From an uncultured Bacteroidales bacterium (lineage in GTDB: Bacteria > Bacteroidota > Bacteroidia > Bacteroidales > F082), in assembly GCA_946408345.1 (NCBI GenBank), contig CAMJRR010000016.1, forward strand, positions 1 to 64,000: a stretch of 64,000 bases of DNA, written 5' to 3'. Shown here piece by piece: positions 1-64,000 of this stretch. The first letter of the stretch is position 1. Every line of letters starts with the position of its first letter. The translations under genes and the position numbers were made by a program. A model generated the notes under the pieces. That model searched no databases. It was not told where the DNA came from and saw only the letters and a list, made by a program, of their open reading frames with translations.

Positions 1-380
1 CGGCTTGGTACAATGCCTTTTATGGTGTGAATAAAGACATTCCCGTCCACATCCCCGTCGGGACGCTTGCCGACTATCAGAGCGCGCCTTATTGGAACGA
101 GTTCACCAACTTCATCGAGGACGGTTTGATGTCAGTGGACGAAAACGAAGCAAGCCATATCCAAATCTCTGTCTATCCCAACCCTGCCAAGGAAAAAGTG
201 ACGATTGACGGTATTGAAGCCGCCGAAGTTCAGGTTTATAATGCCCTCGGGCAATTGGTGAAGACGGTGCGGAACTCAAATGAAATCAGTGTGGAAAATA
301 TGGCGAGAGGAGTTTATTTACTGCGTATTTCAGATGTTAATGGAACCACGAAGACAAAACGCATCACGGTAACAAAGTAA
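1..380 (+). CDS. BspA-like leucine-rich surface protein, C-terminal part, T9SS cargo (5' end outside window)
   Basis: The frame is open from base 3 and no stop separates it from the window edge, so this is the 3' end of a larger gene. About 125 residues are visible. The first part carries VHIPVGTLADYQ followed by an aromatic/acidic stretch (YWNEFTNFIED), which is the usual cap of BspA-type (LRR_5) leucine-rich repeats in Bacteroidales. The last ~75 residues form a T9SS type A sorting domain: YPNPAKEKVTID, VQVYNALGQLV and GVYLLRI, ending in a basic strand. The protein is therefore expected to be exported by Sec, moved over the outer membrane by the T9SS and anchored on the surface. Its function is unknown; adhesion would be typical for the family but is not shown here. 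Confidence 0.8.
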   Translation, partial: AWYNAFYGVNKDIPVHIPVGTLADYQSAPYWNEFTNFIEDGLMSVDENEASHIQISVYPNPAKEKVTIDGIEAAEVQVYNALGQLVKTVRNSNEISVENMARGVYLLRISDVNGTTKTKRITVTK

Positions 381-396
381 TCAAAAACATACGACT

Positions 397-1140
397 ATGA
401 AAACGACAAGAATTTATGCCTTGCTTGTAATCCTGATAATTTTCGGGGGCAAAGCTTTTGGACAGGAACATGAACAGGTGTTACCCAAGTCTATGATCAA
501 AATCGGTATCAACGCGTTCCTGACGCAAGAGGTCAAGTCGTCGGACAAGGCAGCCGCTGTGAACTCCTATCCATTTATTGGTGGTGGCCTTGAAGTTTCC
601 TACTACCACCGACTGCCTTATCACTTTGGCGTTAATGTGGGCTTCGGCGCACAGTTTCAGCCTTCTGTTTTCGACAACACTGGAGATTCGGAGGTGAAAG
701 ATATCTATACGATATATACCCCGATGATTTGCCTTCCTTTCTCCATCGAGAAGGCTTTTCCTGCCGTCAAGACAAAACACGGCTTTTTGCTGGTTGGCGA
801 ACTTGGAGGCAGGCTGTACAAACCGTATAAGTCCACATACGAGTACACCATGATGTATGGCCTCGATGAAAACGGAATTTGCCTTCCTGACGGGTATATC
901 ATCGACTATTTGGTGTTGGACGATCCTATTTCCGTGTCATGCTTTGCTAAAATCGGCTTGGAGAGGTCGACTCGCAGAGGCAACATGCTTCGCTTCAATC
1001 TCTTATACGATTACTCGTTTAAGGAAATAGGCGTAGGCGAAATCTGGAAAGGTTGCGAACCTGATACGCATTATGGGACATTAAGCCAGAGGTTTAGCTA
1101 TGTTGGTGTGGAGTTTAATTATGGATTTAGGATTAGATAA
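397..1140 (+). CDS. Secreted protein, predicted outer-membrane beta-barrel, function unknown
   Basis: 247 residues. The N-terminus (MKTTRIYALLVILIIFGGKAFGQ) is a signal peptide with cleavage after AFG or FGQ. The rest alternates polar and aromatic residues and glycines (FIGGGLEVSYYHRLPYHFG, GFLLVGELGGRLY) and ends in VGVEFNYGFRIR, a terminal aromatic strand typical of outer-membrane barrels. It follows the preceding surface protein by 16 bp, so the two are probably co-transcribed. I do not recognise a named family. It could be a small OmpA/OmpW-like barrel that helps the neighbouring T9SS protein, but that is inference from position only. Confidence 0.75.
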   Translation: MKTTRIYALLVILIIFGGKAFGQEHEQVLPKSMIKIGINAFLTQEVKSSDKAAAVNSYPFIGGGLEVSYYHRLPYHFGVNVGFGAQFQPSVFDNTGDSEVKDIYTIYTPMICLPFSIEKAFPAVKTKHGFLLVGELGGRLYKPYKSTYEYTMMYGLDENGICLPDGYIIDYLVLDDPISVSCFAKIGLERSTRRGNMLRFNLLYDYSFKEIGVGEIWKGCEPDTHYGTLSQRFSYVGVEFNYGFRIR

Positions 1141-1214
1141 AGGCTGCCAAAGAAATGTATGTTTGGCTCAGTTATTGAGGCAAAAAGAATATGTAACTTT
1201 AAAATCAATAAGTT

Positions 1215-1814
1215 ATGAAAACAATTAATTTCAATAAGCAGATTTTGGCCACAATGGCCATAGCTTTGCTTTGTGGCTTTACGGCAAAGGCACAGGACTC
1301 GAAAGAATGGTCAATTATTCCTTATACAAAAATAGGATATGTATTGGATGGTTCGGTAAGACTATTAGATGAGGTCTATCACGCGAATGCAGGAGTGGAC
1401 GCCAAAGTCAGTTTCAACGAGCATTGGTCGTTGCTGGCTGGTGTTGAGTATAATTACCGATGGGGCTTTTCCGAAGGCGATTATATTATTCCAGACGACC
1501 ACAGGGAAGGACTACGGCATTTCATCCGCATTCCTGTTCGCGCCGAGTTCACGCACAAGTGGTTTTATGTCAATGCAGGACTTTTTGTGGAACGCGCGAC
1601 AAACACACGCTATGATGCCAACGAGACTATCAACTTTGGTATAGGCCCAGAAGTGGAATTGGGCGGTCGCATACGACTATCCGAAAAGGATCGTCTCCGT
1701 ATAGGTTGGCAATCTCTATTATGTTACAACCATGTGACCGAAAAAGGCCAATCCTCTTTTTATGGAGGTTTCTTTGGTGCCTTTCTTACGATGGGTTATG
1801 AGCATCGGTTCTAA
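1215..1814 (+). CDS. Secreted outer-membrane beta-barrel protein, function unknown
   Basis: 199 residues with a signal peptide ending in GFTAKAQ. The mature part shows repeated barrel strands of alternating pattern (HWSLLAGVEYNYRWGF, FIRIPVRAEFTHKWFYVNAGLFVE, FGIGPEVELGGRIRL) and a C-terminal YGGFFGAFLTMGYEHRF, ending in Phe as in many outer-membrane barrels. It resembles Bacteroidales proteins annotated as PorT/OmpW-like or 'outer membrane beta-barrel', but I see no diagnostic motif. A TAACTTTA box about 20 bp upstream (one mismatch to TAnnTTTG) may be its own promoter. A strong terminator hairpin follows the stop codon. Confidence 0.75.
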   Translation: MKTINFNKQILATMAIALLCGFTAKAQDSKEWSIIPYTKIGYVLDGSVRLLDEVYHANAGVDAKVSFNEHWSLLAGVEYNYRWGFSEGDYIIPDDHREGLRHFIRIPVRAEFTHKWFYVNAGLFVERATNTRYDANETINFGIGPEVELGGRIRLSEKDRLRIGWQSLLCYNHVTEKGQSSFYGGFFGAFLTMGYEHRF

Positions 1815-1837
1815 ACAAACTTCATAGTTACCCCCAA

Positions 1838-1868
1838 GCCATCGAAAGCGATTTCGGTGGCATTTTTT
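1838..1868 (+). terminator. Rho-independent terminator after the barrel gene
   Basis: A 10-bp stem (GCCATCGAAA with TTTCGGTGGC, two G-T pairs) around a GCGA loop, followed by six T. The hairpin is almost identical to the one at 4471-4503, so the two bracket the sigma-factor cassette. Confidence 0.85.
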
Positions 1869-1929
1869 ATTTCTTTTTCCAAAAAATGTAAGATTCCGTC
1901 CATTTCCACGATATAATAGCAAACGACCG

Positions 1930-2427
1930 ATGGTAATGACGACCGAAGAGTTCAAACGAGACATCCTGCGACTGCAAGCCCGATTGCAGCGGACCGCCGA
2001 AAGCATCATCGGCGATGCCGACAGCGCAGCGGATGCCGTCCAAGAAGCCGTCATCACACTTTGGGAACAACGCGCGACGATAAAAAGCCAGGACATGGAA
2101 AAGCTCAGCCTGACCATCGTGAAGCGGCGCAGCATCGACTTGCTCAGGAAGCAAAAACCCACCATACCTATCGATACGGAGAGCCTGATGCTTGCCGAGC
2201 CACCGCAGGACGACAACGAGGAACGCTACCGACTGGCCCGAAAACTCGTCGAACAACTGCCCCAGCGCCAACGCGATGCCATCCTGATGAAATACGAGGA
2301 AGGCCTCAGCGTGGAGGAAATCGAAAAGGCGACGGGCATGAGCAGCACCCATGTGTATGCAACGCTGTCGCGCGCCTACAAGTCGTTGCGTGAAGCCATA
2401 AAACAATATAAGGAGAAACAAGGATGA
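1930..2427 (+). CDS. ECF RNA polymerase sigma factor
   Basis: 165 residues. Region 2 carries DSAADAVQEAVITLWEQ, the DxVQE...LW signature of ECF sigma-70 factors. After a short acidic linker, region 4 is the helix-turn-helix LPQRQRDAILMKYEEGLSVEEIEKATGM followed by STHVYATLSRAYKSLRE. Regions 1 and 3 are absent, as expected for the ECF class. The start at 1930 could also be 1936 (a second Met two codons later). Its stop overlaps the start of the next gene by 4 bp (ATGA), the usual sigma/anti-sigma coupling. It probably directs RNA polymerase to a small regulon that includes this operon; the inducing signal is not evident. Confidence 0.9.
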   Translation: MVMTTEEFKRDILRLQARLQRTAESIIGDADSAADAVQEAVITLWEQRATIKSQDMEKLSLTIVKRRSIDLLRKQKPTIPIDTESLMLAEPPQDDNEERYRLARKLVEQLPQRQRDAILMKYEEGLSVEEIEKATGMSSTHVYATLSRAYKSLREAIKQYKEKQG

Positions 2428-3131
2428 ATACTGAAAACGAAATGAACGAGGAAGTCCGCCAGCTGCTCGACAGCCTGGAAGAACACGGGAAGAACGCCCG
2501 CCGACAAAAGGAACTTGGCGACTTGATCGATCGTCTTGCCGATGAAGAAAAAACGATTTCTATGCCGCGCAAGCATAGAAAACTCACCCCGCTTTGGTGG
2601 GTCATGGGTGCGGCTGCCGCATGCCTTCTGCTTTGGCTGCTTGTCAAACCGAACGCGAAACAGCAACCCGAAATGGAACAGGAAATCCTTGTTGAAGAAA
2701 CGAAAGCCGTTGATTCCGTCAAGACCGAGGTGGACAATGGCGTGTTTGAACAACCCGTTGCTAACGAAACCTACTTGGCAGAAGAGACACCCGTCGTTCC
2801 ACAAAACACCCCGATGAAAAAAGAGAAACCGAAGACTCAAATCATCGAAGAAGTGGTCGAACAGCCCATGCTAGCCGAGGTCAAGCCGACGGAGTCCCAT
2901 GACACTACGAATATTGGATCCAACACCATACCCACTACTAACGAAACGCCTTCAGCCGTTCAAAAGCCCCAGCGGAGAGTCATCCGGAGCCTCAACCTGG
3001 TGTGCTACGAATGTCAGAAGGACCCCGAATTCTTCACCAAACCTGTCATGGAAGACAGGACCTTATTCGGTCAGCCGCAAGACCCGAACATGAAAAACGG
3101 ATCGCTGGCCTTGGAAATCAAACTCAATTAA
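2424..3131 (+). CDS. Single-pass membrane protein, probable anti-sigma factor
   Basis: 235 residues, translationally coupled to the ECF sigma gene. Residues 1-55 are charged and helical (EEVRQLLDSLEEHGKNARRQ) and would face the cytoplasm; a membrane segment lies at about residues 57-73 (LWWVMGAAAACLLLWLL); the rest is a low-complexity Pro/Thr/Glu-rich periplasmic part ending in NGSLALEIKLN. There is no zinc-binding ZAS motif and no recognisable FecR domain. The role as anti-sigma factor is inferred from the position, the topology and the coupling, not from a conserved domain. Confidence 0.6.
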   Translation: MNTENEMNEEVRQLLDSLEEHGKNARRQKELGDLIDRLADEEKTISMPRKHRKLTPLWWVMGAAAACLLLWLLVKPNAKQQPEMEQEILVEETKAVDSVKTEVDNGVFEQPVANETYLAEETPVVPQNTPMKKEKPKTQIIEEVVEQPMLAEVKPTESHDTTNIGSNTIPTTNETPSAVQKPQRRVIRSLNLVCYECQKDPEFFTKPVMEDRTLFGQPQDPNMKNGSLALEIKLN

Positions 3132-3143
3132 AACTTGGAAACC

Positions 3144-4454
3144 ATGAAACGCATCATTTTATCAATAGCCATTCTTTTGGCTGCACAGATAGGCTTCGCA
3201 CAGGAAGAAGTCGCCATCGAGCAAAACATCAACCAGCGCATCAACAAGCTGGAAATCAGTTCAGGATGGGATGTCCATCTGATTCACCATGAGGCCGACA
3301 GCGGCTACCGCGTGGCCATCATCACCGAAGATGATTTGGCGGCACGGGCCTACAATGTGCAACTCTGTAATGTCAAAGACTCAACCTTGACCATCCTTGA
3401 AAACACACAGTTGCCCCGAGGCACTGTGGTGGAGATTGAAGGCCCCATGACCTTCGGGCAAATCAAACTTTTGAACAATGCGACGGCTGAAGCGGATTAT
3501 GTCGTTGCATCCGTGCCGTCTGTACCGAAAGACTTGAACAACCTTAACCTTTCCAAGAATTCAAGCTTTCACATCCGGCATTATCACATCCCAAATCCCG
3601 ACAACTCGCCAATCATGGTTATTTGGGACCATGCCCAACTGACTATCGATACCCTTTCGGGTGAAGGCAATGTCATGATGAATGTTTATGAAGGAGATTT
3701 TCAATACGGCACCAATATCCTGCGAGGCAAAATCACGCTGAGAGAATATGGGAACACTTCTGAATGGCCATATATGCAAAGGGATTGTAGGGTAATCAAG
3801 GCCAAGGAAGTGGATGGTGAACTGGTTACGACCGACCGCAGAAAGATATGGAATGACGCGCTTGTTGTTGACATAGGGCTCGGCATACAACAAGGCAACA
3901 CGCCAACAAATCCCGACAGTCCCTTCCTGCAATACAGCACATTGTCCGTCAACATCGGTTTTACCACCTATCTCAAACTCGGCAACCGCTGGGGCTTGCG
4001 CACTGGCCTTCAATGGAACGAGAATAGGAAGTCGCTATGCCACCAGGTAAAATACGAAAACAATGAATTGATTGTGGTTGATGGCCAGGGTGACTATCAA
4101 CGCAACCGACTGTATAACCTATATATGGGCATTCCCGTTTCATTGGACTATTATCTTGGCAAAAGGCTAACCGAGAGCTTCTCTTTGGACTTGTACTGCG
4201 GTCGCTTATTAGGGGAAACGCTCGTCACTAGCAAAGACCCAACCAAGCCCTTTGGTCTCGTTCTCTTCCCTGGGACAAAAGATCATCTTGACAACATCTT
4301 CAACCCTTGGAAACTGGAAGTGGGTCTCAGTTTCAACACCCGTCATCTTGGTATCATCCATGGTGTGAGGGTCTTCACCAACCTTCTGCCCGAGTACAAG
4401 CCTGGGGTCACGACGGACAAGTTCAGGAGTGTTGGCGTTGAGATTAAGCTCTAA
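3144..4454 (+). CDS. Secreted protein: GIN-like N-terminal domain plus C-terminal outer-membrane barrel
   Basis: 436 residues from the ATG at 3144, which opens a clear signal peptide (MKRIILSIAILLAAQIGFAQ); an upstream TTG at 3135 in frame is less likely. Residues ~25-215 carry NQRINKLEISSGWDVHLIHH and a run of beta-strands with LNNLNLSKNSSF, resembling the right-handed GIN (DUF2807) fold of putative adhesins. From ~residue 235 on there are barrel-like strands (LVVDIGLGIQQG, STLSVNIGFTTYLKLGNRWGLRTGLQW) up to a terminal FRSVGVEIKL. It is the third gene of the sigma/anti-sigma operon, 12 bp behind the second, and may be the sensor or the output of that system. Confidence 0.65.
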   Translation: MKRIILSIAILLAAQIGFAQEEVAIEQNINQRINKLEISSGWDVHLIHHEADSGYRVAIITEDDLAARAYNVQLCNVKDSTLTILENTQLPRGTVVEIEGPMTFGQIKLLNNATAEADYVVASVPSVPKDLNNLNLSKNSSFHIRHYHIPNPDNSPIMVIWDHAQLTIDTLSGEGNVMMNVYEGDFQYGTNILRGKITLREYGNTSEWPYMQRDCRVIKAKEVDGELVTTDRRKIWNDALVVDIGLGIQQGNTPTNPDSPFLQYSTLSVNIGFTTYLKLGNRWGLRTGLQWNENRKSLCHQVKYENNELIVVDGQGDYQRNRLYNLYMGIPVSLDYYLGKRLTESFSLDLYCGRLLGETLVTSKDPTKPFGLVLFPGTKDHLDNIFNPWKLEVGLSFNTRHLGIIHGVRVFTNLLPEYKPGVTTDKFRSVGVEIKL

Positions 4455-4470
4455 TCTACAGCATCATTAA

Positions 4471-4503
4471 AGCCATCGAAAGCGATTTCGATGGCTTTTT
4501 TTG
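4471..4503 (+). terminator. Rho-independent terminator of the ECF cassette
   Basis: An 11-bp perfect stem (AGCCATCGAAA / TTTCGATGGCT), GCGA loop, then seven T and TTG. The last T residues also supply the TTTG -33 box of the next promoter. Confidence 0.9.
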
Positions 4504-4531
4504 TAAAGTGCGACAAAATTCCATATTTTTG
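4500..4531 (+). promoter_or_regulatory. Promoter of the GH97-rha operon
   Basis: TTTG at 4500-4503 and TATTTTTG at 4524-4531, separated by 20 bp, match the Bacteroides -33/-7 consensus (TTTG, TAnnTTTG). The GH97 start codon lies 21 bp further on. No other full match is seen until rhaD, so this promoter may serve the whole carbohydrate operon. Confidence 0.7.
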
Positions 4532-4552
4532 CCAGCATAAATCTTCACCATC

Positions 4553-6541
4553 ATGAAAAAAATACTTCTCTCAGCGCTCCTCCTGCTTTCCGCAAGCGCT
4601 TTCGCCCAATTGAAATTCACGCTACAATCACCCAACAAGGAGATTACTGTCAGTATCGAAGTGGGCGAACAATTGACATACGCTGTCACGCATGGCAACA
4701 CCTGTGTTTTAGCCCCGTCGCCCATCGGAATGAAACTTAGCGATGGCACGATGCTCGGCACAAAACCTATCGTGAAAAACGCCAAGACACAATCCGTCAA
4801 CAATACTTTGGCTTCGCCTCTCTATAAAAAAGCCGAGATTCCTGAAGTTTACAAGGAATTGGCTCTGTTTTTCAAAGGCAACTACAAGGTCGTTTTCCGC
4901 GCCTACAACGAGGGTGTGGCTTATCGTTTCGTAACCGATTTCCACAAGCCCATCATCGTTGAAAGCGAAACTGCCGACTTCAACTTCGACTCAGACTATC
5001 AAGCACTTATACCATACGTACTTAGGCGTGCCGGACAAGAAGGTGACCTCATCAGCCAACAATTTTACAACTCGTTTGAGAACACTTACACTCGTACCAA
5101 CCTAAGCCAAATGGATCCTGAAAAACTGGCCTTCCTCCCCTTATTGGTCGAACTCAATGACGGTAAAAAAGCCGTCATCACTGAGGCTAATTTGGAAGAG
5201 TTTCCTGGCTTATATCTGCGTAACGCAAACGGGAAAAATGGTCTCTCCGCCGTACACGCTCCCTATCCCAAGACTCGCGAGCAAGGTGGCCACAACAACC
5301 TTCAATATATCGTGAAAGAACGAGAGAACTACATAGCCAAATCCAACGGTTGGCGTGCATTCCCTTGGCGTTGTATCGTCATTTCTGAAAACGACAAGGA
5401 TTTGGCTAACAATGATTTGGTCTATCTTTTAGCATGGCCGAGCCGTGTCAAGGATATCTCTTGGATTAAGCCTGGTAAGGTGGCTTGGGACTGGTGGAAC
5501 GCATGGAACATCTATGGTGTCGACTTCCCTGCGGGCATCAACAATGACACTTATAAGTATTACATTGACTTCGCCTCGCAATACGGCATCGAATATGTTA
5601 TCCTTGACGAAGGCTGGGCGGTCAACAAGAAGGCCGACCTCTTCCAAGTAGTGCCCGAAATCGACATCAAGGAGCTGGTGGACTATGGCGCCGAGCGCAA
5701 CGTGGGCATCGTGCTTTGGGTGGGCTATGCCGCCATCGACAAGGACATGGAACATGTCTGCAAACACTATGCCGACATGGGTGTGAAAGGCTTCAAGGTC
5801 GACTTTATGGACGGTGACGACCAGATGATTGTCGATTTCTACAACCGTATGGCCAAGACAGCAGCCAAATACCACCTTTTCATCGACTTCCACGGCGCCT
5901 ACAAACCCACTGGACTCAACCGCACCTATCCCAACGTGCTGAACCACGAAGGCGTGTATGGCCTCGAGCAAGCCAAGTGGGACAACGAGAGCGACCTGGT
6001 CACCAACGAAGTCACCATCCCGTTCATACGCATGGTGGCTGGTCCACTCGACTACACTCAAGGCGCGATGAAGAATGCCAACAAGAACAACTTCGCTGCC
6101 ATCTACACCGAGCCGATGAGCCAAGGCACACGCTGCCGACAACTGGCTGAATATGTCATCTTTGAGTCGCCCTTCAATATGCTTTGCGACAGTCCGAGCA
6201 ACTATATGAAAGAAGAGGAATGCACACAGTTCATCGCTTCCGTTCCCACCACTTGGGATGAAACGATTGTTCTGGACGGCAAAGTGGGCGAATATCTCGT
6301 CATCGCCCGTCGCAAAGACTTCCATTGGTATGTGGGCGCCATCACCAACTGGGAAGAACGCGACATTGAAATCGACCTTGGCGTGCTGCCCAACTTCGGC
6401 GCCAAGTCGGGACATATCTTCCGCGACGGCATCAACGCCAATCGTGTGGCAAGTGACTATGTCAGCGAGCAAGCCCAGGTTTGGGGCAACAAGGTAAAAG
6501 TGCATCTCGCCAAAGGCGGTGGTGCCGTGATGGTGTTCTAA
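4553..6541 (+). CDS. GH97 glycoside hydrolase, probably a retaining alpha-galactosidase-type enzyme
   Basis: 662 residues with signal peptide (ends SASAFAQ), so periplasmic. Domain order is that of GH97: N-terminal beta-sandwich (to ~residue 290), TIM barrel (SWIKPGKVAWDWWNAW at ~300 onwards) and a C-terminal beta domain. GFKVDFMDGDDQ places an Asp at residue 417, at the spot of the nucleophile of the retaining branch (the Bacteroides BtGH97b enzyme, also 662 residues), rather than the Glu-based site of inverting SusB. Two Glu in NHEGVYGLEQ (466 and 471) are the acid/base candidates. It starts the rhamnose operon and ends 10 bp before rhaB, so its substrate is probably a galactose- or glucose-decorated rhamnose-containing glycan; substrate is inference. 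Confidence 0.85.
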   Translation: MKKILLSALLLLSASAFAQLKFTLQSPNKEITVSIEVGEQLTYAVTHGNTCVLAPSPIGMKLSDGTMLGTKPIVKNAKTQSVNNTLASPLYKKAEIPEVYKELALFFKGNYKVVFRAYNEGVAYRFVTDFHKPIIVESETADFNFDSDYQALIPYVLRRAGQEGDLISQQFYNSFENTYTRTNLSQMDPEKLAFLPLLVELNDGKKAVITEANLEEFPGLYLRNANGKNGLSAVHAPYPKTREQGGHNNLQYIVKERENYIAKSNGWRAFPWRCIVISENDKDLANNDLVYLLAWPSRVKDISWIKPGKVAWDWWNAWNIYGVDFPAGINNDTYKYYIDFASQYGIEYVILDEGWAVNKKADLFQVVPEIDIKELVDYGAERNVGIVLWVGYAAIDKDMEHVCKHYADMGVKGFKVDFMDGDDQMIVDFYNRMAKTAAKYHLFIDFHGAYKPTGLNRTYPNVLNHEGVYGLEQAKWDNESDLVTNEVTIPFIRMVAGPLDYTQGAMKNANKNNFAAIYTEPMSQGTRCRQLAEYVIFESPFNMLCDSPSNYMKEEECTQFIASVPTTWDETIVLDGKVGEYLVIARRKDFHWYVGAITNWEERDIEIDLGVLPNFGAKSGHIFRDGINANRVASDYVSEQAQVWGNKVKVHLAKGGGAVMVF

Positions 6542-6551
6542 TTCGACAACC

Positions 6552-7979
6552 ATGGAAAAGCAGTATCGCTTTCTTGCCTTCGACTGCGGTGCCACCAGCG
6601 GAAGGGCTGTCTTAGGCACTTTTGCCGACGATGGTTTCCGCATGGAAGAAGTCTATCGCTTCCCTAACCAAACCCTCGAAATCGGCGGGAAATACTATTG
6701 GAATGTCTACAGCATTTATGAGCATTTCATCAAATGCCTAACCGAATTAGGTAAGCGCCACATCCCATTAGACTCCATCGGCATCGACACATGGGGCGTC
6801 GACTTCGGCTGCATCGGACATGATGGCACGTTGTTAGGCTTGCCTCGTGCCTACCGCGACCCTTACACTGACGGTGTTCCTGAAAGATTCTTTAAAATCG
6901 TATCGCGTGAACAGCTTTACGCTTTGACGGGCATCCAAATCATGAACTTCAACACGGTTTTCCAAATGTTCGCTCAAGCCGAAGAAGGCAGTGTGGCCTA
7001 CCGTCATGCCAAGTGCATCCTCTTCATGCCCGACCTCCTCTCCTACTTATTGACGCGTGGTAAGGTATGCGAATATACCATCGCTTCCACCTCGGGACTG
7101 ATGAACCCCAAGACGCAACAGTTTGAACCTTCGCTGATGGCTGCAGTAGGTCTCACAGATGACCAGATACCTGACAGGATACAGCCAGGAGAAGTGGTTG
7201 GAAAATTAAGGTTCAACATCGCCAAGGAGACGGGCTTAGGTGAGGTACCTGTGGTAGCTGTGGCAGGTCACGACACCGCTTCAGCCATCGTTGCTGTTCC
7301 TGCCGAAAACGAGCATTTTGCCTACCTCAGCAGCGGCACTTGGAGCCTCATGGGTATTGAGGTACCAGAACCCATCATCACCGAGCAGTCCGTGCGACTC
7401 AACTTCACCAACGAAGGCGGCATCGAAGGCACCACACGCTTCCTGAAGAACATCACGGGGATGTGGCTCGTGGAGCAATGCCGCAAGAAATGGAAAGTGC
7501 AAGGACACGACTATAGTTATGACGAAATGACCAAAATGGCGCAATTGGCAAAAGCTTACGCAGGTCGCATCAATCCCGACGACCCGCGTTTTGCCAATCC
7601 CGACGACATGGAAACTGAAATAAAAGCTGCTTTAGCCGACAAAGGTTTTTCCGCTCCTGCCAACGATGCTGAGATGTTAAGCTGCATCTACCACAGCCTC
7701 GCAGAGCGCTATAGAGAAGTGCTGGATATGCTACAGGAAGTCGCGCCGTTCAAGATCGAGAAGCTGCATGTCATCGGTGGCGGCTCGGCCAACGACTTGC
7801 TGAACCAATGGACCACCGATGCCATCGGGATACCCGTGGTGGCAGGTCCTACCGAAGCCACCGCCATCGGCAACCTCATGGTCCAAGCCAAGGCCGCAGG
7901 ACTTGTCAGCGACCGTTGGGCCATGCGCAAGATAATATCACAGACACTTGAAACTAAAACATACAACCCAGCCCCGTAG
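6552..7979 (+). CDS. rhaB: Rhamnulokinase
   Basis: 475 residues of the FGGY carbohydrate-kinase family. It phosphorylates L-rhamnulose with ATP to L-rhamnulose 1-phosphate in the cytoplasm. Visible landmarks: N-terminal phosphate loop FLAFDCGATSGRAVLG, sugar-binding DTWGVDFGCIGHDG, the second-domain VAVAGHDTASAI followed by YLSSGTWSLMG, and the C-terminal adenosine motif HVIGGGSANDLLNQW. Those landmarks are characteristic of RhaB within the family. It lies between the GH97 gene (10 bp) and rhaA (61 bp) on the same strand, which fixes the sugar. Confidence 0.95.
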   Translation: MEKQYRFLAFDCGATSGRAVLGTFADDGFRMEEVYRFPNQTLEIGGKYYWNVYSIYEHFIKCLTELGKRHIPLDSIGIDTWGVDFGCIGHDGTLLGLPRAYRDPYTDGVPERFFKIVSREQLYALTGIQIMNFNTVFQMFAQAEEGSVAYRHAKCILFMPDLLSYLLTRGKVCEYTIASTSGLMNPKTQQFEPSLMAAVGLTDDQIPDRIQPGEVVGKLRFNIAKETGLGEVPVVAVAGHDTASAIVAVPAENEHFAYLSSGTWSLMGIEVPEPIITEQSVRLNFTNEGGIEGTTRFLKNITGMWLVEQCRKKWKVQGHDYSYDEMTKMAQLAKAYAGRINPDDPRFANPDDMETEIKAALADKGFSAPANDAEMLSCIYHSLAERYREVLDMLQEVAPFKIEKLHVIGGGSANDLLNQWTTDAIGIPVVAGPTEATAIGNLMVQAKAAGLVSDRWAMRKIISQTLETKTYNPAP

Positions 7980-7998
7980 GGGCGCAGGACCTTAAGCA
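7969..7998. repeat. Short GTAGGGGCGCAGG element overlapping the rhaB stop
   Basis: GCCCCGTAGGGGC forms a small hairpin across the rhaB stop codon, and GTAGGGGCGC resembles the GTAGGGACGCG elements at 52665 and 54418. The rhaB reading frame ends inside this element, so the last codons of rhaB may derive from it. Confidence 0.4.
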
Positions 7999-8040
7999 GG
8001 CGGTGAGCGAAGCGAACCCTTGCTCTTAACACCACAGCCT

Positions 8041-9294
8041 ATGAACACCACCAACATCCTCAACGCCTACACCATAGCCAAGGAACGCTACGCCGCCCTC
8101 GGCATCGACACCGACAAAGCCATCGCCACCCTCGAGAAGACCCCCATCTCACTGCACTGCTGGCAGACCGACGACGTGATGGGCTTCGAGAGCAACGCCG
8201 GCCTCTCGGGCGGCATCCAGACTACTGGCAACTACCCAGGTCGCGCCCGCACCATCGACGAGGTGCGCGCCGACCTCGAGTTCGTCAACTCGCTGCTCGC
8301 TGGAACACAACGCGTCAACCTGCATGAAATTTACGGCGACTTCGGCGGCAAGTTCGTCGACCGCGACCAAGTGGGCATGGAGCACTTCCAGAGCTGGATC
8401 GACTGGGGCAAAGCGGTGGACATGAAGCTCGACTTCAACTCTACCTCCTTCGGCCATCCAAAGAGTGGAGACCTCAGCCTCGCCAACCCAGACCCCGTCA
8501 TCCGCAACTTTTGGATCGAGCACACCAAACGCTGTCGCCGCATCGCCGATGCCATGGGCAAGGCACAAGGCGACCCCTGCATCATGAACATCTGGGTACA
8601 CGACGGTCTGAAAGACCTCACCGTGGAACGCAAACGCTACCGGGAGCTGCTGGCTGAATCCTTGGATGAAATCTTGGCCGACGACCTGCCCGACATGAAA
8701 TCTTGCGTCGAGGCTAAACTCTTTGGCATCGGATTGGAGAGTTTTACCGTCGGCTCGCACGACTTTTACGCGGGCTATTGTGCTACACGCAAGGTCATCT
8801 ACACCCTCGACACAGGCCACTACGAACCTACCGAAAACGTCTCCGACATGATTCCTTCGCTGCTTCTCTATGTGCCCGAGCTGATGCTGCACGTCAGCCG
8901 TCCCATCCGCTGGGACTCCGACCATGTGACCCTCATGAACGACCAGACCCTCGACCTCTTCAAGGAAATCGTCCGCGCCGAAGCCCTCCACCGCGCTCAT
9001 ATCGGCCTCGACTATTTTGACGCGTCCATTAATAGAATAGGTGCCTACCTTATTGGCACCCGCGCCACCCAGAAATGCCTGCTACAAGCCTTGTTGGAGC
9101 CGATTGATTTGCTGCGCCAATATGAAGACAAGGGACAAGGCTTTGAGAAATTAGCCTTGATGGAAGAGATGAAATCCCTGCCCTTTGGAGCCGTCTATGA
9201 CTACTTCAATCTGAAGAATGATGTGCCTGTCGGTGAGGAGTTTATCGGAAGGATACAGCAATATGAAAGAGAAGTGACAATGAAAAGATGTTGA
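8041..9294 (+). CDS. rhaA: L-rhamnose isomerase
   Basis: 417 residues from the ATG at 8041, the usual length for the family; the in-frame TTG-like extension to 8020 falls in non-conserved DNA. The enzyme converts L-rhamnose to L-rhamnulose in the cytoplasm with a divalent metal. Landmarks: SNAGLSGGIQTTGNYPG near the N-terminus, LHEIYGDFGG, DFNSTSFGHPKSGDLSLANPD (metal and substrate region), WVHDGLKD, LDTGHYEPTENVSDM and ISRPIRWDSDHV-like LHVSRPIRWDSDHV. These are typical of RhaA/RhaI. It follows rhaB, as in the Bacteroides rhaK-rhaI order. Confidence 0.95.
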   Translation: MNTTNILNAYTIAKERYAALGIDTDKAIATLEKTPISLHCWQTDDVMGFESNAGLSGGIQTTGNYPGRARTIDEVRADLEFVNSLLAGTQRVNLHEIYGDFGGKFVDRDQVGMEHFQSWIDWGKAVDMKLDFNSTSFGHPKSGDLSLANPDPVIRNFWIEHTKRCRRIADAMGKAQGDPCIMNIWVHDGLKDLTVERKRYRELLAESLDEILADDLPDMKSCVEAKLFGIGLESFTVGSHDFYAGYCATRKVIYTLDTGHYEPTENVSDMIPSLLLYVPELMLHVSRPIRWDSDHVTLMNDQTLDLFKEIVRAEALHRAHIGLDYFDASINRIGAYLIGTRATQKCLLQALLEPIDLLRQYEDKGQGFEKLALMEEMKSLPFGAVYDYFNLKNDVPVGEEFIGRIQQYEREVTMKRC

Positions 9295-9373
9295 ATTGTT
9301 GATTGTTTAATTGTTGAATCGTTTGACCCGCCTCAAACAACAATTAAACAATTCAACACCAAACAATTAAACA
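9295..9373. repeat. CAATTAAACAATTCAAC repeat between rhaA and the transporter
   Basis: The gap consists of inverted copies of an AT-rich word: TTGTTGATTGTTTAATTGTTGAA on the left and CAACAATTAAACAATTCAAC plus CAAACAATTAAACAAT on the right, so it can fold on itself. The same word occurs inside the GH78 gene at 16189-16233. Confidence 0.75.
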
Positions 9374-10717
9374 ATGAATAAAGGAAGTCTAAAAAGCACC
9401 ATCGCCGTCTCGCTGACCAACTACTTGGATGCCGGTGCTATCGTCGCAGGAGCCAGTGGCCTGACGTTGTGGCAAAAATATCTGGGCCTCACCGAGGTGC
9501 ATCTCGGCTGGCTCAACTTCATCAGTGCCAACTGCTTGGGTGCCGCCCTCGGTGCCATCATCGGTGGTTTCTTGGCCGACAAATACGGACGCAAGTTCAT
9601 CTACACCTACAACCTGCTTGTGTATATGGTGGGCGTGCTGCTCATCATGCTCTCCGTCAGCTTCCCGATGTTGTTGGCGGGATTCTTAGTGACGGGCATC
9701 TCGGTAGGCATCGGCGTGCCGGCCTCATGGACCTACATCTCTGAAAGCTCCGAGAACGACAAACGCGGCCGCAACATCTGCATCTCCCAGATGTCATGGG
9801 GCTTCGGTCCGATGATCATCCTGCTGTTGGGCATGTTCTTCGCCCCCGATGGCTATCTGTTCGGCTGGGTCGAAAGCATAGCGTACACCTTTGGCGGAGC
9901 CGACCTGCCCATTGAAGCCGTCAACGTGTTCAGCTCGCGCATCGTCTTCTTCTCATTGCTGATTGTGGCATTCATCGCATGGAACCTGCAGCGCAAACTG
10001 GAGGAAAGCACTGAGTGGAAAGCTAGCCAAGAAGCCGCTAAGGCCAAAGGAGAAGATACTGGTCTTTGGCACGCTTTCAAGGTGTTGTTCTCCAACAAAA
10101 CCGCTATCAAGACTGCGTGTTTCCTTGCTGTCATTTACCTCACCTGGAACCTGGTGGCCTCGGTGTTGGGCTTCTTCCAACCGCATATCTATGAGACGGC
10201 AGGTGGCATCAGCAACGAACAAGCCAACTGGATGAACTGCATCCAATGGGCCATCATTGTGTTCGTCACCTTCCTGCTCTCCAAGGTCATCGACAGGACA
10301 AGTCATAAACTAATCTATATCTTAGGTCTACTCTTTGCAATCAGTGCCTGGGTTATCATTGTGGCCGTCGGCGTGAATGGTACCGCAGGGCTGTGGCTCT
10401 TCACCATCCTGTGGGGCATCGAAGGCGGTATGTCAGTACAAATCTTCTACGCTTTATGGGGCTCGGAGTTGTTTCCCGCCAAGTTCCGCGCTGGCGCACA
10501 AGGACTGATGTTCTTCGTCGTCAGGGGACTATCGGCTGTATGGGGGCTGGTGTTCGCTTTCATCTATGGCGAAAACGGCGAAGGCTTCACCATGGCCGCC
10601 TACTGCATGATTGGCTTGCTGCTCATCTCGTTAATTGTGGGCGTCATCGGCTGCCCCAACACCCGCGGCAAGTCGCTGGCACAAATCACTAAGGAACGCT
10701 ATGGAGAAGAGTATTAG
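9374..10717 (+). CDS. MFS sugar porter, candidate L-rhamnose permease
   Basis: 447 residues with about twelve membrane segments. The loop 2-3 signature GGFLADKYGRKFIY and the sugar-porter-like IGVPASWTYISESS in segment 4-5 place it in the sugar porter branch of the major facilitator superfamily. It sits between rhaA and rhaD, where Bacteroides thetaiotaomicron has a RhaT-type (drug/metabolite superfamily) rhamnose permease; this protein is longer and unrelated to RhaT. The most economical reading is that it imports L-rhamnose by proton symport over the inner membrane. The substrate is inferred from position only. Confidence 0.8.
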   Translation: MNKGSLKSTIAVSLTNYLDAGAIVAGASGLTLWQKYLGLTEVHLGWLNFISANCLGAALGAIIGGFLADKYGRKFIYTYNLLVYMVGVLLIMLSVSFPMLLAGFLVTGISVGIGVPASWTYISESSENDKRGRNICISQMSWGFGPMIILLLGMFFAPDGYLFGWVESIAYTFGGADLPIEAVNVFSSRIVFFSLLIVAFIAWNLQRKLEESTEWKASQEAAKAKGEDTGLWHAFKVLFSNKTAIKTACFLAVIYLTWNLVASVLGFFQPHIYETAGGISNEQANWMNCIQWAIIVFVTFLLSKVIDRTSHKLIYILGLLFAISAWVIIVAVGVNGTAGLWLFTILWGIEGGMSVQIFYALWGSELFPAKFRAGAQGLMFFVVRGLSAVWGLVFAFIYGENGEGFTMAAYCMIGLLLISLIVGVIGCPNTRGKSLAQITKERYGEEY

Positions 10718-10727
10718 ACACGACACT

Positions 10728-10816
10728 GCGTCGCTTCGCGTCATTGCGAGGAGGTACGACGAAGCAATCCAGAAATAGAGTTTTTTATCTAGATTGCTTC
10801 GTTCCTCGCAATGACG
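10728..10816. repeat. Dispersed palindromic repeat (CGTCATTGCGAGGA family), copy 1
   Basis: Perfect 14-bp outer arms (10739-10752 CGTCATTGCGAGGA; 10803-10816 its reverse complement) and inner arms around GAAGCAATC/GATTGCTTC, with an AT-rich centre. The structure resembles a MITE or REP doublet. A degenerate second copy lies at 61583-61665. Confidence 0.85.
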
Positions 10817-10840
10817 TCAGTCCCGAAAAACAAATGAAAA

Positions 10841-11665
10841 ATGGAAAGCATCATTAATATTAATCCCGAACTAAAATACCAAATCGACCAGGTCGCCGAG
10901 GTTGCTGACTATCTTTGGCAGAAAGGCTGGGCCGAGCGCAATGGCGGCAATATCGTCATCAATGTCACCGATCAACTTAACTCCCAACTTGTACGGCTGC
11001 CACAGTGTGACAGCCCTACAACCCCAATCGCCATTGGAACGACATTACCTAATCTAAAAGGCTGCTATTTCTTTTGCAAAGGCACCAACCGCCGCATGCG
11101 CGACCTCGCCCGCTGGCCCATGGACAACGGCTCCGTCATCCGCATCCTCGACGACTGCGCCCATTACGAAATCATCGCCGACAAACCCGTGATGCCCACC
11201 TCGGAGTTGCCTTCCCACCTCAGCGTCCACAATTACTTGATTGGCAAAGGCTTGCCTTACAAAGCCTCGCTCCACACCCATCCCATCGAGTTGGTAGCGA
11301 TGACGCATTATCGTCCATTCCTAGAAAAGGACGTGTTGACTCAAATCCTTTGGTCGATGATACCTGAGACACGGGCGTTTTGTCCGAAAGGTTTAGGTAT
11401 TGTGCCCTACTTGTTGCCGTCGAGTATAGCCCTAGGCGAAGCCACCCTCAACACCCTGGATGAAGGCTACGACGTGGTGATATGGGAGAAACACGGCGTA
11501 TTTGCCGTCGACACTGACATCATGGCCGCCTTCGACCAAGTGGATGTGCTGAACAAAGCCGCGCAAATCTACATGAGTGCCCGCAGCATGGGCTTCGAGC
11601 CGGAAGGCATGAGCGAGGCGCAGATGAAAGAGTTGGCTGATGTGTTTGGATTGGCGAAAAATTAA
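10841..11665 (+). CDS. rhaD: Rhamnulose-1-phosphate aldolase
   Basis: 274 residues, the same length as the E. coli enzyme. It is a class II (zinc) aldolase of the RhaD/FucA family that splits L-rhamnulose 1-phosphate into dihydroxyacetone phosphate and L-lactaldehyde. Zinc ligands are visible in LHTHPIELV (His145 and His147, matching the HxH pair of the E. coli enzyme), and WEKHGVFAVD supplies the third histidine. The N-terminal WAERNGGNIVIN matches the phosphate-binding loop. It closes the rhamnose operon; no lactaldehyde reductase and no AraC-type RhaR gene is present nearby, so these must be elsewhere. Confidence 0.95.
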   Translation: MESIININPELKYQIDQVAEVADYLWQKGWAERNGGNIVINVTDQLNSQLVRLPQCDSPTTPIAIGTTLPNLKGCYFFCKGTNRRMRDLARWPMDNGSVIRILDDCAHYEIIADKPVMPTSELPSHLSVHNYLIGKGLPYKASLHTHPIELVAMTHYRPFLEKDVLTQILWSMIPETRAFCPKGLGIVPYLLPSSIALGEATLNTLDEGYDVVIWEKHGVFAVDTDIMAAFDQVDVLNKAAQIYMSARSMGFEPEGMSEAQMKELADVFGLAKN

Positions 11666-11681
11666 AAAATGATTATTTTTG
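11651..11681 (+). promoter_or_regulatory. Promoter of the secreted protein gene at 11710
   Basis: TTG at 11651-11653, 20 bp gap, TATTTTTG at 11674-11681 (exact TAnnTTTG). It partly overlaps the end of rhaD, so the next gene is probably a separate transcription unit. Confidence 0.65.
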
Positions 11682-11709
11682 CAACGGATTAATAATAAAA
11701 ACATACATC

Positions 11710-12285
11710 ATGAAAAGGTATATCTTATCTGCAATCTTGCTTGTTGTCGCTTTGACCCTCAACGCCCAAGACAACAGTCATCGTTATGGAATTAAGTCAG
11801 GCATCATCCATGAGTATTCCAAGTTGAATGAACACATCACTCCCGACGTACGCTATTTCGATGACTACGGCGATAGCGAAGCCATTGTACAAACCATCGA
11901 CATGGGTGCTTTAGGTTCCTATGAAAACACCACGGTCACTAAGAAAGAAAAAGCATGGATGTATAACGAGGCTGGCAAACCCAAGAGTTTCGACAACCCC
12001 ATTCCCGACTTGACTTTCATCAATCCTTCCCAAGACGTCATTGAAAAGTACAAACTAGTTGACACTGGCGAAGAAGAAGTGATTTTGGGTCGGACATGTC
12101 ACAAGTTCACTTACGAGACCTTGATGGGCAGGAGGAACAAAGTCATCTACAACACCGTTTGGGTATATCAAGGCATCGTGTTGAAAAGCATTATGAAAAA
12201 CGGACGTCAGGAGACTTATTATGAGGTGACTGATTTCCAAGAAAACGTGGAGGTCCCAGCAGAGGTTTTCGTCATTCCTGAGTGA
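11710..12285 (+). CDS. Secreted protein of unknown function, DUF4412/LolA-like
   Basis: 191 residues with a signal peptide (MKRYILSAILLVVALTLNAQ). The mature protein reads like a small periplasmic beta-rich protein: IIHEYSKLNEHITPDVRYFDDYGDSEAIVQ, then DTGEEEVILGRTCHKFTYE, then VWVYQGIVLKSIMKNGRQETYYEVTDFQENVEVPAEVF. The pattern 'GkxCkkxxY... xxWvyxGivLkxxxxxxg' recalls DUF4412 and outer-membrane lipoprotein-sorting-like families in Bacteroidota. I cannot assign a role. It is followed by an unknown gene after only 7 bp. Confidence 0.6.
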   Translation: MKRYILSAILLVVALTLNAQDNSHRYGIKSGIIHEYSKLNEHITPDVRYFDDYGDSEAIVQTIDMGALGSYENTTVTKKEKAWMYNEAGKPKSFDNPIPDLTFINPSQDVIEKYKLVDTGEEEVILGRTCHKFTYETLMGRRNKVIYNTVWVYQGIVLKSIMKNGRQETYYEVTDFQENVEVPAEVFVIPE

Positions 12286-12292
12286 TAATCTG

Positions 12293-12733
12293 ATGTTAGA
12301 GAGCTATCTGGAAAAGCCTTATTGGGTAGTGGATTTCCTCCCCAAACAAGTGCCGGAGAATGGAGGCGGAAGGTTCTTCTCCGTAGAGCAGTATTACTTA
12401 GAACCAACGCGCTATGCCATTTTGCGTGAGCACTTTTCCGACATCCTACTAAAGTTGTACTGTTACTACGATTTGCGTTTGTTCATAGGCGACGACACCG
12501 AAGGTATCTTCAACCCTGAGCCTGAAATGCTTGCCGACCTTGTCAAAGGCAACCAAGACCATTTATGCATCCTCATCGGTACATCAGAAGCCCTCATTAC
12601 TCTGAGTCGCGATGACATGTGTATGACCGTTTACGCGCCTTCCAAAAACCTGCTGGAACTGATTCGGACGCTTGCTGGAACTGTGGGGTTGTTTGTTTGG
12701 AAGCCAAAAAACACTGACAATAAAAACCTTTGA
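12293..12733 (+). CDS. Conserved hypothetical protein
   Basis: 146 residues, cytoplasmic (no signal or membrane segment). It starts 7 bp behind the secreted protein and is probably translated from the same mRNA. Notable stretches are PYWVVDFLPKQVPENGGGRFFSVEQYYLEP near the N-terminus and DHLCILIGTSEALITLSRDDMCMTVYAP near the C-terminus; the latter looks like an alternating beta-alpha fold. The pattern is reminiscent of small Bacteroidales proteins with no assigned function. No function is proposed. Confidence 0.6.
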   Translation: MLESYLEKPYWVVDFLPKQVPENGGGRFFSVEQYYLEPTRYAILREHFSDILLKLYCYYDLRLFIGDDTEGIFNPEPEMLADLVKGNQDHLCILIGTSEALITLSRDDMCMTVYAPSKNLLELIRTLAGTVGLFVWKPKNTDNKNL

Positions 12734-12798
12734 GACATAGCACAATTAAATATTTTTCAAAAGATTACACTTTTGTTGCGACAAAAAAGATTTGTTGT

Positions 12799-12806
12799 TA
12801 TTTTTG
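12799..12806 (+). promoter_or_regulatory. -7 box (TATTTTTG) of the GNAT pair
   Basis: Exact TAnnTTTG match, 19 bp upstream of the small gene start at 12826. A TTTG lies at 12772-12775, 23 bp further up. Confidence 0.6.
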
Positions 12807-12825
12807 CACCATAAATCAATGCATT

Positions 12826-12969
12826 ATGTTAGGAATTGATACAAAACGGGAAATCATCACGGGAGAATTTGCCAGAAAAATATGGAGCGAAGTGCTTGCG
12901 ATGTGGCTTAAAGAAAAAACCGCCCAAACTGAAGAAACCGAACCAAAATACGAGGTAGAATGGCTGTGA
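12826..12969 (+). CDS. Small protein upstream of a GNAT toxin-like gene, possible antitoxin
   Basis: 47 residues (MLGIDTKREIITGEFARKI...EPKYEVEWL) beginning 20 bp after a good -7 box. It overlaps the next gene by 10 bp, so the two are translationally coupled. It is predicted to be mostly helical with an acidic C-terminal tail. It does not show the ribbon-helix-helix pattern of the DUF1778 antitoxins that normally accompany TacT/AtaT toxins, and it is shorter than those. An antitoxin role is a guess based on position; it could equally be a leader peptide. Confidence 0.45.
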   Translation: MLGIDTKREIITGEFARKIWSEVLAMWLKEKTAQTEETEPKYEVEWL

Positions 12970-13529
12970 AAAGTTTGACCATCCGACCTTTGGTTGACGC
13001 ATCGCTTTTGGCTGATTTTCACTGTGGTATTCAAGCCATGGACGATTTCATCCATTCGGGGCTGGCCGAGAGTATCCGCAACCATTATTGCAATTCTTAT
13101 TCAGTTTTTCTGGGTTCCGAATTGGTTGCTATGTTTGCACTTGGATTTGATTCCTTGGAATTGGACTCGGAATCTCTCGAAGAAATGGCTGATGGTTCAA
13201 ATACTGGCAATAAGCCCAATTTATCACAAGGTTATGTTGAAACTTTTTTGAGCAAGCACCATTATCCTGCTTTGGAAATTGCTTATTTAGCCGTTGAAGA
13301 AAAATACCGTTCACAAGGGATTGGTAAGGCGGTTGTGAATGCCATTGCAGATATGGCACAAAAACAAAAAATAGCTGGATGTATGTTTCTTACCGTAGAG
13401 GCGTACATCGAACAAGACTATTCTGCTGTTCCCTTCTATTACAAATGTCGATTTGAACCTTGTGAGTACAAGAAACCTAATAAAGAAACTTTAAGGATGT
13501 TTAGGGCGTTGTATCCACAAATTGAATGA
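12960..13529 (+). CDS. GNAT acetyltransferase, TacT/AtaT toxin-like
   Basis: 189 residues. The N-terminal LADFHCGIQAMDDFIHSGL fits the 'F-x-C-G-x-x-x-x-D-x-F' opening of GNAT toxins of type II toxin-antitoxin systems. The acetyl-CoA loop is LAVEEKYRSQGIGKAVV (R/QxxGxG/A), and AVPFYYKCRFEP carries the late Tyr that closes the GNAT fold. Family members acetylate aminoacyl-tRNA and stop translation. The body is somewhat longer than usual because of an acidic insert (DSLELDSESLEEMADGSN) at ~residues 60-80. It overlaps the preceding 47-residue gene. A plain GNAT enzyme acting on another substrate remains possible. Confidence 0.75.
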   Translation: MAVKSLTIRPLVDASLLADFHCGIQAMDDFIHSGLAESIRNHYCNSYSVFLGSELVAMFALGFDSLELDSESLEEMADGSNTGNKPNLSQGYVETFLSKHHYPALEIAYLAVEEKYRSQGIGKAVVNAIADMAQKQKIAGCMFLTVEAYIEQDYSAVPFYYKCRFEPCEYKKPNKETLRMFRALYPQIE

Positions 13530-13616
13530 CTTATTTCTTATTCAATTGATATTGGGAGAGCAGATTGTGGAGGAAATAAAGTGATTGTATTAATTTGAAA
13601 CACAATGGGGTCCGAA

Positions 13617-13675
13617 TTACAAATCTTTATATTCAAAGCCAGTGGATTGTAAATCCGTTGAAACATAAAAGTGTC
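13617..13675. repeat. GGATTTGTAATCC-family repeat, left of the PLD gene
   Basis: CCGAATTACAAATCTTTATATTCA followed by GGATTGTAAATCCG and AAACATAA. It matches, with few changes, the right half of the fuller element at 29848-29905. Together with 14822-14900 it brackets the PLD gene. Confidence 0.75.
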
Positions 13676-13702
13676 ATAATTCACAATAAATAGCCGAATT
13701 GT

Positions 13703-14812
13703 ATGAATACAGAAACAGACACCATCGTTGAATACCTTGGTGATAAATTAAAACAACAAATCATCAAAGCAAAGAAAATATGGATAGCTGTAGCATTAGC
13801 AGGAGACTATTCCCTTGATTTGCTTTCTACCGTTTCTAAAAAATGTGAAGTAAACATTGTGGTTGGCATAGATCTTCCTACTCCTATTGGTGTCTTGCGG
13901 GAACTAAAAAAAAGATTTGGAAACACAAGAGTATATTTCAGTGAGTTTTTCCATCCAAAAATGTACTTATTTCAATCTGTTTCAGGAGAGTACGTTGCAT
14001 ATATTGGTTCTAGTAATTTCACCAAGGCTGGTATGACGAATAACATAGAACTTTCTTATCAAGTAAACAATCAGAAAGAATGTCTAAGAATTAAAGAATG
14101 GTTCAATACTGTTTTTGATAAAGCAAACGAGATCACGACATCTTTTCTCAATAACTACCGAGATTATTCCAATTCATTCGAAAGGCAGAAATTACAAAGA
14201 AGAAATCATCTACAAGCCATTATAGAAAGTCAGAAAGCTATTGTTGCAGATAATGAACAATTATTGAAAAGCATTTCTATATTACTAAAAAACGAAACCT
14301 GCAAAGAACGCATCAAAAGGAGAAAAAAGGTTGTGAAAGCTTTAAAGTCATATTTGGATTATGACAACGACTTTGAAAACATTGATGTGGATAGCTTCGC
14401 ATTTAGAGAACCTGAATTAGGACATATCATACCTATTTATAAAAACCAATGGCATGAAGCGGTTGAAAATGGATCATTAAAAAGATTATTTAGACTACTT
14501 TGCGATGATACTATCGATATTGAAGATAGAATACGAAAAGCCATGACTGACGAAAAAAACAAAATTGAAGGAGTAGGCATCAACTTTATCACAAAATTTT
14601 TGGTCGTACATAATCCAAAACTATATATGGTTTGGAATAATGTTGTTGAAGACTTCATTAAAGAGTATCATTTTGAGTTTGAAAAGGGTACAAAAATTTG
14701 GACAAAGTATAAGCTGCTTTGTGAGCATTTTTCAATTCTTTGCAAAAAGGTCGGTATAAAAAACTTCGCAGAACTTGATGCTGTTTTATTTGATGCTATG
14801 CAAAAAAGATAA
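13703..14812 (+). CDS. PLD-family (HKD-like) nuclease, orphan restriction- or defence-type protein
   Basis: 369 residues, cytoplasmic, clearly AT-richer than its neighbours. Residues 25-120 form a phospholipase-D-like half domain: His84 and Lys86 in FFHPKMYLF, then GSSNFTKAGM with Ser104/Asn105 and a following Glu in NNIE, as in NgoFVII/BfiI-type restriction nucleases and DEAD/PLD defence proteins. With one HxK per chain the active site would form in a dimer. Residues ~130-230 are charged and coiled. The C-terminal ~150 residues contain IEGVGINFITKFLVVHNPKLYMVWN, resembling the helical DNA-binding tail found in several restriction-like proteins. No methylase or partner gene is adjacent. Transfer is suggested by base composition and flanking repeats. 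Confidence 0.7.
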   Translation: MNTETDTIVEYLGDKLKQQIIKAKKIWIAVALAGDYSLDLLSTVSKKCEVNIVVGIDLPTPIGVLRELKKRFGNTRVYFSEFFHPKMYLFQSVSGEYVAYIGSSNFTKAGMTNNIELSYQVNNQKECLRIKEWFNTVFDKANEITTSFLNNYRDYSNSFERQKLQRRNHLQAIIESQKAIVADNEQLLKSISILLKNETCKERIKRRKKVVKALKSYLDYDNDFENIDVDSFAFREPELGHIIPIYKNQWHEAVENGSLKRLFRLLCDDTIDIEDRIRKAMTDEKNKIEGVGINFITKFLVVHNPKLYMVWNNVVEDFIKEYHFEFEKGTKIWTKYKLLCEHFSILCKKVGIKNFAELDAVLFDAMQKR

Positions 14813-14821
14813 GTAATCTCC

Positions 14822-14900
14822 CGTTTGGTCGGATTTGTAATCCGAACATATCGAACCCACGGATTTGAAATTTAAAACAAACAATAAACATTTGATAAAC
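14822..14900. repeat. GGATTTGTAATCC-family repeat, right of the PLD gene
   Basis: GGTCGGATTTGTAATCCGAACA, then ACGGATTTGAAAT and AATAAACATTTGATAAACA. It matches the left half of the element at 29780-29850 (GGTCGGATTTGTAATCCG ... ATAAACATTTAATAAACA). Confidence 0.75.
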
Positions 14901-14908
14901 AGAACATC

Positions 14909-17641
14909 ATGAAATATCGGCTTTTACTCTTCTTCGCCATTGCAGCCACTTCACTTTTTTTCTCCACCTGCACCAACAACCCAACAATCACCATCACCAA
15001 CCCCAATGTGGAGCAACAAGTCCACAAGCAGCCTTTGGCTACAAACCAACCGCGCTTCAGCTGGAACTATGAAACCACTGAAAACGAGGTAGTCCAACAA
15101 AACTACCGAATCATCGTGGCAACTACCAATGAAAATGCCGAAAAGAATATCGGCGACCTGTGGGATTCAGGCGTGGTGCCTTCCAACCAGATGCTTTACA
15201 TTCCTTACACAGGCAAGGAACTGAAAAGCCGCAACAATGCTTATTGGAAAGTCATCACGACCGTAGCCGCCAAGGGCAAGAAAGCCAAAGTGGAAAGCAA
15301 AGTCAAATCGTTTGAAATCAGCCTGTTGAACCAAGACGACTGGCAAGCTAAATGGATTGGCCATGAGTTTGAGGACGATGTGCTGGTGGGCAAAACACGC
15401 TTGGCTGCCCGTTATCTCCGCAAGGATTTTACCCTCAAAAACGACATTAAAGAAGCACGGCTTTATGTCAGTGGAATGGGTGTCTACAGCGCTTACCTCA
15501 ACGGCAGCGAAGTCGCGCCCGATAAACTGCTGAAACCTACGCTTTCCTGGTACTCGAAGCGCGTGTATTTCAACACCTACGATGTTACGGAGATGCTCAA
15601 CAGCGGCGACAACGCCATCGGCGTCATCCTCGAAGGCGGTCGCTACACAAGCATCCGCTACAACGAAGCCAACCCCAACTGGGACGGCACAAACCACGTG
15701 TTTGGCTTCGGCACACCGCGACTGCTGCTACAACTCGAAGTGACCTACAAAAACGGCCAGAAAGAGACCATCGTCAGCGATGAGACCTGGAAAATCACCA
15801 ACCGTGGCCCTATCCGTACCGCCAATGAATGGGACGGCGAGACCTACGACGAAAACTTTGACCTCGGCGATTGGAACACCGCTGGCTACGACGCCTCTTC
15901 TTGGCTCCAGGCCGAACTCGTAGAAGCTCCAGAAGGTCAACTCTCCGCCCAACCTAACCCCAACATCACTGTGATGGAGAAGCTGAAGCCCGTCAGCCTG
16001 TTCCAAAAAGACGACAAATGGTACCTCGACATGCGCCAAAACATGGTCGGCTTTATCGACATGAAAGCGCGCGGACAACAACCTGGCGACATCATCACCC
16101 TACGCTTCGCCGAACTTTTGACTCCCGATAGCCTACTTTATACCGCCAACCTACGTAGCTCGGAAAACACCGACCGATACATCGCCAGTTCAACAATTAA
16201 ACAATTCAACAAACAACAATCAACAATACACTGGCACCCGATGTTCGTCTACCACGGCTTCCGCTACGTTGAAATCTCCGGCCTGCGCGAAACGCCCAAT
16301 TTGGACGACTTCGAGGGATGTGTCATCTATGACGAGATGCCCGTGACAGGCTCGTTTGAGACCTCTAACGAAATCATCAACGCGGTGTACCACAACGCCT
16401 ATTGGGGCATCCGTGGCAACTACCGCTCCATGCCCACCGACTGCCCGCAACGCGACGAACGTTTGGGCTGGACGGGCGACCGCACCACGGGCAACTTCGG
16501 CGAGTCGTATATCTTTAACAACCACCAACTCTACGCCAAATGGCTCTCCGATGGCGACGACTGCCAATGGGACAACGGCTCACTGCCCAACATCGTCCCG
16601 CCCTACTGGCGCGGCTACACCGACAACATGACCTGGCCAGGTGCCATGGTCACCGTGACAGATATGCTTTATACCCGCTTCGGCGACACTGAACCCATCC
16701 GTCAACATTATGCGGCTTGGAAGAAGTGGATACTCCACATGAAGAACGACTATATGAGAGCCGGCCTCATGCCCCGCGACACCTACGGCGACTGGTGCAT
16801 GCCTCCCGAGAGCCTCGAACTCATCCACTCCAGCGACCCCACACGCATCACCGATGCGACAGTGATTTCCACGCCTTTCTATTGCTACCTCTGCGGTAAG
16901 ATGGCCAAGTTTGCCGAGATTTTAGGCTTCACTGAGGATGTCGACTTCTTCAACCAAGAAATCACCACCACCACCATCGCCTTCAACGACAAGTATTTCA
17001 ACCGCGTGACGGGTGTCTACGCCAACAACACCGTCACGGCTAACATCCTGCCCTTGTGGTTCGGCATGGTACCCAAAGGATTGGAAAACAAGGTTTTGGA
17101 AAGCATCGTCAACAAGACAATGAACGAATGTGGCGGTCATGTCTCGACAGGTGTCATCGGCATCCAACAGCTGATGCGCTGCCTGACGGAATATGGTCGC
17201 GGCGACCTCGCCTTAAAGATTGCCTCCAACGACACCTACCCAAGCTGGGGCTATATGGTTCGCAACGGTGCCACCACCATCTGGGAACTCTGGAACGGCA
17301 ACACTGCCGACCCCGCCATGAACTCGGGCAACCACGTGATGCTGCTCGGTGACCTTATCCTTTGGGAATACGAATACCTCGGTGGCATCCGTGCCCTTGA
17401 GCCTGGCTACAGTAAAATCCAACTCAAGCCTTATCCCATTGAAGGACTTGACTTTGTGAACTGCACCTACAACTCCGTCTCAGGTCGCATCGAAAGCCAC
17501 TGGAAACGCGAAGGCAACCGTTTCGAATGGGACATCGTCATCCCTGCCAATACCATGGCTGAGGTCTGCTTACCCACTGCAAACGGCTACGAGATAAAGA
17601 CTTACGGCAGCGGAATGTACAATCTATCTTCGGAACTCTAA
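14909..17641 (+). CDS. GH78 alpha-L-rhamnosidase, secreted
   Basis: 910 residues with an N-terminal export signal (FAIAATSLFFSTC, an imperfect lipobox, so perhaps a lipoprotein). Domain order is that of GH78: N-terminal Ig-like part, two beta domains including YLNGSEVAPDKLLKPTLSWYSKRVYF, (alpha/alpha)6 barrel and C-terminal beta domain. The general acid is Glu517 in DCPQRDERLGWTGD and the second catalytic Glu is probably Glu793 in TTIWELWNG. It releases L-rhamnose from glycans for the RhaB/RhaA/RhaD pathway 3 kb upstream. Odd feature: residues ~427-442 (TIKQFNKQQSTIH) are encoded by an intergenic-type repeat inserted in frame. Typical members have a short Gly-rich turn there. Confidence 0.93.
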   Translation: MKYRLLLFFAIAATSLFFSTCTNNPTITITNPNVEQQVHKQPLATNQPRFSWNYETTENEVVQQNYRIIVATTNENAEKNIGDLWDSGVVPSNQMLYIPYTGKELKSRNNAYWKVITTVAAKGKKAKVESKVKSFEISLLNQDDWQAKWIGHEFEDDVLVGKTRLAARYLRKDFTLKNDIKEARLYVSGMGVYSAYLNGSEVAPDKLLKPTLSWYSKRVYFNTYDVTEMLNSGDNAIGVILEGGRYTSIRYNEANPNWDGTNHVFGFGTPRLLLQLEVTYKNGQKETIVSDETWKITNRGPIRTANEWDGETYDENFDLGDWNTAGYDASSWLQAELVEAPEGQLSAQPNPNITVMEKLKPVSLFQKDDKWYLDMRQNMVGFIDMKARGQQPGDIITLRFAELLTPDSLLYTANLRSSENTDRYIASSTIKQFNKQQSTIHWHPMFVYHGFRYVEISGLRETPNLDDFEGCVIYDEMPVTGSFETSNEIINAVYHNAYWGIRGNYRSMPTDCPQRDERLGWTGDRTTGNFGESYIFNNHQLYAKWLSDGDDCQWDNGSLPNIVPPYWRGYTDNMTWPGAMVTVTDMLYTRFGDTEPIRQHYAAWKKWILHMKNDYMRAGLMPRDTYGDWCMPPESLELIHSSDPTRITDATVISTPFYCYLCGKMAKFAEILGFTEDVDFFNQEITTTTIAFNDKYFNRVTGVYANNTVTANILPLWFGMVPKGLENKVLESIVNKTMNECGGHVSTGVIGIQQLMRCLTEYGRGDLALKIASNDTYPSWGYMVRNGATTIWELWNGNTADPAMNSGNHVMLLGDLILWEYEYLGGIRALEPGYSKIQLKPYPIEGLDFVNCTYNSVSGRIESHWKREGNRFEWDIVIPANTMAEVCLPTANGYEIKTYGSGMYNLSSEL
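16189..16233. repeat. CAATTAAACAATTCAAC repeat inside the GH78 coding region
   Basis: The stretch TTCAACAATTAAACAATTCA followed by AACAAACAACAATCAACAAT is the same word set as the repeat at 9295-9373, here in frame within a GC-richer gene. Its codons (Ile, Lys, Gln, Asn) stand out from both sides. Confidence 0.75.
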
Positions 17642-17660
17642 GACTCTGAATCTAGCAATA

Positions 17661-17717
17661 TAAAAATCGCTCATCTATAGATTCCATATTGGAATGACAT
17701 AGATGGGCGATTTTATA
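17661..17717. terminator. Bidirectional terminator between GH78 and DUF1232 genes
   Basis: TAAAAATCGCTCATCTAT pairs with ATAGATGGGCGATTTTA around a ~20-bp loop that itself contains ATTCCATATTGGAAT. The A and T tracts on either side suit termination from both convergent genes. Confidence 0.8.
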
Positions 17718-17742
17718 GGAACTAACGAATACTCTCGGTGGG

Positions 17743-18180
17743 TTAGACAGTTTGTGCAGCCCCGTCAGCACCAAACCAAGCATTTAAAGTCTCATCCACT
17801 TTCGCGTTGATTTCGGGTGTGATCTTGTGCTGTACTTTCTTCACCACATAAAGCACGGCCAAACCTTCGTCGAGTAGACCGAGAATCTTGTGTGCCTTAT
17901 AAGGAATCAAGCTGAAAGGCAAGATGGTATAGAGGATAGCACCCACGATGAGCGCTTTCTCAAGTGTGGTGGTCTCACCCATGGTCAGCACGTAATAGAG
18001 TTGTAACAGCGGCTTGGTGGCGACACGGCCTGCCTTTTTGGCATACGTGCCTATCTTACCAAATAAATTAGAAGTCTTTCTTTTCCAATCCACATTCTTC
18101 AGTTTGTCAAGCAAACCGTTGATGTCTTTACCTGCAATGGCGTATGCCAGGATAGTGATGCAAATGATGGTGATGATCAT
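17743..18180 (-). CDS. DUF1232 (YkvA-like) membrane protein
   Basis: 145 residues. One N-terminal membrane segment (MIITIICITILAYAIAG), a basic middle part, then the DUF1232 signature: KALIVGAILYTILPFSLIPYKAHKILGLLDEGLAVLYVV, with the 'P-x-x-L/D-x-I-P' turn and a late acidic residue. In this copy the usual 'D-x-IPD' is FSLIPYK, so the acidic residues of the motif are partly lost. The function of YkvA proteins is unknown. It is the last gene of a minus-strand group with ruvC, 62 bp behind it. Confidence 0.8.
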   Translation of the reverse strand: MIITIICITILAYAIAGKDINGLLDKLKNVDWKRKTSNLFGKIGTYAKKAGRVATKPLLQLYYVLTMGETTTLEKALIVGAILYTILPFSLIPYKAHKILGLLDEGLAVLYVVKKVQHKITPEINAKVDETLNAWFGADGAAQTV

Positions 18181-18242
18181 ATCAATTCATTTTTAAGTTA
18201 GTGTCTTTTCGTGCCACAAATATTATTCCATTATTCATTATG

Positions 18243-18839
18243 TCATGACTTCACGCGACCAGGGTTCTCGGCGATGAACTTGCTCCAGTCGGGACGACGG
18301 TGCGCCTTGGCTTTCTCGGTGGTGTGTTTGGTGTAGTTCACGTCCTTACCCTTCGAGATAGAATGGCACACGGCGGCGGCCACGGCATCGGTGGCATCAA
18401 AAAACTCGGGGTCCTCGTCAGTTTTCAGGATAAAATGCACCATTTTGGCCACCTGTTCCTTCGACGCGTTGCCATTACCTGTTATGGTCTGCTTGATGGT
18501 CTTGGGTGAGTACTCGAAGATTGGGATATCGCGATAGAGCGCAGCGGCCATGGCCACACCTTGGGCGCGACCCAACTTCAACATCGATTGCACGTTTTTC
18601 CCGAAAAACGGCGCTTCGATGGCCAGCTCATCGGGATGGTACTCGTTGATGATTTCCAAGACACGCTCGAAGATCTTCTTCAGCTTGAGCGCCTGATTCG
18701 CCAGCTTCTTCAAGTTGATGACCCCCATCGTGATGAGCTCCATTTTCTTACCCTGCTCACGGATAACGCCGTAACCCATCACCATGGTGCCCGGGTCGAT
18801 GCCTAATATGATTTTCTCTGTATTGATATTTGAGGCCAT
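18243..18839 (-). CDS. ruvC: Holliday junction resolvase RuvC
   Basis: 198 residues. RuvC cuts Holliday junctions as a dimer on the RuvAB complex. The RNase H fold is clear: IILGIDPGTMVMGYGVI (first catalytic Asp), HPDELAIEAPFFGKNVQSMLKLGRAQGVAMAA (catalytic Glu), YSPKTIKQTITGNGNASKEQVAKMV, and FDATDAVAAAVCH (two late acidic/His catalytic positions). The C-terminal ~30 residues are an extra basic tail. It starts 6 bp after the DUF2442 gene and is probably expressed with it. Confidence 0.95.
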   Translation of the reverse strand: MASNINTEKIILGIDPGTMVMGYGVIREQGKKMELITMGVINLKKLANQALKLKKIFERVLEIINEYHPDELAIEAPFFGKNVQSMLKLGRAQGVAMAAALYRDIPIFEYSPKTIKQTITGNGNASKEQVAKMVHFILKTDEDPEFFDATDAVAAAVCHSISKGKDVNYTKHTTEKAKAHRRPDWSKFIAENPGRVKS

Positions 18840-18845
18840 AAAGAA

Positions 18846-19097
18846 TTATGCTGCTATTCCAATCTCATACAAATATTCAGGGGCAAAACCGATTTCGTTG
18901 TTCCAATCCACCGTCCATGGGTCAAGGGAGAAATTTTTGAAATATGTCAAGTCCTTCAATTTCTGAAATATGCCTTCTTGAGCCAACGGAAGAAAATCAC
19001 AAAGTTTCACTGCCCCGTCATTGAAAGTAAGACGAAGGATATAGTCTTTGACATATTCGGCTTTGGTAACTTTTATGAATAAAGGCTTTTCTACCAT
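18846..19097 (-). CDS. DUF2442 protein
   Basis: 83 residues. The sequence IKVTKAEYVKDYILRLTFNDGAVKLCDFLPL with LDPWTVDWNNEIGFAPEYLYEIG matches the DUF2442 family (NE0471-like fold), whose members are often next to DUF4160 genes and sometimes regarded as toxin-antitoxin components. No DUF4160 partner is present here. It is 6 bp upstream of ruvC, so it may simply be carried by that transcript. Function unknown. Confidence 0.8.
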   Translation of the reverse strand: MVEKPLFIKVTKAEYVKDYILRLTFNDGAVKLCDFLPLAQEGIFQKLKDLTYFKNFSLDPWTVDWNNEIGFAPEYLYEIGIAA

Positions 19098-19219
19098 AAC
19101 AATATTGTTTCAAAGGTTCGATTTTCAGCAAAGCCTCTTTCCGCTCCGAACGGTTCCGTAAAAACTGCTAATCTCAGGCATAGTAATTCAGATTTTCTGC
19201 AAAAATAATCATTTTTTCA

Positions 19220-20593
19220 TTATCCAAACAACTCACTACCCAACTCATAAACCGAAGCCACTGGCACAATCTGAATCTTAAACCGCTTTGTATCCAAGCC
19301 TTTGGCATTGTATTTCGAGACGAAAATCTTCTCAAAACCTAATTTATCGGCCTCGGCGATGCGGGCTTCGATGCGGGTGACGGCGCGGATTTCTCCCGAC
19401 AAACCTACCTCTGCGGCAAAGGCATAACGCGAAGAGATGGGTATATCAGCATTCGACGAGAGCACAGCCGCGATGACGGCCAAGTCGATGGCAGGATCAT
19501 CCACGTGGAGGCCGCCTGCGATGTTCAGAAATACATCTTTTACTGAAAGTCTAAATCCAGCGCGTTTCTCCAACACAGCTAAAAGCATGTTCATCCTGCG
19601 GATGTCGAAACCCGTGGCGGAGCGTTGCGGCGTGCCGTAGGCTGCACTGCTCACTAAAGCCTGCGTCTCAATGAGCATAGGTCTTTGCCCTTCCATGGTG
19701 GCCGCGATAGCAATGCCACTCACTTCCTCGTCGCGCTGCGAGAGCAGAATCTCGCTGGGGTTGGTCACCTCGCGGAGGCCCGTTGCGTTCATCTCGAAAA
19801 TGCCCAACTCGGAGGCCGACCCGAAGCGGTTCTTGATGGTGCGCAAAATGCGGAAGCCATAGTGACGGTCGCCTTCAAACTGCAACACTGTGTCGACGAT
19901 ATGCTCCAAGATCTTCGGTCCGGCGATGCTGCCGTCCTTGGTGATATGGCCGATGAGGAACACTGGCACCTGATACGCCTTAGCAATCTTGTTCATCTCC
20001 GCGGCTGTCTCACGGATCTGCGAGAGGCTGCCCGCAGTGGCGTCTACGTAAGGCGATTCGAGCGTCTGGATGGAGTCGACAATCACGATGTCGGGCTGCA
20101 CATTCTTGAAGTGTTTCAAGATTTCCTGTGTGTTGGTCTCGGTGAGGATGAGGCAGTCGGTGTTGTGGATGCCGATGCGCTCGGCACGCATCTTGATTTG
20201 GGTCTGGCTTTCCTCGCCAGAGATGTATAGTATCTTTCTGCCAGCGAGTTGCAAGGCCGTCTGCAAGAGCAAAGTGGATTTGCCGATGCCAGGTTCACCG
20301 CCTACAAGGGTCAGCGAGCCGAGCACCAAGCCGCCACCAAGCACCCTATTAAGCTCCTCATAAGGCAAAATGATACGCTGTTCCTTGGCATTGCCAATCT
20401 CATTGATAGGCGTAGGAAGGCTTTTGTCCATCTCCAATCCGACACTTTTCTTCACCGATTTACTGTCCTTTCCCGTAACGACGGTCTCTTCTACACAGGT
20501 GTTCCACGCACCGCAAGCGGGGCATTTCCCGAACCATTTCGGCGACTCGTTGCCGCATTCCTTGCAGAAAAAGGCGGTTTTCTCTTTTGCCAT
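19220..20593 (-). CDS. radA: DNA repair protein RadA
   Basis: 457 residues. N-terminal C4 zinc finger (CKECGNESPKWFGKCPACGAW), RecA-like ATPase with Walker A GGEPGIGKSTLLLQ, Walker B IVIVDSIQTLES, the RadA-specific KNRFG motif (IKNRFGSASELGIF) and a C-terminal Lon-protease-like domain (DPAIDLAVIAAVLSS with EVGLSGEIRAVTR). RadA drives branch migration of recombination intermediates. Start at 20593 is supported by the zinc finger directly following. Transcribed towards DUF2442-ruvC, so this side of the window groups recombination genes on the minus strand. Confidence 0.96.
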   Translation of the reverse strand: MAKEKTAFFCKECGNESPKWFGKCPACGAWNTCVEETVVTGKDSKSVKKSVGLEMDKSLPTPINEIGNAKEQRIILPYEELNRVLGGGLVLGSLTLVGGEPGIGKSTLLLQTALQLAGRKILYISGEESQTQIKMRAERIGIHNTDCLILTETNTQEILKHFKNVQPDIVIVDSIQTLESPYVDATAGSLSQIRETAAEMNKIAKAYQVPVFLIGHITKDGSIAGPKILEHIVDTVLQFEGDRHYGFRILRTIKNRFGSASELGIFEMNATGLREVTNPSEILLSQRDEEVSGIAIAATMEGQRPMLIETQALVSSAAYGTPQRSATGFDIRRMNMLLAVLEKRAGFRLSVKDVFLNIAGGLHVDDPAIDLAVIAAVLSSNADIPISSRYAFAAEVGLSGEIRAVTRIEARIAEADKLGFEKIFVSKYNAKGLDTKRFKIQIVPVASVYELGSELFG

Positions 20594-20645
20594 AATGTTT
20601 GCCTTAATGACTAGCCAAGGTACACAACCCCACCCTTTACCCTCC

Positions 20646-20733
20646 TTGCGGGCTTGACCCGCAATCTCCCAAGCGCGAAGACGAATCCCTTGTGCTTGGG
20701 AGATGGCGGATGTTCCTCCGCCATGAGGGTAAT
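20646..20733. repeat. Composite palindromic repeat (CTCCCAAGCGCGAAGACGA family), copy 1
   Basis: Three hairpins in a row: TTGCGGGcttgaCCCGCAA, TCTCCCAAG...CTTGGGAGA and TGGCGGATgttcctCCGCCA. Copy 2 at 54558-54626 has the same core with the two outer hairpin words exchanged. Confidence 0.8.
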
Positions 20734-20825
20734 CGTGTAAGAGTTGTGGCCCTCAGACCAGTGTCTGTTTATGCCGCAAAAATAAGAAAAACGCCTCGTA
20801 AAAGAATAGAGTCTAAGATTTTTCC

Positions 20826-20833
20826 TATTTTTG
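20826..20833 (+). promoter_or_regulatory. -7 box (TATTTTTG) of the gene at 20854
   Basis: Exact TAnnTTTG match, 20 bp ahead of the start codon. No convincing -33 TTTG was seen. Confidence 0.55.
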
Positions 20834-20853
20834 TCCCAAAATCAAGAGGTTGA

Positions 20854-21579
20854 ATGAAAAGACGTTTACTCACCTTTATCGTATTGCTTTTCTCCTTGCA
20901 GACATTTGCTCAGCAGGGTGATGTGGTGCTATGTGAGGGTTTTTTCAACCCTTGGCTTGAAGAAGGCTGGGATGCGAAAGGCGACGATTGGGTGGTGTGG
21001 TACATCTCCAACACAACCTTTGCAGGATGTAAGCCGCACGAGATGCAGATGTACCCCGACTTCAATTTTGAAGGCACCACTCGATTGGTCACTCCTATTG
21101 TCGAGTTAGGAAAATACGATTTCATCAATTTTCAGTTCAACCATGCCCTCGAAGCCACACAAGGTGAAATCAATGCTCAAATTGGCATCGGTATTTCCCA
21201 AAATGGTGAAGATTGGGAAAGCATTTGGGAAGACACATTGGTGGGTAGCATCGCACAAAGCCAATATCTGCTTACCTTCGATATGGAAGAATGGACCACA
21301 AAGTCACCGCAGTTTTGCCTTTATTTTACGGGACATGGAGCGTATGTAACAAGCTGGTATATCGACAATGTCATCATCTATGCCTCGAAAAAGAATAAAT
21401 ATGGAGGCATGGACGACACCGACGAAAACGGTTTTGTGGCTGCACGGTCATCCATCACCACTTTGAGAGGTCCTTCGGCGGGTACGGTGACCAGTTTCTC
21501 TAAAATGAGAAGATCGAGCAACCGTTATGCCCGAGTGGTGGAGGGAAGACAAAAGAAATGGTGGCAATTCTGGAAATAA
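20854..21579 (+). CDS. Secreted protein with MAM/choice-of-anchor-like beta domain
   Basis: 241 residues with signal peptide (ends LQTFAQ). Residues ~25-180 read as a jelly-roll domain: CEGFFNPWLEEGWDAKGDDWVVW, TRLVTPIVELGKYDFINFQFNHAL, QIGIGISQNGEDWESIWED and VTSWYIDNVIIYA, the opening and closing signatures of cleaved-adhesin/choice-of-anchor J domains. There is no T9SS sorting domain; instead the last ~45 residues are Ser/Arg-rich and end in KKWWQFWK, an unusual basic aromatic tail. It is 8 bp ahead of the CotH gene, so both probably act together outside the cell. Confidence 0.7.
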   Translation: MKRRLLTFIVLLFSLQTFAQQGDVVLCEGFFNPWLEEGWDAKGDDWVVWYISNTTFAGCKPHEMQMYPDFNFEGTTRLVTPIVELGKYDFINFQFNHALEATQGEINAQIGIGISQNGEDWESIWEDTLVGSIAQSQYLLTFDMEEWTTKSPQFCLYFTGHGAYVTSWYIDNVIIYASKKNKYGGMDDTDENGFVAARSSITTLRGPSAGTVTSFSKMRRSSNRYARVVEGRQKKWWQFWK

Positions 21580-21587
21580 GCACAAAT

Positions 21588-23615
21588 ATGAAAAAGAGCA
21601 TCATAGTCTTTTTGCTGTTCTTATTGTCATTGTCGGTCACGGCACAGACTTTCACTGACAGCAACCTGCCCATCGTGGTCATCGAGACGGATGGAGGTGT
21701 CAATATCCCTGATGAGCCTAAAGTGCCTGGCACGATGAAAATCATCTGGCACCAAGACGGCTCGCGCAACTACATGACTGACATCAACAATCCCGAGTTC
21801 CTCAATTACGACGGTCGCATTGGCATCGAAATGCGTGGCAGCACTTCGCAGACCATGCTCAACAAGAAGCCATACGCCCTTGAAACCCGTGAAGACGATG
21901 ACATCACCATTAGGAATGTCAGTATCTTGGGAATGCCTGCCGAGAACGACTGGGTGCTCAATTCCTTGGCTTTCGACCAAACGGGGATGCGTGACGTGTT
22001 GGCCTATGAGCTTTCGAACCGTCTCGGACAATATGCCTCGCGCAGTGTGTATTGTGAGGTGGTGATTAACGGCGACTATAAAGGGCTCTATGCCTTCATG
22101 GAGAAAATCAAGCCTGACAAGAACCGCGTCAACATCGAAGAGATGGACCAAACCTGCAATAACTATCCTGAAGTGACAGGAGGCTACATCACCAAAGCCG
22201 ACAAGTCTAACGGCGACCCTGTGGCTTGGACAATGCAAGGCTATGGTGGAGGTTGGTGGGGCAACTACATAGATTTTATCCATCATTATCCCAAACCTGC
22301 CGACATCACCAATGCACAAAGCAACTACATCCATAGCGTGTTCACGGATCTTGCTTCTGTGGCCAACCACCACAATACATCTAGTACATCGGGCATCCCT
22401 TCGGTCATCGACATACCTTCTTTCGTCGATTTTCTGATGATTGCGGAATATACCTCCAATGTGGATGTCTATGCCTTCAGCACCTTTTTCCATAAAGACA
22501 GAATGGGCAAACTGCGGGCTGGTCCTGTTTGGGACTACAACCTCGCTTTCGGTTACGATGCGTTTGGCAATCGTAGCAAGTACAATGTGTGGCAGTTCAA
22601 TAACGAAGACAATACCGGCCCGAAGTTTTGGAAAGACTTATTCGACACCAACCTCTTCCGTTGCTATTTCGCCAAGCGATGGTTTGAACTGACCGAGCCA
22701 GGACAGCCTCTCAATTATGATTTCGTCTGCAATCGCATTGACGAAATCGATGCACTGATTGCTGAGGCCATCCCTCGCGACAACCAACGTTGGAACCAGA
22801 TGAATCAACACGCGCAGTATGTCAACAACATGAAAAACTGGCTCCAACTGCGCACCGACTGGTTGAACCAAAACATTGGCTCCTACGATGGCTGTTCCGA
22901 TGTCGACCTGCCACCTCTGGTCATCTCCAAAATCCACTACCATCCCATGGACTGGTGGAATATCGATGGCGACTTGTTTGAATTCATCGAAATCACCAAC
23001 AATGGTGATGAAGAAGTGGATTTGACAGGCATTTATTTCCGCGAGTTGGGTGTCACCTATCAGTTTCCGGACAATGCGCATATTGCTGGTCGACAAGCTA
23101 TTGTGCTTTGCTCTGATTCGTTAATGTTCACGGAGTATTACAACACCACACCTTTCGGTCAATACACGCGCAAGCTCGACAACAAGTCGGAAAATCTTGT
23201 CTTGGCTGATGCTTGGGGCAACATCATTGACCAGGTGCATTACTCCGATAGCCTGCCTTGGCCTATGGAAGCCGACGGCGAAGGTCCTTATCTCGAACTG
23301 AAAGACCTTGATTCCGACAATAGCTTGCCCGAAAACTGGGGAATTGGCGATGATTTGACAAAGATTGACAAATTCATTGAAAACCAAAACATTGCCCTTT
23401 ATCCCAATCCTACTTCGGGCAAGATTCACATCGCCTTATTGGAAAACGTCATTCATTGCCAAATCGCTGGTTTGATGGGCAATGTTTTGCAGGAAACTTC
23501 GCCTTCAAGTCCTGACTTTGAGTTGGATTTGAGCGGTTTGCCTTCGGGGATGTATTTGGTGAAGGTGCAGTTTGCTGATGGAAGGATTGCTTTCAAGAAA
23601 GTTGTTAAACAATAA
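21588..23615 (+). CDS. CotH-kinase family protein with lamin-tail domain and T9SS sorting domain
   Basis: 675 residues from the ATG at 21588, which starts a signal peptide (MKKSIIVFLLFLLSLSVTAQ); an in-frame start 30 bp upstream overlaps the previous gene and would bury it. CotH domain at ~70-400: GIEMRGSTSQTMLNKKPYAL, FMEKIKPDKNRVNIEEMD and AGPVWDYNLAFGYDAFG (catalytic Asp region). Lamin-tail domain at ~430-590 (FEFIEITNNGDEEVDLTGIYF, NLVLADAWGNIIDQVHY). The C-terminal ~75 residues (LYPNPTSGKIHI ... SGMYLVKVQF) are a T9SS type A sorting domain. A secreted protein kinase-fold enzyme anchored on the cell surface is the likely reading; its target is unknown. Confidence 0.9.
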   Translation: MKKSIIVFLLFLLSLSVTAQTFTDSNLPIVVIETDGGVNIPDEPKVPGTMKIIWHQDGSRNYMTDINNPEFLNYDGRIGIEMRGSTSQTMLNKKPYALETREDDDITIRNVSILGMPAENDWVLNSLAFDQTGMRDVLAYELSNRLGQYASRSVYCEVVINGDYKGLYAFMEKIKPDKNRVNIEEMDQTCNNYPEVTGGYITKADKSNGDPVAWTMQGYGGGWWGNYIDFIHHYPKPADITNAQSNYIHSVFTDLASVANHHNTSSTSGIPSVIDIPSFVDFLMIAEYTSNVDVYAFSTFFHKDRMGKLRAGPVWDYNLAFGYDAFGNRSKYNVWQFNNEDNTGPKFWKDLFDTNLFRCYFAKRWFELTEPGQPLNYDFVCNRIDEIDALIAEAIPRDNQRWNQMNQHAQYVNNMKNWLQLRTDWLNQNIGSYDGCSDVDLPPLVISKIHYHPMDWWNIDGDLFEFIEITNNGDEEVDLTGIYFRELGVTYQFPDNAHIAGRQAIVLCSDSLMFTEYYNTTPFGQYTRKLDNKSENLVLADAWGNIIDQVHYSDSLPWPMEADGEGPYLELKDLDSDNSLPENWGIGDDLTKIDKFIENQNIALYPNPTSGKIHIALLENVIHCQIAGLMGNVLQETSPSSPDFELDLSGLPSGMYLVKVQFADGRIAFKKVVKQ

Positions 23616-23635
23616 AATGCTGTTAGTGTCCCGGC

Positions 23636-23690
23636 CGTTCGGTCGGATTTGCAATCCAATCGTATTGAATCCATAGATTTTTTTGAAAAA
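23636..23690. repeat. GGATTTGTAATCC-family repeat, left border of the accessory island
   Basis: TTCGGTCGGATTTGCAATCCAATCG, followed by ATTGAATCCATAGATTTTT. Same left arm as at 14822 and 29780. A weaker TTGAATTTGCAATCC occurs at ~23818. Confidence 0.7.
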
Positions 23691-23715
23691 AAGACGGTTG
23701 TTAGATAAGAGTATC

Positions 23716-23751
23716 TATCTTTGTAACCGCCATTAAGTTAATGCGCATTAA
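23716..23751 (+). promoter_or_regulatory. Orphan -7 box and 14-bp perfect palindrome
   Basis: TATCTTTG at 23716-23723 (exact TAnnTTTG) is followed after 14 bp by TTAATGCGCATTAA at 23738-23751, a perfect palindrome placed like an operator or a 5' leader structure. No full-length gene follows on the plus strand for 1.3 kb. Confidence 0.45.
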
Positions 23752-24049
23752 ATTAACAGCAAAAACTAACGGCACAGCCAAGTAAGTGACACGGCTGTTT
23801 AATGCTTATCTTTCGATTGAATTTGCAATCCTCCTCTTTTCAAAAACTCGATTCTGTCGCCTTTAACCAACATATTTTAATAAAAAGTATTGCCTATAAC
23901 CAACATGAATGCGGATTTGCCTGATTCCTACATCTTTGCCGATGACATCGAATCGCCTATCGGAGCCAAGCTGCTCCTTTGGATGCTGGGGTTTTTGTAT
24001 TAGTTAGGAAAATCATAGTCGGGAGATGCAAAATCAGCCAGCAGCAAAA
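23752..24049. other. AT-rich gap at the left edge of the accessory island
   Basis: Contains ACAGCC...GGCTGT as a possible hairpin at ~23777-23800, a partial GGATTTGCAATCC-type word near 23818, and one 32-codon open frame at 23905-24003. No RNA gene could be recognised. It looks like remodelled DNA left by insertions. Confidence 0.5.
23905..24003 (+). CDS. Possible small protein or gene remnant (32 residues)
   Basis: The frame from ATG 23905 reads MNADLPDSYIFADDIESPIG and ends AKLLLWMLGFLY, a composition that looks like real protein (acidic amphipathic part, then a hydrophobic C-terminus) in otherwise poorly coding DNA. It may be a small membrane-associated peptide or the remnant of a longer gene. 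There is no recognised family; treat as tentative. Confidence 0.3.
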   Translation: MNADLPDSYIFADDIESPIGAKLLLWMLGFLY

Positions 24050-24844
24050 TTAATTGATGTCGTCGTTTATTGAAATTAGTTTACCCCAACCGTCGCAAGC
24101 AGAGTGTTCTTTAGTAAAATCAAACCATTCCTTGTAGACAGATTCCGTGTTTTGAATGTATTGTAGCACTCTATTACTTGTCGCTCTATTGTTCTGATAG
24201 TACTGGTAAAGCAATTGTTTGTAAGCTTCTTTCTGATCCTCAAAAGTGCTAAAAGCAATCAGCTTTTCACAACAGTTTATTATGCTAAAGTTTTTATAAA
24301 TCGATATTCCTTCGGTTTTTAATGGTATACGACTTTCAATTATGAGATCAGGGAATTCCTTACAATAAGAAGGTGTTTTTTCTTTAAGAATTGTTTTTTG
24401 TTGAATTACAGCGGTTTCATGCAATACAATTCCATAGAAGAAAAGACTTTCTTGCAATAAATGAGCATCGTTTACAGGTTTGCCGAATAGTATGTCATTT
24501 TTGTCATCAAATGTAACTTCACCAAATGAAATAGCACCATTTGTGGCATAACCTTGTTCAAACAATAAGTTTTGAAAATGTGCCGAAGCAATAAGGATAG
24601 ATGAAAAACCGTCTTCGCTATCATCATCAGAAACTAGGAAGATAGAATCAGAAAAAACCTTGGCATGAACACTTATTCCTGTTTTTTCTTTGTCCAAGTA
24701 TTCTTTAATTTGCTCAACGATGGAGTGAAATATCATCCATATATCTTCGGCATTTTTGTTTTCCACTATTTTTTTAAAACCCATAATGTCCAATGCGGCA
24801 AAAAAACGATTTTTTGTGTAGTTATTATTGTATCGGAATTGCAT
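24050..24844 (-). CDS. Class III nucleotide-cyclase-like protein
   Basis: 264 residues, no membrane or signal segment, AT-rich. The order of motifs fits a class III cyclase catalytic domain: FAALDIMGFKKIV (first metal Asp19, as in F-x-D-I-x-G-F), VHAKVFSDSIFLVS (second metal Asp66), then GAISFGEVTFDDKNDILFG and KPVNDAHLLQESL, corresponding to the canonical 'G-x-x-x-G-x-V ... G-x-x-V-N-x-A-x-x-L' dimer segment. Stand-alone soluble cyclases of this type act in Pycsar phage defence, making cCMP or cUMP. No effector with a cyclic-nucleotide-binding domain is adjacent; the neighbours are the divergent recombinase/ATPase/helicase operon. Substrate and role are inferred; a non-cyclase relative of the fold is possible. 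Confidence 0.6.
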   Translation of the reverse strand: MQFRYNNNYTKNRFFAALDIMGFKKIVENKNAEDIWMIFHSIVEQIKEYLDKEKTGISVHAKVFSDSIFLVSDDDSEDGFSSILIASAHFQNLLFEQGYATNGAISFGEVTFDDKNDILFGKPVNDAHLLQESLFFYGIVLHETAVIQQKTILKEKTPSYCKEFPDLIIESRIPLKTEGISIYKNFSIINCCEKLIAFSTFEDQKEAYKQLLYQYYQNNRATSNRVLQYIQNTESVYKEWFDFTKEHSACDGWGKLISINDDIN

Positions 24845-25020
24845 TTTTTATGTAATAATCTATTTTATAGGATAATACGTATTATGACTATTGTCACTTT
24901 TGAAAACAAAAATACAAAGAATAGAATCAAGACATTCAAGAACATTTCAACAACCGTTGTTGATAGACCTATCGTTTCGATAAAAAGCAATTCTTTGCTG
25001 TATGATTTTGGATTTTGTTC

Positions 25021-25028
25021 TAATTTTG
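25021..25028 (+). promoter_or_regulatory. -7 box (TAATTTTG) of the recombinase/ATPase/helicase operon
   Basis: Exact TAnnTTTG, 64 bp upstream of the first start codon; TTTG at 24994-24997 lies 23 bp further up. Confidence 0.55.
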
Positions 25029-25092
25029 CAATGGAAACTGAAAGATTGTATATTTAACTTTCTTTTTACAACTATATGTAATTCAATGAAAA

Positions 25093-26316
25093 ATGATTTG
25101 TAAGTACATTAGACTATCTTCAAAAAACAAAGATGAAAAGGAACAAAGCCAAGTCATTGATGCCTATCTGTGCAAAAAAGGGTTGGTTGCGGACAAGCTT
25201 GTCAGGGAAAATGCGGTTTTCAAAGGGAAAAAGTATGACCAAGCTCTTTTTCAGAAATTGTGTAGAACCTTGAATAATGCAGATTGGATTGTTGTTTCAG
25301 AAGTAAGCGTAATTGCAAGAAACAGTATAAGCGAGCTTTGCGAGATAATAGAAACTTGTATTAAACCAAATGGATTGCGTCTTGTTGTCTGCAATGTTGG
25401 TTTTGACATCGACTTCTCATATAGCAACCCGATGGTTGAAATGCAGATGAATTTGTTTGCTTCCATAGCGCAAATGGAAAAAGAAGTAATTCAGACAAGA
25501 ACGCAAACCGCAATTGATAGAATTAAAGATGAAATTAACGAATTTGGCTACCACATCTCTAAGAGCGGCAACAGAGTGACCAAACTTGGAAACGGTCAAG
25601 CACCTTCTGACAAATGCTTGGCCGCGAGTGCTGCTGCCAAGCGAAAAAGGGCTTTGGATAATGAAAACAATATGAAATTCTATCAATACTTTATTGCATT
25701 TGAGGAAAAAAACGGAAAATTTTCAGAGAATGACAGAATCACAAATGCAAGGAATTGGGAAAAACTTGCAGATGAATTGAACCAACATGGATTTCTTACA
25801 TCGAGCGGGCTTCCCTTCGATTCGATGAGATGTAGAAATGCTTATAGGACTTTGAAGAATTTGTTCTTTGAAAACAAACTTGAACCAAATAGAGAAACAG
25901 GAAGCGGCCAAAAGATTCAACTGCGAATGGAGTCGACGAGGAAAAAGGTTGAACTTGATGAAGGCAATTTAGAGGCTGAAAGAAAGAGGTTTAAGAATAC
26001 AGTTCAAGCACTTGATGTCTTGCTTGCTGAAGATAAAGATGATATGAAAGACAAAAACACTTTCAAAAGTTCAAGTTTACCATTTTCTAATTGGAAAAAA
26101 GAATTGTTTGAACTGTTCATCCAATTCGATTATTGCATTGACCAAGAGAATTTGACAGCATTTGCTCGTCAAAACAATTTAATGGCAAACTCAATGATTG
26201 ACAGCATTAATGATGAATATTTTGAATTATTGGACGACTGTTTGATTGAAGAAAGCGAAAATGGCTGGATGATGAACCAGTATTATTACGAACAAATCAA
26301 AAACAAGATACTATGA
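25093..26316 (+). CDS. Serine-recombinase-like protein with TerB-C-like C-terminal domain
   Basis: 407 residues. Residues 1-145 are a resolvase catalytic domain: KYIRLSSKNKDEKEQSQ (Arg7 and nucleophile Ser9), VSEVSVIARNSISELCEII, and the E-helix IAQMEKEVIQTRTQTAI. The second catalytic Arg of the DRLGR-type motif is replaced (Val73), while the last one (Arg76) is kept. Residues ~220-251 (NWEKLADELNQHGFLTSSG) are the usual recombinase helix-turn-helix. The last ~80 residues (ELFIQFDYCIDQENLTAFAR, SMIDSINDEYFELLDD, CLIEESENGW) look like the TerB-C domain that ends proteins paired with DUF2791 ATPases and helicases. The stop overlaps the ATPase start by 4 bp. It is probably a DNA-binding subunit of the operon's complex rather than a classical invertase. 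Confidence 0.7.
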   Translation: MICKYIRLSSKNKDEKEQSQVIDAYLCKKGLVADKLVRENAVFKGKKYDQALFQKLCRTLNNADWIVVSEVSVIARNSISELCEIIETCIKPNGLRLVVCNVGFDIDFSYSNPMVEMQMNLFASIAQMEKEVIQTRTQTAIDRIKDEINEFGYHISKSGNRVTKLGNGQAPSDKCLAASAAAKRKRALDNENNMKFYQYFIAFEEKNGKFSENDRITNARNWEKLADELNQHGFLTSSGLPFDSMRCRNAYRTLKNLFFENKLEPNRETGSGQKIQLRMESTRKKVELDEGNLEAERKRFKNTVQALDVLLAEDKDDMKDKNTFKSSSLPFSNWKKELFELFIQFDYCIDQENLTAFARQNNLMANSMIDSINDEYFELLDDCLIEESENGWMMNQYYYEQIKNKIL

Positions 26317-27623
26317 ATGTGAAACCCAAAGAAGCGACAGAAATCATCAATTCACTGATTAGTGGCACAGTGCCGCGAATTGGCATTCAGCACATTGCCG
26401 TGGGGCGTGATGAAGAGATACAGGCCATGCTACGCACGCTGGAAGATGTGAAAAACGGGCATAATGCCGCGAAGTTTTGGATTGGGGAATTTGGATCTGG
26501 AAAGTCTTTCATGCTTCACTTGATGAAAGTTGTGGCAATGAAGCAGAAGTTTGTCGTTTCGCAAGCGGATTTCAGTCCTGAAGTAAGGTTATATGCCTCG
26601 GATGGAAAATCATTGGCATTGTATAAGAATCTGATGGACAACATTTCCATTCAGACTAAGCCCGAAGGTGGTGCATTGCCAACTTTGATTGAGAAATGGA
26701 TAGACCAAGTAGTTGTGAAAACTGCTTTGGATTTGGGAGTAGGTATGGAACAAATACTTTCTCCTCAATGTTATAAGAAAGTTGAACAGCGTATTTTGGA
26801 AACTCTCAACCAAATTTCAAGTGCGGATAGTTTTGATTTTGGCGTTGTCATTGCAAAATATTTTGAAAGCCATATTAATAGCGATGACAACATGAAACGG
26901 AACGCTTTAAGATGGTTGAAAGGCGAATACAAGAACAAAACAGACGCAAGAATGGACTTGGGAGTACGGGATATTGTAAACGACCAGAACTGGTACAATA
27001 TGATAAAGAACTTTTGTCACCTGTTTGTCTCCATTGGTTATAGTGGGTTTATGGTGAATCTAGATGAAGCAATCAACCTATACAAGATACCAAGTTCAGT
27101 AGTTCGGCAAAAGAATTATGAAAAGATTCTGACCATTTACAATGACTGTTACCAAGGGAATTGCAGCAACTTATTCGTGAATTTTGCAGGTACAAATGAG
27201 TTTCTTGAAAGCCAAAAAAGAGGATTGTATAGTTACAATGCATTGAAGAGTAGAATAGAACCTAACAAATATGCAGTCAATGGAATCAAGGATTTTGCGC
27301 AGCCTGTAATAAAGATTACCCCTATAGATCATACCAATATCTTTATTTTGCTGAAAAACCTAAAAGAGATTTTTGATTTCAATTATTCAGTTCGGATGGA
27401 AGTGACTGATGAAGACATTCGTGCCTTTATGGAGGAAATCTATAACAAACCTGGAGCATTGGAATTTTTGATGCCGAGAGATGTAATTCGTGATTTCCTC
27501 AATGTTTTGAGTACTTTACGGCAAAACCCATCGGTAACTTTTGGCGATTTATGTAAAAAAATAGAGATCAAGGACGAGAGACCTATGGAAGATGTTTTAC
27601 TTGATTCAATCACCGAACTATGA
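26313..27623 (+). CDS. BrxC/BrxD-type (DUF2791) P-loop ATPase
   Basis: 436 residues. After an N-terminal helix (EATEIINSLISGTVPRIGIQHIAVGRDEEI) comes Walker A GEFGSGKSF (residues 58-66) and FVVSQADFSPEVRLY; Walker B is GFMVNLDEAINLY with Asp251/Glu252. The opening 'I-x-x-L-x-x-G-x-x-P-x-x-G' and the AAA+-like core match the BREX ATP-binding family (BrxC/BrxD, DUF2791), the short BrxD-like form in length. Sensor-like NLFVNFAGTNEF follows. In type 2 BREX, BrxD is paired with an Lhr-like helicase, and the same pairing is seen here with 4-bp overlaps on both sides. It may load or power the helicase. Confidence 0.8.
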   Translation: MNVKPKEATEIINSLISGTVPRIGIQHIAVGRDEEIQAMLRTLEDVKNGHNAAKFWIGEFGSGKSFMLHLMKVVAMKQKFVVSQADFSPEVRLYASDGKSLALYKNLMDNISIQTKPEGGALPTLIEKWIDQVVVKTALDLGVGMEQILSPQCYKKVEQRILETLNQISSADSFDFGVVIAKYFESHINSDDNMKRNALRWLKGEYKNKTDARMDLGVRDIVNDQNWYNMIKNFCHLFVSIGYSGFMVNLDEAINLYKIPSSVVRQKNYEKILTIYNDCYQGNCSNLFVNFAGTNEFLESQKRGLYSYNALKSRIEPNKYAVNGIKDFAQPVIKITPIDHTNIFILLKNLKEIFDFNYSVRMEVTDEDIRAFMEEIYNKPGALEFLMPRDVIRDFLNVLSTLRQNPSVTFGDLCKKIEIKDERPMEDVLLDSITEL

Positions 27624-29758
27624 CAGCCTACGAATTGTTGTCAGAGCCGATTCGTCGTTATGTCAAGGATAGAAAATGGGAAAAGTTCACCCCTATCCAG
27701 TCGGCGGCTATCGTCAAAATTATGACGACCGACAATAACTATGTGTTGGCTTCACGGACTGCTTCAGGCAAAACCGAGGCCGCTTTTTTGCCTATCTTTT
27801 CGAAAGTGGATTTCAACCAACCGGGAGTGCAAGTGCTTTATATTTCGCCTTTGATAGCGTTGATTAATGACCAAATGGAACGAGTAGAGGAATTATGTTC
27901 CTATTTGGATGTGACGGTTACAAAATGGCATGGTGAAGCGAGTGCAATAAAGAAAAACAAATTGTTAGAATCACCCGATGGCATCGTGCTCATCACCCCA
28001 GAATCCATTGAAGCAATGTTCCAAAACAAGCCGAATTATGTCAGAAAACTCTTTTCAAGTCTGAAGTTCATTGTCGTTGATGAAATCCATTATTATTTCG
28101 GTACGGAAAGAGGTGTGCATTTGCAATCGTTGCTGTATAGGTTATCAAAGATAAATGTTGGTAAATGTAGATATGTAGGACTATCGGCTACGATTGGAGA
28201 TTTTACTTTGGCAAAAGAGTTTTTTGGTCAACCAGAAAGCACTAAAGTTTTGATTGATAATACGCCGAAACCTAATAAAGTAGAAATCAAATACTTCCCG
28301 TCGGAACCTCTTCAACTCTCTGTTGATTTGCTAAAAGATTTGTATAAGAAAACACGAGGCAAGAAAGCCCTCGTTTTCGCAAATACAAGAACTCTTGTTG
28401 AGAATGCTTCGGTAAAATTGTCTCAAATTTCGGAGTTGGTAGGTGGTTACTCCAATTATTTTTCCCATCACTCTTCGGTAGATAGGGATATAAAAGAGTA
28501 TGCAGCCTTTTTCGCTAAACATTCTCGTTATGAGCCATTCACAATTTGTTGTACTTCAACATTAGAATTGGGTATTGACATCGGGAACGTGGATACAGTC
28601 GTTCAGATACAATCACCTCATAGTGTGTCTTCAATGGTTCAAAGGATGGGAAGAAGTGGTCGAGGACAGAATTCAACGAGTGAGTTGACAATTTATGCAA
28701 CGAATAAATGGGACTTGCTCCAAGCTTTGGCTTGTTGGCGACTTTTCGAAAAGGGTGTTTTTGACATTTCTGAACGGATAAAACGGCCTTATGACATTTT
28801 GCTTCATCAAATGCTTTCGATAGTAAAAGAAAGAACAGAAATAGGTGCTGAAGAACTTGTTCGTGAACTGCACGAAAACATAGCCTTTCGTGATTGTGAT
28901 ATTGATTCGGCAAAAATGATTATTCGTAAATTGATTGATGAGGATATGCTTGAAGAGATTGGCAAAAAACTCATTGTGGGACTGAAAGGCGAAAAGTATT
29001 TTGATGCCGGAGAACTGTATACTGTATTTTGGAGTTCTTTTGAATATGAAGTTTTTTATAACGACCAAGCCATTGGCAGTTTGTGTCCAGATACGAATGT
29101 TGAAATTGGTATGACCGTTTTCCTTGCTGCCAAAATGTGGAGAATTGTTGAGATCGATAACGAAAGAATGAGAATCTATGTTGATACCGCTTCTGTAGGT
29201 GATGCTCCTATATTTAAAGGTACGGGGGGATACGATGTCAGTTACGAAGTGGAAAAAGAAATGTCGGAAATTTTGTTTGATGATGAAATCTATCCTGTTT
29301 TGGATACACAAGGGGCTGAAGCTTTGAAAAAGTTGAGAGTTGAATACAATAATTATCAACAAATTGGACATTCGAGCATTCCATTTTTGATCAATAATGA
29401 TTCTATATCATTACTTCTGTTGTGTGGGACAAAAGCTGAGAAAACGCTTTTGTGGTTATTGCGTTCTTATTCTTTTATGCATAAAGGGTCAGGACATGAT
29501 AAAGAGATTATTGTTTATGGAGATTTGGATAAGTATAGGAGCACCTTGTCAAAAATCAAAGAAATTGGAACTCAATACGAGAAATTGTTGATTCAGAGTA
29601 TAGAAAAAATTTCATGGGATAGTGTTGCAAAATTTAGCATCATTCTTCCCCAAAAATTACAAGTTCGTCTGGCTTATGATAGATTGTTTGATTTGGATAC
29701 AGCATTGAAAGTAATTAGAGAAATGTTGGATGGATGTTTCGATAGTTGTATTAATTGA
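27620..29758 (+). CDS. Lhr-like SF2 DEAD/DEAH-box helicase
   Basis: 712 residues. Full set of SF2 motifs: Q-like KFTPIQSAAI, motif I ASRTASGKTEAA (Lys51), Ia LYISPLIALINDQ, Ib LITPESIEAM, II VVDEIHYYFG (Asp154), III GLSATIGD, IV ALVFANTRTLVE, V STLELGIDIGNVDTVVQ and VI QRMGRSGRG. A C-terminal ~280-residue extension (IKRPYDILLHQMLSIVKERTEIG and later beta-rich parts) resembles the winged-helix and Lhr-core region of BrxHI-type helicases. It is the last gene of the operon. It would translocate on DNA, perhaps guided by the other two proteins. Confidence 0.88.
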   Translation: MTAYELLSEPIRRYVKDRKWEKFTPIQSAAIVKIMTTDNNYVLASRTASGKTEAAFLPIFSKVDFNQPGVQVLYISPLIALINDQMERVEELCSYLDVTVTKWHGEASAIKKNKLLESPDGIVLITPESIEAMFQNKPNYVRKLFSSLKFIVVDEIHYYFGTERGVHLQSLLYRLSKINVGKCRYVGLSATIGDFTLAKEFFGQPESTKVLIDNTPKPNKVEIKYFPSEPLQLSVDLLKDLYKKTRGKKALVFANTRTLVENASVKLSQISELVGGYSNYFSHHSSVDRDIKEYAAFFAKHSRYEPFTICCTSTLELGIDIGNVDTVVQIQSPHSVSSMVQRMGRSGRGQNSTSELTIYATNKWDLLQALACWRLFEKGVFDISERIKRPYDILLHQMLSIVKERTEIGAEELVRELHENIAFRDCDIDSAKMIIRKLIDEDMLEEIGKKLIVGLKGEKYFDAGELYTVFWSSFEYEVFYNDQAIGSLCPDTNVEIGMTVFLAAKMWRIVEIDNERMRIYVDTASVGDAPIFKGTGGYDVSYEVEKEMSEILFDDEIYPVLDTQGAEALKKLRVEYNNYQQIGHSSIPFLINNDSISLLLLCGTKAEKTLLWLLRSYSFMHKGSGHDKEIIVYGDLDKYRSTLSKIKEIGTQYEKLLIQSIEKISWDSVAKFSIILPQKLQVRLAYDRLFDLDTALKVIREMLDGCFDSCIN

Positions 29759-29779
29759 AATTGGGGTTTTATCCTCTTA

Positions 29780-29905
29780 TTTCGGTCGGATTTGTAATCC
29801 GCTCAACAACAAATTACAACATAAACATTTAATAAACATAAATTCATCGGATTACAAATCCTTATATTCATAACCGGCAGATTGCAAATCCGCCAAAACA
29901 ATAGC
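29780..29905. repeat. GGATTTGTAATCC-family repeat, fullest copy, right border of the accessory island
   Basis: Left arm TTCGGTCGGATTTGTAATCCG (29782-29802), an AT-rich centre with ATAAACATTTAATAAACATA, and right arm CGGATTACAAATCCTTATATTCA with GCAGATTGCAAATCCGCC. The arms are near-palindromic. It ends 20 bp before the recJ stop codon. Confidence 0.8.
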
Positions 29906-29924
29906 TAAAACTATAAGGGAAACC

Positions 29925-31703
29925 TTACAACTCCTCCGCAAACTTAATGTCCTTAACATTAAGCTGCAAGTTGGTCTTGCCTTGCCAGGTGTTGTATTCC
30001 AAGTGGTAGCAGATGCTGAAAGGCTCGCCGCTGTGGATGCGGTTGAAGAGGTCGCCTTTCTGGAAAGCGATGCCCGAGAAAGGAGCCACACCTTGTTCGG
30101 CATCACCTACTTGCGAAACGGTGAGTTTCAAGTGCTTGTGACCGCCAACAGGACGTGAGCCGCCTACGTCGATAACATTGTCCGTCCAAAACACAGGAGC
30201 CATGTTGCCCGGACCAAAAGGTGCAAATTGATTCAGTATGCGCATGAATTTAGCCGTGATGTCACTGAACTTGATCTTCAAGTCCACTTCAAGCTCGGGT
30301 ACAAAATCCTCATCCACAAGATGTTCGCTGACATAAGCCTCAAAACGACGACGGAACTCAGGCAGGTTTTCAGGCTTCATCGAAAGACCAGCTGCATATT
30401 TATGGCCGCCGAAATGCTCAAGCAAATCGGAACAATTGTCGATAGCATCGTAAATATCGAAGCTCTTGATGGAACGTGCCGAGCCCGTAACCAAACCATT
30501 GGCACGCGTCAGGACGATGGTGGGACGATAATAATAATCGGTGAGGCGTGAGGCCACGATACCGATGACACCACGGTGCCAACGTTCGTTGAAGACTACG
30601 GTGCTCTTGGCATCGCGAAGCTCAGCATCGGCATCAATCATATCAAGGGCTTCTTCTGTGATACGATTGTCGAATTCACGGCGTTCGTCATTGAGGTCGT
30701 TGATGGAGGCAGCCAATTTTTCGGCGTGTTCCTTCTTGTCGGCGATAAGCAGACGCACGGAATCTGAAGCCTTGGCGATACGTCCAGCAGCGTTAATTCG
30801 TGGGCCAATAAGGAAAACCAAGTCGCTGATGGTCAGCTCTCTAGTCAGCACATTTTCGTCTTCGGCTAGTTGGTCTTCGTCGCGACGGTAGATGTTGGCG
30901 TGTTGCAAAATAGCTTCAATACCTGGACGAGGCTTTTTGTTGAGTTGCTTCAAGCCAAAATAAGCCAATACTCGATTTTCGCCCGTGATGGGGACGATAT
31001 CAGCAGCAATGCTCACGGCCAAAAAGTCGAGCAGATCATAGACTTGTTCTATGGTACCATAGCCTTTCATCGAAAGGGCGGTAACCAACTTAAAGCCTAC
31101 ACCACAACCCGAAAGTTCATCGTAAGGATAGTTGCAGTCAGGACGTTTGGCATCCAGCACAGCTACGGCATTCGGGATGACGTCACCAGCACGGTGGTGG
31201 TCACAAATGATGAAGTCGACCCCGCGTTCGTTAGCGTATTCGATGCGTTCCACAGCCTTGATGCCGCAGTCAAGGGCAATGACCAGTTTAAATCCGTTAT
31301 CTGCCGCATAGTCAATGCCTTTGATGGAGATGCCATAGCCTTCTTCATAGCGGTCGGGGATGTAGAACTCAATTTTTTTCTTCTTAAAGAAAGGCTTCAA
31401 GTAAGTGTAGACCACGGCCACGGCCGTTGTGCCATCCACATCATAGTCGCCATAAACCAATACCTTCTCATTTTCATTAATGGCACGGATAACCCTTTCA
31501 ACAGCTTTATCCATATCCTTCATAAGGAATGGATCATAGAGTTGGGAAAGCGATGGACGGAAGAAAGTCTTGGCTTCTTCGTAATTCGTAATTCCACGTT
31601 GAACAAGCAAAGTGGCAAGGTTCTCATCAATATTGAGCACCTTGACTATCTCGGCAACTTGCTGTTTGTCAACCGATTGATTTAAAATCCACTTTGTTTC
31701 CAT
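29925..31703 (-). CDS. recJ: Single-stranded-DNA-specific exonuclease RecJ
   Basis: 592 residues. RecJ degrades single-stranded DNA 5' to 3' in recombination and repair. DHH-phosphoesterase motifs: VLVYGDYDVDGTTA, LVIALDCGIKAVE, FIICDHHRAGDVIP (DHH) and the later GVGFKLVTAL; the DHHA1 domain carries GVIGIVASRLTDYYYRPTIVL and ...LLEHFGGHKYAAGLSMK, followed by the C-terminal OB domain. The length fits the Bacteroidales enzyme. Its 3' end abuts the repeat that closes the accessory island, and it is convergent with the helicase operon. Confidence 0.96.
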   Translation of the reverse strand: METKWILNQSVDKQQVAEIVKVLNIDENLATLLVQRGITNYEEAKTFFRPSLSQLYDPFLMKDMDKAVERVIRAINENEKVLVYGDYDVDGTTAVAVVYTYLKPFFKKKKIEFYIPDRYEEGYGISIKGIDYAADNGFKLVIALDCGIKAVERIEYANERGVDFIICDHHRAGDVIPNAVAVLDAKRPDCNYPYDELSGCGVGFKLVTALSMKGYGTIEQVYDLLDFLAVSIAADIVPITGENRVLAYFGLKQLNKKPRPGIEAILQHANIYRRDEDQLAEDENVLTRELTISDLVFLIGPRINAAGRIAKASDSVRLLIADKKEHAEKLAASINDLNDERREFDNRITEEALDMIDADAELRDAKSTVVFNERWHRGVIGIVASRLTDYYYRPTIVLTRANGLVTGSARSIKSFDIYDAIDNCSDLLEHFGGHKYAAGLSMKPENLPEFRRRFEAYVSEHLVDEDFVPELEVDLKIKFSDITAKFMRILNQFAPFGPGNMAPVFWTDNVIDVGGSRPVGGHKHLKLTVSQVGDAEQGVAPFSGIAFQKGDLFNRIHSGEPFSICYHLEYNTWQGKTNLQLNVKDIKFAEEL

Positions 31704-31927
31704 TCACGCAATTTTGAACTTGTAAAAATAAGGAAAAAACTAATGCAGCCTAATGGAATTTTCAATTTATATTCAAATTTGTTTTTAATTCTCTATTTTA
31801 CAATTATTTAAAACTCAGAAATTATTCTATTCTACATAACGGAACAGGTTTTTGTAGCCATCAAAATCTGTTGATATCTTTCCTAAAAAATTGTCGTTTT
31901 AGTGTTGCGCCGCTTTCAGTTTTTTCG

Positions 31928-31935
31928 TAATCTTG
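31928..31935 (+). promoter_or_regulatory. -7 box (TAATCTTG) of purH
   Basis: One mismatch to TAnnTTTG, 29 bp upstream of the TTG start codon of purH. The A+T-rich gap 31704-31964 between recJ and purH otherwise shows only a possible divergent box (TATTTTTA on the minus strand). Confidence 0.5.
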
Positions 31936-31964
31936 CAGTCCTAAATTAGCAAAATTTTACACCC

Positions 31965-33482
31965 TTGAAAAAGATTAAAACTGCTTTAATATCAGTATTT
32001 TATAAAACAGGCATCGACACTATCGTCAACTTGTTGAAGCAAAATGACGTACAGATATACTCCACTGGAGGAACATACGACTTCATCAAGCCGTTAGACC
32101 CTACCGTGAAGACCGTCGAGTCACTCACGGGCTATCCGTCTATCTTGGGCGGTCGCGTGAAGACTTTGCATCCCAAAGTATTTGGCGGCATTTTGGGTCG
32201 CACCCAACTTGCATCGGACCAAAAAGAAATGCAGGAATACGACATCCCACCCTTCGATTTGGTTATTGTGGACTTGTATCCTTTCGAGGAGACCGTGGCC
32301 AAGACTGAAGATGCCTCTGCCATCATCGAGAAAATTGACATTGGCGGCATCTCGCTCATCCGCGCCGGCGCCAAGAACTTCAACGACGTGCTCATCGTGC
32401 CGTCACAGAAATATTATGGCGAACTCATCCAACTGCTGAAAGACCAGCAGGGTGAGACCTCCATTGACGACCGCCGCCGTTTTGCTGCCTACGCCTTTGG
32501 CGTGAGCTCACATTACGACAGTGCCATCATGAACTGGTTTGTGAAAGATGATGACAACAAGCCGCTGCGCATCACTGAAGAAGAAGGCACTACTTTGCGC
32601 TATGGCGAAAATCCGCACCAGAAAGGCACCTTCTACGGCGACTTGGATGCCATGTTTGAGAAACTGCACGGCAAAGAGCTGTCATACAACAACTTACTTG
32701 ACCTTGATGCAGGATTGAACCTCATCCGTGAGTTCGACGAGCCCACCTTCGCCATCCTCAAACACAACAACCCTTGTGGCATTGCTTGCCGCAAGACGGT
32801 GAAAGAGGCTTATCTCGCCGCTTTGGCTGGCGACCCCGTTTCGGCCTTTGGTGGCGTGCTGGTCAGCAATCGCCCCATCGACTTGGCTGCCGCTGAAGAC
32901 ATCAACAAGCTCTTCATCGAAGTCATCGTGGCACCTGAGTATGAAAATGGCGTGCTCGACCTGCTCTTCTCGAAGAAGAACCGAATGGTGTTGCGTCTAA
33001 AAGCCGACCAATACAAGCCTCAAACAGTGAAAACTGCTTTGAACGGCTATCTCGTGCAAGACCGTGACCTCCATACGGAAACCGCTGACGACTTCAAAGT
33101 CATCACCACAAAAGCACCCACTGCTGACGAGGTGGACGACATGATTTTTGCCAACAAGATTGTGAAGCATAGCCGCAGCAATGCCATCGTCCTCGCCAAA
33201 GGCAAACAACTCTTTGCCTCGGGTATTGGACAGACCTCACGTGTGGATGCCCTGCGTCAAGCCATAGAGAAGGCCCATTCGTTCAACTTCGACCTGAAAG
33301 GTGCCGTGTTAGCCTCCGATGCCTTCTTCCCCTTCAAAGATTGCGTTGAGTTGGCACACGAAGCGGGCATCACTGCTATTGTACAACCCGGCGGCTCGGT
33401 ACGCGACCAAGAATCCATCGATTGCTGCAACGAAAATGGCATCAGCATGGTGTTTACCGGATTTAGACATTTTAGACATTGA
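31965..33482 (+). CDS. purH: Bifunctional AICAR transformylase / IMP cyclohydrolase PurH
   Basis: 505 residues with a TTG start: a stop codon lies 18 bp upstream in frame and no ATG exists before conserved sequence begins (KIKTALISVFYKTGIDTIV). PurH performs the last two steps of IMP synthesis. IMP cyclohydrolase domain: IYSTGGTYDFI, GYPSILGGRVKTLHPKVFGGIL, DLVIVDLYPFEETV, and IGGISLIRAGAKN. Transformylase domain: LRYGENPHQKG, ILKHNNPCGIA, SAFGGVLVSNRPID and SDAFFPFKDCVELA. All landmarks are present. It precedes mreB as in many Bacteroidota. Confidence 0.96.
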   Translation: MKKIKTALISVFYKTGIDTIVNLLKQNDVQIYSTGGTYDFIKPLDPTVKTVESLTGYPSILGGRVKTLHPKVFGGILGRTQLASDQKEMQEYDIPPFDLVIVDLYPFEETVAKTEDASAIIEKIDIGGISLIRAGAKNFNDVLIVPSQKYYGELIQLLKDQQGETSIDDRRRFAAYAFGVSSHYDSAIMNWFVKDDDNKPLRITEEEGTTLRYGENPHQKGTFYGDLDAMFEKLHGKELSYNNLLDLDAGLNLIREFDEPTFAILKHNNPCGIACRKTVKEAYLAALAGDPVSAFGGVLVSNRPIDLAAAEDINKLFIEVIVAPEYENGVLDLLFSKKNRMVLRLKADQYKPQTVKTALNGYLVQDRDLHTETADDFKVITTKAPTADEVDDMIFANKIVKHSRSNAIVLAKGKQLFASGIGQTSRVDALRQAIEKAHSFNFDLKGAVLASDAFFPFKDCVELAHEAGITAIVQPGGSVRDQESIDCCNENGISMVFTGFRHFRH

Positions 33483-33532
33483 CATTATAAACTGAAGATA
33501 AATAAACAACTGACAACTAACAACTGAAGATT

Positions 33533-34555
33533 ATGGGAGCATTTTCATTCCTAAACAAAGAAATCGCCATTGACCTTGGTACGGCCAATACGATTATCAT
33601 ATACAACGACAAAGTAGTCGTTGACGAGCCCTCCATCGTGGCTTTGCAACGCGACACAAAGAAAATCATCGCCGTTGGCAAACGTGCCATGATGATGCAC
33701 GGTAAGACACACGAGAACATCAAGACCATTCGCCCGCTGCGCGACGGTGTCATCGCCGACTTCCAAGCTGCCGAATATATGATGCGCGAGATGATTAAGA
33801 TGATCAATTTCAAGAATACTCTGTTTCCGCCCAGCCTGAAGATGGTCATCTGCATCCCTTCGGGTATCACCGAGGTGGAGGAACGTGCCGTGAAGGACTC
33901 GGCTGAGCAAGCTGGTGCCAAGGAAGTGCGTCTGATTCATGAGCCTATGGCTGCTGCCATCGGTATCGGTATCGACGTACTTGAGCCAACAGGTAACATG
34001 ATTATCGACATCGGTGGCGGTACCTCCGAAATCGCCGTCATCGCCTTGGGTGGTATTGTTAACAACAAATCCATCCGTATTGCTGGTGACGACTTCACCG
34101 CCGACATCGAAGAGTACATGCGTAAGCAGCACAACATCATCGTGGGTGAGCGCACCGCCGAACGCATCAAGATCGAGGTGGGTTCTGCCATTCCGCAATT
34201 GGACAACCCGCCCGATGACTATGCCGTGCAAGGCCGTGACATGCTGACCGGTATCCCGAAGGAAATCAAGGTGAACTATGCCGAAATCGCCCACTGCCTC
34301 GACAAGAGCATCATGAAGATTGAGACCGCTGTGTTGAATGCCTTGGAGCAGACGCCTCCTGAGCTGTCGGCTGATATTTACCGCACGGGTATCTACCTCA
34401 CTGGTGGTGGTGCCTTGTTGCGCGGCCTCGACAAGCGTCTCAACGGCAAGACCAAACTGCCCATCCACGTGGCTGAAGACCCGTTGCGTGCCGTCGCCCG
34501 TGGCACTGGTATCGCACTGAAGAACTTTGACCGCTTTACGTTCTTGATTAAATAA
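33533..34555 (+). CDS. mreB: Rod-shape-determining actin homologue MreB
   Basis: 340 residues, the standard length. Actin-fold motifs: phosphate 1 IAIDLGTANTIIIYNDKVVVDEPSIVAL, the connect segment RPLRDGVIADF, phosphate 2 GNMIIDIGGGTSEIAVIALGGIV and the adenosine motif GIYLTGGGALLRGLDKRL. MreB filaments position cell-wall synthesis along the membrane. It is the first gene of mreBCD, about 90 bp ahead of mreC; that gap is filled by a dispersed repeat. Confidence 0.97.
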   Translation: MGAFSFLNKEIAIDLGTANTIIIYNDKVVVDEPSIVALQRDTKKIIAVGKRAMMMHGKTHENIKTIRPLRDGVIADFQAAEYMMREMIKMINFKNTLFPPSLKMVICIPSGITEVEERAVKDSAEQAGAKEVRLIHEPMAAAIGIGIDVLEPTGNMIIDIGGGTSEIAVIALGGIVNNKSIRIAGDDFTADIEEYMRKQHNIIVGERTAERIKIEVGSAIPQLDNPPDDYAVQGRDMLTGIPKEIKVNYAEIAHCLDKSIMKIETAVLNALEQTPPELSADIYRTGIYLTGGGALLRGLDKRLNGKTKLPIHVAEDPLRAVARGTGIALKNFDRFTFLIK

Positions 34556-34645
34556 TGCTGAATTATGAATGCGGAATGAGGAATGTCGTACGACAAGTTT
34601 TTCCTCATTCAGCATTCAACATTCTGCATTCAGCATTAAACATCT
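34556..34645. repeat. GAATGCTGAAT-family repeat between mreB and mreC
   Basis: TGCTGAATTATGAATGCGGAATGAGGAATG on the left and CATTCAGCATTCAACATTCTGCATTCAGCATT on the right give an imperfect hairpin. Same family at 37092, 43571 and 48855. Confidence 0.8.
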
Positions 34646-35461
34646 ATGTACAACCTGCGGCGTTTCATTATCAAGCACCACTTCGTCATCTTGTTCATTT
34701 TGCTCGAGGTGATTTCTATCTTGTTGCTTGCCAACAGCCAACGATTCCACCGCAACCGTATGGTGAACACCACCAACGATGTCGTGGGCAAAATCTATGA
34801 GTGGGGCGGCGCGATAGGAAATTATTTCCGTCTCAACAAAGCCAATGAGCAACTTGCCGAAGAGAATGCCATGCTCAGGCAAAGGCTGTCGGTCGTGTAT
34901 GACACTACCACCTGCACCTATGATATCAGCCAAGGCGATACGCTATATAAATATATCCCTGCACAAGTCGTCAACAACAGCACCAACCAAGCCAACAACT
35001 ACATTATTATTAATAAAGGTGCTGTTGACGGTGTTGAACGTGACATGAGCGTTATCTCCACCGATGGCATTGTGGGCGTGGTTACAGATGTCAGCCGCCA
35101 TTATGCCTCCATCATGAGTTTGCTTCACAGCAAATCTGTGGTCGGTGTACGCATCAAGGAGAGCCAGGAACTGGCCAGTGTGAAATGGGAGACCAACAAC
35201 TACCGTTACGGCATGGTGGAAGATATTCCCACACACATCCTTTTGCAAAAAGGCGATACCATCTTGACCAGCTCGCATTCCTACATTTTCCCTGAAGACC
35301 TTATGGTGGGTACGGTAGAAGAATTCTACCCCACTGCCGTTGATGCCTTGAACAGAGCCAAGATTCGATTTGCCACCGACTTTGCTACCTTGAGGCATGT
35401 CTATGTAATCAAAGATTTGCACAAACCCGAGCTTGATTCGCTCAAAGCCAGACTTAAATGA
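34646..35461 (+). CDS. mreC: Rod-shape-determining protein MreC
   Basis: 271 residues. N-terminal membrane segment (FVILFILLEVISILLLANSQ), a helical coiled-coil stretch with LNKANEQLAEENAMLRQRL at ~residues 65-90, and the periplasmic MreC beta domain: YIPAQVVNNSTNQANNYIIINKGAVDGVERDMSVIS, GIVGVVTDVSRHYASIMSLLH and GDTILTSSHSYIFPEDLMVGTV. The family links MreB to penicillin-binding proteins in the periplasm. It ends 1 bp before mreD. Confidence 0.94.
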   Translation: MYNLRRFIIKHHFVILFILLEVISILLLANSQRFHRNRMVNTTNDVVGKIYEWGGAIGNYFRLNKANEQLAEENAMLRQRLSVVYDTTTCTYDISQGDTLYKYIPAQVVNNSTNQANNYIIINKGAVDGVERDMSVISTDGIVGVVTDVSRHYASIMSLLHSKSVVGVRIKESQELASVKWETNNYRYGMVEDIPTHILLQKGDTILTSSHSYIFPEDLMVGTVEEFYPTAVDALNRAKIRFATDFATLRHVYVIKDLHKPELDSLKARLK

Positions 35462-35462
35462 C

Positions 35463-35978
35463 ATGAACAAGACCGCGTTACAAATCATCCGCTTTGTTGT
35501 GCTCGTACTCCTTCAGGTACTGGTCATCAGTCACATCCGCCTTGGAGGTTATGTACATCCTTATATTTACCTCATTTTCATCATGTTGTTGCCATTCAGC
35601 ACACCCAAATGGCAACTCTTGGTTTTGGGATTTGCCTTAGGCTTGACCGTCGATTTATTTATGGGCACCCTCGGACTTCATGCCGGAGCCACCACTTTGA
35701 TGGCCTTCTGCCGGCCCTTCATTATCAGCCTTATTTCGGGCAACCAAAAATTCGAGAACATCCCAGAACCCAATCTAGGCCAATTAGGAGGGATATGGTT
35801 CTTCCGTTACGTATTCTGCATGGTGCTCATTCACCATTTTGCTCTGTTCTTCCTAGAGTCGTTCAGTTTCAGGCTCATCGGACAAGTGCTGCTGCGCATC
35901 TTGCTCAGCGTACCCGCTTCCATCTTCCTCATCATGATGATTTTGTACATTTTCAAATCGGAAAAGAAAAGAGATTAG
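35463..35978 (+). CDS. mreD: Rod-shape-determining protein MreD
   Basis: 171 residues from the ATG at 35463 (MNKTALQIIRFVVLVLLQVLV). Five or six hydrophobic segments, with the MreD-like pattern RLGGYVHPYIYLIFIMLLPFSTPKW, then FALGLTVDLFMGTLGLHAGATTLMAFCRP. A start 30 bp earlier would overlap the end of mreC. MreD is an inner-membrane part of the elongasome. In most Bacteroidota mrdA (PBP2) and rodA come next; here they do not, and two thioredoxin-like lipoproteins follow. Confidence 0.9.
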   Translation: MNKTALQIIRFVVLVLLQVLVISHIRLGGYVHPYIYLIFIMLLPFSTPKWQLLVLGFALGLTVDLFMGTLGLHAGATTLMAFCRPFIISLISGNQKFENIPEPNLGQLGGIWFFRYVFCMVLIHHFALFFLESFSFRLIGQVLLRILLSVPASIFLIMMILYIFKSEKKRD

Positions 35979-36002
35979 TATCACATAAATACCTGATTTA
36001 CA

Positions 36003-37091
36003 ATGAAAAAAAGTATCTACTTTCTTATTGCACTTGCACTCGGCATGACCGCCTGCAACAACAAAAACGATGGCTTTAAAGTCAATGTCAGTCTAGCTAA
36101 CAGCAACGACAAAACCGTCTATCTGCAAAAATATGTCGATAATGCCCCTGTCATCATTGATTCGGCTGTTATCACCGACGAAACCGCAGTTTTATCTGCC
36201 CCAAAAGATAACCCACAAATCCTTTACTCACTGAAAGTGAAGGGGATGCGTGGTTCTATGCCGTTCTTTGCAGATAACAAGGATGTCGCTTTTGTAGGCG
36301 ACATGAACAATCTGCAAGCCGTTGAAATCATGGCATCGGAGACCCAAGCTGAATTGGACGCCTACAACAAACAGTTAGAAGGTTTTGAGCATCAAATTCG
36401 CGATCTCTATGCCGTAATGCAGCAGGCCTTTGAAGACAACGACTCCATTATGATGGACTCTCTCAACAAGGTCGGTACCGCCCTGATGGAGCAACAAGAC
36501 AGTTTCCGCGATGACTACATCAAAGCCCATCCCGAGAGCTTCGTCACCCATTACATCCTCGACGGTGTGAAACAAGACTACCCCATTGACCAACTGAAAG
36601 ACTTGATGGCTGGCTTCACCACCGAATCCATCTATCGCGACCACCTCAATGAATACGTTGCCAAACAAGAACGCCTTGAAGTAGGTCAGCCTTTCATCGA
36701 CTTCACCCTTCAGACCAAGGACGGTGAGAATGTCACCCTTTCGGAGAAGATCGGTCAAAACAAGCTCACTTTGGTCGACTTCTGGGCCTCTTGGTGTGGT
36801 CCCTGCCGCCACGAGAACCCAGTCGTGAAAGCTGCCTATGAGCAGTTCCACGAACTCGGCTTTGATGTCGTCGGTGTCAGTGTCGACCAAGACGAAGAAG
36901 CCTGGCTGAAGGCTGTTGAAGATGATCAACTGCCTTGGACACAGGTGCGCGACAGCGAAAACAAAGCCAGTGAGCTTTATATGATTTATTACATCCCGTC
37001 CAACTTCCTCTTCGACCAGAACGGCACCATGGTAGCTAAAGGGCTGAGAGGCGAAGATTTGGCGGCAAAACTGGCTGAAATCCTAAAGTAA
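36003..37091 (+). CDS. TlpA-like thiol-disulfide lipoprotein with DUF4369 domain (CGPC active site)
   Basis: 362 residues. Lipoprotein signal MKKSIYFLIALALGMTAC. Residues ~25-125 are a DUF4369-type beta domain (VNVSLANSNDKTVYLQKYVDNAPVIIDSAVI), a helical linker follows, and residues ~225-362 are a thioredoxin-fold TlpA/AhpC-TSA domain with LVDFWASWCGPCRHENP (CxxC active site) and the cis-Pro region DSENKASELYMIYYIPSNFLF. It would reduce or isomerise disulfides in the periplasm. It is paralogous to the next gene and separated from it by a repeat. Confidence 0.9.
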   Translation: MKKSIYFLIALALGMTACNNKNDGFKVNVSLANSNDKTVYLQKYVDNAPVIIDSAVITDETAVLSAPKDNPQILYSLKVKGMRGSMPFFADNKDVAFVGDMNNLQAVEIMASETQAELDAYNKQLEGFEHQIRDLYAVMQQAFEDNDSIMMDSLNKVGTALMEQQDSFRDDYIKAHPESFVTHYILDGVKQDYPIDQLKDLMAGFTTESIYRDHLNEYVAKQERLEVGQPFIDFTLQTKDGENVTLSEKIGQNKLTLVDFWASWCGPCRHENPVVKAAYEQFHELGFDVVGVSVDQDEEAWLKAVEDDQLPWTQVRDSENKASELYMIYYIPSNFLFDQNGTMVAKGLRGEDLAAKLAEILK

Positions 37092-37190
37092 TGATGAATG
37101 CTGAATTAAGAATGTAGAATTAAGAATGCAGAATGATGAATATCGAAATAATGATAATTCTACATTCTGCATTCTACATTCTGAATTAAA
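37092..37190. repeat. GAATGCTGAAT-family repeat between the two TlpA-like genes
   Basis: GAATGCTGAATTAAGAATGTAGAATTAAGAATGCAGAATGATGAAT faces ATTCTACATTCTGCATTCTACATTCTGAATT; the two sides are reverse complements over about 30 bases. Confidence 0.8.
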
Positions 37191-37201
37191 TACTTAACAC
37201 T

Positions 37202-38251
37202 ATGAAAACAAAACTCATACTATTTGCTACACTTGCTCTTGGGCTTTTCGCCTGCACATCAAAGCCTGAGATCAAGACCTTTAAGGTCAATGTGAACCTC
37301 GCCAATGCCGACGGGCAAACCGTCTACCTGCAAAAAGATGGACAAACGCTTGACTCGGCAGTCATCGAGAATTGGGATGCCGTGTTCAACACGCCTATTT
37401 GCGACGACAACGAGATGTACGGCCTCATGCTGAAAGGCTGGCGTCGACCTTTCTCATTCTTTACCGACAATGTGGATGTGACCCTCGAAGGCGACGCACA
37501 GAACCCCAACGCCATTGTGGTGAAAGGCTCTGAATCGCAAGCTCGACTTGATGCTTTCACGCAGAGTTACAACGACCTTGAAGCCAAGTTGGAGGCTGAC
37601 AGCACCATGGCCCAAGCCGACAAGGACGAAGTCCTGAAGATGCATTGCTTCGACTATGTGTGGGAAAACCCCACCGACCCCGTGGCGCATTACGTGATGT
37701 ATCGTTACAAGTGGGCATTCGGTCCTTGCGAGCTTCGCACGATGATTGACAACATCCATCATGCCGACAGCACCCTCAGCACCGCAAATTTGAAGCTGGC
37801 TGAAGAATATGTGGAGAAACAAGAGCGCGTGCAAGCCGGTCAGCCGATAATCGACTTCACTCAAAACGATCCTGATGGCAACCCTGTGACGCTTTCACAG
37901 TTGGCTGAAAGCAAACTTTTGCTCGTCGACTTCTGGGCATCGTGGTGCCCCGACTGCCGTAAGGCCAACCCCGATGTGGTGGCTGCTTATCAGAAGTATC
38001 ACGAGCAGGGCTTCGACGTACTTGGTGTGTCGTTCGACACCAACAAGGAAGCCTGGCTTGCTGCCATTGAAAAGGACGGCTTAACTTGGACACAGGTTTC
38101 CGACTTGCAAGGCTGGAATAATGCCGCTGGAGCCTTGTATGCCATTGCTTTCATCCCACAGAACGCTTTGATTAAGGACGGCATGATTGTCGCACGCAAC
38201 CTTGAGGGTGAGGAACTGATGGAGGAGATTGGAAGGCAGTTGGAGAAATAA
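37202..38251 (+). CDS. TlpA-like thiol-disulfide lipoprotein with DUF4369 domain (CPDC active site)
   Basis: 349 residues, lipoprotein signal ending LGLFAC. Same architecture as the preceding protein: DUF4369 part (VNVNLANADGQTVYLQKDGQTLDSAVIE), helical linker, and a thioredoxin domain with LLLVDFWASWCPDCRKANP and SFDTNKEAWLAAIEKDGLTWTQVSDL. The active-site dipeptide is Pro-Asp instead of Gly-Pro, which should alter redox potential and make it a different redox tool from its neighbour. A strong terminator follows. Confidence 0.9.
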   Translation: MKTKLILFATLALGLFACTSKPEIKTFKVNVNLANADGQTVYLQKDGQTLDSAVIENWDAVFNTPICDDNEMYGLMLKGWRRPFSFFTDNVDVTLEGDAQNPNAIVVKGSESQARLDAFTQSYNDLEAKLEADSTMAQADKDEVLKMHCFDYVWENPTDPVAHYVMYRYKWAFGPCELRTMIDNIHHADSTLSTANLKLAEEYVEKQERVQAGQPIIDFTQNDPDGNPVTLSQLAESKLLLVDFWASWCPDCRKANPDVVAAYQKYHEQGFDVLGVSFDTNKEAWLAAIEKDGLTWTQVSDLQGWNNAAGALYAIAFIPQNALIKDGMIVARNLEGEELMEEIGRQLEK

Positions 38252-38270
38252 ACTTTCAAATTATTGGGAA

Positions 38271-38305
38271 AAAAGCCTCGTCACACAACAGCGACGAGGC
38301 TTTTT
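38271..38305. terminator. Bidirectional terminator between convergent genes
   Basis: Perfect stem AAAAGCCTCGTC / GACGAGGCTTTT with loop ACACAACAGC and T tract; serves the TlpA pair on the plus strand and the GLUG protein on the minus strand. Confidence 0.9.
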
Positions 38306-38310
38306 GTATC

Positions 38311-39711
38311 TCATTGTACTACCAATCGTGTCGAATAAAACGTACCATCCGTTGCAATTAACCGTAGCAGATAAAACCCTTTTTGAATATCATTTGTGTT
38401 GATTTTATTGGTATTATAAAAGGTTCTTACTGCCTGCCCGAGGTTGTTGTAAACTTGCACTTGTGCTACTTTCACTCCCTCTATATTCACAATCCCATAG
38501 GCTGGATTGGGGTAGACGGTCAAATACTTCTCTGCATAACTATTGACAGAGAGATCAGTTCGAGTTAAAATAGGAAAACCATCATTGACTTGGTTTTCGT
38601 CAAATCCCCAAACTTGAGTGTTTTGATTGAGTATGTTCACAAAGGCTTCATCGCGCATCTCTTCAGCGTTTTTCGATGTGCCGAAATCGCTTTCGTAGCA
38701 ATCATTAAGATAGTAACAATTCTCGAAGTTGACAATTTCGGACGAAGAAACATACCCAAGCAAACATCCCATATAGTTATTGCTCGTGACCTCTCCAACA
38801 TTATAGCTATTTCTCACCACTGTTCTGTTGAACACGGCAACACCCACCAAGCCTCCTGCCATCGGATAATAAGGATAATAAGATGTGCTATCTCCAACAA
38901 CAAAAACATCACCTGTATTGTAGCAGTTGTTAAGAGCTGCCTTTTGAGACCTGCAAAGTATCCCTCCTCCTATTTGAGTTGCTGTGATATTGCCATCATT
39001 ATAACATTCTATGATTTCAGCACTTGAGGCCCCTCCTATAATTCCTCCCACATTGGAGCCAGATAGTGTTCCAGTATTAGAGCAATTAATAACCCGTTCA
39101 CTTCCAGACCCAACTATGCCTCCGGTCACTTCTCCTTCAATCGTTGCTTCATTCCGACAATGAGACACGATAAGATGTGTCCCTTTTCCGACGATACCGC
39201 CACAAATGCCGCCTTTGATGTATCCACTGGCAATGAACACGTTTTCTATAGTAGCCATCTCATCCCATCCACCTGCGAAACCGAACAAGCCTGCATAACA
39301 CCCCATCTTGTCAACATAAATGTTGGTGATGGCGTGTCCGCCGCCATCAAAATGACCTCTAAAAGTTGTATTTTGAAAGCCAACGTCATTTGGCTTTCCT
39401 CTATCGCAACCATCTTCATCGAACCAACGTTCGTACAATCCGATAGGTTGCCATGGCTGTAATTCGCTGCCGTTCAAATCAATGTCTATGGTAAGTCGAA
39501 AATGTACCCCTTGGGTCTCAAAGCCTTTATTGACCATATATGAAAGAAATGCCAAGTTTTCAGCTGATTCAATCAAATACGGGTTGTTTTCTGTCCCCGC
39601 TCCGCTAGTCCACAATTTTTTGCTGCCGTCCCAAACGCTGGTCTGGGCTTCAACTATGATACCCGTCAAAATGAGCATCATCGTGATATATAGTTTTTTC
39701 ATCTTGTTCAT
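38311..39711 (-). CDS. GLUG-repeat secreted protein, T9SS cargo
   Basis: 466 residues; the signal peptide (MKKLYITMMLILTGIIVEAQ) begins at the fourth codon, so 39702 is an alternative start. Residues ~30-120 are the usual lead-in of GLUG proteins (GAGTENNPYLIESAENLAFLS, HFRLTIDIDLNG, FRGHFDGGGHAITNI). Then come about five GLUG-type repeats (NVGGIIGGASSAEIIECYNDG, GGLVGVAVFNRTVVRNSYNVG) forming a right-handed beta-solenoid. The last ~70 residues (LTVYPNPAYGIVNIEG, VQVYNNLGQAVRTF, GFYLLRLIA) are a T9SS sorting domain. It is probably a surface adhesin or glycan-binding protein. Confidence 0.85.
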   Translation of the reverse strand: MNKMKKLYITMMLILTGIIVEAQTSVWDGSKKLWTSGAGTENNPYLIESAENLAFLSYMVNKGFETQGVHFRLTIDIDLNGSELQPWQPIGLYERWFDEDGCDRGKPNDVGFQNTTFRGHFDGGGHAITNIYVDKMGCYAGLFGFAGGWDEMATIENVFIASGYIKGGICGGIVGKGTHLIVSHCRNEATIEGEVTGGIVGSGSERVINCSNTGTLSGSNVGGIIGGASSAEIIECYNDGNITATQIGGGILCRSQKAALNNCYNTGDVFVVGDSTSYYPYYPMAGGLVGVAVFNRTVVRNSYNVGEVTSNNYMGCLLGYVSSSEIVNFENCYYLNDCYESDFGTSKNAEEMRDEAFVNILNQNTQVWGFDENQVNDGFPILTRTDLSVNSYAEKYLTVYPNPAYGIVNIEGVKVAQVQVYNNLGQAVRTFYNTNKINTNDIQKGFYLLRLIATDGTFYSTRLVVQ

Positions 39712-39734
39712 TTTTAAATCGTTAAACGTTCATT

Positions 39735-41282
39735 TTATTTTTTAAAACCATTGTTAAACAAATCCCTGATATGGTTGATGAAGGCATCTTTGCGCTCAAG
39801 TGCCGTCTGGTTTTCGTTTTTCCAAACCGTAATCATAGCAAAGTCAAGTTCCTGCATATTGCCGCTGGCCCAAGTGAAAGGTCCGACAGATGCAAGTCCT
39901 CTTCTTTCATAGGGTGTTTGTCCGCATTGTTCTTCCGTCCAGTACTTTCCTGCTTGATTATAGTCATTGTTGGGCGCGGTGCCGTTGGTGCCAAAGTTGC
40001 ACGGGTCGGAGTCTCCAGGATAGCAGAAATTGCATTCGGGGCCTACGACCAATTCTCCGGCATAGGCATTTCCGCCATATTGCAAATGATTGTCATTTTT
40101 CCAGAATCCGCGCAGATAGTTGTAATAATCCTGACTTGTTTCAGGGTTCCCATTTACTCCAGGAGAATTATTGAAATACATGAACCCACACATGCCCAAC
40201 CGCTCATCGTCGATAATGCCATTACCAAAGTTGTAGCCATTATACGCGTATCTGTCCAAAGGATATGTTTCGTCGAATAAAGCTTCACAATTGCCAGTGA
40301 AATTCGGATTGTCACGACCATCGGCATTCATGTATGGCCCAGCCAAGATGGTGCAAACTTGCACTGGCGGATTGTCATCGTATGCCCACGGCTGTCCTTG
40401 CCCGTCGATGGGTGTGCCATTGTAGCCGAAGCAAGAGCCAAGCCTCACGTCACAGCCAACGTAATCATCCCAAGCGTAACCAATGTCCCAGTCGTTCCAT
40501 ACGCCCAAATACACATCGTTGTAATCGGAAGAGGAACGATTGAACAACTTGTAGTTGAAGAAGACCGTGTTGTTGAGAGCTTCGTCATCAGGCGTATCGA
40601 AAGCGTAGACCATGGCATGAACTTCAAGACCTAATGGAATTCCACCAGACTCTGTGTGCCTATTCCAGTTGTCATTGAAGATGAAAAACAAACATTGGTC
40701 GCCTTTTATGTCGGGATAATCACCATCGGAAGGGTTGTAACGTCCGTCGCCGTTCACATCGACAAAAGGTGCCATGTTTGTCGCATAGCCTTCTTTGCCA
40801 TGGGCCGGCCAAGTCAAAATATCATCAGGAATCACATATTTTTTATCTGCGTGATGGAGGATAAAACTTTCAATTTCAGTGCGGGTGAGGTTCCAAACAT
40901 GATGGAACTTCAAAGCAGTCATCAAATCAATAGAGGCATCGTTCGTTTTCAAAGGTCCCGACCAATAATCTTCGCCGATTTGTCCATACCTGAACGCAGC
41001 TATATGAAGACTGTCAGCTGCATCCAAACCGCCTATCCATAGTGCTTGCTGGCATAAGGTTTCCTTGCCGCTACCGGGCGGAACTTCCCATGTTGGACAG
41101 GTATTATGGCTTTGTTGCCATTCCTCATACCAAGAACCTTGTTGTGGAACGAGACAAGTACCATTCCCAAGGATGGTAGCTCTGACATTGTTGGCCTCAA
41201 CATGTGAAATGGGTGGCTGTTGTGCCATAGAAGTCAGACCAATTGCACTTAGCATCAATAACAAAAGACTTTTCTTTTTCAT
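39735..41282 (-). CDS. Large secreted Asp/Gly-rich protein without sorting domain
   Basis: 515 residues with signal peptide (ends GLTSMAQ). A calcium-loop-like segment PFVDVNGDGRYNPSDGDYPDIKGDQ occurs at ~residue 165, followed by IFNDNW, EVHAMVYAF, NNTVFFNYKLFNRSS, YLGVWNDWDIGYAWDDYVGCD. This pattern is known from large Bacteroidota T9SS-exported proteins, which normally finish with a type A sorting domain; this one ends at INHIRDLFNNGFKK and lacks it. So it is either truncated or exported differently. The promoter region holds a 31-bp element shared with the TPR regulator gene. Confidence 0.65.
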   Translation of the reverse strand: MKKKSLLLLMLSAIGLTSMAQQPPISHVEANNVRATILGNGTCLVPQQGSWYEEWQQSHNTCPTWEVPPGSGKETLCQQALWIGGLDAADSLHIAAFRYGQIGEDYWSGPLKTNDASIDLMTALKFHHVWNLTRTEIESFILHHADKKYVIPDDILTWPAHGKEGYATNMAPFVDVNGDGRYNPSDGDYPDIKGDQCLFFIFNDNWNRHTESGGIPLGLEVHAMVYAFDTPDDEALNNTVFFNYKLFNRSSSDYNDVYLGVWNDWDIGYAWDDYVGCDVRLGSCFGYNGTPIDGQGQPWAYDDNPPVQVCTILAGPYMNADGRDNPNFTGNCEALFDETYPLDRYAYNGYNFGNGIIDDERLGMCGFMYFNNSPGVNGNPETSQDYYNYLRGFWKNDNHLQYGGNAYAGELVVGPECNFCYPGDSDPCNFGTNGTAPNNDYNQAGKYWTEEQCGQTPYERRGLASVGPFTWASGNMQELDFAMITVWKNENQTALERKDAFINHIRDLFNNGFKK

Positions 41283-41339
41283 GGCTATTTAGTTTTGATT
41301 ATTATTTCGATGGCAAAACTACAAACAGCCAACACAGCC

Positions 41340-41370
41340 GTCAAGAAAATGATGGTGCGGATTGGTGCGG
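41340..41370 (-). promoter_or_regulatory. Putative operator: CCGCACCAATCCGCACC direct repeat, copy 1
   Basis: Read on the minus strand, two CCGCACC heptamers 10 bp apart, then TTTTCTTGAC. It lies 58-88 bp upstream of the 515-residue gene, just before a TTG / 20 bp / TAGTTTTG promoter. 29 of 31 bases equal copy 2 at 43174-43204. Confidence 0.6.
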
Positions 41371-41391
41371 GTTTCGTGAAAAGAATAGGAA

Positions 41392-43131
41392 TCAGAGGAT
41401 TGTTTCCGTTTTTGCCATTCTGCGCAAAGTGGTTGAAAGCGCCTCATCGCTACCGAAAATGCCTTTCAGCTTGCGGCTGCGTTCGCAAACCGTGTTGAAA
41501 GCGCGCTGCATCAAGGCGGCCACATCGGCTTCCTCCAAGCCCAGTAGATAAAGACAACAATAGTCGATGTCGCCTTTGGTCAGTGTAGGATAATCCTTTT
41601 TGAGTCGGTCGGTGAATTGTCCGAAATGGACATCGGCAGCTTCGCGCAACGCCAACAAATGCTCCTTGTGGAGCGCATAGTCCTTATAATTAATGTAATC
41701 CACCTTCGACTTGAATTGTCCCATGTTTACGCGCTCCATAATCAAACGGCAGATGGGCTCTTCGGCAAACGAGGCAGCCTCTAAGCGTTTCTTCATAGCC
41801 GAAAGAGTCTCGCCTTGCTCTTGCAACTGCCCTGAAAGGATTTGTTTTTCAGTCTCCATGCGCTTGTGTCGCTTCCGATTGCGCAATAGCCAAACTATAA
41901 GCACTGTTAGCAAAATCAATAACGGTACAACCATTGTCAAGACTCGTTGTCGGTTTTGCTTCGCCTCTTGTAGTTGGGTGTTATCTTGTTTTCGCTGCAT
42001 GTAATCCTGGAACAGGCTTGTGAAGCGCCATTCCTCGGCTTTGGTGCCAAACTCGGGTGGTGTGTTTTGCGCTACAAAACGGGCATATTCACCAGCTTTT
42101 TCCGATTCGCCCAAATCTTCGTATATCTCGCGCAGATAGTCTGCACTTTGTGTTTTCAAGAACAAACTGGGTGCTTCATCAAAGACTTGATGCAGATAAA
42201 CAACGGCAGAATCGTATTGATTATCAAGCTTATACACATATCCAATTCCTAAATATCGATCATGCTTTTCAAATTCATTGCCGACAAATGCAATGTGCTT
42301 CAGTGCTTTAACTGAAGCCAAGGCATCATGTCCAATATGATAGGATGTAAGTGCCTGTCTATTGATGACATTCCTGTAAAGTATCCCTGTCGTATCCTTG
42401 ATACAAGAAAGTGATTGGCCATAATAGTATAATGCACTATCAAACTGCTCCGACTTCTCGAACTCGTAGCCCAAGAAAAACAAGGTGTTGGCCATACTTG
42501 AAGGCTGACTTGAGGCTTTCCGCTTGTAAGTCAGCACATTCTTGTAGAAATAAATCGTCGGCTCGATGAGGAATTTGTCGGAATAAATATTGGCCAATCG
42601 GGCATAAATTAGGGCAATGAAACTCGCCTTGTGTCCGACCAGCTGCTCCTCGACAAAATGTTGTTCCATGATTGTCAATGTTTTATAGTATTCTTGGCAA
42701 GCCAACATCGTGAGGGAATCATCGGTAAATATGGTGCCACCATTGATGCAGATGGCGTTCATGTAATGGGAGCGGGCGGAAAGGAAGGCCATATCCTTGT
42801 CGTTGGAATAAACGGAGGATACGCTGTCGAAATAAGTCAAAGCCTTCTCCACTTCATCGCAATAGGCCACCTCGCGACGCACCTTGAAGCAAGCCTCCGA
42901 AAGCATCAAACCCGAGTATTCAACACTGGGCGACGAAGTGAGATAGTCGTTTTCAAAAAACCATTCAAGATACCTCAAAGCACTATCTGGGTCGTGCTGC
43001 AAAAGAGTGTCAACCGCTACCACGCGGGGAGCGCTGTTCTCCTGCCAACTGATTTCCGACTCCAAGGTTCTCGAACACGAGGTTCCAAGAACTATCAACA
43101 ACAAGCCTGCTAAAATGCACATCATTTTCAT
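41392..43131 (-). CDS. Membrane-tethered TPR regulator (lipoprotein-like signal, TPR, one TM, LuxR-like C-terminus)
   Basis: 579 residues. N-terminal signal with a Cys (ILAGLLLIVLGTSC); periplasmic TPR-like helices from ~40 to 380 (YIYARLANIYSDKFLIEPTIYF is not exact; clear copies are FFLGYEFEKSEQFDSALYYY and LGIGYVYKLDNQYDSAVVYL). A membrane segment at 397-416 (VLTMVVPLLILLTVLIVWLL) is followed by a coiled coil and a cytoplasmic tail KKDYPTLTKGDIDYCCLYLLG, LEEADVAALMQRAFNTVCER, RSRKLKGIFG, which resembles the LuxR-type helix-turn-helix of Bacteroidales TPR regulators. It may transmit a periplasmic signal to its own promoter and that of the 515-residue protein, both marked by the same direct repeat. 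Confidence 0.75.
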   Translation of the reverse strand: MKMMCILAGLLLIVLGTSCSRTLESEISWQENSAPRVVAVDTLLQHDPDSALRYLEWFFENDYLTSSPSVEYSGLMLSEACFKVRREVAYCDEVEKALTYFDSVSSVYSNDKDMAFLSARSHYMNAICINGGTIFTDDSLTMLACQEYYKTLTIMEQHFVEEQLVGHKASFIALIYARLANIYSDKFLIEPTIYFYKNVLTYKRKASSQPSSMANTLFFLGYEFEKSEQFDSALYYYGQSLSCIKDTTGILYRNVINRQALTSYHIGHDALASVKALKHIAFVGNEFEKHDRYLGIGYVYKLDNQYDSAVVYLHQVFDEAPSLFLKTQSADYLREIYEDLGESEKAGEYARFVAQNTPPEFGTKAEEWRFTSLFQDYMQRKQDNTQLQEAKQNRQRVLTMVVPLLILLTVLIVWLLRNRKRHKRMETEKQILSGQLQEQGETLSAMKKRLEAASFAEEPICRLIMERVNMGQFKSKVDYINYKDYALHKEHLLALREAADVHFGQFTDRLKKDYPTLTKGDIDYCCLYLLGLEEADVAALMQRAFNTVCERSRKLKGIFGSDEALSTTLRRMAKTETIL

Positions 43132-43173
43132 AGGAACAAAAGTAAGAAATTATTCCCCACAATGGCAACTTTT

Positions 43174-43204
43174 GTAAAGAAAACGATGGTGCGGATTGGT
43201 GCGG
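43174..43204 (-). promoter_or_regulatory. Putative operator: CCGCACCAATCCGCACC direct repeat, copy 2
   Basis: 43-73 bp upstream of the TPR regulator start, ahead of TTG / 21 bp / TACTTTTG (exact TAnnTTTG). The element sits one DNA turn (10 bp) further from the -33 box than in copy 1. Confidence 0.6.
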
Positions 43205-43234
43205 ATTTTTTATGTATAATTAGGAATCAACAAG

Positions 43235-44002
43235 TTACAATGTGTTTCGATTGGCTGCCCAAGCCACAAACGGCGGATTAGGATATTCTTTTTTACTGTA
43301 TTCCAAAGGCTGTCCATCGTTGATGCGCAGCACCTTGCCACCTGCGGCGCGAAGAATGGCATCAGCGGCGGCGGTGTCCCATTCCTTGGTCTTGCTATAA
43401 CAAACATAGACATCAGCACTGCGTTCGGCCAGACGGGCGAACTTCAGGCTGCTACCTTGTGTGTCAATAACAAGGTCAGGATGGGCGGGACGCAATACCT
43501 TATTAATATAATCATCTACCTCGGGCGTTCGGTGCGAACGGCTGACTAATACAGTGAACGGACGTTCTTGTTCAGTGCTGAATGTTGAATGACCTTTCTG
43601 AGACGTTAATTCCGCATTCAGCATTCCACATTCAGCATTCCACATTTTATCCATCACGGGAGCATAGATCACACCCAAAACGGGTTGTTTGTTGTCAATC
43701 AAGGCGATGTTGACCGTAAATTCGCCGTTACGATTCACAAATTCCACTGTGCCATCCAACGGGTCGACCAACCAATAACGGTTAAATTGCGAGCGGTCGG
43801 GCGGCAAGTCCTCTTCACTTACAAAAGGAATACCCGTGGGCTTCAAGATTTCCTTGATGATATTACTGGCACGGAGGTCGGCCTGCGTGACAGGTGAATC
43901 GTCATCCTTGGTATAGACTTCGAAGGGCTGGGCATAGACCTCCATGATGGCCTTTCCTGCCTCAAGTGCTGCGTGTTGGGCTAATTCAAGTAGTTGTTTC
44001 AT
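43235..44002 (-). CDS. cysQ: 3'(2'),5'-bisphosphate nucleotidase CysQ
   Basis: 255 residues of the inositol-monophosphatase fold. It hydrolyses 3'-phosphoadenosine 5'-phosphate. Metal motifs: DDDSPVTQADLRASNII, FVSEEDLPP (Glu-Glu), YWLVDPLDGTVEFVNRNGEFTVNIAL (DPLDGT) and the late KEWDTAAADAILRAAGG. Residues ~118-144 (WNAECGMLNAEL, TSQKGHSTFSTEQ) are encoded by a dispersed intergenic repeat and replace the usual loop, but the frame stays open and the motifs on both sides are intact. A TATCTTTG box lies 5 bp ahead of the start codon, so the mRNA is probably leaderless. Confidence 0.92.
   Translation of the reverse strand: MKQLLELAQHAALEAGKAIMEVYAQPFEVYTKDDDSPVTQADLRASNIIKEILKPTGIPFVSEEDLPPDRSQFNRYWLVDPLDGTVEFVNRNGEFTVNIALIDNKQPVLGVIYAPVMDKMWNAECGMLNAELTSQKGHSTFSTEQERPFTVLVSRSHRTPEVDDYINKVLRPAHPDLVIDTQGSSLKFARLAERSADVYVCYSKTKEWDTAAADAILRAAGGKVLRINDGQPLEYSKKEYPNPPFVAWAANRNTL
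43571..43651. repeat. GAATGCTGAAT-family repeat inside cysQ
   Basis: GTGCTGAATGTTGAATGACC faces CATTCAGCATTCCACATTCAGC, as in the intergenic copies at 34556, 37092 and 48855, here in frame within the gene. Confidence 0.85.
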
Positions 44003-44308
44003 GGTGCAAAGATAGTTTTTTATTGCTTCTGGCTACTGGCTACTGGCTATTGGCAGCTTTTGCATAACTATTACGAATAATTCATATAAGAAAGCTGCCT
44101 GAAGCCAGAGGCCAAAAGCCAAAAGCATAATTATAATACTGAAAACCAATGATATAATAAAAAACTTTCAAAAAAATTAGCTTTGTCAACTTTTATTCCA
44201 CTAATTTTGCACGCGAAATACAAAGCATTGACTAACGTCGAAGCAAAGATTTCAACGAAGTTAAAACCGAGGGTTACAGATACACCCTTTAGCGTAAAAT
44301 AAGAGACT
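44003..44308. other. cysQ-topA divergent intergenic region
   Basis: Holds the cysQ -7 box (44007-44014, minus), a palindromic repeat at 44029-44127 (TGGCTACTGGCTATTGGCAGC and, inverted, GCTGCCTGAAGCCAGAGGCC), the topA promoter and a ~100-base topA leader. No gene is seen. Confidence 0.65.
44182..44209 (+). promoter_or_regulatory. Promoter of topA
   Basis: TTTG at 44182-44185 and TAATTTTG at 44202-44209 (exact -7 consensus; 16-bp gap). The start codon is 99 bp downstream. Confidence 0.65.
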
Positions 44309-46630
44309 ATGGCAAAGAATTTAGTTATCGTGGAGTCACCGGCCAAGGCCAAAACCATCGAAGGGTTTTTGGGCAAAGAATACACGGTGAAGTCGAGTTA
44401 TGGACATGTGCGCGACTTGAACAAAAATACCTTGAGTGTCGATATTGAAAAAGACTTTGAACCCGAATATGAGATCTCGGACGACAAGAAAGCTCTGGTG
44501 GCCGAGTTGCGGAAACTCTCGAAAGCCTCTGACACGGTGTGGCTTGCATCCGATGAGGACCGCGAGGGAGAATCCATCTCGTGGCATCTCTATGAAGCCC
44601 TTGACCTAAAGAAGAAAGACACCAAACGTATCGTCTTCCACGAAATCACTAAGACCGCTATTCTCGAAGCCATCGAGAACCCGCGCGACATCGACATGGG
44701 TCTCGTAGCCGCTCAACAGGCCCGCCGCGTGCTTGACCGCCTTGTTGGTTATGAGCTCTCACCATTGTTGTGGAAAAAAGTGAAACCCTCTTTGTCGGCT
44801 GGTCGTGTGCAGTCGGTGGCCGTGCGCCTTATCGTTGAGCGCGAAGAGGAAATCAAAAACTTCGTGCAGACCAGTGCCTACCGCATCACGGCGCACTTCA
44901 CCTTCATGAAAGACGGTCAGGAATATAACCTCACCGCCGAATTGCCTCACCGTTTCGACACCGAGGAGGAGACGCGCAAATTCTTGGAATTGTGCGTCAA
45001 CGCAGGCTACAAAGTGGATTCCATTGAAAAGAAACCTGCCACACGCTACCCTGCACCGCCTTTCACCACCTCCACCCTGCAACAGGAAGCTGCAAGAAAG
45101 TTAGGCTTTTCGGTAGCCAACACCATGCGCATCGCCCAGCAGTTGTATGAATCTGGAAAAATCACCTACATGCGTACCGACTCCGTCAACCTCTCGAAGC
45201 TTGCCCTCGGCATGGCCAAGAAGGAAATCACGGAGAACTATGGCGCCGAATATGTGAAGACCCGTCAATACCAAACCAAGACCAAAGGCGCACAAGAGGC
45301 CCACGAAGCTATCCGCCCGACCTACTTGGACCAGCACACCATCAAAGGCACTGCCGACGAGCGCAAGCTTTACGAACTCATTTGGAAGCGCACCATCGCA
45401 TCACAAATGGCTGATGCCCAAATGGAACGCACCAATGTGAACATTGGCATCTCGACCAACGACAAGCAGTTTGTCGCCATGGGTGAAGTCATCCTCTTCG
45501 ACGGTTTCCTGAAGGTTTATATGGAAAGCTACGACGACGACCGCTCTGAAGACACCGCCGCCATCCTGCCCCCTATCGAAGTGGGTACAGCCCTTGACAT
45601 GGAGAAAATGGAAGCACAGCAACGTTACACACGTCATCCACTACGCTACACCGAGGCGAGCCTTGTGAAAAAGATGGAAGAACTTGGCATCGGTCGTCCT
45701 TCCACTTATGCTCCCACCATCTCCACCATTCAAAAGCGTGATTATGTGACCAAAGGTGACATCAAAGGCGAACCTCAGAATTACAAGATCATTACACTGA
45801 AAAACGCCAAAATCACCGAAAAGATAGGCAAGGAAAACTATGGCGCCGAAAAAGGCAAGCTGTTGCCTACTGACATTGGCGTGTTGGTGAACAAGTTCTT
45901 GATCCAATACTTCGAAAGCATCATTGATTACAACTTTACCGCCAACGTGGAAAAAGAATTCGATAAGATTGCCGAAGGCAAACGCGAGTGGAATGCCATG
46001 ATCAAAGAATTTTACAAGGGCTTCCACCAGCAAGTTGTCTCCACCACAGAAAACTCTGGCAAATTCAGCGGTGAAAAACTTCTCGGTGTCGACCCTGCTA
46101 CGGGCAAAAATGTGTATGTTAAAGTGGGACGTTTCGGCCCGGTTGCCCAGATTGGTGATACCGAATCGGAGGAGAAACCCCGTTTTGCTGGCTTGAAGAA
46201 AGACATGAGCATCGAGAGCGTCACCTTGGAAGAAGTGCTGAAACTGTTCGACTTCCCGCGCATCCTTGGAGCGTTTGAAGGCAAGGAAATCACCGTGGCC
46301 GTGGGCCGTTTCGGACCTTATATCCGCCACGACAACAAGTTCTACAGTCTTGCCAAGACCGACAACCCAGCCCTGGTGGAATATGACCGCGCCGTCGAAA
46401 TCATCAACGAGAAACGTCAGAAGGACCTAGACAACATCATTCGCACCTTCGACCAAGACCCCGACATGCAAGTGCTGAATGGCCGCTTCGGACCTTACAT
46501 CACCTACAAGAAGAGCAACTACAAGATTCCAAAAGGCACCGAGCCCTCTACCTTGACCTACGAACAGTGTATAGCCATCGTAGAAGACCCGAAAAACGCG
46601 CCGAAGAAAAAAGTGGTAAAGAAAAAGTAA
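44309..46630 (+). CDS. topA: DNA topoisomerase I
   Basis: 773 residues, type IA enzyme that relaxes negative supercoils. Toprim domain: NLVIVESPAKAKTIEGFLG and WLASDEDREGESISWHL; active-site Tyr in GKITYMRTDSVNLS; further family marks HEAIRPT, MEELGIGRPSTYAPTISTIQ and GRVQSVAVRLIVEREEEI. The C-terminal part has no Cys4 zinc fingers but repeats of the type VAVGRFGPYIRHDNKFYSL and VLNGRFGPYITYKKSNYKIP, as is usual in Bacteroidota. Ends in a Lys-rich tail; a terminator follows. Confidence 0.97.
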   Translation: MAKNLVIVESPAKAKTIEGFLGKEYTVKSSYGHVRDLNKNTLSVDIEKDFEPEYEISDDKKALVAELRKLSKASDTVWLASDEDREGESISWHLYEALDLKKKDTKRIVFHEITKTAILEAIENPRDIDMGLVAAQQARRVLDRLVGYELSPLLWKKVKPSLSAGRVQSVAVRLIVEREEEIKNFVQTSAYRITAHFTFMKDGQEYNLTAELPHRFDTEEETRKFLELCVNAGYKVDSIEKKPATRYPAPPFTTSTLQQEAARKLGFSVANTMRIAQQLYESGKITYMRTDSVNLSKLALGMAKKEITENYGAEYVKTRQYQTKTKGAQEAHEAIRPTYLDQHTIKGTADERKLYELIWKRTIASQMADAQMERTNVNIGISTNDKQFVAMGEVILFDGFLKVYMESYDDDRSEDTAAILPPIEVGTALDMEKMEAQQRYTRHPLRYTEASLVKKMEELGIGRPSTYAPTISTIQKRDYVTKGDIKGEPQNYKIITLKNAKITEKIGKENYGAEKGKLLPTDIGVLVNKFLIQYFESIIDYNFTANVEKEFDKIAEGKREWNAMIKEFYKGFHQQVVSTTENSGKFSGEKLLGVDPATGKNVYVKVGRFGPVAQIGDTESEEKPRFAGLKKDMSIESVTLEEVLKLFDFPRILGAFEGKEITVAVGRFGPYIRHDNKFYSLAKTDNPALVEYDRAVEIINEKRQKDLDNIIRTFDQDPDMQVLNGRFGPYITYKKSNYKIPKGTEPSTLTYEQCIAIVEDPKNAPKKKVVKKK

Positions 46631-46638
46631 GAAAACAG

Positions 46639-46666
46639 AAAGACGGTGAATTTTTCGCCGTCTTTT
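46639..46666 (+). terminator. Terminator of topA
   Basis: Stem AAAGACGGtGAA / TTCgCCGTCTTT, loop TTT, then TTG. The final TTTG at 46664-46667 is also the -33 box of the next promoter. Confidence 0.8.
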
Positions 46667-46694
46667 GTTTATATTTCATTATTTCCTATTTTTG
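46664..46694 (+). promoter_or_regulatory. Promoter of the EEP-family gene
   Basis: TTTG at 46664-46667, 19-bp gap, TATTTTTG at 46687-46694; start codon at 46718. It supports the downstream ATG as the true start, since the promoter lies inside the longer reading frame. Confidence 0.7.
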
Positions 46695-46717
46695 TAGCCG
46701 CTAACAAACGTGGCATC

Positions 46718-47776
46718 ATGATTTACGCTTCCATTAGAAAAATCAAAGACGTAGACGAACGCAACAGGATCATCAACAAGCTTCAACTGCTGCGCAGCCA
46801 ACTCGACAAGGAAATTCCCGAAAAGACAGCAAACAACACTTTATTGCTTGCCACGTGGAATATCCGTGAGTTTGGCGACAACCGTAAGCCTGAAAGCCTA
46901 TACTATATTGCAGAAATCATTAGCCGTTTTGATTTAGTGGCCATCCAAGAAGTAGCGGGCAACAAGAAAGGCCTCGAAAAAGTGATGGCTCTTTTGGGTA
47001 AGGACTATAACTATATTGCCACCGACAGCACCGAAGGCAGTGCGGGAGGACAAGAGTGCATGGCTTTTGTTTTCAACACTAACAAAGTCAGCTTTAAGAA
47101 TATGGCAGGTGAAATTGTCTTGCCCAAAGACAAGCTTCTTGAGAGCCTTCAATTTGCGCGTACACCATTCTGTGTTTCATTCCAAGCCGGATGGTTCAAG
47201 TTCAACCTTTCCACCGTGCATATTTATTATGGAAAGTCAAGCGGCGTTGACCCACAACGACTGAAAGAAATCGAAGGCATTGCCAAATTCCTTACTAAAC
47301 GCGCGACAAAGGAGAATTTCAACTATGTGCTACTAGGCGACTTCAACATTAACAAGGTCGATGGCGATTATATGCAAGCTCTGGAGAAAAACGGCTTCTA
47401 CATCCCTAATGCCATCAAGAAGCATCCTACGGATTTGGGACAAACCAAGCACTATGACCAAATCGCCTTCAACCTCCAGCTTACCGACACCATGAAGGTG
47501 TTTCAAGAAAAAGAGCAGAAGTCGGGATCGTTCAATTTTACCAAGTCCGTCTACACCGAAAACGATTTGCCCACCTATCTTCCTTTCTTCGACAAGAAAT
47601 ATGTGGAAAACAAGACGGACAAGCAAATCATGCAGTACTACAAAACGAAATACCGCACCTTCCAGATGTCGGACCACCTGCCACTGTGGGTGGAACTAAA
47701 AGTGGACTTCAGCGAACAGTATCTCGAAGACCTGAAGCAAGGTGCCACATCCAGCGAACTACCAAACATTGAATAA
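46718..47776 (+). CDS. Endonuclease/exonuclease/phosphatase (EEP) family protein
   Basis: 352 residues, no signal peptide. EEP motifs: LLLATWNIREFGD (Asn), LVAIQEVAGNKKGLEKVMALLG (Glu metal ligand), STVHIYYGKSSG, NYVLLGDFNINKVDGDYMQAL (D-x-N) and QMSDHLPLWVELK (final D-H). All catalytic residues of the DNase I/Mg-phosphodiesterase fold are present. An N-terminal helix of ~40 residues (IRKIKDVDERNRIINKLQ) precedes the domain. The substrate could be DNA, RNA or a phosphoester; the sequence does not decide. Confidence 0.88.
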   Translation: MIYASIRKIKDVDERNRIINKLQLLRSQLDKEIPEKTANNTLLLATWNIREFGDNRKPESLYYIAEIISRFDLVAIQEVAGNKKGLEKVMALLGKDYNYIATDSTEGSAGGQECMAFVFNTNKVSFKNMAGEIVLPKDKLLESLQFARTPFCVSFQAGWFKFNLSTVHIYYGKSSGVDPQRLKEIEGIAKFLTKRATKENFNYVLLGDFNINKVDGDYMQALEKNGFYIPNAIKKHPTDLGQTKHYDQIAFNLQLTDTMKVFQEKEQKSGSFNFTKSVYTENDLPTYLPFFDKKYVENKTDKQIMQYYKTKYRTFQMSDHLPLWVELKVDFSEQYLEDLKQGATSSELPNIE

Positions 47777-47819
47777 AATCCTTAAATCTTGAATTTTAAA
47801 TCTTAAATCAAATAGAACA

Positions 47820-48854
47820 ATGGAGAAAAAAGACTTACTGAAAGACGTTGTCGAACATATCGACATTAAGAAGTACGACTCGACCGAACTCATCAACGCC
47901 ATGCGCAAGATGTCGTTCACCTCGCGCGACACCGCCCGTGCCGCCGACATCCTCTGCCAGATGATTGCGGAGAAGGACTGCACCAACATCCTCACCATCG
48001 CTGGTTCCACCTCGGCCGCCGGCTGCATGCAGGTGTATGTGGAGATGGTTCGCAACAAGATGGTTGACGCCGTGGTCAGCACAGGTGCCAGCATCATCGA
48101 CATGGACCTCTTCGAAGCCCTCGGCTACAAGCACTACATTGGCACGAAGGAAAACGTCATCCCCGACACCAAGCTGCGTGAGCTTTATATCGACCGCATC
48201 TATGATACCTTCATCGACGAAGAAGAGCTGCAGGCCTGTGACCAAGCCACCTGCGATGTGGCCGACACCTTGGAGTGCCGTCCCTACAGCAGCCGCGAGT
48301 TCCTCTATGAGGTCGGCAAATGGCTGGCCAACGGTCACGGCGTGAAGAAAGAGAGCCTCATCCAGACCTGCTACGAATGCGGCGTGCCGATCTTCTGCCC
48401 CGCCTTCAGCGACAGCTCGGCTGGCTTCGGCATCGGTAAGCACCAGTGGCTCCGCAAGAAAGCCGGCAAGCCGTACGTGAGCATCGACTCGGTGGCCGAC
48501 TTCCTCGAACTCACCGAAATCAAGATGAACAGCCCTCAATCAGGCCTTTTCATGGTCGGTGGTGGCACACCCAAGAACTTTGCACAAGACACCGTCGTCT
48601 GCGCTGAAATCCTGGGTCACGAAGTGCCCATGCACAAATATGCCATCCAGATCACTGTGGCCGATGTGCGCGACGGCGCCTGCTCGTCGTCGACACTGCT
48701 CGAGGCTGGCTCATGGGGCAAGGTGAGCGAAGAGCTCCAACAGATGGTCTATGCCGAAGGCACCACCGTCATCCCCGCCATCGTCAGCTACGCCTACCAC
48801 AACGCACCGTGGCAAGAGCGCGAGTATAAGAACTGGCAGAAGTTATATAAGTAA
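47820..48854 (+). CDS. Deoxyhypusine-synthase-like (homospermidine-synthase-type) enzyme
   Basis: 344 residues, cytoplasmic, NAD-dependent fold. Landmarks: NILTIAGSTSAAGCMQVYVEMVRN (Rossmann-like N-terminal part), DAVVSTGASIIDMDLFEALG, CPAFSDSSAGFGIG, and the active-site loop MVGGGTPKNFAQD with Lys252, the lysine that carries the aminobutyl group in deoxyhypusine synthase. Bacteria have no eIF5A, so relatives of this kind transfer the aminobutyl group to small polyamines (homospermidine synthase activity). A ureohydrolase-fold gene follows after a repeat, which suggests polyamine metabolism, but product and partner remain inferred. Confidence 0.88.
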   Translation: MEKKDLLKDVVEHIDIKKYDSTELINAMRKMSFTSRDTARAADILCQMIAEKDCTNILTIAGSTSAAGCMQVYVEMVRNKMVDAVVSTGASIIDMDLFEALGYKHYIGTKENVIPDTKLRELYIDRIYDTFIDEEELQACDQATCDVADTLECRPYSSREFLYEVGKWLANGHGVKKESLIQTCYECGVPIFCPAFSDSSAGFGIGKHQWLRKKAGKPYVSIDSVADFLELTEIKMNSPQSGLFMVGGGTPKNFAQDTVVCAEILGHEVPMHKYAIQITVADVRDGACSSSTLLEAGSWGKVSEELQQMVYAEGTTVIPAIVSYAYHNAPWQEREYKNWQKLYK

Positions 48855-48999
48855 ATGCTGAATTAAGAATGATGAATGCAGAATTGGAGCGAAGCCCAGT
48901 GTGCATCGCCCCATTCTGCATTCTACATTCCTCATCCTCATTCTACATTCTACATTCTGCATTCTACATTCTACATTCCACATTCAGCATTCAGCATTA
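48855..48999. repeat. GAATGCTGAAT-family repeat, longest copy
   Basis: Left arm ATGCTGAATTAAGAATGATGAATGCAGAA; right side a run of variants of ATTCTACATTCTGC with ~10-bp period. It fills the gap between the DHS-like and ureohydrolase-like genes. Confidence 0.8.
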
Positions 49000-49003
49000 A
49001 CAA

Positions 49004-50176
49004 ATGGACATCAGCCTTTTCCTTGAGCCCGTTGCTGAAAAATGTTTCAGTGCGGCCTACCGTCCGGGCAAGAAGACCTTGGGCGAGACTATTAATATCT
49101 ATCGTAACGAGGACAATTTTCCAACCCTTGAAGGCGTAGATTTGGCCATCATCGGCGTCAAGGAAGAACGCGGCACTGTCGACAACAAAGGCTGTGCCGA
49201 TGGCGTGGATTACATTAGAAAAGCCCTCTACCCGCTTTTCAACCACTGGTCTCAACTGCACATCATCGACTTGGGTGACATCAGGATCGGAAAAGACATC
49301 AACGACACGTATTATGCGGTCAGCCAAGTGCTTACCGAGCTGATGAAGAACAAGATTGTGCCTATCATCATCGGGGCGGGACAAGACCTCACCTACACAA
49401 TGTACCAAGTGTATGAGCCCACGGGCAAGCTCATCAACATCGCCGCCATCGACCCCATGTTCGACATTGGCAACGACAAGGAAGCTCTCAATTCGCATTC
49501 CTATCTCAGCCATATTATCCTTCACCAACCCAATTTCCTGTTCAACTTCACCAACATCGGATACCAGTCGTATTATGTTGACACAGAAAATATTGAGTTG
49601 ATGAAACAGTTGCTCTTCGATGCCTATCGTTTGGGAAACATCAAGCAAAATATGGAACTCACCGAACCTCTCATCCGCAATGCCAATTTATTGAGTTTCG
49701 ACGTTGCAGCCATACGTGCCGCCGATGCGCCGGGGGTAAAGAATGCCTCACCCAATGGCTTCAATGGCGAAGAGGCTTGCCGCATGACGCGCTATGCCGG
49801 ACTGAGTTACAAGCTCTCGTCCATCGGTTTCTTCGAATACAACCCACATTACGACATCAACTCGCGCACGGCCAACCTCATCGCTGAGATGATTTGGTAC
49901 TTCATCGAAGGCTTTGCCAACCGTCAGGACGATGTGCCTACATTGGAAAGCACTGATTTCAAGCGTTATAATGTGCAAATAGGCGACAGTCAAGATGTGG
50001 TTTTCCTCTGCCACAAAATCACGGGCAAATGGTGGATGGACATGTCGTTCTTGCAAAATGCCGACCAACGCTACGAGCGGCATCACTTCATCCCATGCGC
50101 AAAAGAAGACTACGACCAAGCCATGCGCAACGAGCTGCCCGACAAGTGGTGGCAGTTTTATCAGAAGTTAATGTGA
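49004..50176 (+). CDS. Ureohydrolase-fold (arginase/formimidoylglutamase-like) protein with degenerate metal site
   Basis: 390 residues. The arginase fold is recognisable from DLAIIGVKEERGTVDNKGCADG, VPIIIGAGQDLTYTMY, LINIAAIDPMFDIG and NLLSFDVAAIRAADAPG. The six Mn ligands of arginases should be His (GGxHD-type), Asp-x-His-x-Asp and Asp-x-Asp. Here they read Gln127, Asp150, Met152, Asp154, Asp233 and Ala235, so three of six are lost. A normal binuclear Mn hydrolase is unlikely; a binding, regulatory or structural role is more probable. The C-terminal ~110 residues (FNRQDD..., VVFLCHKITGKWWMDMSF) are an extra domain. It is next to the DHS-like gene. Confidence 0.8.
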   Translation: MDISLFLEPVAEKCFSAAYRPGKKTLGETINIYRNEDNFPTLEGVDLAIIGVKEERGTVDNKGCADGVDYIRKALYPLFNHWSQLHIIDLGDIRIGKDINDTYYAVSQVLTELMKNKIVPIIIGAGQDLTYTMYQVYEPTGKLINIAAIDPMFDIGNDKEALNSHSYLSHIILHQPNFLFNFTNIGYQSYYVDTENIELMKQLLFDAYRLGNIKQNMELTEPLIRNANLLSFDVAAIRAADAPGVKNASPNGFNGEEACRMTRYAGLSYKLSSIGFFEYNPHYDINSRTANLIAEMIWYFIEGFANRQDDVPTLESTDFKRYNVQIGDSQDVVFLCHKITGKWWMDMSFLQNADQRYERHHFIPCAKEDYDQAMRNELPDKWWQFYQKLM

Positions 50177-50300
50177 TTTTGGGGGATTCGCTTCGCGAAG
50201 AAATTGAAAAAAATCTGTTTCAAAATCCATAGAAAACCATTCACTTAAGAAATCAACAAATTGATTTTTAAGATTTTTGATTTGATTTTTGAAAGATTTC

Positions 50301-50332
50301 TTGCCGTAGGCAATCCCAAATTAGTATCTTTG
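50301..50332 (+). promoter_or_regulatory. Promoter of the first PPAD-like gene
   Basis: TTG at 50301-50303, 21-bp gap, TATCTTTG at 50325-50332 (exact -7). The ATG at 50351 follows after 18 bp, which argues against a longer N-terminal extension. Confidence 0.65.
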
Positions 50333-50350
50333 CCGCAAATTTTTCGAACT

Positions 50351-52654
50351 ATGAAAAAAGCATTATCAATTTTCACTCTTTTGCTCTTGATGGCCGCCAC
50401 TATGCAGGCCCAAGAAAAGAAACCCGATTGGATGAGATGGCATTATCTCTCCGAAGAGGAAATGTATGACAAGTCCCGTGGGATGAACTTTGTCGAGACC
50501 GATCCACCGACAGGCACACCGCGTTTTGTGGCCGAGTTTGAGCCCATGCAAGGTGTGATGATTCGCTACCCTCTTGGTATCCCTGAGAGTCTTGTCGAGC
50601 AACTATCGAACAACTGCATGGTGTATTGCATCGTTAGCAGCGGTTACCAAAGCCAAGCCCAAAGCACTTTCCAAAATGCAGGCGTCAATATGAGCAATGT
50701 CACCTTCGTGAACGCCCAGTCTGACTCCTATTGGGTGCGCGACTACGGTCCTTGGTACATCTTTGAAGACCGCAACCCCGCCATCGTTGACAACATCTAT
50801 AACCGTCCGCGTCCCAACGACGACAATATGTCGCAAGTGTTCGCCAATTTTTGGCAGATTCCTATGTACGGAATGAGACTGGAACACACTGGTGGCAACA
50901 TGATGGAAGACGGTCGTGGCCACGGCGTGAGCGATGATCTTGTGTTTCAGGAAAACCAGCAAGACTATGGCATCAATGAGGAAACTGTCCGTCAAAGGAT
51001 GAACGACTATTTGGGCATCAATCCTTATCATGTCACCATCGACCCGCAAGGCGACTACATCGCCCATGTGGACTGCTGGGGAAAATACCTTGCTCCCGAC
51101 AAGATCTTGATTGCGCAATTGCCGCAAAGCAATCCACGCTATCAATATTACGAACAAGTGGCCGAATACTTCGCGACCACCAACTGCTGCTGGGGTTATC
51201 CTTACCATGTTTATCGTGTGCAGGAACCCGGTGGCTACACTTTGGCTCCTTACACCAACAGCCTTATTCTCAACAAGACTGTCTATGTGCCGATTGGCAC
51301 CAATAGTACTTACAACCAGCAGGCACTTCAAGTCTATCAAGAAGCCATGCCAGGCTATGAGATTATCGGCGTGGCCAACAATACCTACAATGGTTGGGAA
51401 AACACCGATGCCCTGCACTGCCGCACCCGTGGCGTGATGGACTTCCACATGCTTTTTGTCGACCACCGCGATGTGCTCTTCGGTGAGCAGGAATGGCAAG
51501 ACTCCATCCCCGTGGTATCCAAGTTCATCGCCTACAGCGGTGCCAACTTGAAGCAAGACTCCCTCCTTGTTTATTATAGCATTGACGGCGGCACTTACCA
51601 AACTGCACATATGACTACTACGGGCAACCCTGACGAGTATGTCGGCTACATCAAAGGCTACCAAGGCGAATCGGAGATTGACTACTATGTGTTTGGTGCC
51701 GACGAATCGGGGCATCGTTACACGCAACCCGTCTTCGCCGACCTTGACCCGCACCATTTCACCATGGAGGCACATGAACCTCCTATGCCCCAGGGCGAAT
51801 TGGTGATTACGCCAGATACGCTGTGGTTCACCCAAATGGGACAGGAAAGACAGTTTAATATCATCAACGAAACAAACGAAGCAGTCACTATCATTGATGT
51901 GGTGCCCGAAGCACCTAGTTTCAATCTTTGGGACAACACTTTCCCATACACCTTGCAACCTGGAGAAACGCTTGTGGTTACCATAAATTTCCAATCCGCA
52001 CCTGGTAAAGACACCTACATTCCTTACGAGATTCTGGTTCAGACCACATTGGGCGACCGGATTGTGATGGGCATGGTGCTGAACACCTCACTTGACAGTG
52101 GTTTTGTGATTGTGGGTGCGCCCGTTGTGGAATTCAATGAGCCAGACAGTCTCCCTCAACAAGTGTGTATGCAAAATCGTTTCTTTGGCAGCCAGATTCC
52201 TGTCAAGGTGCTATCTGTTACCGAAAACGAAACGAACTATTTGCGCTTGGAGCCTCATGGTACCTTGCCTTACACGGTGGAACCTGCGGATTATTTCTAC
52301 CTTGATGTGTATGTCAATGCCTTGGCGAAAGGCTATGTAGTCACCACCTTTACGGTTCAGACCGATCAAAATGACTGCACTTATAGCGTCGCTATCAACG
52401 AAGACCTCTTGAGCGTCACCGAACTCACCGCCGAAACCAAGCTCTACCCCAACCCGACCACGGGCCAATTCACCGTGGAAGGCGTGAATGTGGCCAAAGT
52501 GGAGGTCTATAACCTCGTGGGACAAAAAGTCTGTGAGCAGCAAGGCAGCAAGGTCGTCAACATCGATGCCAACGAATGGAACAAGGGCATCTATTTAGTC
52601 AATATCATTGAACAGAATGGTGCTGTGGTGACCAAGAAATTGGTGGTGAGATAA
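50351..52654 (+). CDS. Secreted peptidylarginine deiminase (PPAD homologue), T9SS cargo, with extra Ig-like region
   Basis: 767 residues. Signal peptide MKKALSIFTLLLLMAATMQAQ. Deiminase domain to ~residue 390: FEPMQGVMIRYPLGIPESLV, YWVRDYGPWYIFED (Asp131), YNRPRPNDDN (Arg152, Arg154), HTGGNMMEDG, HVDCWGKYLAPDKIL (His239, Asp241), YTNSLILN (Asn303) and ALHCRTRG (Cys357). These match the catalytic and carboxylate-binding residues described for Porphyromonas gingivalis PPAD. An Ig-like domain follows (YYSIDGGTYQTAHMTTTG ... DPHHFTME), then ~220 extra residues of HYDIN/Ig type (LVITPDTLWFTQMG), then a T9SS sorting domain (LYPNPTTGQFTVEG). It would convert peptidyl or free arginine to citrulline and ammonia outside the cell. 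Confidence 0.88.
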   Translation: MKKALSIFTLLLLMAATMQAQEKKPDWMRWHYLSEEEMYDKSRGMNFVETDPPTGTPRFVAEFEPMQGVMIRYPLGIPESLVEQLSNNCMVYCIVSSGYQSQAQSTFQNAGVNMSNVTFVNAQSDSYWVRDYGPWYIFEDRNPAIVDNIYNRPRPNDDNMSQVFANFWQIPMYGMRLEHTGGNMMEDGRGHGVSDDLVFQENQQDYGINEETVRQRMNDYLGINPYHVTIDPQGDYIAHVDCWGKYLAPDKILIAQLPQSNPRYQYYEQVAEYFATTNCCWGYPYHVYRVQEPGGYTLAPYTNSLILNKTVYVPIGTNSTYNQQALQVYQEAMPGYEIIGVANNTYNGWENTDALHCRTRGVMDFHMLFVDHRDVLFGEQEWQDSIPVVSKFIAYSGANLKQDSLLVYYSIDGGTYQTAHMTTTGNPDEYVGYIKGYQGESEIDYYVFGADESGHRYTQPVFADLDPHHFTMEAHEPPMPQGELVITPDTLWFTQMGQERQFNIINETNEAVTIIDVVPEAPSFNLWDNTFPYTLQPGETLVVTINFQSAPGKDTYIPYEILVQTTLGDRIVMGMVLNTSLDSGFVIVGAPVVEFNEPDSLPQQVCMQNRFFGSQIPVKVLSVTENETNYLRLEPHGTLPYTVEPADYFYLDVYVNALAKGYVVTTFTVQTDQNDCTYSVAINEDLLSVTELTAETKLYPNPTTGQFTVEGVNVAKVEVYNLVGQKVCEQQGSKVVNIDANEWNKGIYLVNIIEQNGAVVTKKLVVR

Positions 52655-52664
52655 TCTATGTGGT

Positions 52665-52693
52665 AGGGACGCGCCATGGCTCGTCTCTATAAT
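52665..52693. repeat. GTAGGGACGCG hairpin element, copy 1
   Basis: GTAGGGACGCGccatggCTCGTCTCTAT, close to the element at 54418-54443. One copy follows each PPAD-like gene. Confidence 0.6.
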
Positions 52694-52700
52694 TCGAATA

Positions 52701-52738
52701 AATAATCCCGAAACACGTTGCTGTTTCGGGATTATTTG
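52701..52738 (+). terminator. Terminator of the first PPAD-like gene
   Basis: Perfect 15-bp stem AATAATCCCGAAACA / TGTTTCGGGATTATT, loop CGTTGC, then TTTGG. Confidence 0.85.
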
Positions 52739-52747
52739 GTATTTTTG
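52718..52747 (+). promoter_or_regulatory. Promoter of the second PPAD-like gene
   Basis: TTG at 52718-52720, 19-bp gap, TATTTTTG at 52740-52747; ATG at 52769. The promoter overlaps the right half of the preceding terminator, and the two PPAD-like genes are therefore separate units. Confidence 0.6.
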
Positions 52748-52768
52748 CTAGCAAATCTAACTATTACT

Positions 52769-54412
52769 ATGAAACAAACCATCCTTTCCGTATTATTATC
52801 GTTATTCTTTGTGGTTACTTCTTTTGCGCAAAATAACATTTTCAATCATAGAAGAGGTCTTTTGAATGAAAAAACAAGTAGCTTCCATTTTTTGGAGACC
52901 AATCCTCCAATAGGAGAACCTCGTTTTGTGGCAGAATTTGAGCCAATGCAAGGGGTGATGATACGCTATCCTCTAGGTATTCCTGAAAGTTTGGTCGCTG
53001 ACTTTGCCAATAATTGTCATGTATATTGCATTGTGATGGACAGTTGTCAAAATGACGCATACCAAACTTTCGTTGATGTTGGCGTCGATATGAATCGGGT
53101 GACCTTTGTCAATGCACCCACAGACGACTTTTTTATTCGAGACTATGGACCTTGGTATATCTTTGAAGACAAGGAGCCTGCCATTGTTGATAATCTATAC
53201 TATCCTGAATGGCGTCCTAAAGACGACAGTATTCCTTTTGTGTTTTCCGATTTTTGGAATATTCCCATCTATGAGACAAGCCTCTATTATGAAGGCGGCA
53301 ACATGATGGAAGATGGTCGTGGACATGGTGTTAGTGATAATCGCGTGTTGTTAGCAAACAACAATGATGAAGAAAACCTTCGTACTATAATGCGTAATTA
53401 TCTAGGTATTGACCCTATTCATCTCGTTAGTCCAAACAACCACTATCCTCACGTGGATTGCTGGGGTAAATTTCTTGCTCCTGACATCATACTCATTGCC
53501 AAAATACCCGAAAACGACCCTGTTTATTCTGATTTTGAAGAAGTTGCTAACCATTTTGCCACTACAAATTGTTGCTGGGGTTACCCTTATAGGGTTTATC
53601 GCGTTGACATACCCGAGGATGGATGGAATAGTGTCGCTCCTTATACCAACAGCCTTATTCTCAATAAGACCGTATATTTGCCAATAAGAGATGACAGCAT
53701 CTTCGATCAGAATGCAATAGCGGTCTATCAAGGAGCTATGCCAGGTTATGATATTGTACCAGTAAGTGGCTGCGACAGCCATCCTTGGCAACCAGGTGAT
53801 GCCCTGCACTGCCGCACCCGTGGCGTGATGGACTTCAACATGCTATTCGTCGACCATCGTAATGTGCTTCACGGTGAGCAAGAATGGCAGGACTCCATCC
53901 CTGTTGTTTCCAAGTTCATCGCTTACAGTGGCGCCGATTTAAAGCAGGATTCTCTCCTTGTTTATTATAGTATTGACGGCGGTGCCTACCAAGTGGCCCA
54001 CATGACTGCCACGGGCAACCCTGACGAGTATGTAGGCTACATCAAGGGCTACCAAGGCGAATCATCCATCAATTATTATGTGTTTGGAGCTGATGAATCG
54101 GGGCACCGCTACACACAGCCTGTCTTCGCCGAACTTGACCCGCACCATTTCACGATTGGGTTGCATGAAGCTATCACCGAACTCTCCTCCGAAGCCAAAC
54201 TTTACCCCAACCCGACCACAGGCCAATTCACCGTGGAAGGCGCGAATGTAGCCAAGGTGGAGGTCTATAACCTCGTGGGACAAAAGGTCTGCGAGCAGCA
54301 AGGCAGCAAGGTCGTCAACATCGATGCCGCCGAATGGAACAAGGGCATCTATTTAGTCAACATCATTGAAGAGAATGGTGCCGTGGTGGCCAAGAAATTG
54401 GTGGTGAAATAA
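52769..54412 (+). CDS. Secreted PPAD-like deiminase, short form, T9SS cargo, changed substrate-carboxylate site
   Basis: 547 residues from ATG 52769 (signal MKQTILSVLLSLFFVVTSFAQ). The catalytic set is complete: RDYGPWYIFED (Asp125), HVDCWGKFL (His228, Asp230), YTNSLILN (Asn294), ALHCRTRG (Cys348). The segment that carries the Arg pair binding the substrate C-terminus in PPAD reads YYPEWRPKDD: the first Arg is Glu147 and only the second (Arg149) remains. One Ig-like domain, then the T9SS sorting domain; the extra 220-residue region of its neighbour is missing, so the length is that of P. gingivalis PPAD (556). The 5' two thirds are AT-rich and diverged, while the DNA from ~53799 on is close to the first copy. 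Confidence 0.88.
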   Translation: MKQTILSVLLSLFFVVTSFAQNNIFNHRRGLLNEKTSSFHFLETNPPIGEPRFVAEFEPMQGVMIRYPLGIPESLVADFANNCHVYCIVMDSCQNDAYQTFVDVGVDMNRVTFVNAPTDDFFIRDYGPWYIFEDKEPAIVDNLYYPEWRPKDDSIPFVFSDFWNIPIYETSLYYEGGNMMEDGRGHGVSDNRVLLANNNDEENLRTIMRNYLGIDPIHLVSPNNHYPHVDCWGKFLAPDIILIAKIPENDPVYSDFEEVANHFATTNCCWGYPYRVYRVDIPEDGWNSVAPYTNSLILNKTVYLPIRDDSIFDQNAIAVYQGAMPGYDIVPVSGCDSHPWQPGDALHCRTRGVMDFNMLFVDHRNVLHGEQEWQDSIPVVSKFIAYSGADLKQDSLLVYYSIDGGAYQVAHMTATGNPDEYVGYIKGYQGESSINYYVFGADESGHRYTQPVFAELDPHHFTIGLHEAITELSSEAKLYPNPTTGQFTVEGANVAKVEVYNLVGQKVCEQQGSKVVNIDAAEWNKGIYLVNIIEENGAVVAKKLVVK

Positions 54413-54417
54413 TCCTT

Positions 54418-54443
54418 GTAGGGACGCGATTCATCGCGTCTTA
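54418..54443. repeat. GTAGGGACGCG hairpin element, copy 2
   Basis: GTAGGGACGCGATTCATCGCGTC folds as GACGCGAT/ATCGCGTC with a 2-base loop (TC). Confidence 0.65.
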
Positions 54444-54454
54444 TTGAAAAACCA

Positions 54455-54488
54455 AAGAATCCCTGAATCCGTTTCGGGGATTCTTATT
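54455..54488 (+). terminator. Terminator of the second PPAD-like gene
   Basis: AAGAATCCC / GGGATTCTT stem with a 13-base loop, followed by ATTATTTTT. Confidence 0.75.
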
Positions 54489-54557
54489 ATTTTTGCAGGG
54501 ACTAGACAATAGACCGGGAAAGACAATCCTAAAGCCTTTACCGTCATGGCAGAGAAG

Positions 54558-54626
54558 CATCCGCCATCTCCCAAGCGCGAAGACGACACCTTATCGTTTG
54601 GAAGATTGCGGGTGCTAGACCCGCAA
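54558..54626. repeat. Composite palindromic repeat (CTCCCAAGCGCGAAGACGA family), copy 2
   Basis: CCGCCATCTCCCAAGCGCGAAGACGA, then TTTGGAAGA and TTGCGGGtgctagaCCCGCAA. Core orientation equals copy 1 at 20646, but the CCGCCA word is now on the left and the CCCGCAA hairpin on the right. Confidence 0.8.
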
Positions 54627-54729
54627 ATCCCCGATTCGACGACGCGAAGCGAGTCAATGACGGCTTTGAGTTGAGAGTCGTCCTCTGTGGTCTCATGTCG
54701 AATAATACGATAACCAACACTTCAAAATA

Positions 54730-55230
54730 ATGAAAAGAATCATTCCTATACTTTTCTGCGCCCTTATGGCCTTGGCTTCCTGCCAAAAGAAAAACGCCCC
54801 ACTGTTTCGCGGCGACTACAGCTTCAAGACCTCGGGCAGCGTCACCTTGGAAGAGATAAATCCCGAAGATGAGCCTGCCTCTTTCACCGTCAGTCTGCCT
54901 AATGAAATCGGACAGTTGGAGATCAGTGCCTTGGACAAAGGCAAGGACAGCGTCCTCGTGGTGATGAACACCATGGGTGGCGAGGTCGTGGTCACCCATG
55001 CCTTCTGCAAGGACAACGAGATCTTCCTCCGCGACTTCAAGAAAAACACGCTGCTCTTCACAGGTGACTCTATCACGTTGAAGAACGAACTGCGCGTCAA
55101 GGCATCTGGGCAGATGTACGAGGACAACACGCTCATCCTCAACATGACCTACGAAGGCGAAGCCGAGACCAACGAACGCAGTTTCAAGATTTATGGTGAT
55201 GACATCCGCATGGCGGCTATAAGGAACTAA
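54730..55230 (+). CDS. Small lipoprotein of unknown function, first gene of the RND operon
   Basis: 166 residues with lipobox MALASC. The mature part is beta-rich (GDYSFKTSGSVTLEE, GQLEISALDKGKDSVLVVMNTMGGEVVVTHAFC, TLILNMTYEGEAE) and resembles lipocalin-like single-domain Bacteroidota lipoproteins. It ends 4 bp before the adaptor gene, so it belongs to the efflux operon and may sit at the outer membrane with the pump. No family assignment. Confidence 0.7.
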   Translation: MKRIIPILFCALMALASCQKKNAPLFRGDYSFKTSGSVTLEEINPEDEPASFTVSLPNEIGQLEISALDKGKDSVLVVMNTMGGEVVVTHAFCKDNEIFLRDFKKNTLLFTGDSITLKNELRVKASGQMYEDNTLILNMTYEGEAETNERSFKIYGDDIRMAAIRN

Positions 55231-55234
55231 TGCT

Positions 55235-56275
55235 ATGAAAACGAAACATATCCTTTGGTTCTTGTCCCTGTTGCTGGTTGGCTGCGGCGAAACCGATCCA
55301 CAGCAACTCAAAGAGAAGCTCATCGGTGGTCCTGCCGAAGAGCGTGTCATTACAGTGGGTGTGCAGCACATCGACACCGTGGGCGGCTTGGTCCGCAACA
55401 GCTATCCAGGCTACCTTGAAGAAGGCAACACCGTCGACATCAGCTTCAAATATGGCGGCACCTTGCAGACACTCAATGTGAAAGAAGGCAGCACGGTGCG
55501 CAAAGGACAAGTGCTGGCGCGTGTGTCCTCCCCCCAGATGGAGAGCACCCAACGTTCGGCACAAGCCACCCTTGAGCAGGCTCAAGATGCCTACGACCGC
55601 CTGAAGAAAGTGCACGACAATGGCAGCTTGCCAGAAATCAGATGGCGCGAGATGGTGGCCAACCTTGAAAAAGCCCAAGCCGCCCTCGATTTGGCCAACG
55701 CCATGCTGGCCGACAACACCGTCACGGCCCCCTTCGACGGCACCGTCACCAACTTGAGCGCCGTGAAAGGTGAGAGCATCACGCCGCTGAAGCCCATCAT
55801 GCGCATCATCAGCACCAAAGGCTTGGTGGTGAAAATCAGCGTGCCGGAGAACGAAATCGCCAAGGTGCAAATTGGCGATGAAGCACAAATTCTCATCCCC
55901 GCCCTCGACAACCGCCGCTGCAAAGGCCATATCCTCGAAAAGAACATGACTTCATCGTTGCTCACGCATAGCTACCCTGTGAAAGTGCTCATCGATGAGA
56001 AAGATGAGGCTTTCACCCCGGGCATGATTGCTAAAGTGGTGCTGAGTGCAGATGTCGATAACGGCATTGTCATTCCCGCCAACGCGGTATTGATCAACAA
56101 CGCCGGCAAGTTCGTGTGGGTGGCGAAAGACGGTCGTGCTACAAGGCAAAACATCACCATCTCGGGCTATTCGGGCACGGGCGTGGTGGTGAGCGAAGGC
56201 TTGCATAGTGGCGACATCGTCATCGTGGAAGGGTATCAGAAGGTTAGTGAAGGGATGAAAGTGAGTTATGAGTAA
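55235..56275 (+). CDS. RND efflux periplasmic adaptor (membrane fusion protein)
   Basis: 346 residues, lipoprotein signal MKTKHILWFLSLLLVGC. Order of parts: beta-barrel strand and lipoyl half VDISFKYGGTLQTLNVKEGSTVRKGQVLARV, helical hairpin MESTQRSAQATLEQAQDAYDRLKKVHDNGS with LEKAQAALDLANAMLADN, lipoyl half TVTAPFDGTVTNLSAVKGE, and beta-barrel LVVKISVPENEIAKVQIGDEAQI. The hairpin is short. It links the RND pump to the TolC-type channel. The stop overlaps the pump start by 8 bp. Confidence 0.93.
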   Translation: MKTKHILWFLSLLLVGCGETDPQQLKEKLIGGPAEERVITVGVQHIDTVGGLVRNSYPGYLEEGNTVDISFKYGGTLQTLNVKEGSTVRKGQVLARVSSPQMESTQRSAQATLEQAQDAYDRLKKVHDNGSLPEIRWREMVANLEKAQAALDLANAMLADNTVTAPFDGTVTNLSAVKGESITPLKPIMRIISTKGLVVKISVPENEIAKVQIGDEAQILIPALDNRRCKGHILEKNMTSSLLTHSYPVKVLIDEKDEAFTPGMIAKVVLSADVDNGIVIPANAVLINNAGKFVWVAKDGRATRQNITISGYSGTGVVVSEGLHSGDIVIVEGYQKVSEGMKVSYE

Positions 56276-59200
56276 GCTAAAGGATAAAGGTATCATCAGC
56301 GGCAGCATACTGCGCCAGAAGATTGTTTGGGCAGTGGTGGCGGTCATCATGGCCTTTGGTATCTATGCCCTCGTCGACATGAAGAAGGACGAGTTTCCTG
56401 CTTTCACTATTCGTTTGGGTATCGTGGCAGGCGTTTATCCTGGCGCTAACTCCGAGGAGGTGGAAGCCCAGCTCACCAAGCCCTTGGAACAGCTGTTGTT
56501 TGAAATGCCCGAGGTGGACCGCAAGAATACCTATTCCGTCACCAAAGAGGGGATGTGCTACATCTACACCAGCCTCGATGCTTCAGTGAAAGACAAGGAT
56601 ATTGCTTGGTCGAAAATTCGGCATAAGATCAACGAATCCAAGGCTTTGAACTTTCCTGCGGGCGTATTGGCTATCGCCGTCATCGACGACTTCGGCAATA
56701 CCTCTTCACTGCTCATCGCCATGGAGTCGGCCGACAAGACCTACCGCGAGATGCATGACTACACCGACGACCTCACCCACCGCCTCCGCGCCATCCCCGA
56801 GATGGGCAATGTGCGCGTCATGGGCGAGCAAAACGAAGAGATCGCTGTCACCATCGACAAGGAAAAACTCTCATTCTACGGCATCAGCCCCAACATGCTA
56901 ATGTTACATTATGCCTCGCAAGGTCTGCTGACCACCACCGGCACCATGCAGGGCGACGATTTCGACCAACCGCTACACATCGAGAACCCCATGGTCAGCG
57001 AGCAGGAACTCGAAGAGCAGATCATCTATTCCGACGCGGCGGGCAACACCATCCGCCTGCGCGATGTGGCCACCGTCGAACGCCGCATGGCCGAGTCGTC
57101 CAAAGTGGTCAATTTCAACGGCAACGATGCCTTGATTATCAGCGTGGAGATGCGCAAGGGCTACAATATCGTGGCCTTTGGAAGGGAAGTGGAGAAGGTA
57201 TTGTCTGAATTCAAAGCTACCCTGCCCGACAGCGTGAAACTCTATCGCATCACCGATCAACCCAAAGTGGTGCAAAAGTCGGTAAGTTCGTTCCTCCGCG
57301 ACCTGCTTATCTCCATGATTGTTGTCATCGTAGTCATGCTGCTACTGTTCCCCTTCCGCACGGCCCTCATCGCCAGCTCGGGACTGCCCATCTGCACAGC
57401 ATTCAGCATAGGAATGATGTATCTCTTTGGCATTGAGTTGAATACCGTCACTTTGGCGGCACTTATCGTCGTGCTAGGCATGATTGTGGACGACTCCATC
57501 ATCAACATTGACGGCTATATCGACAAGTTGAGCCAAGGCTACAAGCCCTTCGATGCTGCCGTGAGCAGTGCCCATGAGCTCTTCATGCCTATGTTCATCG
57601 CCACAGCCGCCATTGCTTGCATGTTCTTCCCGATGACGCGCATCATCACGGGCCCTTTGGGCGAGTTTGTGCAGCTCTTCCCTTGGACCGTGGCCTTCTC
57701 GCTGATGGCTTCTTTGGCCTACGCCATGCTCGTCATCCCTGGATTGGAGATCATGTTCATCAAGCCGGAAGACAAGCCGCGGCACAACGGCTTCGTGCGG
57801 GCACAGATGCGGTTTTTCGGTTTCCTGCAACGCATCTACGACAAGATGCAGAGCCATTGCTTCAAGCACCCGTTGTTTACCATCGGCATGGGTATCGGCT
57901 CTATCGTCCTGGGCGTGCTGATGTTCTTGGCCTTGCATGTGCAGATGATGCCTATGGCCGAGCGCGACTGCTTCGCCGTTGAGATCCGTCTGCCCGAAGG
58001 CAGCAGCCTCGAAGCCACTACTCGAGTCAGCGACTCGTTGCAGCACTTGATGCTGGCCGACAAGCGTGTCACCTCCGTGACCGCTTTCATCGGCGAGAGC
58101 GCACCACGTTTTCATGTGACCTACTCACCCAGCATACCTGCGTCCAACCTCTCGCAACTCATCGTCAACACCACCTCGAAACAAACCACCGAAGCCCTGC
58201 TGAAAGAATGGGACGACAAATATTCCTACTACTTCCCTGAGGCCTACGTGCGTTTCCGCCAACTTGACTATCAAGCCGTTTCAACGCCTGTTGAGGTCTA
58301 TGTTTATGGCGATGACTACACCAAAACTGCCCCTGTAGCACAGCAAATCAAAGATTACATGCTCACTTTGGACCACGAGCTGCGCTGGGTGCACACCGAT
58401 TACGACGAGCAGCTATCATCAGTGAAGGTGACCATGAAACCCGAGGAATGCGCCCGTTTGGGGCTCACCAAAGGCTTCCTCTCGCTGGATTTGGCCAGCA
58501 GCCTCAACGGTCAGCCCTTGACCACCATCTGGGAAGGCAGTCGAGGCATCCCCGTGAGATTGTATTCCCAGCAAAACTACGACCCCAACAACTACGAATC
58601 CGTACAGAACCAGCTGATTCCGACCATGGTGCCAGGCACCAATGTGCCGCTCCGTCAGGTGGCCGACATCCATCCTGAGTGGCATCCTGTGCAATTGGTG
58701 CGTCGCAATGGCAAGAACGCCATCACCGTGGCTGCCGACATGAAGTTCTGGAGGCCGCAGACCGTGAGTATGAAGAAGATACAGCAGTACATCAATAAGG
58801 AAATCACTCCCAACCTGCCCGAAGGTGTGAGCATCGAATACGGTGGTCTTTCATCGCTCAACACCAGTGTCATCCCACAGCTGCTTTGGAGCTTGATTGC
58901 CGCTATTTTGGTGCTTTTGGTATTCTTGGTGGCCTATTTCAAGAAGTTGAATTTGGCCATTCTTACCTTAGGTTCCAGCACCTTGTGTATGTTTGGTGCC
59001 TTCTTTGGTGAGTGGCTCTTTGGCCTCGACTTCGGCATGACTTCTTTGTTGGGTATTGTCAGCTTGATAGGTATTATCATGCGAAACGGCATCGTCATGT
59101 ACGAATATGCCGAGACGCTGCGCACCGATGAAGGCTTGCCCACCAAGGAAGCCGCCATGAAGGCCGGTAGCCGCCGTATGAGGCCTATCTTTCTCACCTC

Positions 59201-59363
59201 GGCCACTACTGCTTTAGGAGTACTGCCTATGATCATCTCTCGCAACCCACTCTGGATGCCTATGGGTGTAGTCATCTGCTTTGGCGTGGTGCTCTCGATG
59301 GTCATCATTTTGGCCGTGATGCCGGTGATGTATTGGCAAATTTTTAGAAAGAGTAAGTCATGA
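56268..59363 (+). CDS. RND family efflux permease (AcrB-type)
   Basis: 1031 residues with twelve membrane segments and two large periplasmic loops. N-terminal IVWAVVAVIMAFGIYALVDMKKDEFPAF, the VYPGANSEEVEAQLTKPLEQ porter motif, LFGIELNTVTLAALIVVLGMIVDDSI with the proton-relay Asp pair in segment 4, and SLIGIIMRNGIVMYEYAE and RMRPIFLTSATTALGVLPM in the C-terminal half. The sequence is of the HAE1/hydrophobe-exporter type rather than heavy-metal type. It forms a tripartite pump with the adaptor and TolC proteins on either side. Confidence 0.95.
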   Translation: MSKLKDKGIISGSILRQKIVWAVVAVIMAFGIYALVDMKKDEFPAFTIRLGIVAGVYPGANSEEVEAQLTKPLEQLLFEMPEVDRKNTYSVTKEGMCYIYTSLDASVKDKDIAWSKIRHKINESKALNFPAGVLAIAVIDDFGNTSSLLIAMESADKTYREMHDYTDDLTHRLRAIPEMGNVRVMGEQNEEIAVTIDKEKLSFYGISPNMLMLHYASQGLLTTTGTMQGDDFDQPLHIENPMVSEQELEEQIIYSDAAGNTIRLRDVATVERRMAESSKVVNFNGNDALIISVEMRKGYNIVAFGREVEKVLSEFKATLPDSVKLYRITDQPKVVQKSVSSFLRDLLISMIVVIVVMLLLFPFRTALIASSGLPICTAFSIGMMYLFGIELNTVTLAALIVVLGMIVDDSIINIDGYIDKLSQGYKPFDAAVSSAHELFMPMFIATAAIACMFFPMTRIITGPLGEFVQLFPWTVAFSLMASLAYAMLVIPGLEIMFIKPEDKPRHNGFVRAQMRFFGFLQRIYDKMQSHCFKHPLFTIGMGIGSIVLGVLMFLALHVQMMPMAERDCFAVEIRLPEGSSLEATTRVSDSLQHLMLADKRVTSVTAFIGESAPRFHVTYSPSIPASNLSQLIVNTTSKQTTEALLKEWDDKYSYYFPEAYVRFRQLDYQAVSTPVEVYVYGDDYTKTAPVAQQIKDYMLTLDHELRWVHTDYDEQLSSVKVTMKPEECARLGLTKGFLSLDLASSLNGQPLTTIWEGSRGIPVRLYSQQNYDPNNYESVQNQLIPTMVPGTNVPLRQVADIHPEWHPVQLVRRNGKNAITVAADMKFWRPQTVSMKKIQQYINKEITPNLPEGVSIEYGGLSSLNTSVIPQLLWSLIAAILVLLVFLVAYFKKLNLAILTLGSSTLCMFGAFFGEWLFGLDFGMTSLLGIVSLIGIIMRNGIVMYEYAETLRTDEGLPTKEAAMKAGSRRMRPIFLTSATTALGVLPMIISRNPLWMPMGVVICFGVVLSMVIILAVMPVMYWQIFRKSKS

Positions 59364-60703
59364 AGAAGTTTATCATCATAGTATGTTTGTTGCTGGCAAA
59401 GTCAATCTATGCACAAAAGCCTGACAAAACACATCTCTCCGTTCAGGACTGCATCGAGATGGCCTTGGAAAACAACATCGAACTGAAAAACAGCCAGTTG
59501 GAAATCGACAAGGCGAGGGCTACAAAAAACGAAGCCCGCGCCGAATACTTTCCCACCGTGTCAGCACAAGCCGTGGCTTTCGATGCCTTGAACCCGATGC
59601 TCACCTTCGGCATTGAGGACATCGACAATGCCCAGTTGAGGCAGCTTCTTTATACCCTTTATGCCGAATATGGCGCAAATATGGGCATAGACAAAGCGTA
59701 TTCCTTCGTGCAGAACGGCGTGATGCTCAACGCGATGGCGACAGAACCCATTTATGCTGGAGGTCGTATCCGCAATGGCAACAAACTCGCCAAACTAGGC
59801 ATTGATGCCGCCGAGACACAGGCAAAAGTGAAGGAAGACGAGGTGTGCCTGCAAACCGAGATGCTCTATTGGCAAATCGTGGCCTTGCAAGAGAAACTGG
59901 CCACCTTGGACCAACTCGACCGACTCTTGGACACCTTGGACAAAGACCTGTCGGGAGCCATCGAAGCGGGCTTGGCTATGCCCACCGACCAGTTCAAGCT
60001 GAAGGTGAAGCAAAATGAGAGCCAACTCAACCGCAAGAAAGTCACGGATGGTATCACCTTGCTCAAGATGGCTTTGGCACAAACCATCAGTGCCGATTGG
60101 CAAGAAATGGAACTTATAGATACTTTGGGATTGGAGACCAACCCCACGACAATGTTCAAGGATGTTGCCGAATCCGTGGCATTGCGCAACGAAAGCCACC
60201 TCCTCAATCTCTCGATAGAAGCCGAGAAGCTGAAAAAGAAAATGACCCTCGGCGAGGCTTTGCCTTCACTATTGGTGGGCGGCAGTGTGAACTATCATAC
60301 CGTTATGGAGAACACCAAGCCCAACGCCATGGTTTTCGCCATGCTTCAAGTGCCCATCACTGACTGGCACAAGACTTCGTATAAGCTGAAGAAACACGAC
60401 CTCGATGCTGAGATGGCCGAGAACACGCGCCGCGACCTCACCGAGAAGATGGAGATGCAGACCAACCAGGCTTGGTTTAACCTCGAACAGAGCTGGTTGC
60501 GCATCACCATGGCGCAAACCGCCTTGAAAGACGCTGAAGCCAACCTGAAAATCACGCAGGACTATTACGATGCTGGTTTGGTCGCCCTCTCGGACGTGCT
60601 TGAAGCCCAAACCCTACTTAAGCAAAGCCGCGACGAGCTCACCGACAGCCGCGTGGAGTATCGGATTAATTTGGTGAAGTACAAGCAGCTGACAAATGAC
60701 TAG
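59360..60703 (+). CDS. TolC-family outer-membrane efflux channel
   Basis: 447 residues, signal peptide MKKFIIIVCLLLAKSIYAQ. Two tandem OEP-type helical domains: SVQDCIEMALENNIELKNSQLEIDKARATKNEARAEYFPTV at the start, and KMEMQTNQAWFNLEQSWLRITMAQTALKDAEANLKITQDYYDAGLVALSDVLEAQTLL towards the end. The first beta segment (VSAQAVAFDALNPM) and AEYGANMGIDKAYSFVQNGVMLNA fit the family. The start overlaps the pump gene by 4 bp, so all three are one operon. Confidence 0.94.
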   Translation: MKKFIIIVCLLLAKSIYAQKPDKTHLSVQDCIEMALENNIELKNSQLEIDKARATKNEARAEYFPTVSAQAVAFDALNPMLTFGIEDIDNAQLRQLLYTLYAEYGANMGIDKAYSFVQNGVMLNAMATEPIYAGGRIRNGNKLAKLGIDAAETQAKVKEDEVCLQTEMLYWQIVALQEKLATLDQLDRLLDTLDKDLSGAIEAGLAMPTDQFKLKVKQNESQLNRKKVTDGITLLKMALAQTISADWQEMELIDTLGLETNPTTMFKDVAESVALRNESHLLNLSIEAEKLKKKMTLGEALPSLLVGGSVNYHTVMENTKPNAMVFAMLQVPITDWHKTSYKLKKHDLDAEMAENTRRDLTEKMEMQTNQAWFNLEQSWLRITMAQTALKDAEANLKITQDYYDAGLVALSDVLEAQTLLKQSRDELTDSRVEYRINLVKYKQLTND

Positions 60704-60714
60704 AGCCCCATATC

Positions 60715-60744
60715 TTTGAGTTTTGCACAATTTTTGTATTTTTG
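60715..60744 (+). promoter_or_regulatory. Promoter of the DUF2147 gene
   Basis: TTTG at 60715-60718, 18-bp gap, TATTTTTG at 60737-60744; start codon 24 bp on. Confidence 0.7.
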
Positions 60745-60768
60745 TCCCCTGATTCAAAACTCATTCCA

Positions 60769-61206
60769 ATGAAAAAACTCCTTTTTTTAGTCCTTTTCAT
60801 GGCCTCGGCCATCCTCGGACAGGCCCAAGTGAGCAAGATGCTCGGCCAGTGGAACACTTTTGACGACAAGACGGGCGATATGCGCTCGTGCGTCAACATC
60901 ACGGAAAAAAACGGCACGTATTATTGTGAAGTCATCATGCTTTACGAGAAAGACGCCAGCGGAAAGTACAAGGTGATGCAACCGCCATACGCAAAAGAAT
61001 ACGAAGGCGTGGTGGGCACCCAACTTTTCATCGACATGAAGCAAGACGATGACGTCCTCAGAGGTGAAGTCTATGACCCCGAAAGCCAAAAGACGTATTA
61101 TGGCAAGGTGAGCTACAAAGCCAAGACCGACGAACTCATCCTGCGCGGCTCCTTGGATAGGGCCGGATGGCTGGGACGCTCGCAAACCTGGAAACGCAAA
61201 AAATAA
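60769..61206 (+). CDS. DUF2147 secreted protein
   Basis: 145 residues from the ATG at 60769, which starts a signal peptide (MKKLLFLVLFMASAILGQAQ). The DUF2147 pattern is plain: MLGQWNTFDDKTGDMRSCVNI, GTYYCEVIMLYEKD, GVVGTQLFIDMKQDDDVLRGEVYDPESQKTYYGKVSY and LRGSLDRAGWLGRSQTWKR. Members are small periplasmic or outer-membrane beta-barrel-like proteins of unknown function, common in Bacteroidota. It has its own promoter and a long hairpin terminator. Confidence 0.88.
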   Translation: MKKLLFLVLFMASAILGQAQVSKMLGQWNTFDDKTGDMRSCVNITEKNGTYYCEVIMLYEKDASGKYKVMQPPYAKEYEGVVGTQLFIDMKQDDDVLRGEVYDPESQKTYYGKVSYKAKTDELILRGSLDRAGWLGRSQTWKRKK

Positions 61207-61215
61207 GATAAAACT

Positions 61216-61286
61216 ATCTCTAACCGAACTGAACCGAATCATTCCGAAGTCATTTCGGATATTTTCGGATTAATTCGGTTAGAGAT
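61216..61286. terminator. Long hairpin between convergent genes
   Basis: Perfect 13-bp outer arms ATCTCTAACCGAA and TTCGGTTAGAGAT (61216-61228, 61274-61286) with further CCGAA/TTCGG pairs inside; probably terminates both the DUF2147 gene and the small minus-strand gene. Confidence 0.7.
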
Positions 61287-61321
61287 AATATTTACGGATT
61301 TACGGTAAAATTTGTTTCTAA

Positions 61322-61480
61322 TCAAACATCAAATTTGAATTCGGCATCAAACCAGCCGGTGTCTTCCTTCAAGAGGTCATATTCTTCGCCCGTTTGGTGG
61401 TCAACCACATGCACGGTGCCTTTGATGTCGTCGTAGGTGAATGTAAACTGTGAGTTTACGTCGTCTTTGGGTACGTCCAT
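61322..61480 (-). CDS. Small acidic protein, conserved-looking, function unknown
   Basis: 52 residues starting MDVPKDDVNSQFTFTYDD and ending TGWFDAEFKFDV. The sequence reads as a small beta-sheet protein (VHVVDHQTGEEYDLLKED). A TAGTTTTG box (exact TAnnTTTG, minus strand, 61509-61516) lies 28 bp upstream, which supports a real gene. It is read convergently to the DUF2147 gene and is preceded by a copy of the CATTGCGAGG repeat. No function is proposed. Confidence 0.65.
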   Translation of the reverse strand: MDVPKDDVNSQFTFTYDDIKGTVHVVDHQTGEEYDLLKEDTGWFDAEFKFDV

Positions 61481-61582
61481 TTTAGATGTTGTCTATGTTT
61501 TGAGGGTGCAAAACTAATCAATTTTTCTTTTTGGAAACAAATCTGCCACAAATCTATTACAAATTATAATGTCCATTTTGCC

Positions 61583-61665
61583 GCTTCGCATCATTGCGAA
61601 CGGAGTGAAGCAATCCAGAGCAAGAGCTTGTTGTCTAGACTGCTTTGTGCCTCGCAGTGACGCAA
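61583..61665. repeat. Dispersed palindromic repeat (TCATTGCGAGG family), degenerate copy 2
   Basis: GCATCATTGCGAACGGAGTGAAGCAATCCAG faces CTAGACTGCTTTGTGCCTCGCAGTGACG. Same arms as the copy at 10728-10816, with several mismatches. Confidence 0.75.
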
Positions 61666-61716
61666 AGTTCTGCAAAACGATTTACGACAAGATTTATGTT
61701 AGATTTGTTTCTATTA

Positions 61717-63048
61717 TCACAAACCTAATCTTTCATTCAATTTCTTCGTCTGCTCCTCAAATCCTTTTTTGCCCAAGAGTGCGAACATATTCTTCTTGTA
61801 TGCCTCAACGCCAGGTTGGTCAAACGGGTTGACATCCAGCATGTAGCCGCTGACGGCGCAGGCCATCTCGAAGAAATAAATCAATTCGCCGAGGACCTTT
61901 TCCGACACTTCTGGGATGACAATACGCAGGTTCGGCACGCCACCATCTTCGTGGGCGAGCACGGTGCCGAGTTCAGCCTTGTGGTTCACCTCGCTGATGC
62001 GCTTGCCGGCGATGTAATTGAGTTGGTCGAGGTCTTCGTTCTCCATGGGGATGCGGAGCTCATGGTTCGAGTTCTCGACCGAAATCACCGTCTCGAAGAG
62101 GTTGCGCAGACCGTCCTGGATATATTGTCCCATCGAGTGGAGGTCGGTGCTGAAGGTGACCGAAGCAGGGAAGATGCCCTTGTGCTGCTTGCCATGGCTC
62201 TCGCCGTAGAGCTGTTTCCACCATTCACTGAAGTAAACCAGACGCGGCTCATAGTTCACCATAATCTCGTTGGTCAGACCTTGTGCATAAAGGGCTTGAC
62301 GCACCACGGCATATTGCGTGACAGGGTTCTCAAGGGTCGGGTTGGCCTTGCATTGCTTTTCCATTTCGACGGCACCCTTCACCAAAGCGCGGATGTCGAT
62401 GCCCGCCATGGCGATGGGCAACAGACCAACAGGAGTCAAAACCGAGAAACGACCACCCACATCGTCGGGGACGATATAGGTCTTGTAGCCTTTCACGTTG
62501 GCCAGTTGTTTGAGGGCACCACGGGCCTTGTCGGTGATGGCGATGATGCGCGAGGCGGCTTCCTTTTCGCCATACTTATTAATAATGTGTTGCTTCAGAA
62601 TACGGAAGGCGATGGCGGGCTCGGTTGTCGTGCCCGACTTGGAGATGACCGCCAAGGAATAGTCTTTCTTATCGAGGATGGCCATCAGGTCGTGGAGGTA
62701 GTCCTCGCTCATGTTATGGCCAGCATAGACGATGAGCGGCTTCTCGCCAGTGAGCGGTGCAAAGTGGTTCTGCAAGGCCTCGATGACGGCACGGGCTCCC
62801 AAATAAGAACCACCAATGCCGATAACGACAAAGAGGTCCGACTTCTTGCGCAGGTCGGCAGCGGTCTTCTCGATGTCGGCCAGCAGGCTTTCATCGATTT
62901 CCGAAGGCAGGTTCACCCAGCCCAGGAAGTCGTTGCCGGCACCGGTTTTATGAAAAATGGTCTCGTAAACACCCGAAACCTTTGATTCCAATTCATTTTT
63001 GATTTGTTTGTCCAAAAAAGTCTGGACATGAGAGAGGTCGATTTTCAT
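61717..63048 (-). CDS. pgi: Glucose-6-phosphate isomerase
   Basis: 443 residues, the short form usual in Bacteroidota and Firmicutes. It interconverts glucose 6-phosphate and fructose 6-phosphate. SIS-fold landmarks: LFVVIGIGGSYLGARAVIEAL, LAVISKSGTTTEPAIAFRIL, GGRFSVLTPVGLLPIA, the catalytic MENEDLDQLNYIAGKRISEVN region, LHSMGQYIQDG and CAVSGYMLDVNPFDQPGVEAYK with the conserved QPGVE. A near-consensus TATCTTCG box lies upstream on the minus strand. It is divergent from the response-regulator gene. Confidence 0.96.
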   Translation of the reverse strand: MKIDLSHVQTFLDKQIKNELESKVSGVYETIFHKTGAGNDFLGWVNLPSEIDESLLADIEKTAADLRKKSDLFVVIGIGGSYLGARAVIEALQNHFAPLTGEKPLIVYAGHNMSEDYLHDLMAILDKKDYSLAVISKSGTTTEPAIAFRILKQHIINKYGEKEAASRIIAITDKARGALKQLANVKGYKTYIVPDDVGGRFSVLTPVGLLPIAMAGIDIRALVKGAVEMEKQCKANPTLENPVTQYAVVRQALYAQGLTNEIMVNYEPRLVYFSEWWKQLYGESHGKQHKGIFPASVTFSTDLHSMGQYIQDGLRNLFETVISVENSNHELRIPMENEDLDQLNYIAGKRISEVNHKAELGTVLAHEDGGVPNLRIVIPEVSEKVLGELIYFFEMACAVSGYMLDVNPFDQPGVEAYKKNMFALLGKKGFEEQTKKLNERLGL

Positions 63049-63377
63049 GATTCAGAGTATTAAGATGCTGCGAAGATAAGAAAAAAAGAAAACCGCATCA
63101 CAAACTTGATGGCTTTTAATTCTCCTTTTAATATTGATTATCATAATAAAATCTTTATAATATATTGATATTCAATTATTTATAATCGCATAAGGGGAAG
63201 GTAAAAAGTTAAATCAAAGAAATATTTATTTGCACAACAATTTTTTTGGCATTTTGTTGTTATTATTTCAGTGAAATTCATATCTTTGCACGGCTTTTTT
63301 AAAGCGAAACGAGCAACTATCATCACACTTCAAAAACACTTAACTGCATCTATTTTTGTTTTTTCATTTTTACCATT
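63049..63377. other. pgi / response-regulator divergent intergenic region
   Basis: Very AT-rich. Holds the pgi promoter side, the response-regulator promoter at 63257-63288 and an ~85-base leader. No gene or stable RNA structure was recognised. Confidence 0.6.
63257..63288 (+). promoter_or_regulatory. Promoter of the response-regulator gene
   Basis: TTG at 63257-63259, 21-bp gap, TATCTTTG at 63281-63288 (exact -7). Confidence 0.65.
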
Positions 63378-64000
63378 ATGTCACAAATCAAAATTTTATT
63401 GGCAGAAGACGACAAGAACTTAGGTATGATACTTAAGGCATTTCTTGACGCCAAAGGCTTTTCTACCACTTTATGTTCAAACGGACAAGAAGCATTGGAT
63501 AGCTATAAGGCTTCCGACTATGATTTATGTTTGCTTGATGTCATGATGCCCTTGATGGACGGTTTTACTTTGGCCAAACAGATCAAAAGCATCAACCCTT
63601 TGATGCCCATCATTTTCCTTACTGCAAAAACGGAACAGGAAGATATTTTGGAAGGTTTCCGCATTGGTGCCGACGATTATGTTACCAAGCCTTTCAGCAT
63701 GGACGAGTTGCAGGCTCGTATCTTGGCCGTCCATCGCAGATGTGCTTTTGTGCAGACTAAACCCTCTGTTTATCGGTTGGGTAGCTTCACTTTCGATTCG
63801 CCCCGACATCTTTTGACAAAAGGCAACGAGACCCAAAAACTGACCTCGAAAGAGTCCGACCTGCTCTTGATGCTTTGCGAAAACATGGGCAACACCCTTG
63901 AACGCTCTAAGGCATTGCTTCAGATTTGGGAAGAAGACAACTACCTCAACGCCCGTTCGATGGACGTCTACATTACCAAGCTGCGCAAGTACTTCAAGGA
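63378..64000 (+). CDS. OmpR-family response regulator (3' end outside window)
   Basis: 207 residues are visible from ATG 63378 and the frame is still open at the window end. Receiver domain: KILLAEDDKNLGMILKAF with acidic Asp11/Asp12, phosphoacceptor Asp54 in LCLLDVMMPLMDG, Thr82 in IIFLTAKTEQ and Lys104 in DDYVTKPFSMDEL. The winged-helix DNA-binding domain begins at ~residue 125 (YRLGSFTFDSPRHLLTKGNE, LTSKESDLLLMLCENMGNTL) and runs to SMDVYITKLRKYFK. It resembles the RprY-type regulators of Bacteroides, but without the adjacent kinase gene the name is not given. Confidence 0.93.
   Translation, partial: MSQIKILLAEDDKNLGMILKAFLDAKGFSTTLCSNGQEALDSYKASDYDLCLLDVMMPLMDGFTLAKQIKSINPLMPIIFLTAKTEQEDILEGFRIGADDYVTKPFSMDELQARILAVHRRCAFVQTKPSVYRLGSFTFDSPRHLLTKGNETQKLTSKESDLLLMLCENMGNTLERSKALLQIWEEDNYLNARSMDVYITKLRKYFK

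Follow-up and report, generated by a model that had tools for sequence, protein, structure and literature searches.

A Shango-type operon whose first subunit joins an invertase-type serine recombinase to a TerB_C tail

The operon and its insertion site

The window analyzed here, a stretch of 64,000 nucleotides from an uncultured Bacteroidales bacterium (contig CAMJRR010000016.1), carries three plus-strand ORFs at 25093-26316 (407 aa), 26313-27623 (436 aa), and 27620-29758 (712 aa), with neighboring ORFs overlapping by 4 bases each. The G+C content of the operon is 0.376, compared with 0.49 in the flanks (19220-23615 and 29925-34555). These values confirm the account given by the sequence-only reading, which had described three AT-rich genes on one strand with 4-bp overlaps. 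Its domain calls were also right, as Pfam profiles matched all three products: the first matched the resolvase domain PF00239 (2.4e-17, residues 5-145) and TerB_C, PF15615 (5.5e-8, residues 282-402), the second matched BrxC_BrxD, PF10923 (1.9e-139), and the third matched DEAD (1.5e-34) and Helicase_C (2.5e-15), with WH_Lhr scoring under its cut-off (17.2 vs. 27 bits).

Searches with PADLOC profiles identified the second product as SngB (3.8e-158, residues 2-422) and the third as SngC (1.1e-186, residues 2-700), both as full-length matches, while the tail of the first product (residues 250-405) aligned with positions 393-526 of the 528-position SngA profile (1.4e-18). On these three PADLOC assignments, the operon at 25093-29758 is of the Shango type, ordered sngA-sngB-sngC. 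Pfam, PADLOC, and a structure model indicate that the first gene is a sngA variant, encoding an invertase-type serine recombinase fused to TerB_C. Motif checks supported the other two assignments: sngB encodes a BrxD-like AAA ATPase with an intact Walker A motif (GEFGSGKS, residues 58-65), and sngC encodes a BrxHI/Lhr-like SF2 helicase with intact motifs I, II (DEIH), III (SAT), and VI. Shango itself was reportedly named in a 2022 study, in E. coli.

According to PMC10250203, Shango, found for example in P. aeruginosa PA14 cDHS1, combines an ATPase and a helicase with a TerB-like protein, and the PA14 system protected P. aeruginosa PAO1 against several, but not all, of the phages tried. The window resembles PA14 Shango in that a single operon encodes an ATPase and a DEAD/DEAH helicase along with a protein of the TerB family. 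The operon had earlier been judged not to be an established defense system; this claim does not hold, as an ATPase, an Lhr-like helicase, and a TerB_C protein together correspond to Shango (PADLOC; PMC10250203, in the part describing the system). An undescribed system was rejected on the same PADLOC profiles. The kind of system is already known, and what is unusual here is the exchanged first subunit. An excerpt of a 2026 review gives the mechanism of Shango as unknown (PMC12926258), and a helicase phylogeny (PMC12278908) groups SngC with BrxHI in a single, potentially distinct clade.

BrxD and BrxHI of type 2 BREX are a homologous ATPase and helicase, but the Shango profiles scored far higher (SngB 525 vs. 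BrxD 152 bits; SngC 621 vs. BrxHI 416 bits). Moreover, PglZ is expected in type 2 BREX, whereas the insert in the window holds sngABC and one further gene. No BREX PglZ was found in the genome (86% complete), where the sole PglZ match, located on another contig, is PorX, a T9SS regulator, in agreement with the earlier statement that the locus lacks PglZ. On the profile scores and the identity of this match, BREX was rejected.

The operon lies within 6.3 kb that separate CotH (21558-23615) from RecJ (29925-31703). Within the sample, 14 further genomes of the genus contained RecJ, and 11 of these were compared. CotH and RecJ are direct neighbors in three of the 11 (L137, L138, and L143), with gaps between the aligned ends of about 17, 15, and 213 bases, respectively; in the other eight, CotH was unmatched beside RecJ. 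The insert missing from these three relatives extends approximately from 23660 to 29785 and includes, in addition to sngABC, one 264-aa gene of unknown family on the minus strand (24050-24844). This comparison bears out the proposed insertion of the operon, originally worded as among housekeeping genes, as an insertion among other genes. The repeats reported at its edges are there as well, with an inexact left copy (23638-23657) and a right copy (29781-29800) of a dispersed, palindrome-like repeat. However, exact copies of the right-edge repeat CGGATTTGYAATCCG number 13 across the genome, and the repeat is also found at the empty site of L143. It was not seen in the CotH-RecJ stretch examined for L137 and L138, and the pattern read backwards has 0 copies in the genome. 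Since the repeats are dispersed genome-wide and present at an empty site, we rejected them as proof of insertion; the repeat may mark a place where recombination happened.

Architecture and catalytic residues of the first subunit

The SngA variant falls into four parts, all on the plus strand. Residues 1-112 (25093-25428) form a resolvase catalytic-type domain by Pfam, alignment, and structure model, in which S9 is present, V73 stands in place of gamma-delta Arg68, and A51 lies at or next to Arg45. A long helix in the model, residues 113-151 (25429-25545), corresponds to the dimerization (E) helix of serine recombinases. Residues 173-259 (25609-25869) make up a helical DNA-binding-type domain according to the structure model and sequence comparison, and the TerB_C tail, residues 282-402 (25936-26298), is common to other SngA proteins of the clade. 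The model as a whole (pLDDT 81.5) matches the TP901-1, Bxb1, gamma-delta, and Tn3 recombinases, and residues 334-406 are predicted to fold into three helices and a hairpin.

The TerB_C tail had been proposed before for residues 327-407, as a claim open to refutation by profile search; the Pfam match supports its presence but moves its start from 327 to 282. In common with other Shango operons, the window has this tail directly upstream of a full-length SngB, followed by a full-length SngC; unlike them, it has a first subunit without TerB_N, TerB, or the SngA middle region and with a recombinase-type half instead. Pfam found neither PF13208 nor PF05099 (TerB_N/TerB) in the SngA variant, and the domains recorded for the best 80 of 147 clade SngA proteins include neither of the two. 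The SngA profile covers the window protein by its last quarter only, as it also does the conventional L054 SngA; of the four conventional clade SngA proteins compared, the other three (L049, L050, and L051) were matched further forward. The related fusion P0005 aligned at positions 269-524 of this profile. Judged by these domain matches, an invertase-type serine recombinase, complete with its DNA-binding part, has taken the place of the front of SngA.

The catalytic residues of gamma-delta include Arg8, Ser10, Arg68, and Arg71. Alignment to solved serine recombinases placed window residues Arg7, Ser9, V73, and Arg76 on these four positions, respectively, such that the window protein retains Ser9, Arg7, and Arg76 within a resolvase fold. 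The Arg68-equivalent is absent from all five fusions found in a large protein set (Val in four, Ile in one) and present in 11 of the 12 shorter relatives. The exception, P0013, has a fusion-type N-terminus and comes from a contig of 2251 bases; it may be a cut fusion fragment. A second Arg, at position 51, is gone in four of the five fusions and present in 10 of the 12 shorter relatives (P0010 has Lys and P0013 Ala), with the qualification that HMMER places Arg45 one column earlier. Further substitutions were seen at Ser9 (Ala in P0005, Thr in P0013) and at Arg76 (Lys in P0004 and P0005). Because P0001-P0004 form one lineage (83-91% identical to P0001), the losses of the Arg68-equivalent appear to represent roughly two histories rather than five independent events. 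Together, these substitutions indicate that catalysis is probably, though not certainly, gone in the recombinase half; inactivity is predicted rather than proven, since Ser9, Arg7, and Arg76 are retained in the window protein.

Rarity of the fusion, subunit swap, and mosaic sequences

We surveyed the SngB clade at the best 80 of 147 confirmed named loci. An ORF ended no more than 10 bases from the SngB start at all 80, and in each case the upstream ORF contained TerB_C by Pfam, which upholds the earlier tie between a TerB_C protein and the ATPase; two of these ORFs (L099 and L106) run off their contigs, leaving their fronts only partly visible. Window residues 276-407 matched 80/80 of the upstream proteins, while residues 1-268 matched 0/80, and a resolvase domain was found in 0/80 at E 1e-3. 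Thus, the linkage proposed for the first gene as a whole stood for the tail and failed for the recombinase part. Other additions at the front of these best 80 of 147 SngA proteins were SH3_3 (five) and TM2 (two).

Among 20 other SngB places in 395 genomes of the phylum, the recombinase part matched at none and the tail at eight, and among four other places in 393 genomes of the order, the corresponding counts were zero and two (one on the opposite strand); some of these genomes also belong to the named-locus survey. With the fusion as query, the window's own genome was the only hit among 60 of the same genus and among 393 of the order, and in five other same-genus genomes the recombinase part had weak matches at 25-27% identity. 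Fusions and stand-alone recombinases combined into one profile matched two of 295 order genomes, the window's own and G315, where the match is a 308-aa recombinase covering profile positions 1-145 only. In the large protein set, the five fusion clusters consist of the window's own and four further ones that are 53-91% identical to it. The existence of these four clusters argues that the fusion is not a one-off misassembly, and we rejected a misassembly unique to the window genome. The recombinase part is a rare replacement and not the usual partner of the ATPase and helicase.

The replacement can be seen directly against a relative of the same genus, uncultured Bacteroidales RUG390 (G124, L054/L055, ONKQ01000016.1); among 173 genomes of the family, SngB occurs only in RUG390 and in the window genome. 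The two are 96.7% identical at the DNA level over 2861 bases, spanning sngB and the first two thirds of sngC, and 90.7% identical over the last 765 bases, which end at the sngC end; the SngB proteins are 99% identical. RUG390 sngA, however, encodes a conventional protein of 330 aa without the recombinase, and the stretch preceding its tail aligns with the central region of three Hymenobacter SngA proteins (2e-5 to 6e-5). Since sngB and sngC are near-identical and sngA is different, nearly the same motor genes are paired with two different first subunits. In 60-base steps from 26218, identity between window and RUG390 was 45, 53, and 54 of 60, and then 55-60 in the next twenty steps. This falling off of identity places the exchange point around the sngA/sngB junction. 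The gene after sngC is also different in RUG390.

Stand-alone invertase-type recombinases lack the tail, being 256-271 aa and too short for TerB_C, and keep the Arg68-equivalent; one of them, P0006 (262 aa), is 63% identical to the window protein over the recombinase half. This identity is unevenly spread, with 49/100 residues identical in 1-100 and 56/71 in 186-256. Mean identity between five fusions and nine stand-alone proteins (P0013, P0016, and P0017 left out) was 0.47 for residues 1-100, 0.55 for 101-145, 0.51 for 146-185, and 0.59 for 186-256, whereas identity among the stand-alone proteins themselves ran in the reverse order (0.71 in 1-100 and 0.51 in 186-256). We then scored informative sites, defined as those separating fusion-type from stand-alone-type. 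Compared with P0001 and P0006, P0003 was fusion-type at 49/50 sites in 1-100 and stand-alone-type at 21/21 in 101-150, 1/5 in 151-185, and 14/14 in 186-256; P0002 was fusion-type at 50/50, 18/20, and 3/4 in the first three blocks and stand-alone-type at 12/12 in 186-256. Compared with P0001 and P0007, P0004 was fusion-type at 49/51 in 1-100, 20/24 in 101-150, and 11/14 in 186-256, and stand-alone-type at 15/15 in 151-185. In each of five mosaic comparisons, whose parent pairs were chosen by us after an earlier comparison, 0/20000 shuffles gave so few runs. The clusters hold 44 (P0002), three (P0003), and one (P0004) sequences, and the mosaics in P0003 and P0004 could be assembly chimeras. The mosaic blocks in P0002, P0003, and P0004 suggest that, in these three fusions, parts of the dimerization/DNA-binding side have been exchanged with genes retaining the catalytic Arg while the dead catalytic part was held. 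The high identity of the DNA-binding part is not independent of this pattern, because exchange itself raises identity. A search for a target site of the recombinase part, with the operon promoter lying outside its scope, found none.

Proposed working of the operon and alternatives

With about even confidence, we read the locus as a Shango operon with a predicted anti-phage role, in which a swapped-in, catalytically dead module that binds DNA would do the targeting. This reading builds on features legible in the sequences, namely the three gene identities, the replaced domain, the missing catalytic Arg, the shared tail, and the mosaic. A dimer or tetramer of the SngA variant would bind DNA through its recombinase part, the TerB_C tail would dock on and recruit SngB, and SngB would load or control SngC, which would then act on the bound DNA to block phage or other mobile DNA. 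The tail, the ATPase, and the helicase are shared across first subunits, and the most economical view is that SngB is engaged through the tail and that the front determines where the motor is positioned. A recombinase front, acting as an oligomer, would recognize sites resembling those of invertases or resolvases and deliver SngB and SngC to them. DNA recognition by the recombinase part, raised by the sequence-only reading, is now better supported, and we continue to infer it. These data suggest that the target-recognizing part of Shango may be exchangeable. The variant makes target recognition in Shango directly testable, since nearly the same ATPase gene is found with the SngA front swapped for a well-understood DNA-binding domain. 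If the reading is true, a mobile-element enzyme has lost catalysis and been turned into part of a defense system. More tentatively, Shango might be modular and retargetable, with a constant SngA tail coupled to the ATPase-helicase motor and an exchangeable recognizer at the front; here, a domesticated, dead invertase would have its DNA-binding side renewed by recombination with live invertase genes of mobile elements, which would direct the system against the sites where these same elements recombine.

Retention of the dimerization helix and the DNA-binding part would also fit a recombinase half that does no targeting, serving only as an oligomerization scaffold or as an autorepressor at its own promoter; binding close to their own genes is common among serine recombinases. 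We consider such a role possible but rather unlikely, as the swapping of parts of the DNA-binding side with other invertases is easier to reconcile with shifting targets than with one constant site at the promoter. It is improbable that the recombinase part is still active, whether cutting target DNA as an effector or moving the cassette: although the window protein still has Ser9, Arg7, and Arg76 and the operon sits inside an insert missing from three relatives, the Arg68-equivalent is Val or Ile in every fusion, Ser9 and Arg76 are themselves substituted in some (P0005, and P0004 and P0005, respectively), and the insert edges are repeats with many genomic copies, one at an empty site.

Two further explanations concern the operon as a whole. 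A fragment of type 2 BREX, to which the matching BrxD and BrxHI profiles would point, is scarcely credible given the much higher Shango bit scores and the identity of the genome's only PglZ match as PorX. The rarity of the fusion, seen in one of 60 same-genus and one of 393 order genomes, might be expected of a chance fusion or a decaying operon without function, but we regard this as very unlikely: the fusion persists in clusters down to 53% identity, the ATPase and helicase motifs are intact, and sngB has a dN/dS of 0.057 against its RUG390 relative.

A further gene in the Shango insert

The insert that holds the Shango-type operon sngA-sngB-sngC also carries a gene for a 264-aa protein on the minus strand (24050-24844). 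A Pfam search with this protein gave no match and an NCBIfam search gave none above the cut-off; PADLOC returned a weak CARF-type match (E 0.0099) spanning 25 residues, and the protein matched PHROG 23933, a family of unknown function, at 2.2e-11. It contains the motifs LDIMGF and SDSIFLV, which we take to be reminiscent of nucleotide-cyclase-type proteins. Among the 119 genomes of the family that were searched, two further genomes had weaker, partial matches to it.

The dispersed repeat and a second A+T-rich stretch

The palindrome-like repeat CGGATTTGYAATCCG is dispersed, with 13 exact copies genome-wide, at window positions 14830 and 29787 and at 11 other places in the genome. Several of the 13 are closely paired. 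The copy at 14830 forms the end of a second A+T-rich stretch (12960-14844), within which lie a GNAT acetyltransferase gene (12960-13529) and a gene (13703-14812) whose product has a PLD/NgoFVII-type domain. This stretch is perhaps another accessory insert at a CGGATTTGYAATCCG-type repeat.

SngA front ends and related loci

Pfam assigned an SH3_3 domain to five and a TM2 domain to two of the 80 SngA first subunits compared (from the best 80 of 147 confirmed SngB loci). Reading of the N-termini places these SH3- or TM2-like front ends in the SngB-carrying loci L084, L106, L120, L123 and L128 and in L078 and L127. They are additional signs of variation at the front of SngA. Directly upstream of sngA in another SngB-carrying locus, L049, lies a minus-strand 296-aa gene (6896-7786) with a BRCT domain (2.6e-10).

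Genes of the Cellulophaga phages phi38:1, phi40:1 and Calle_1 match residues 48-256 of the window's SngA variant at 27-28%. They are annotated as a serine recombinase/DNA invertase and an adjoining hypothetical protein, and the matches take in the DNA-binding part.

Three Bacteroidales loci (L155, L156, L157) encode an SngB further from the window's, against which phmmer gives roughly 1e-98 to 1e-106. In neither L155 nor L156 does the gene that lies upstream of SngB match the TerB_C tail of the window's SngA variant at E 0.01; in L157, a divergently placed gene matched that tail weakly (1.4e-5).
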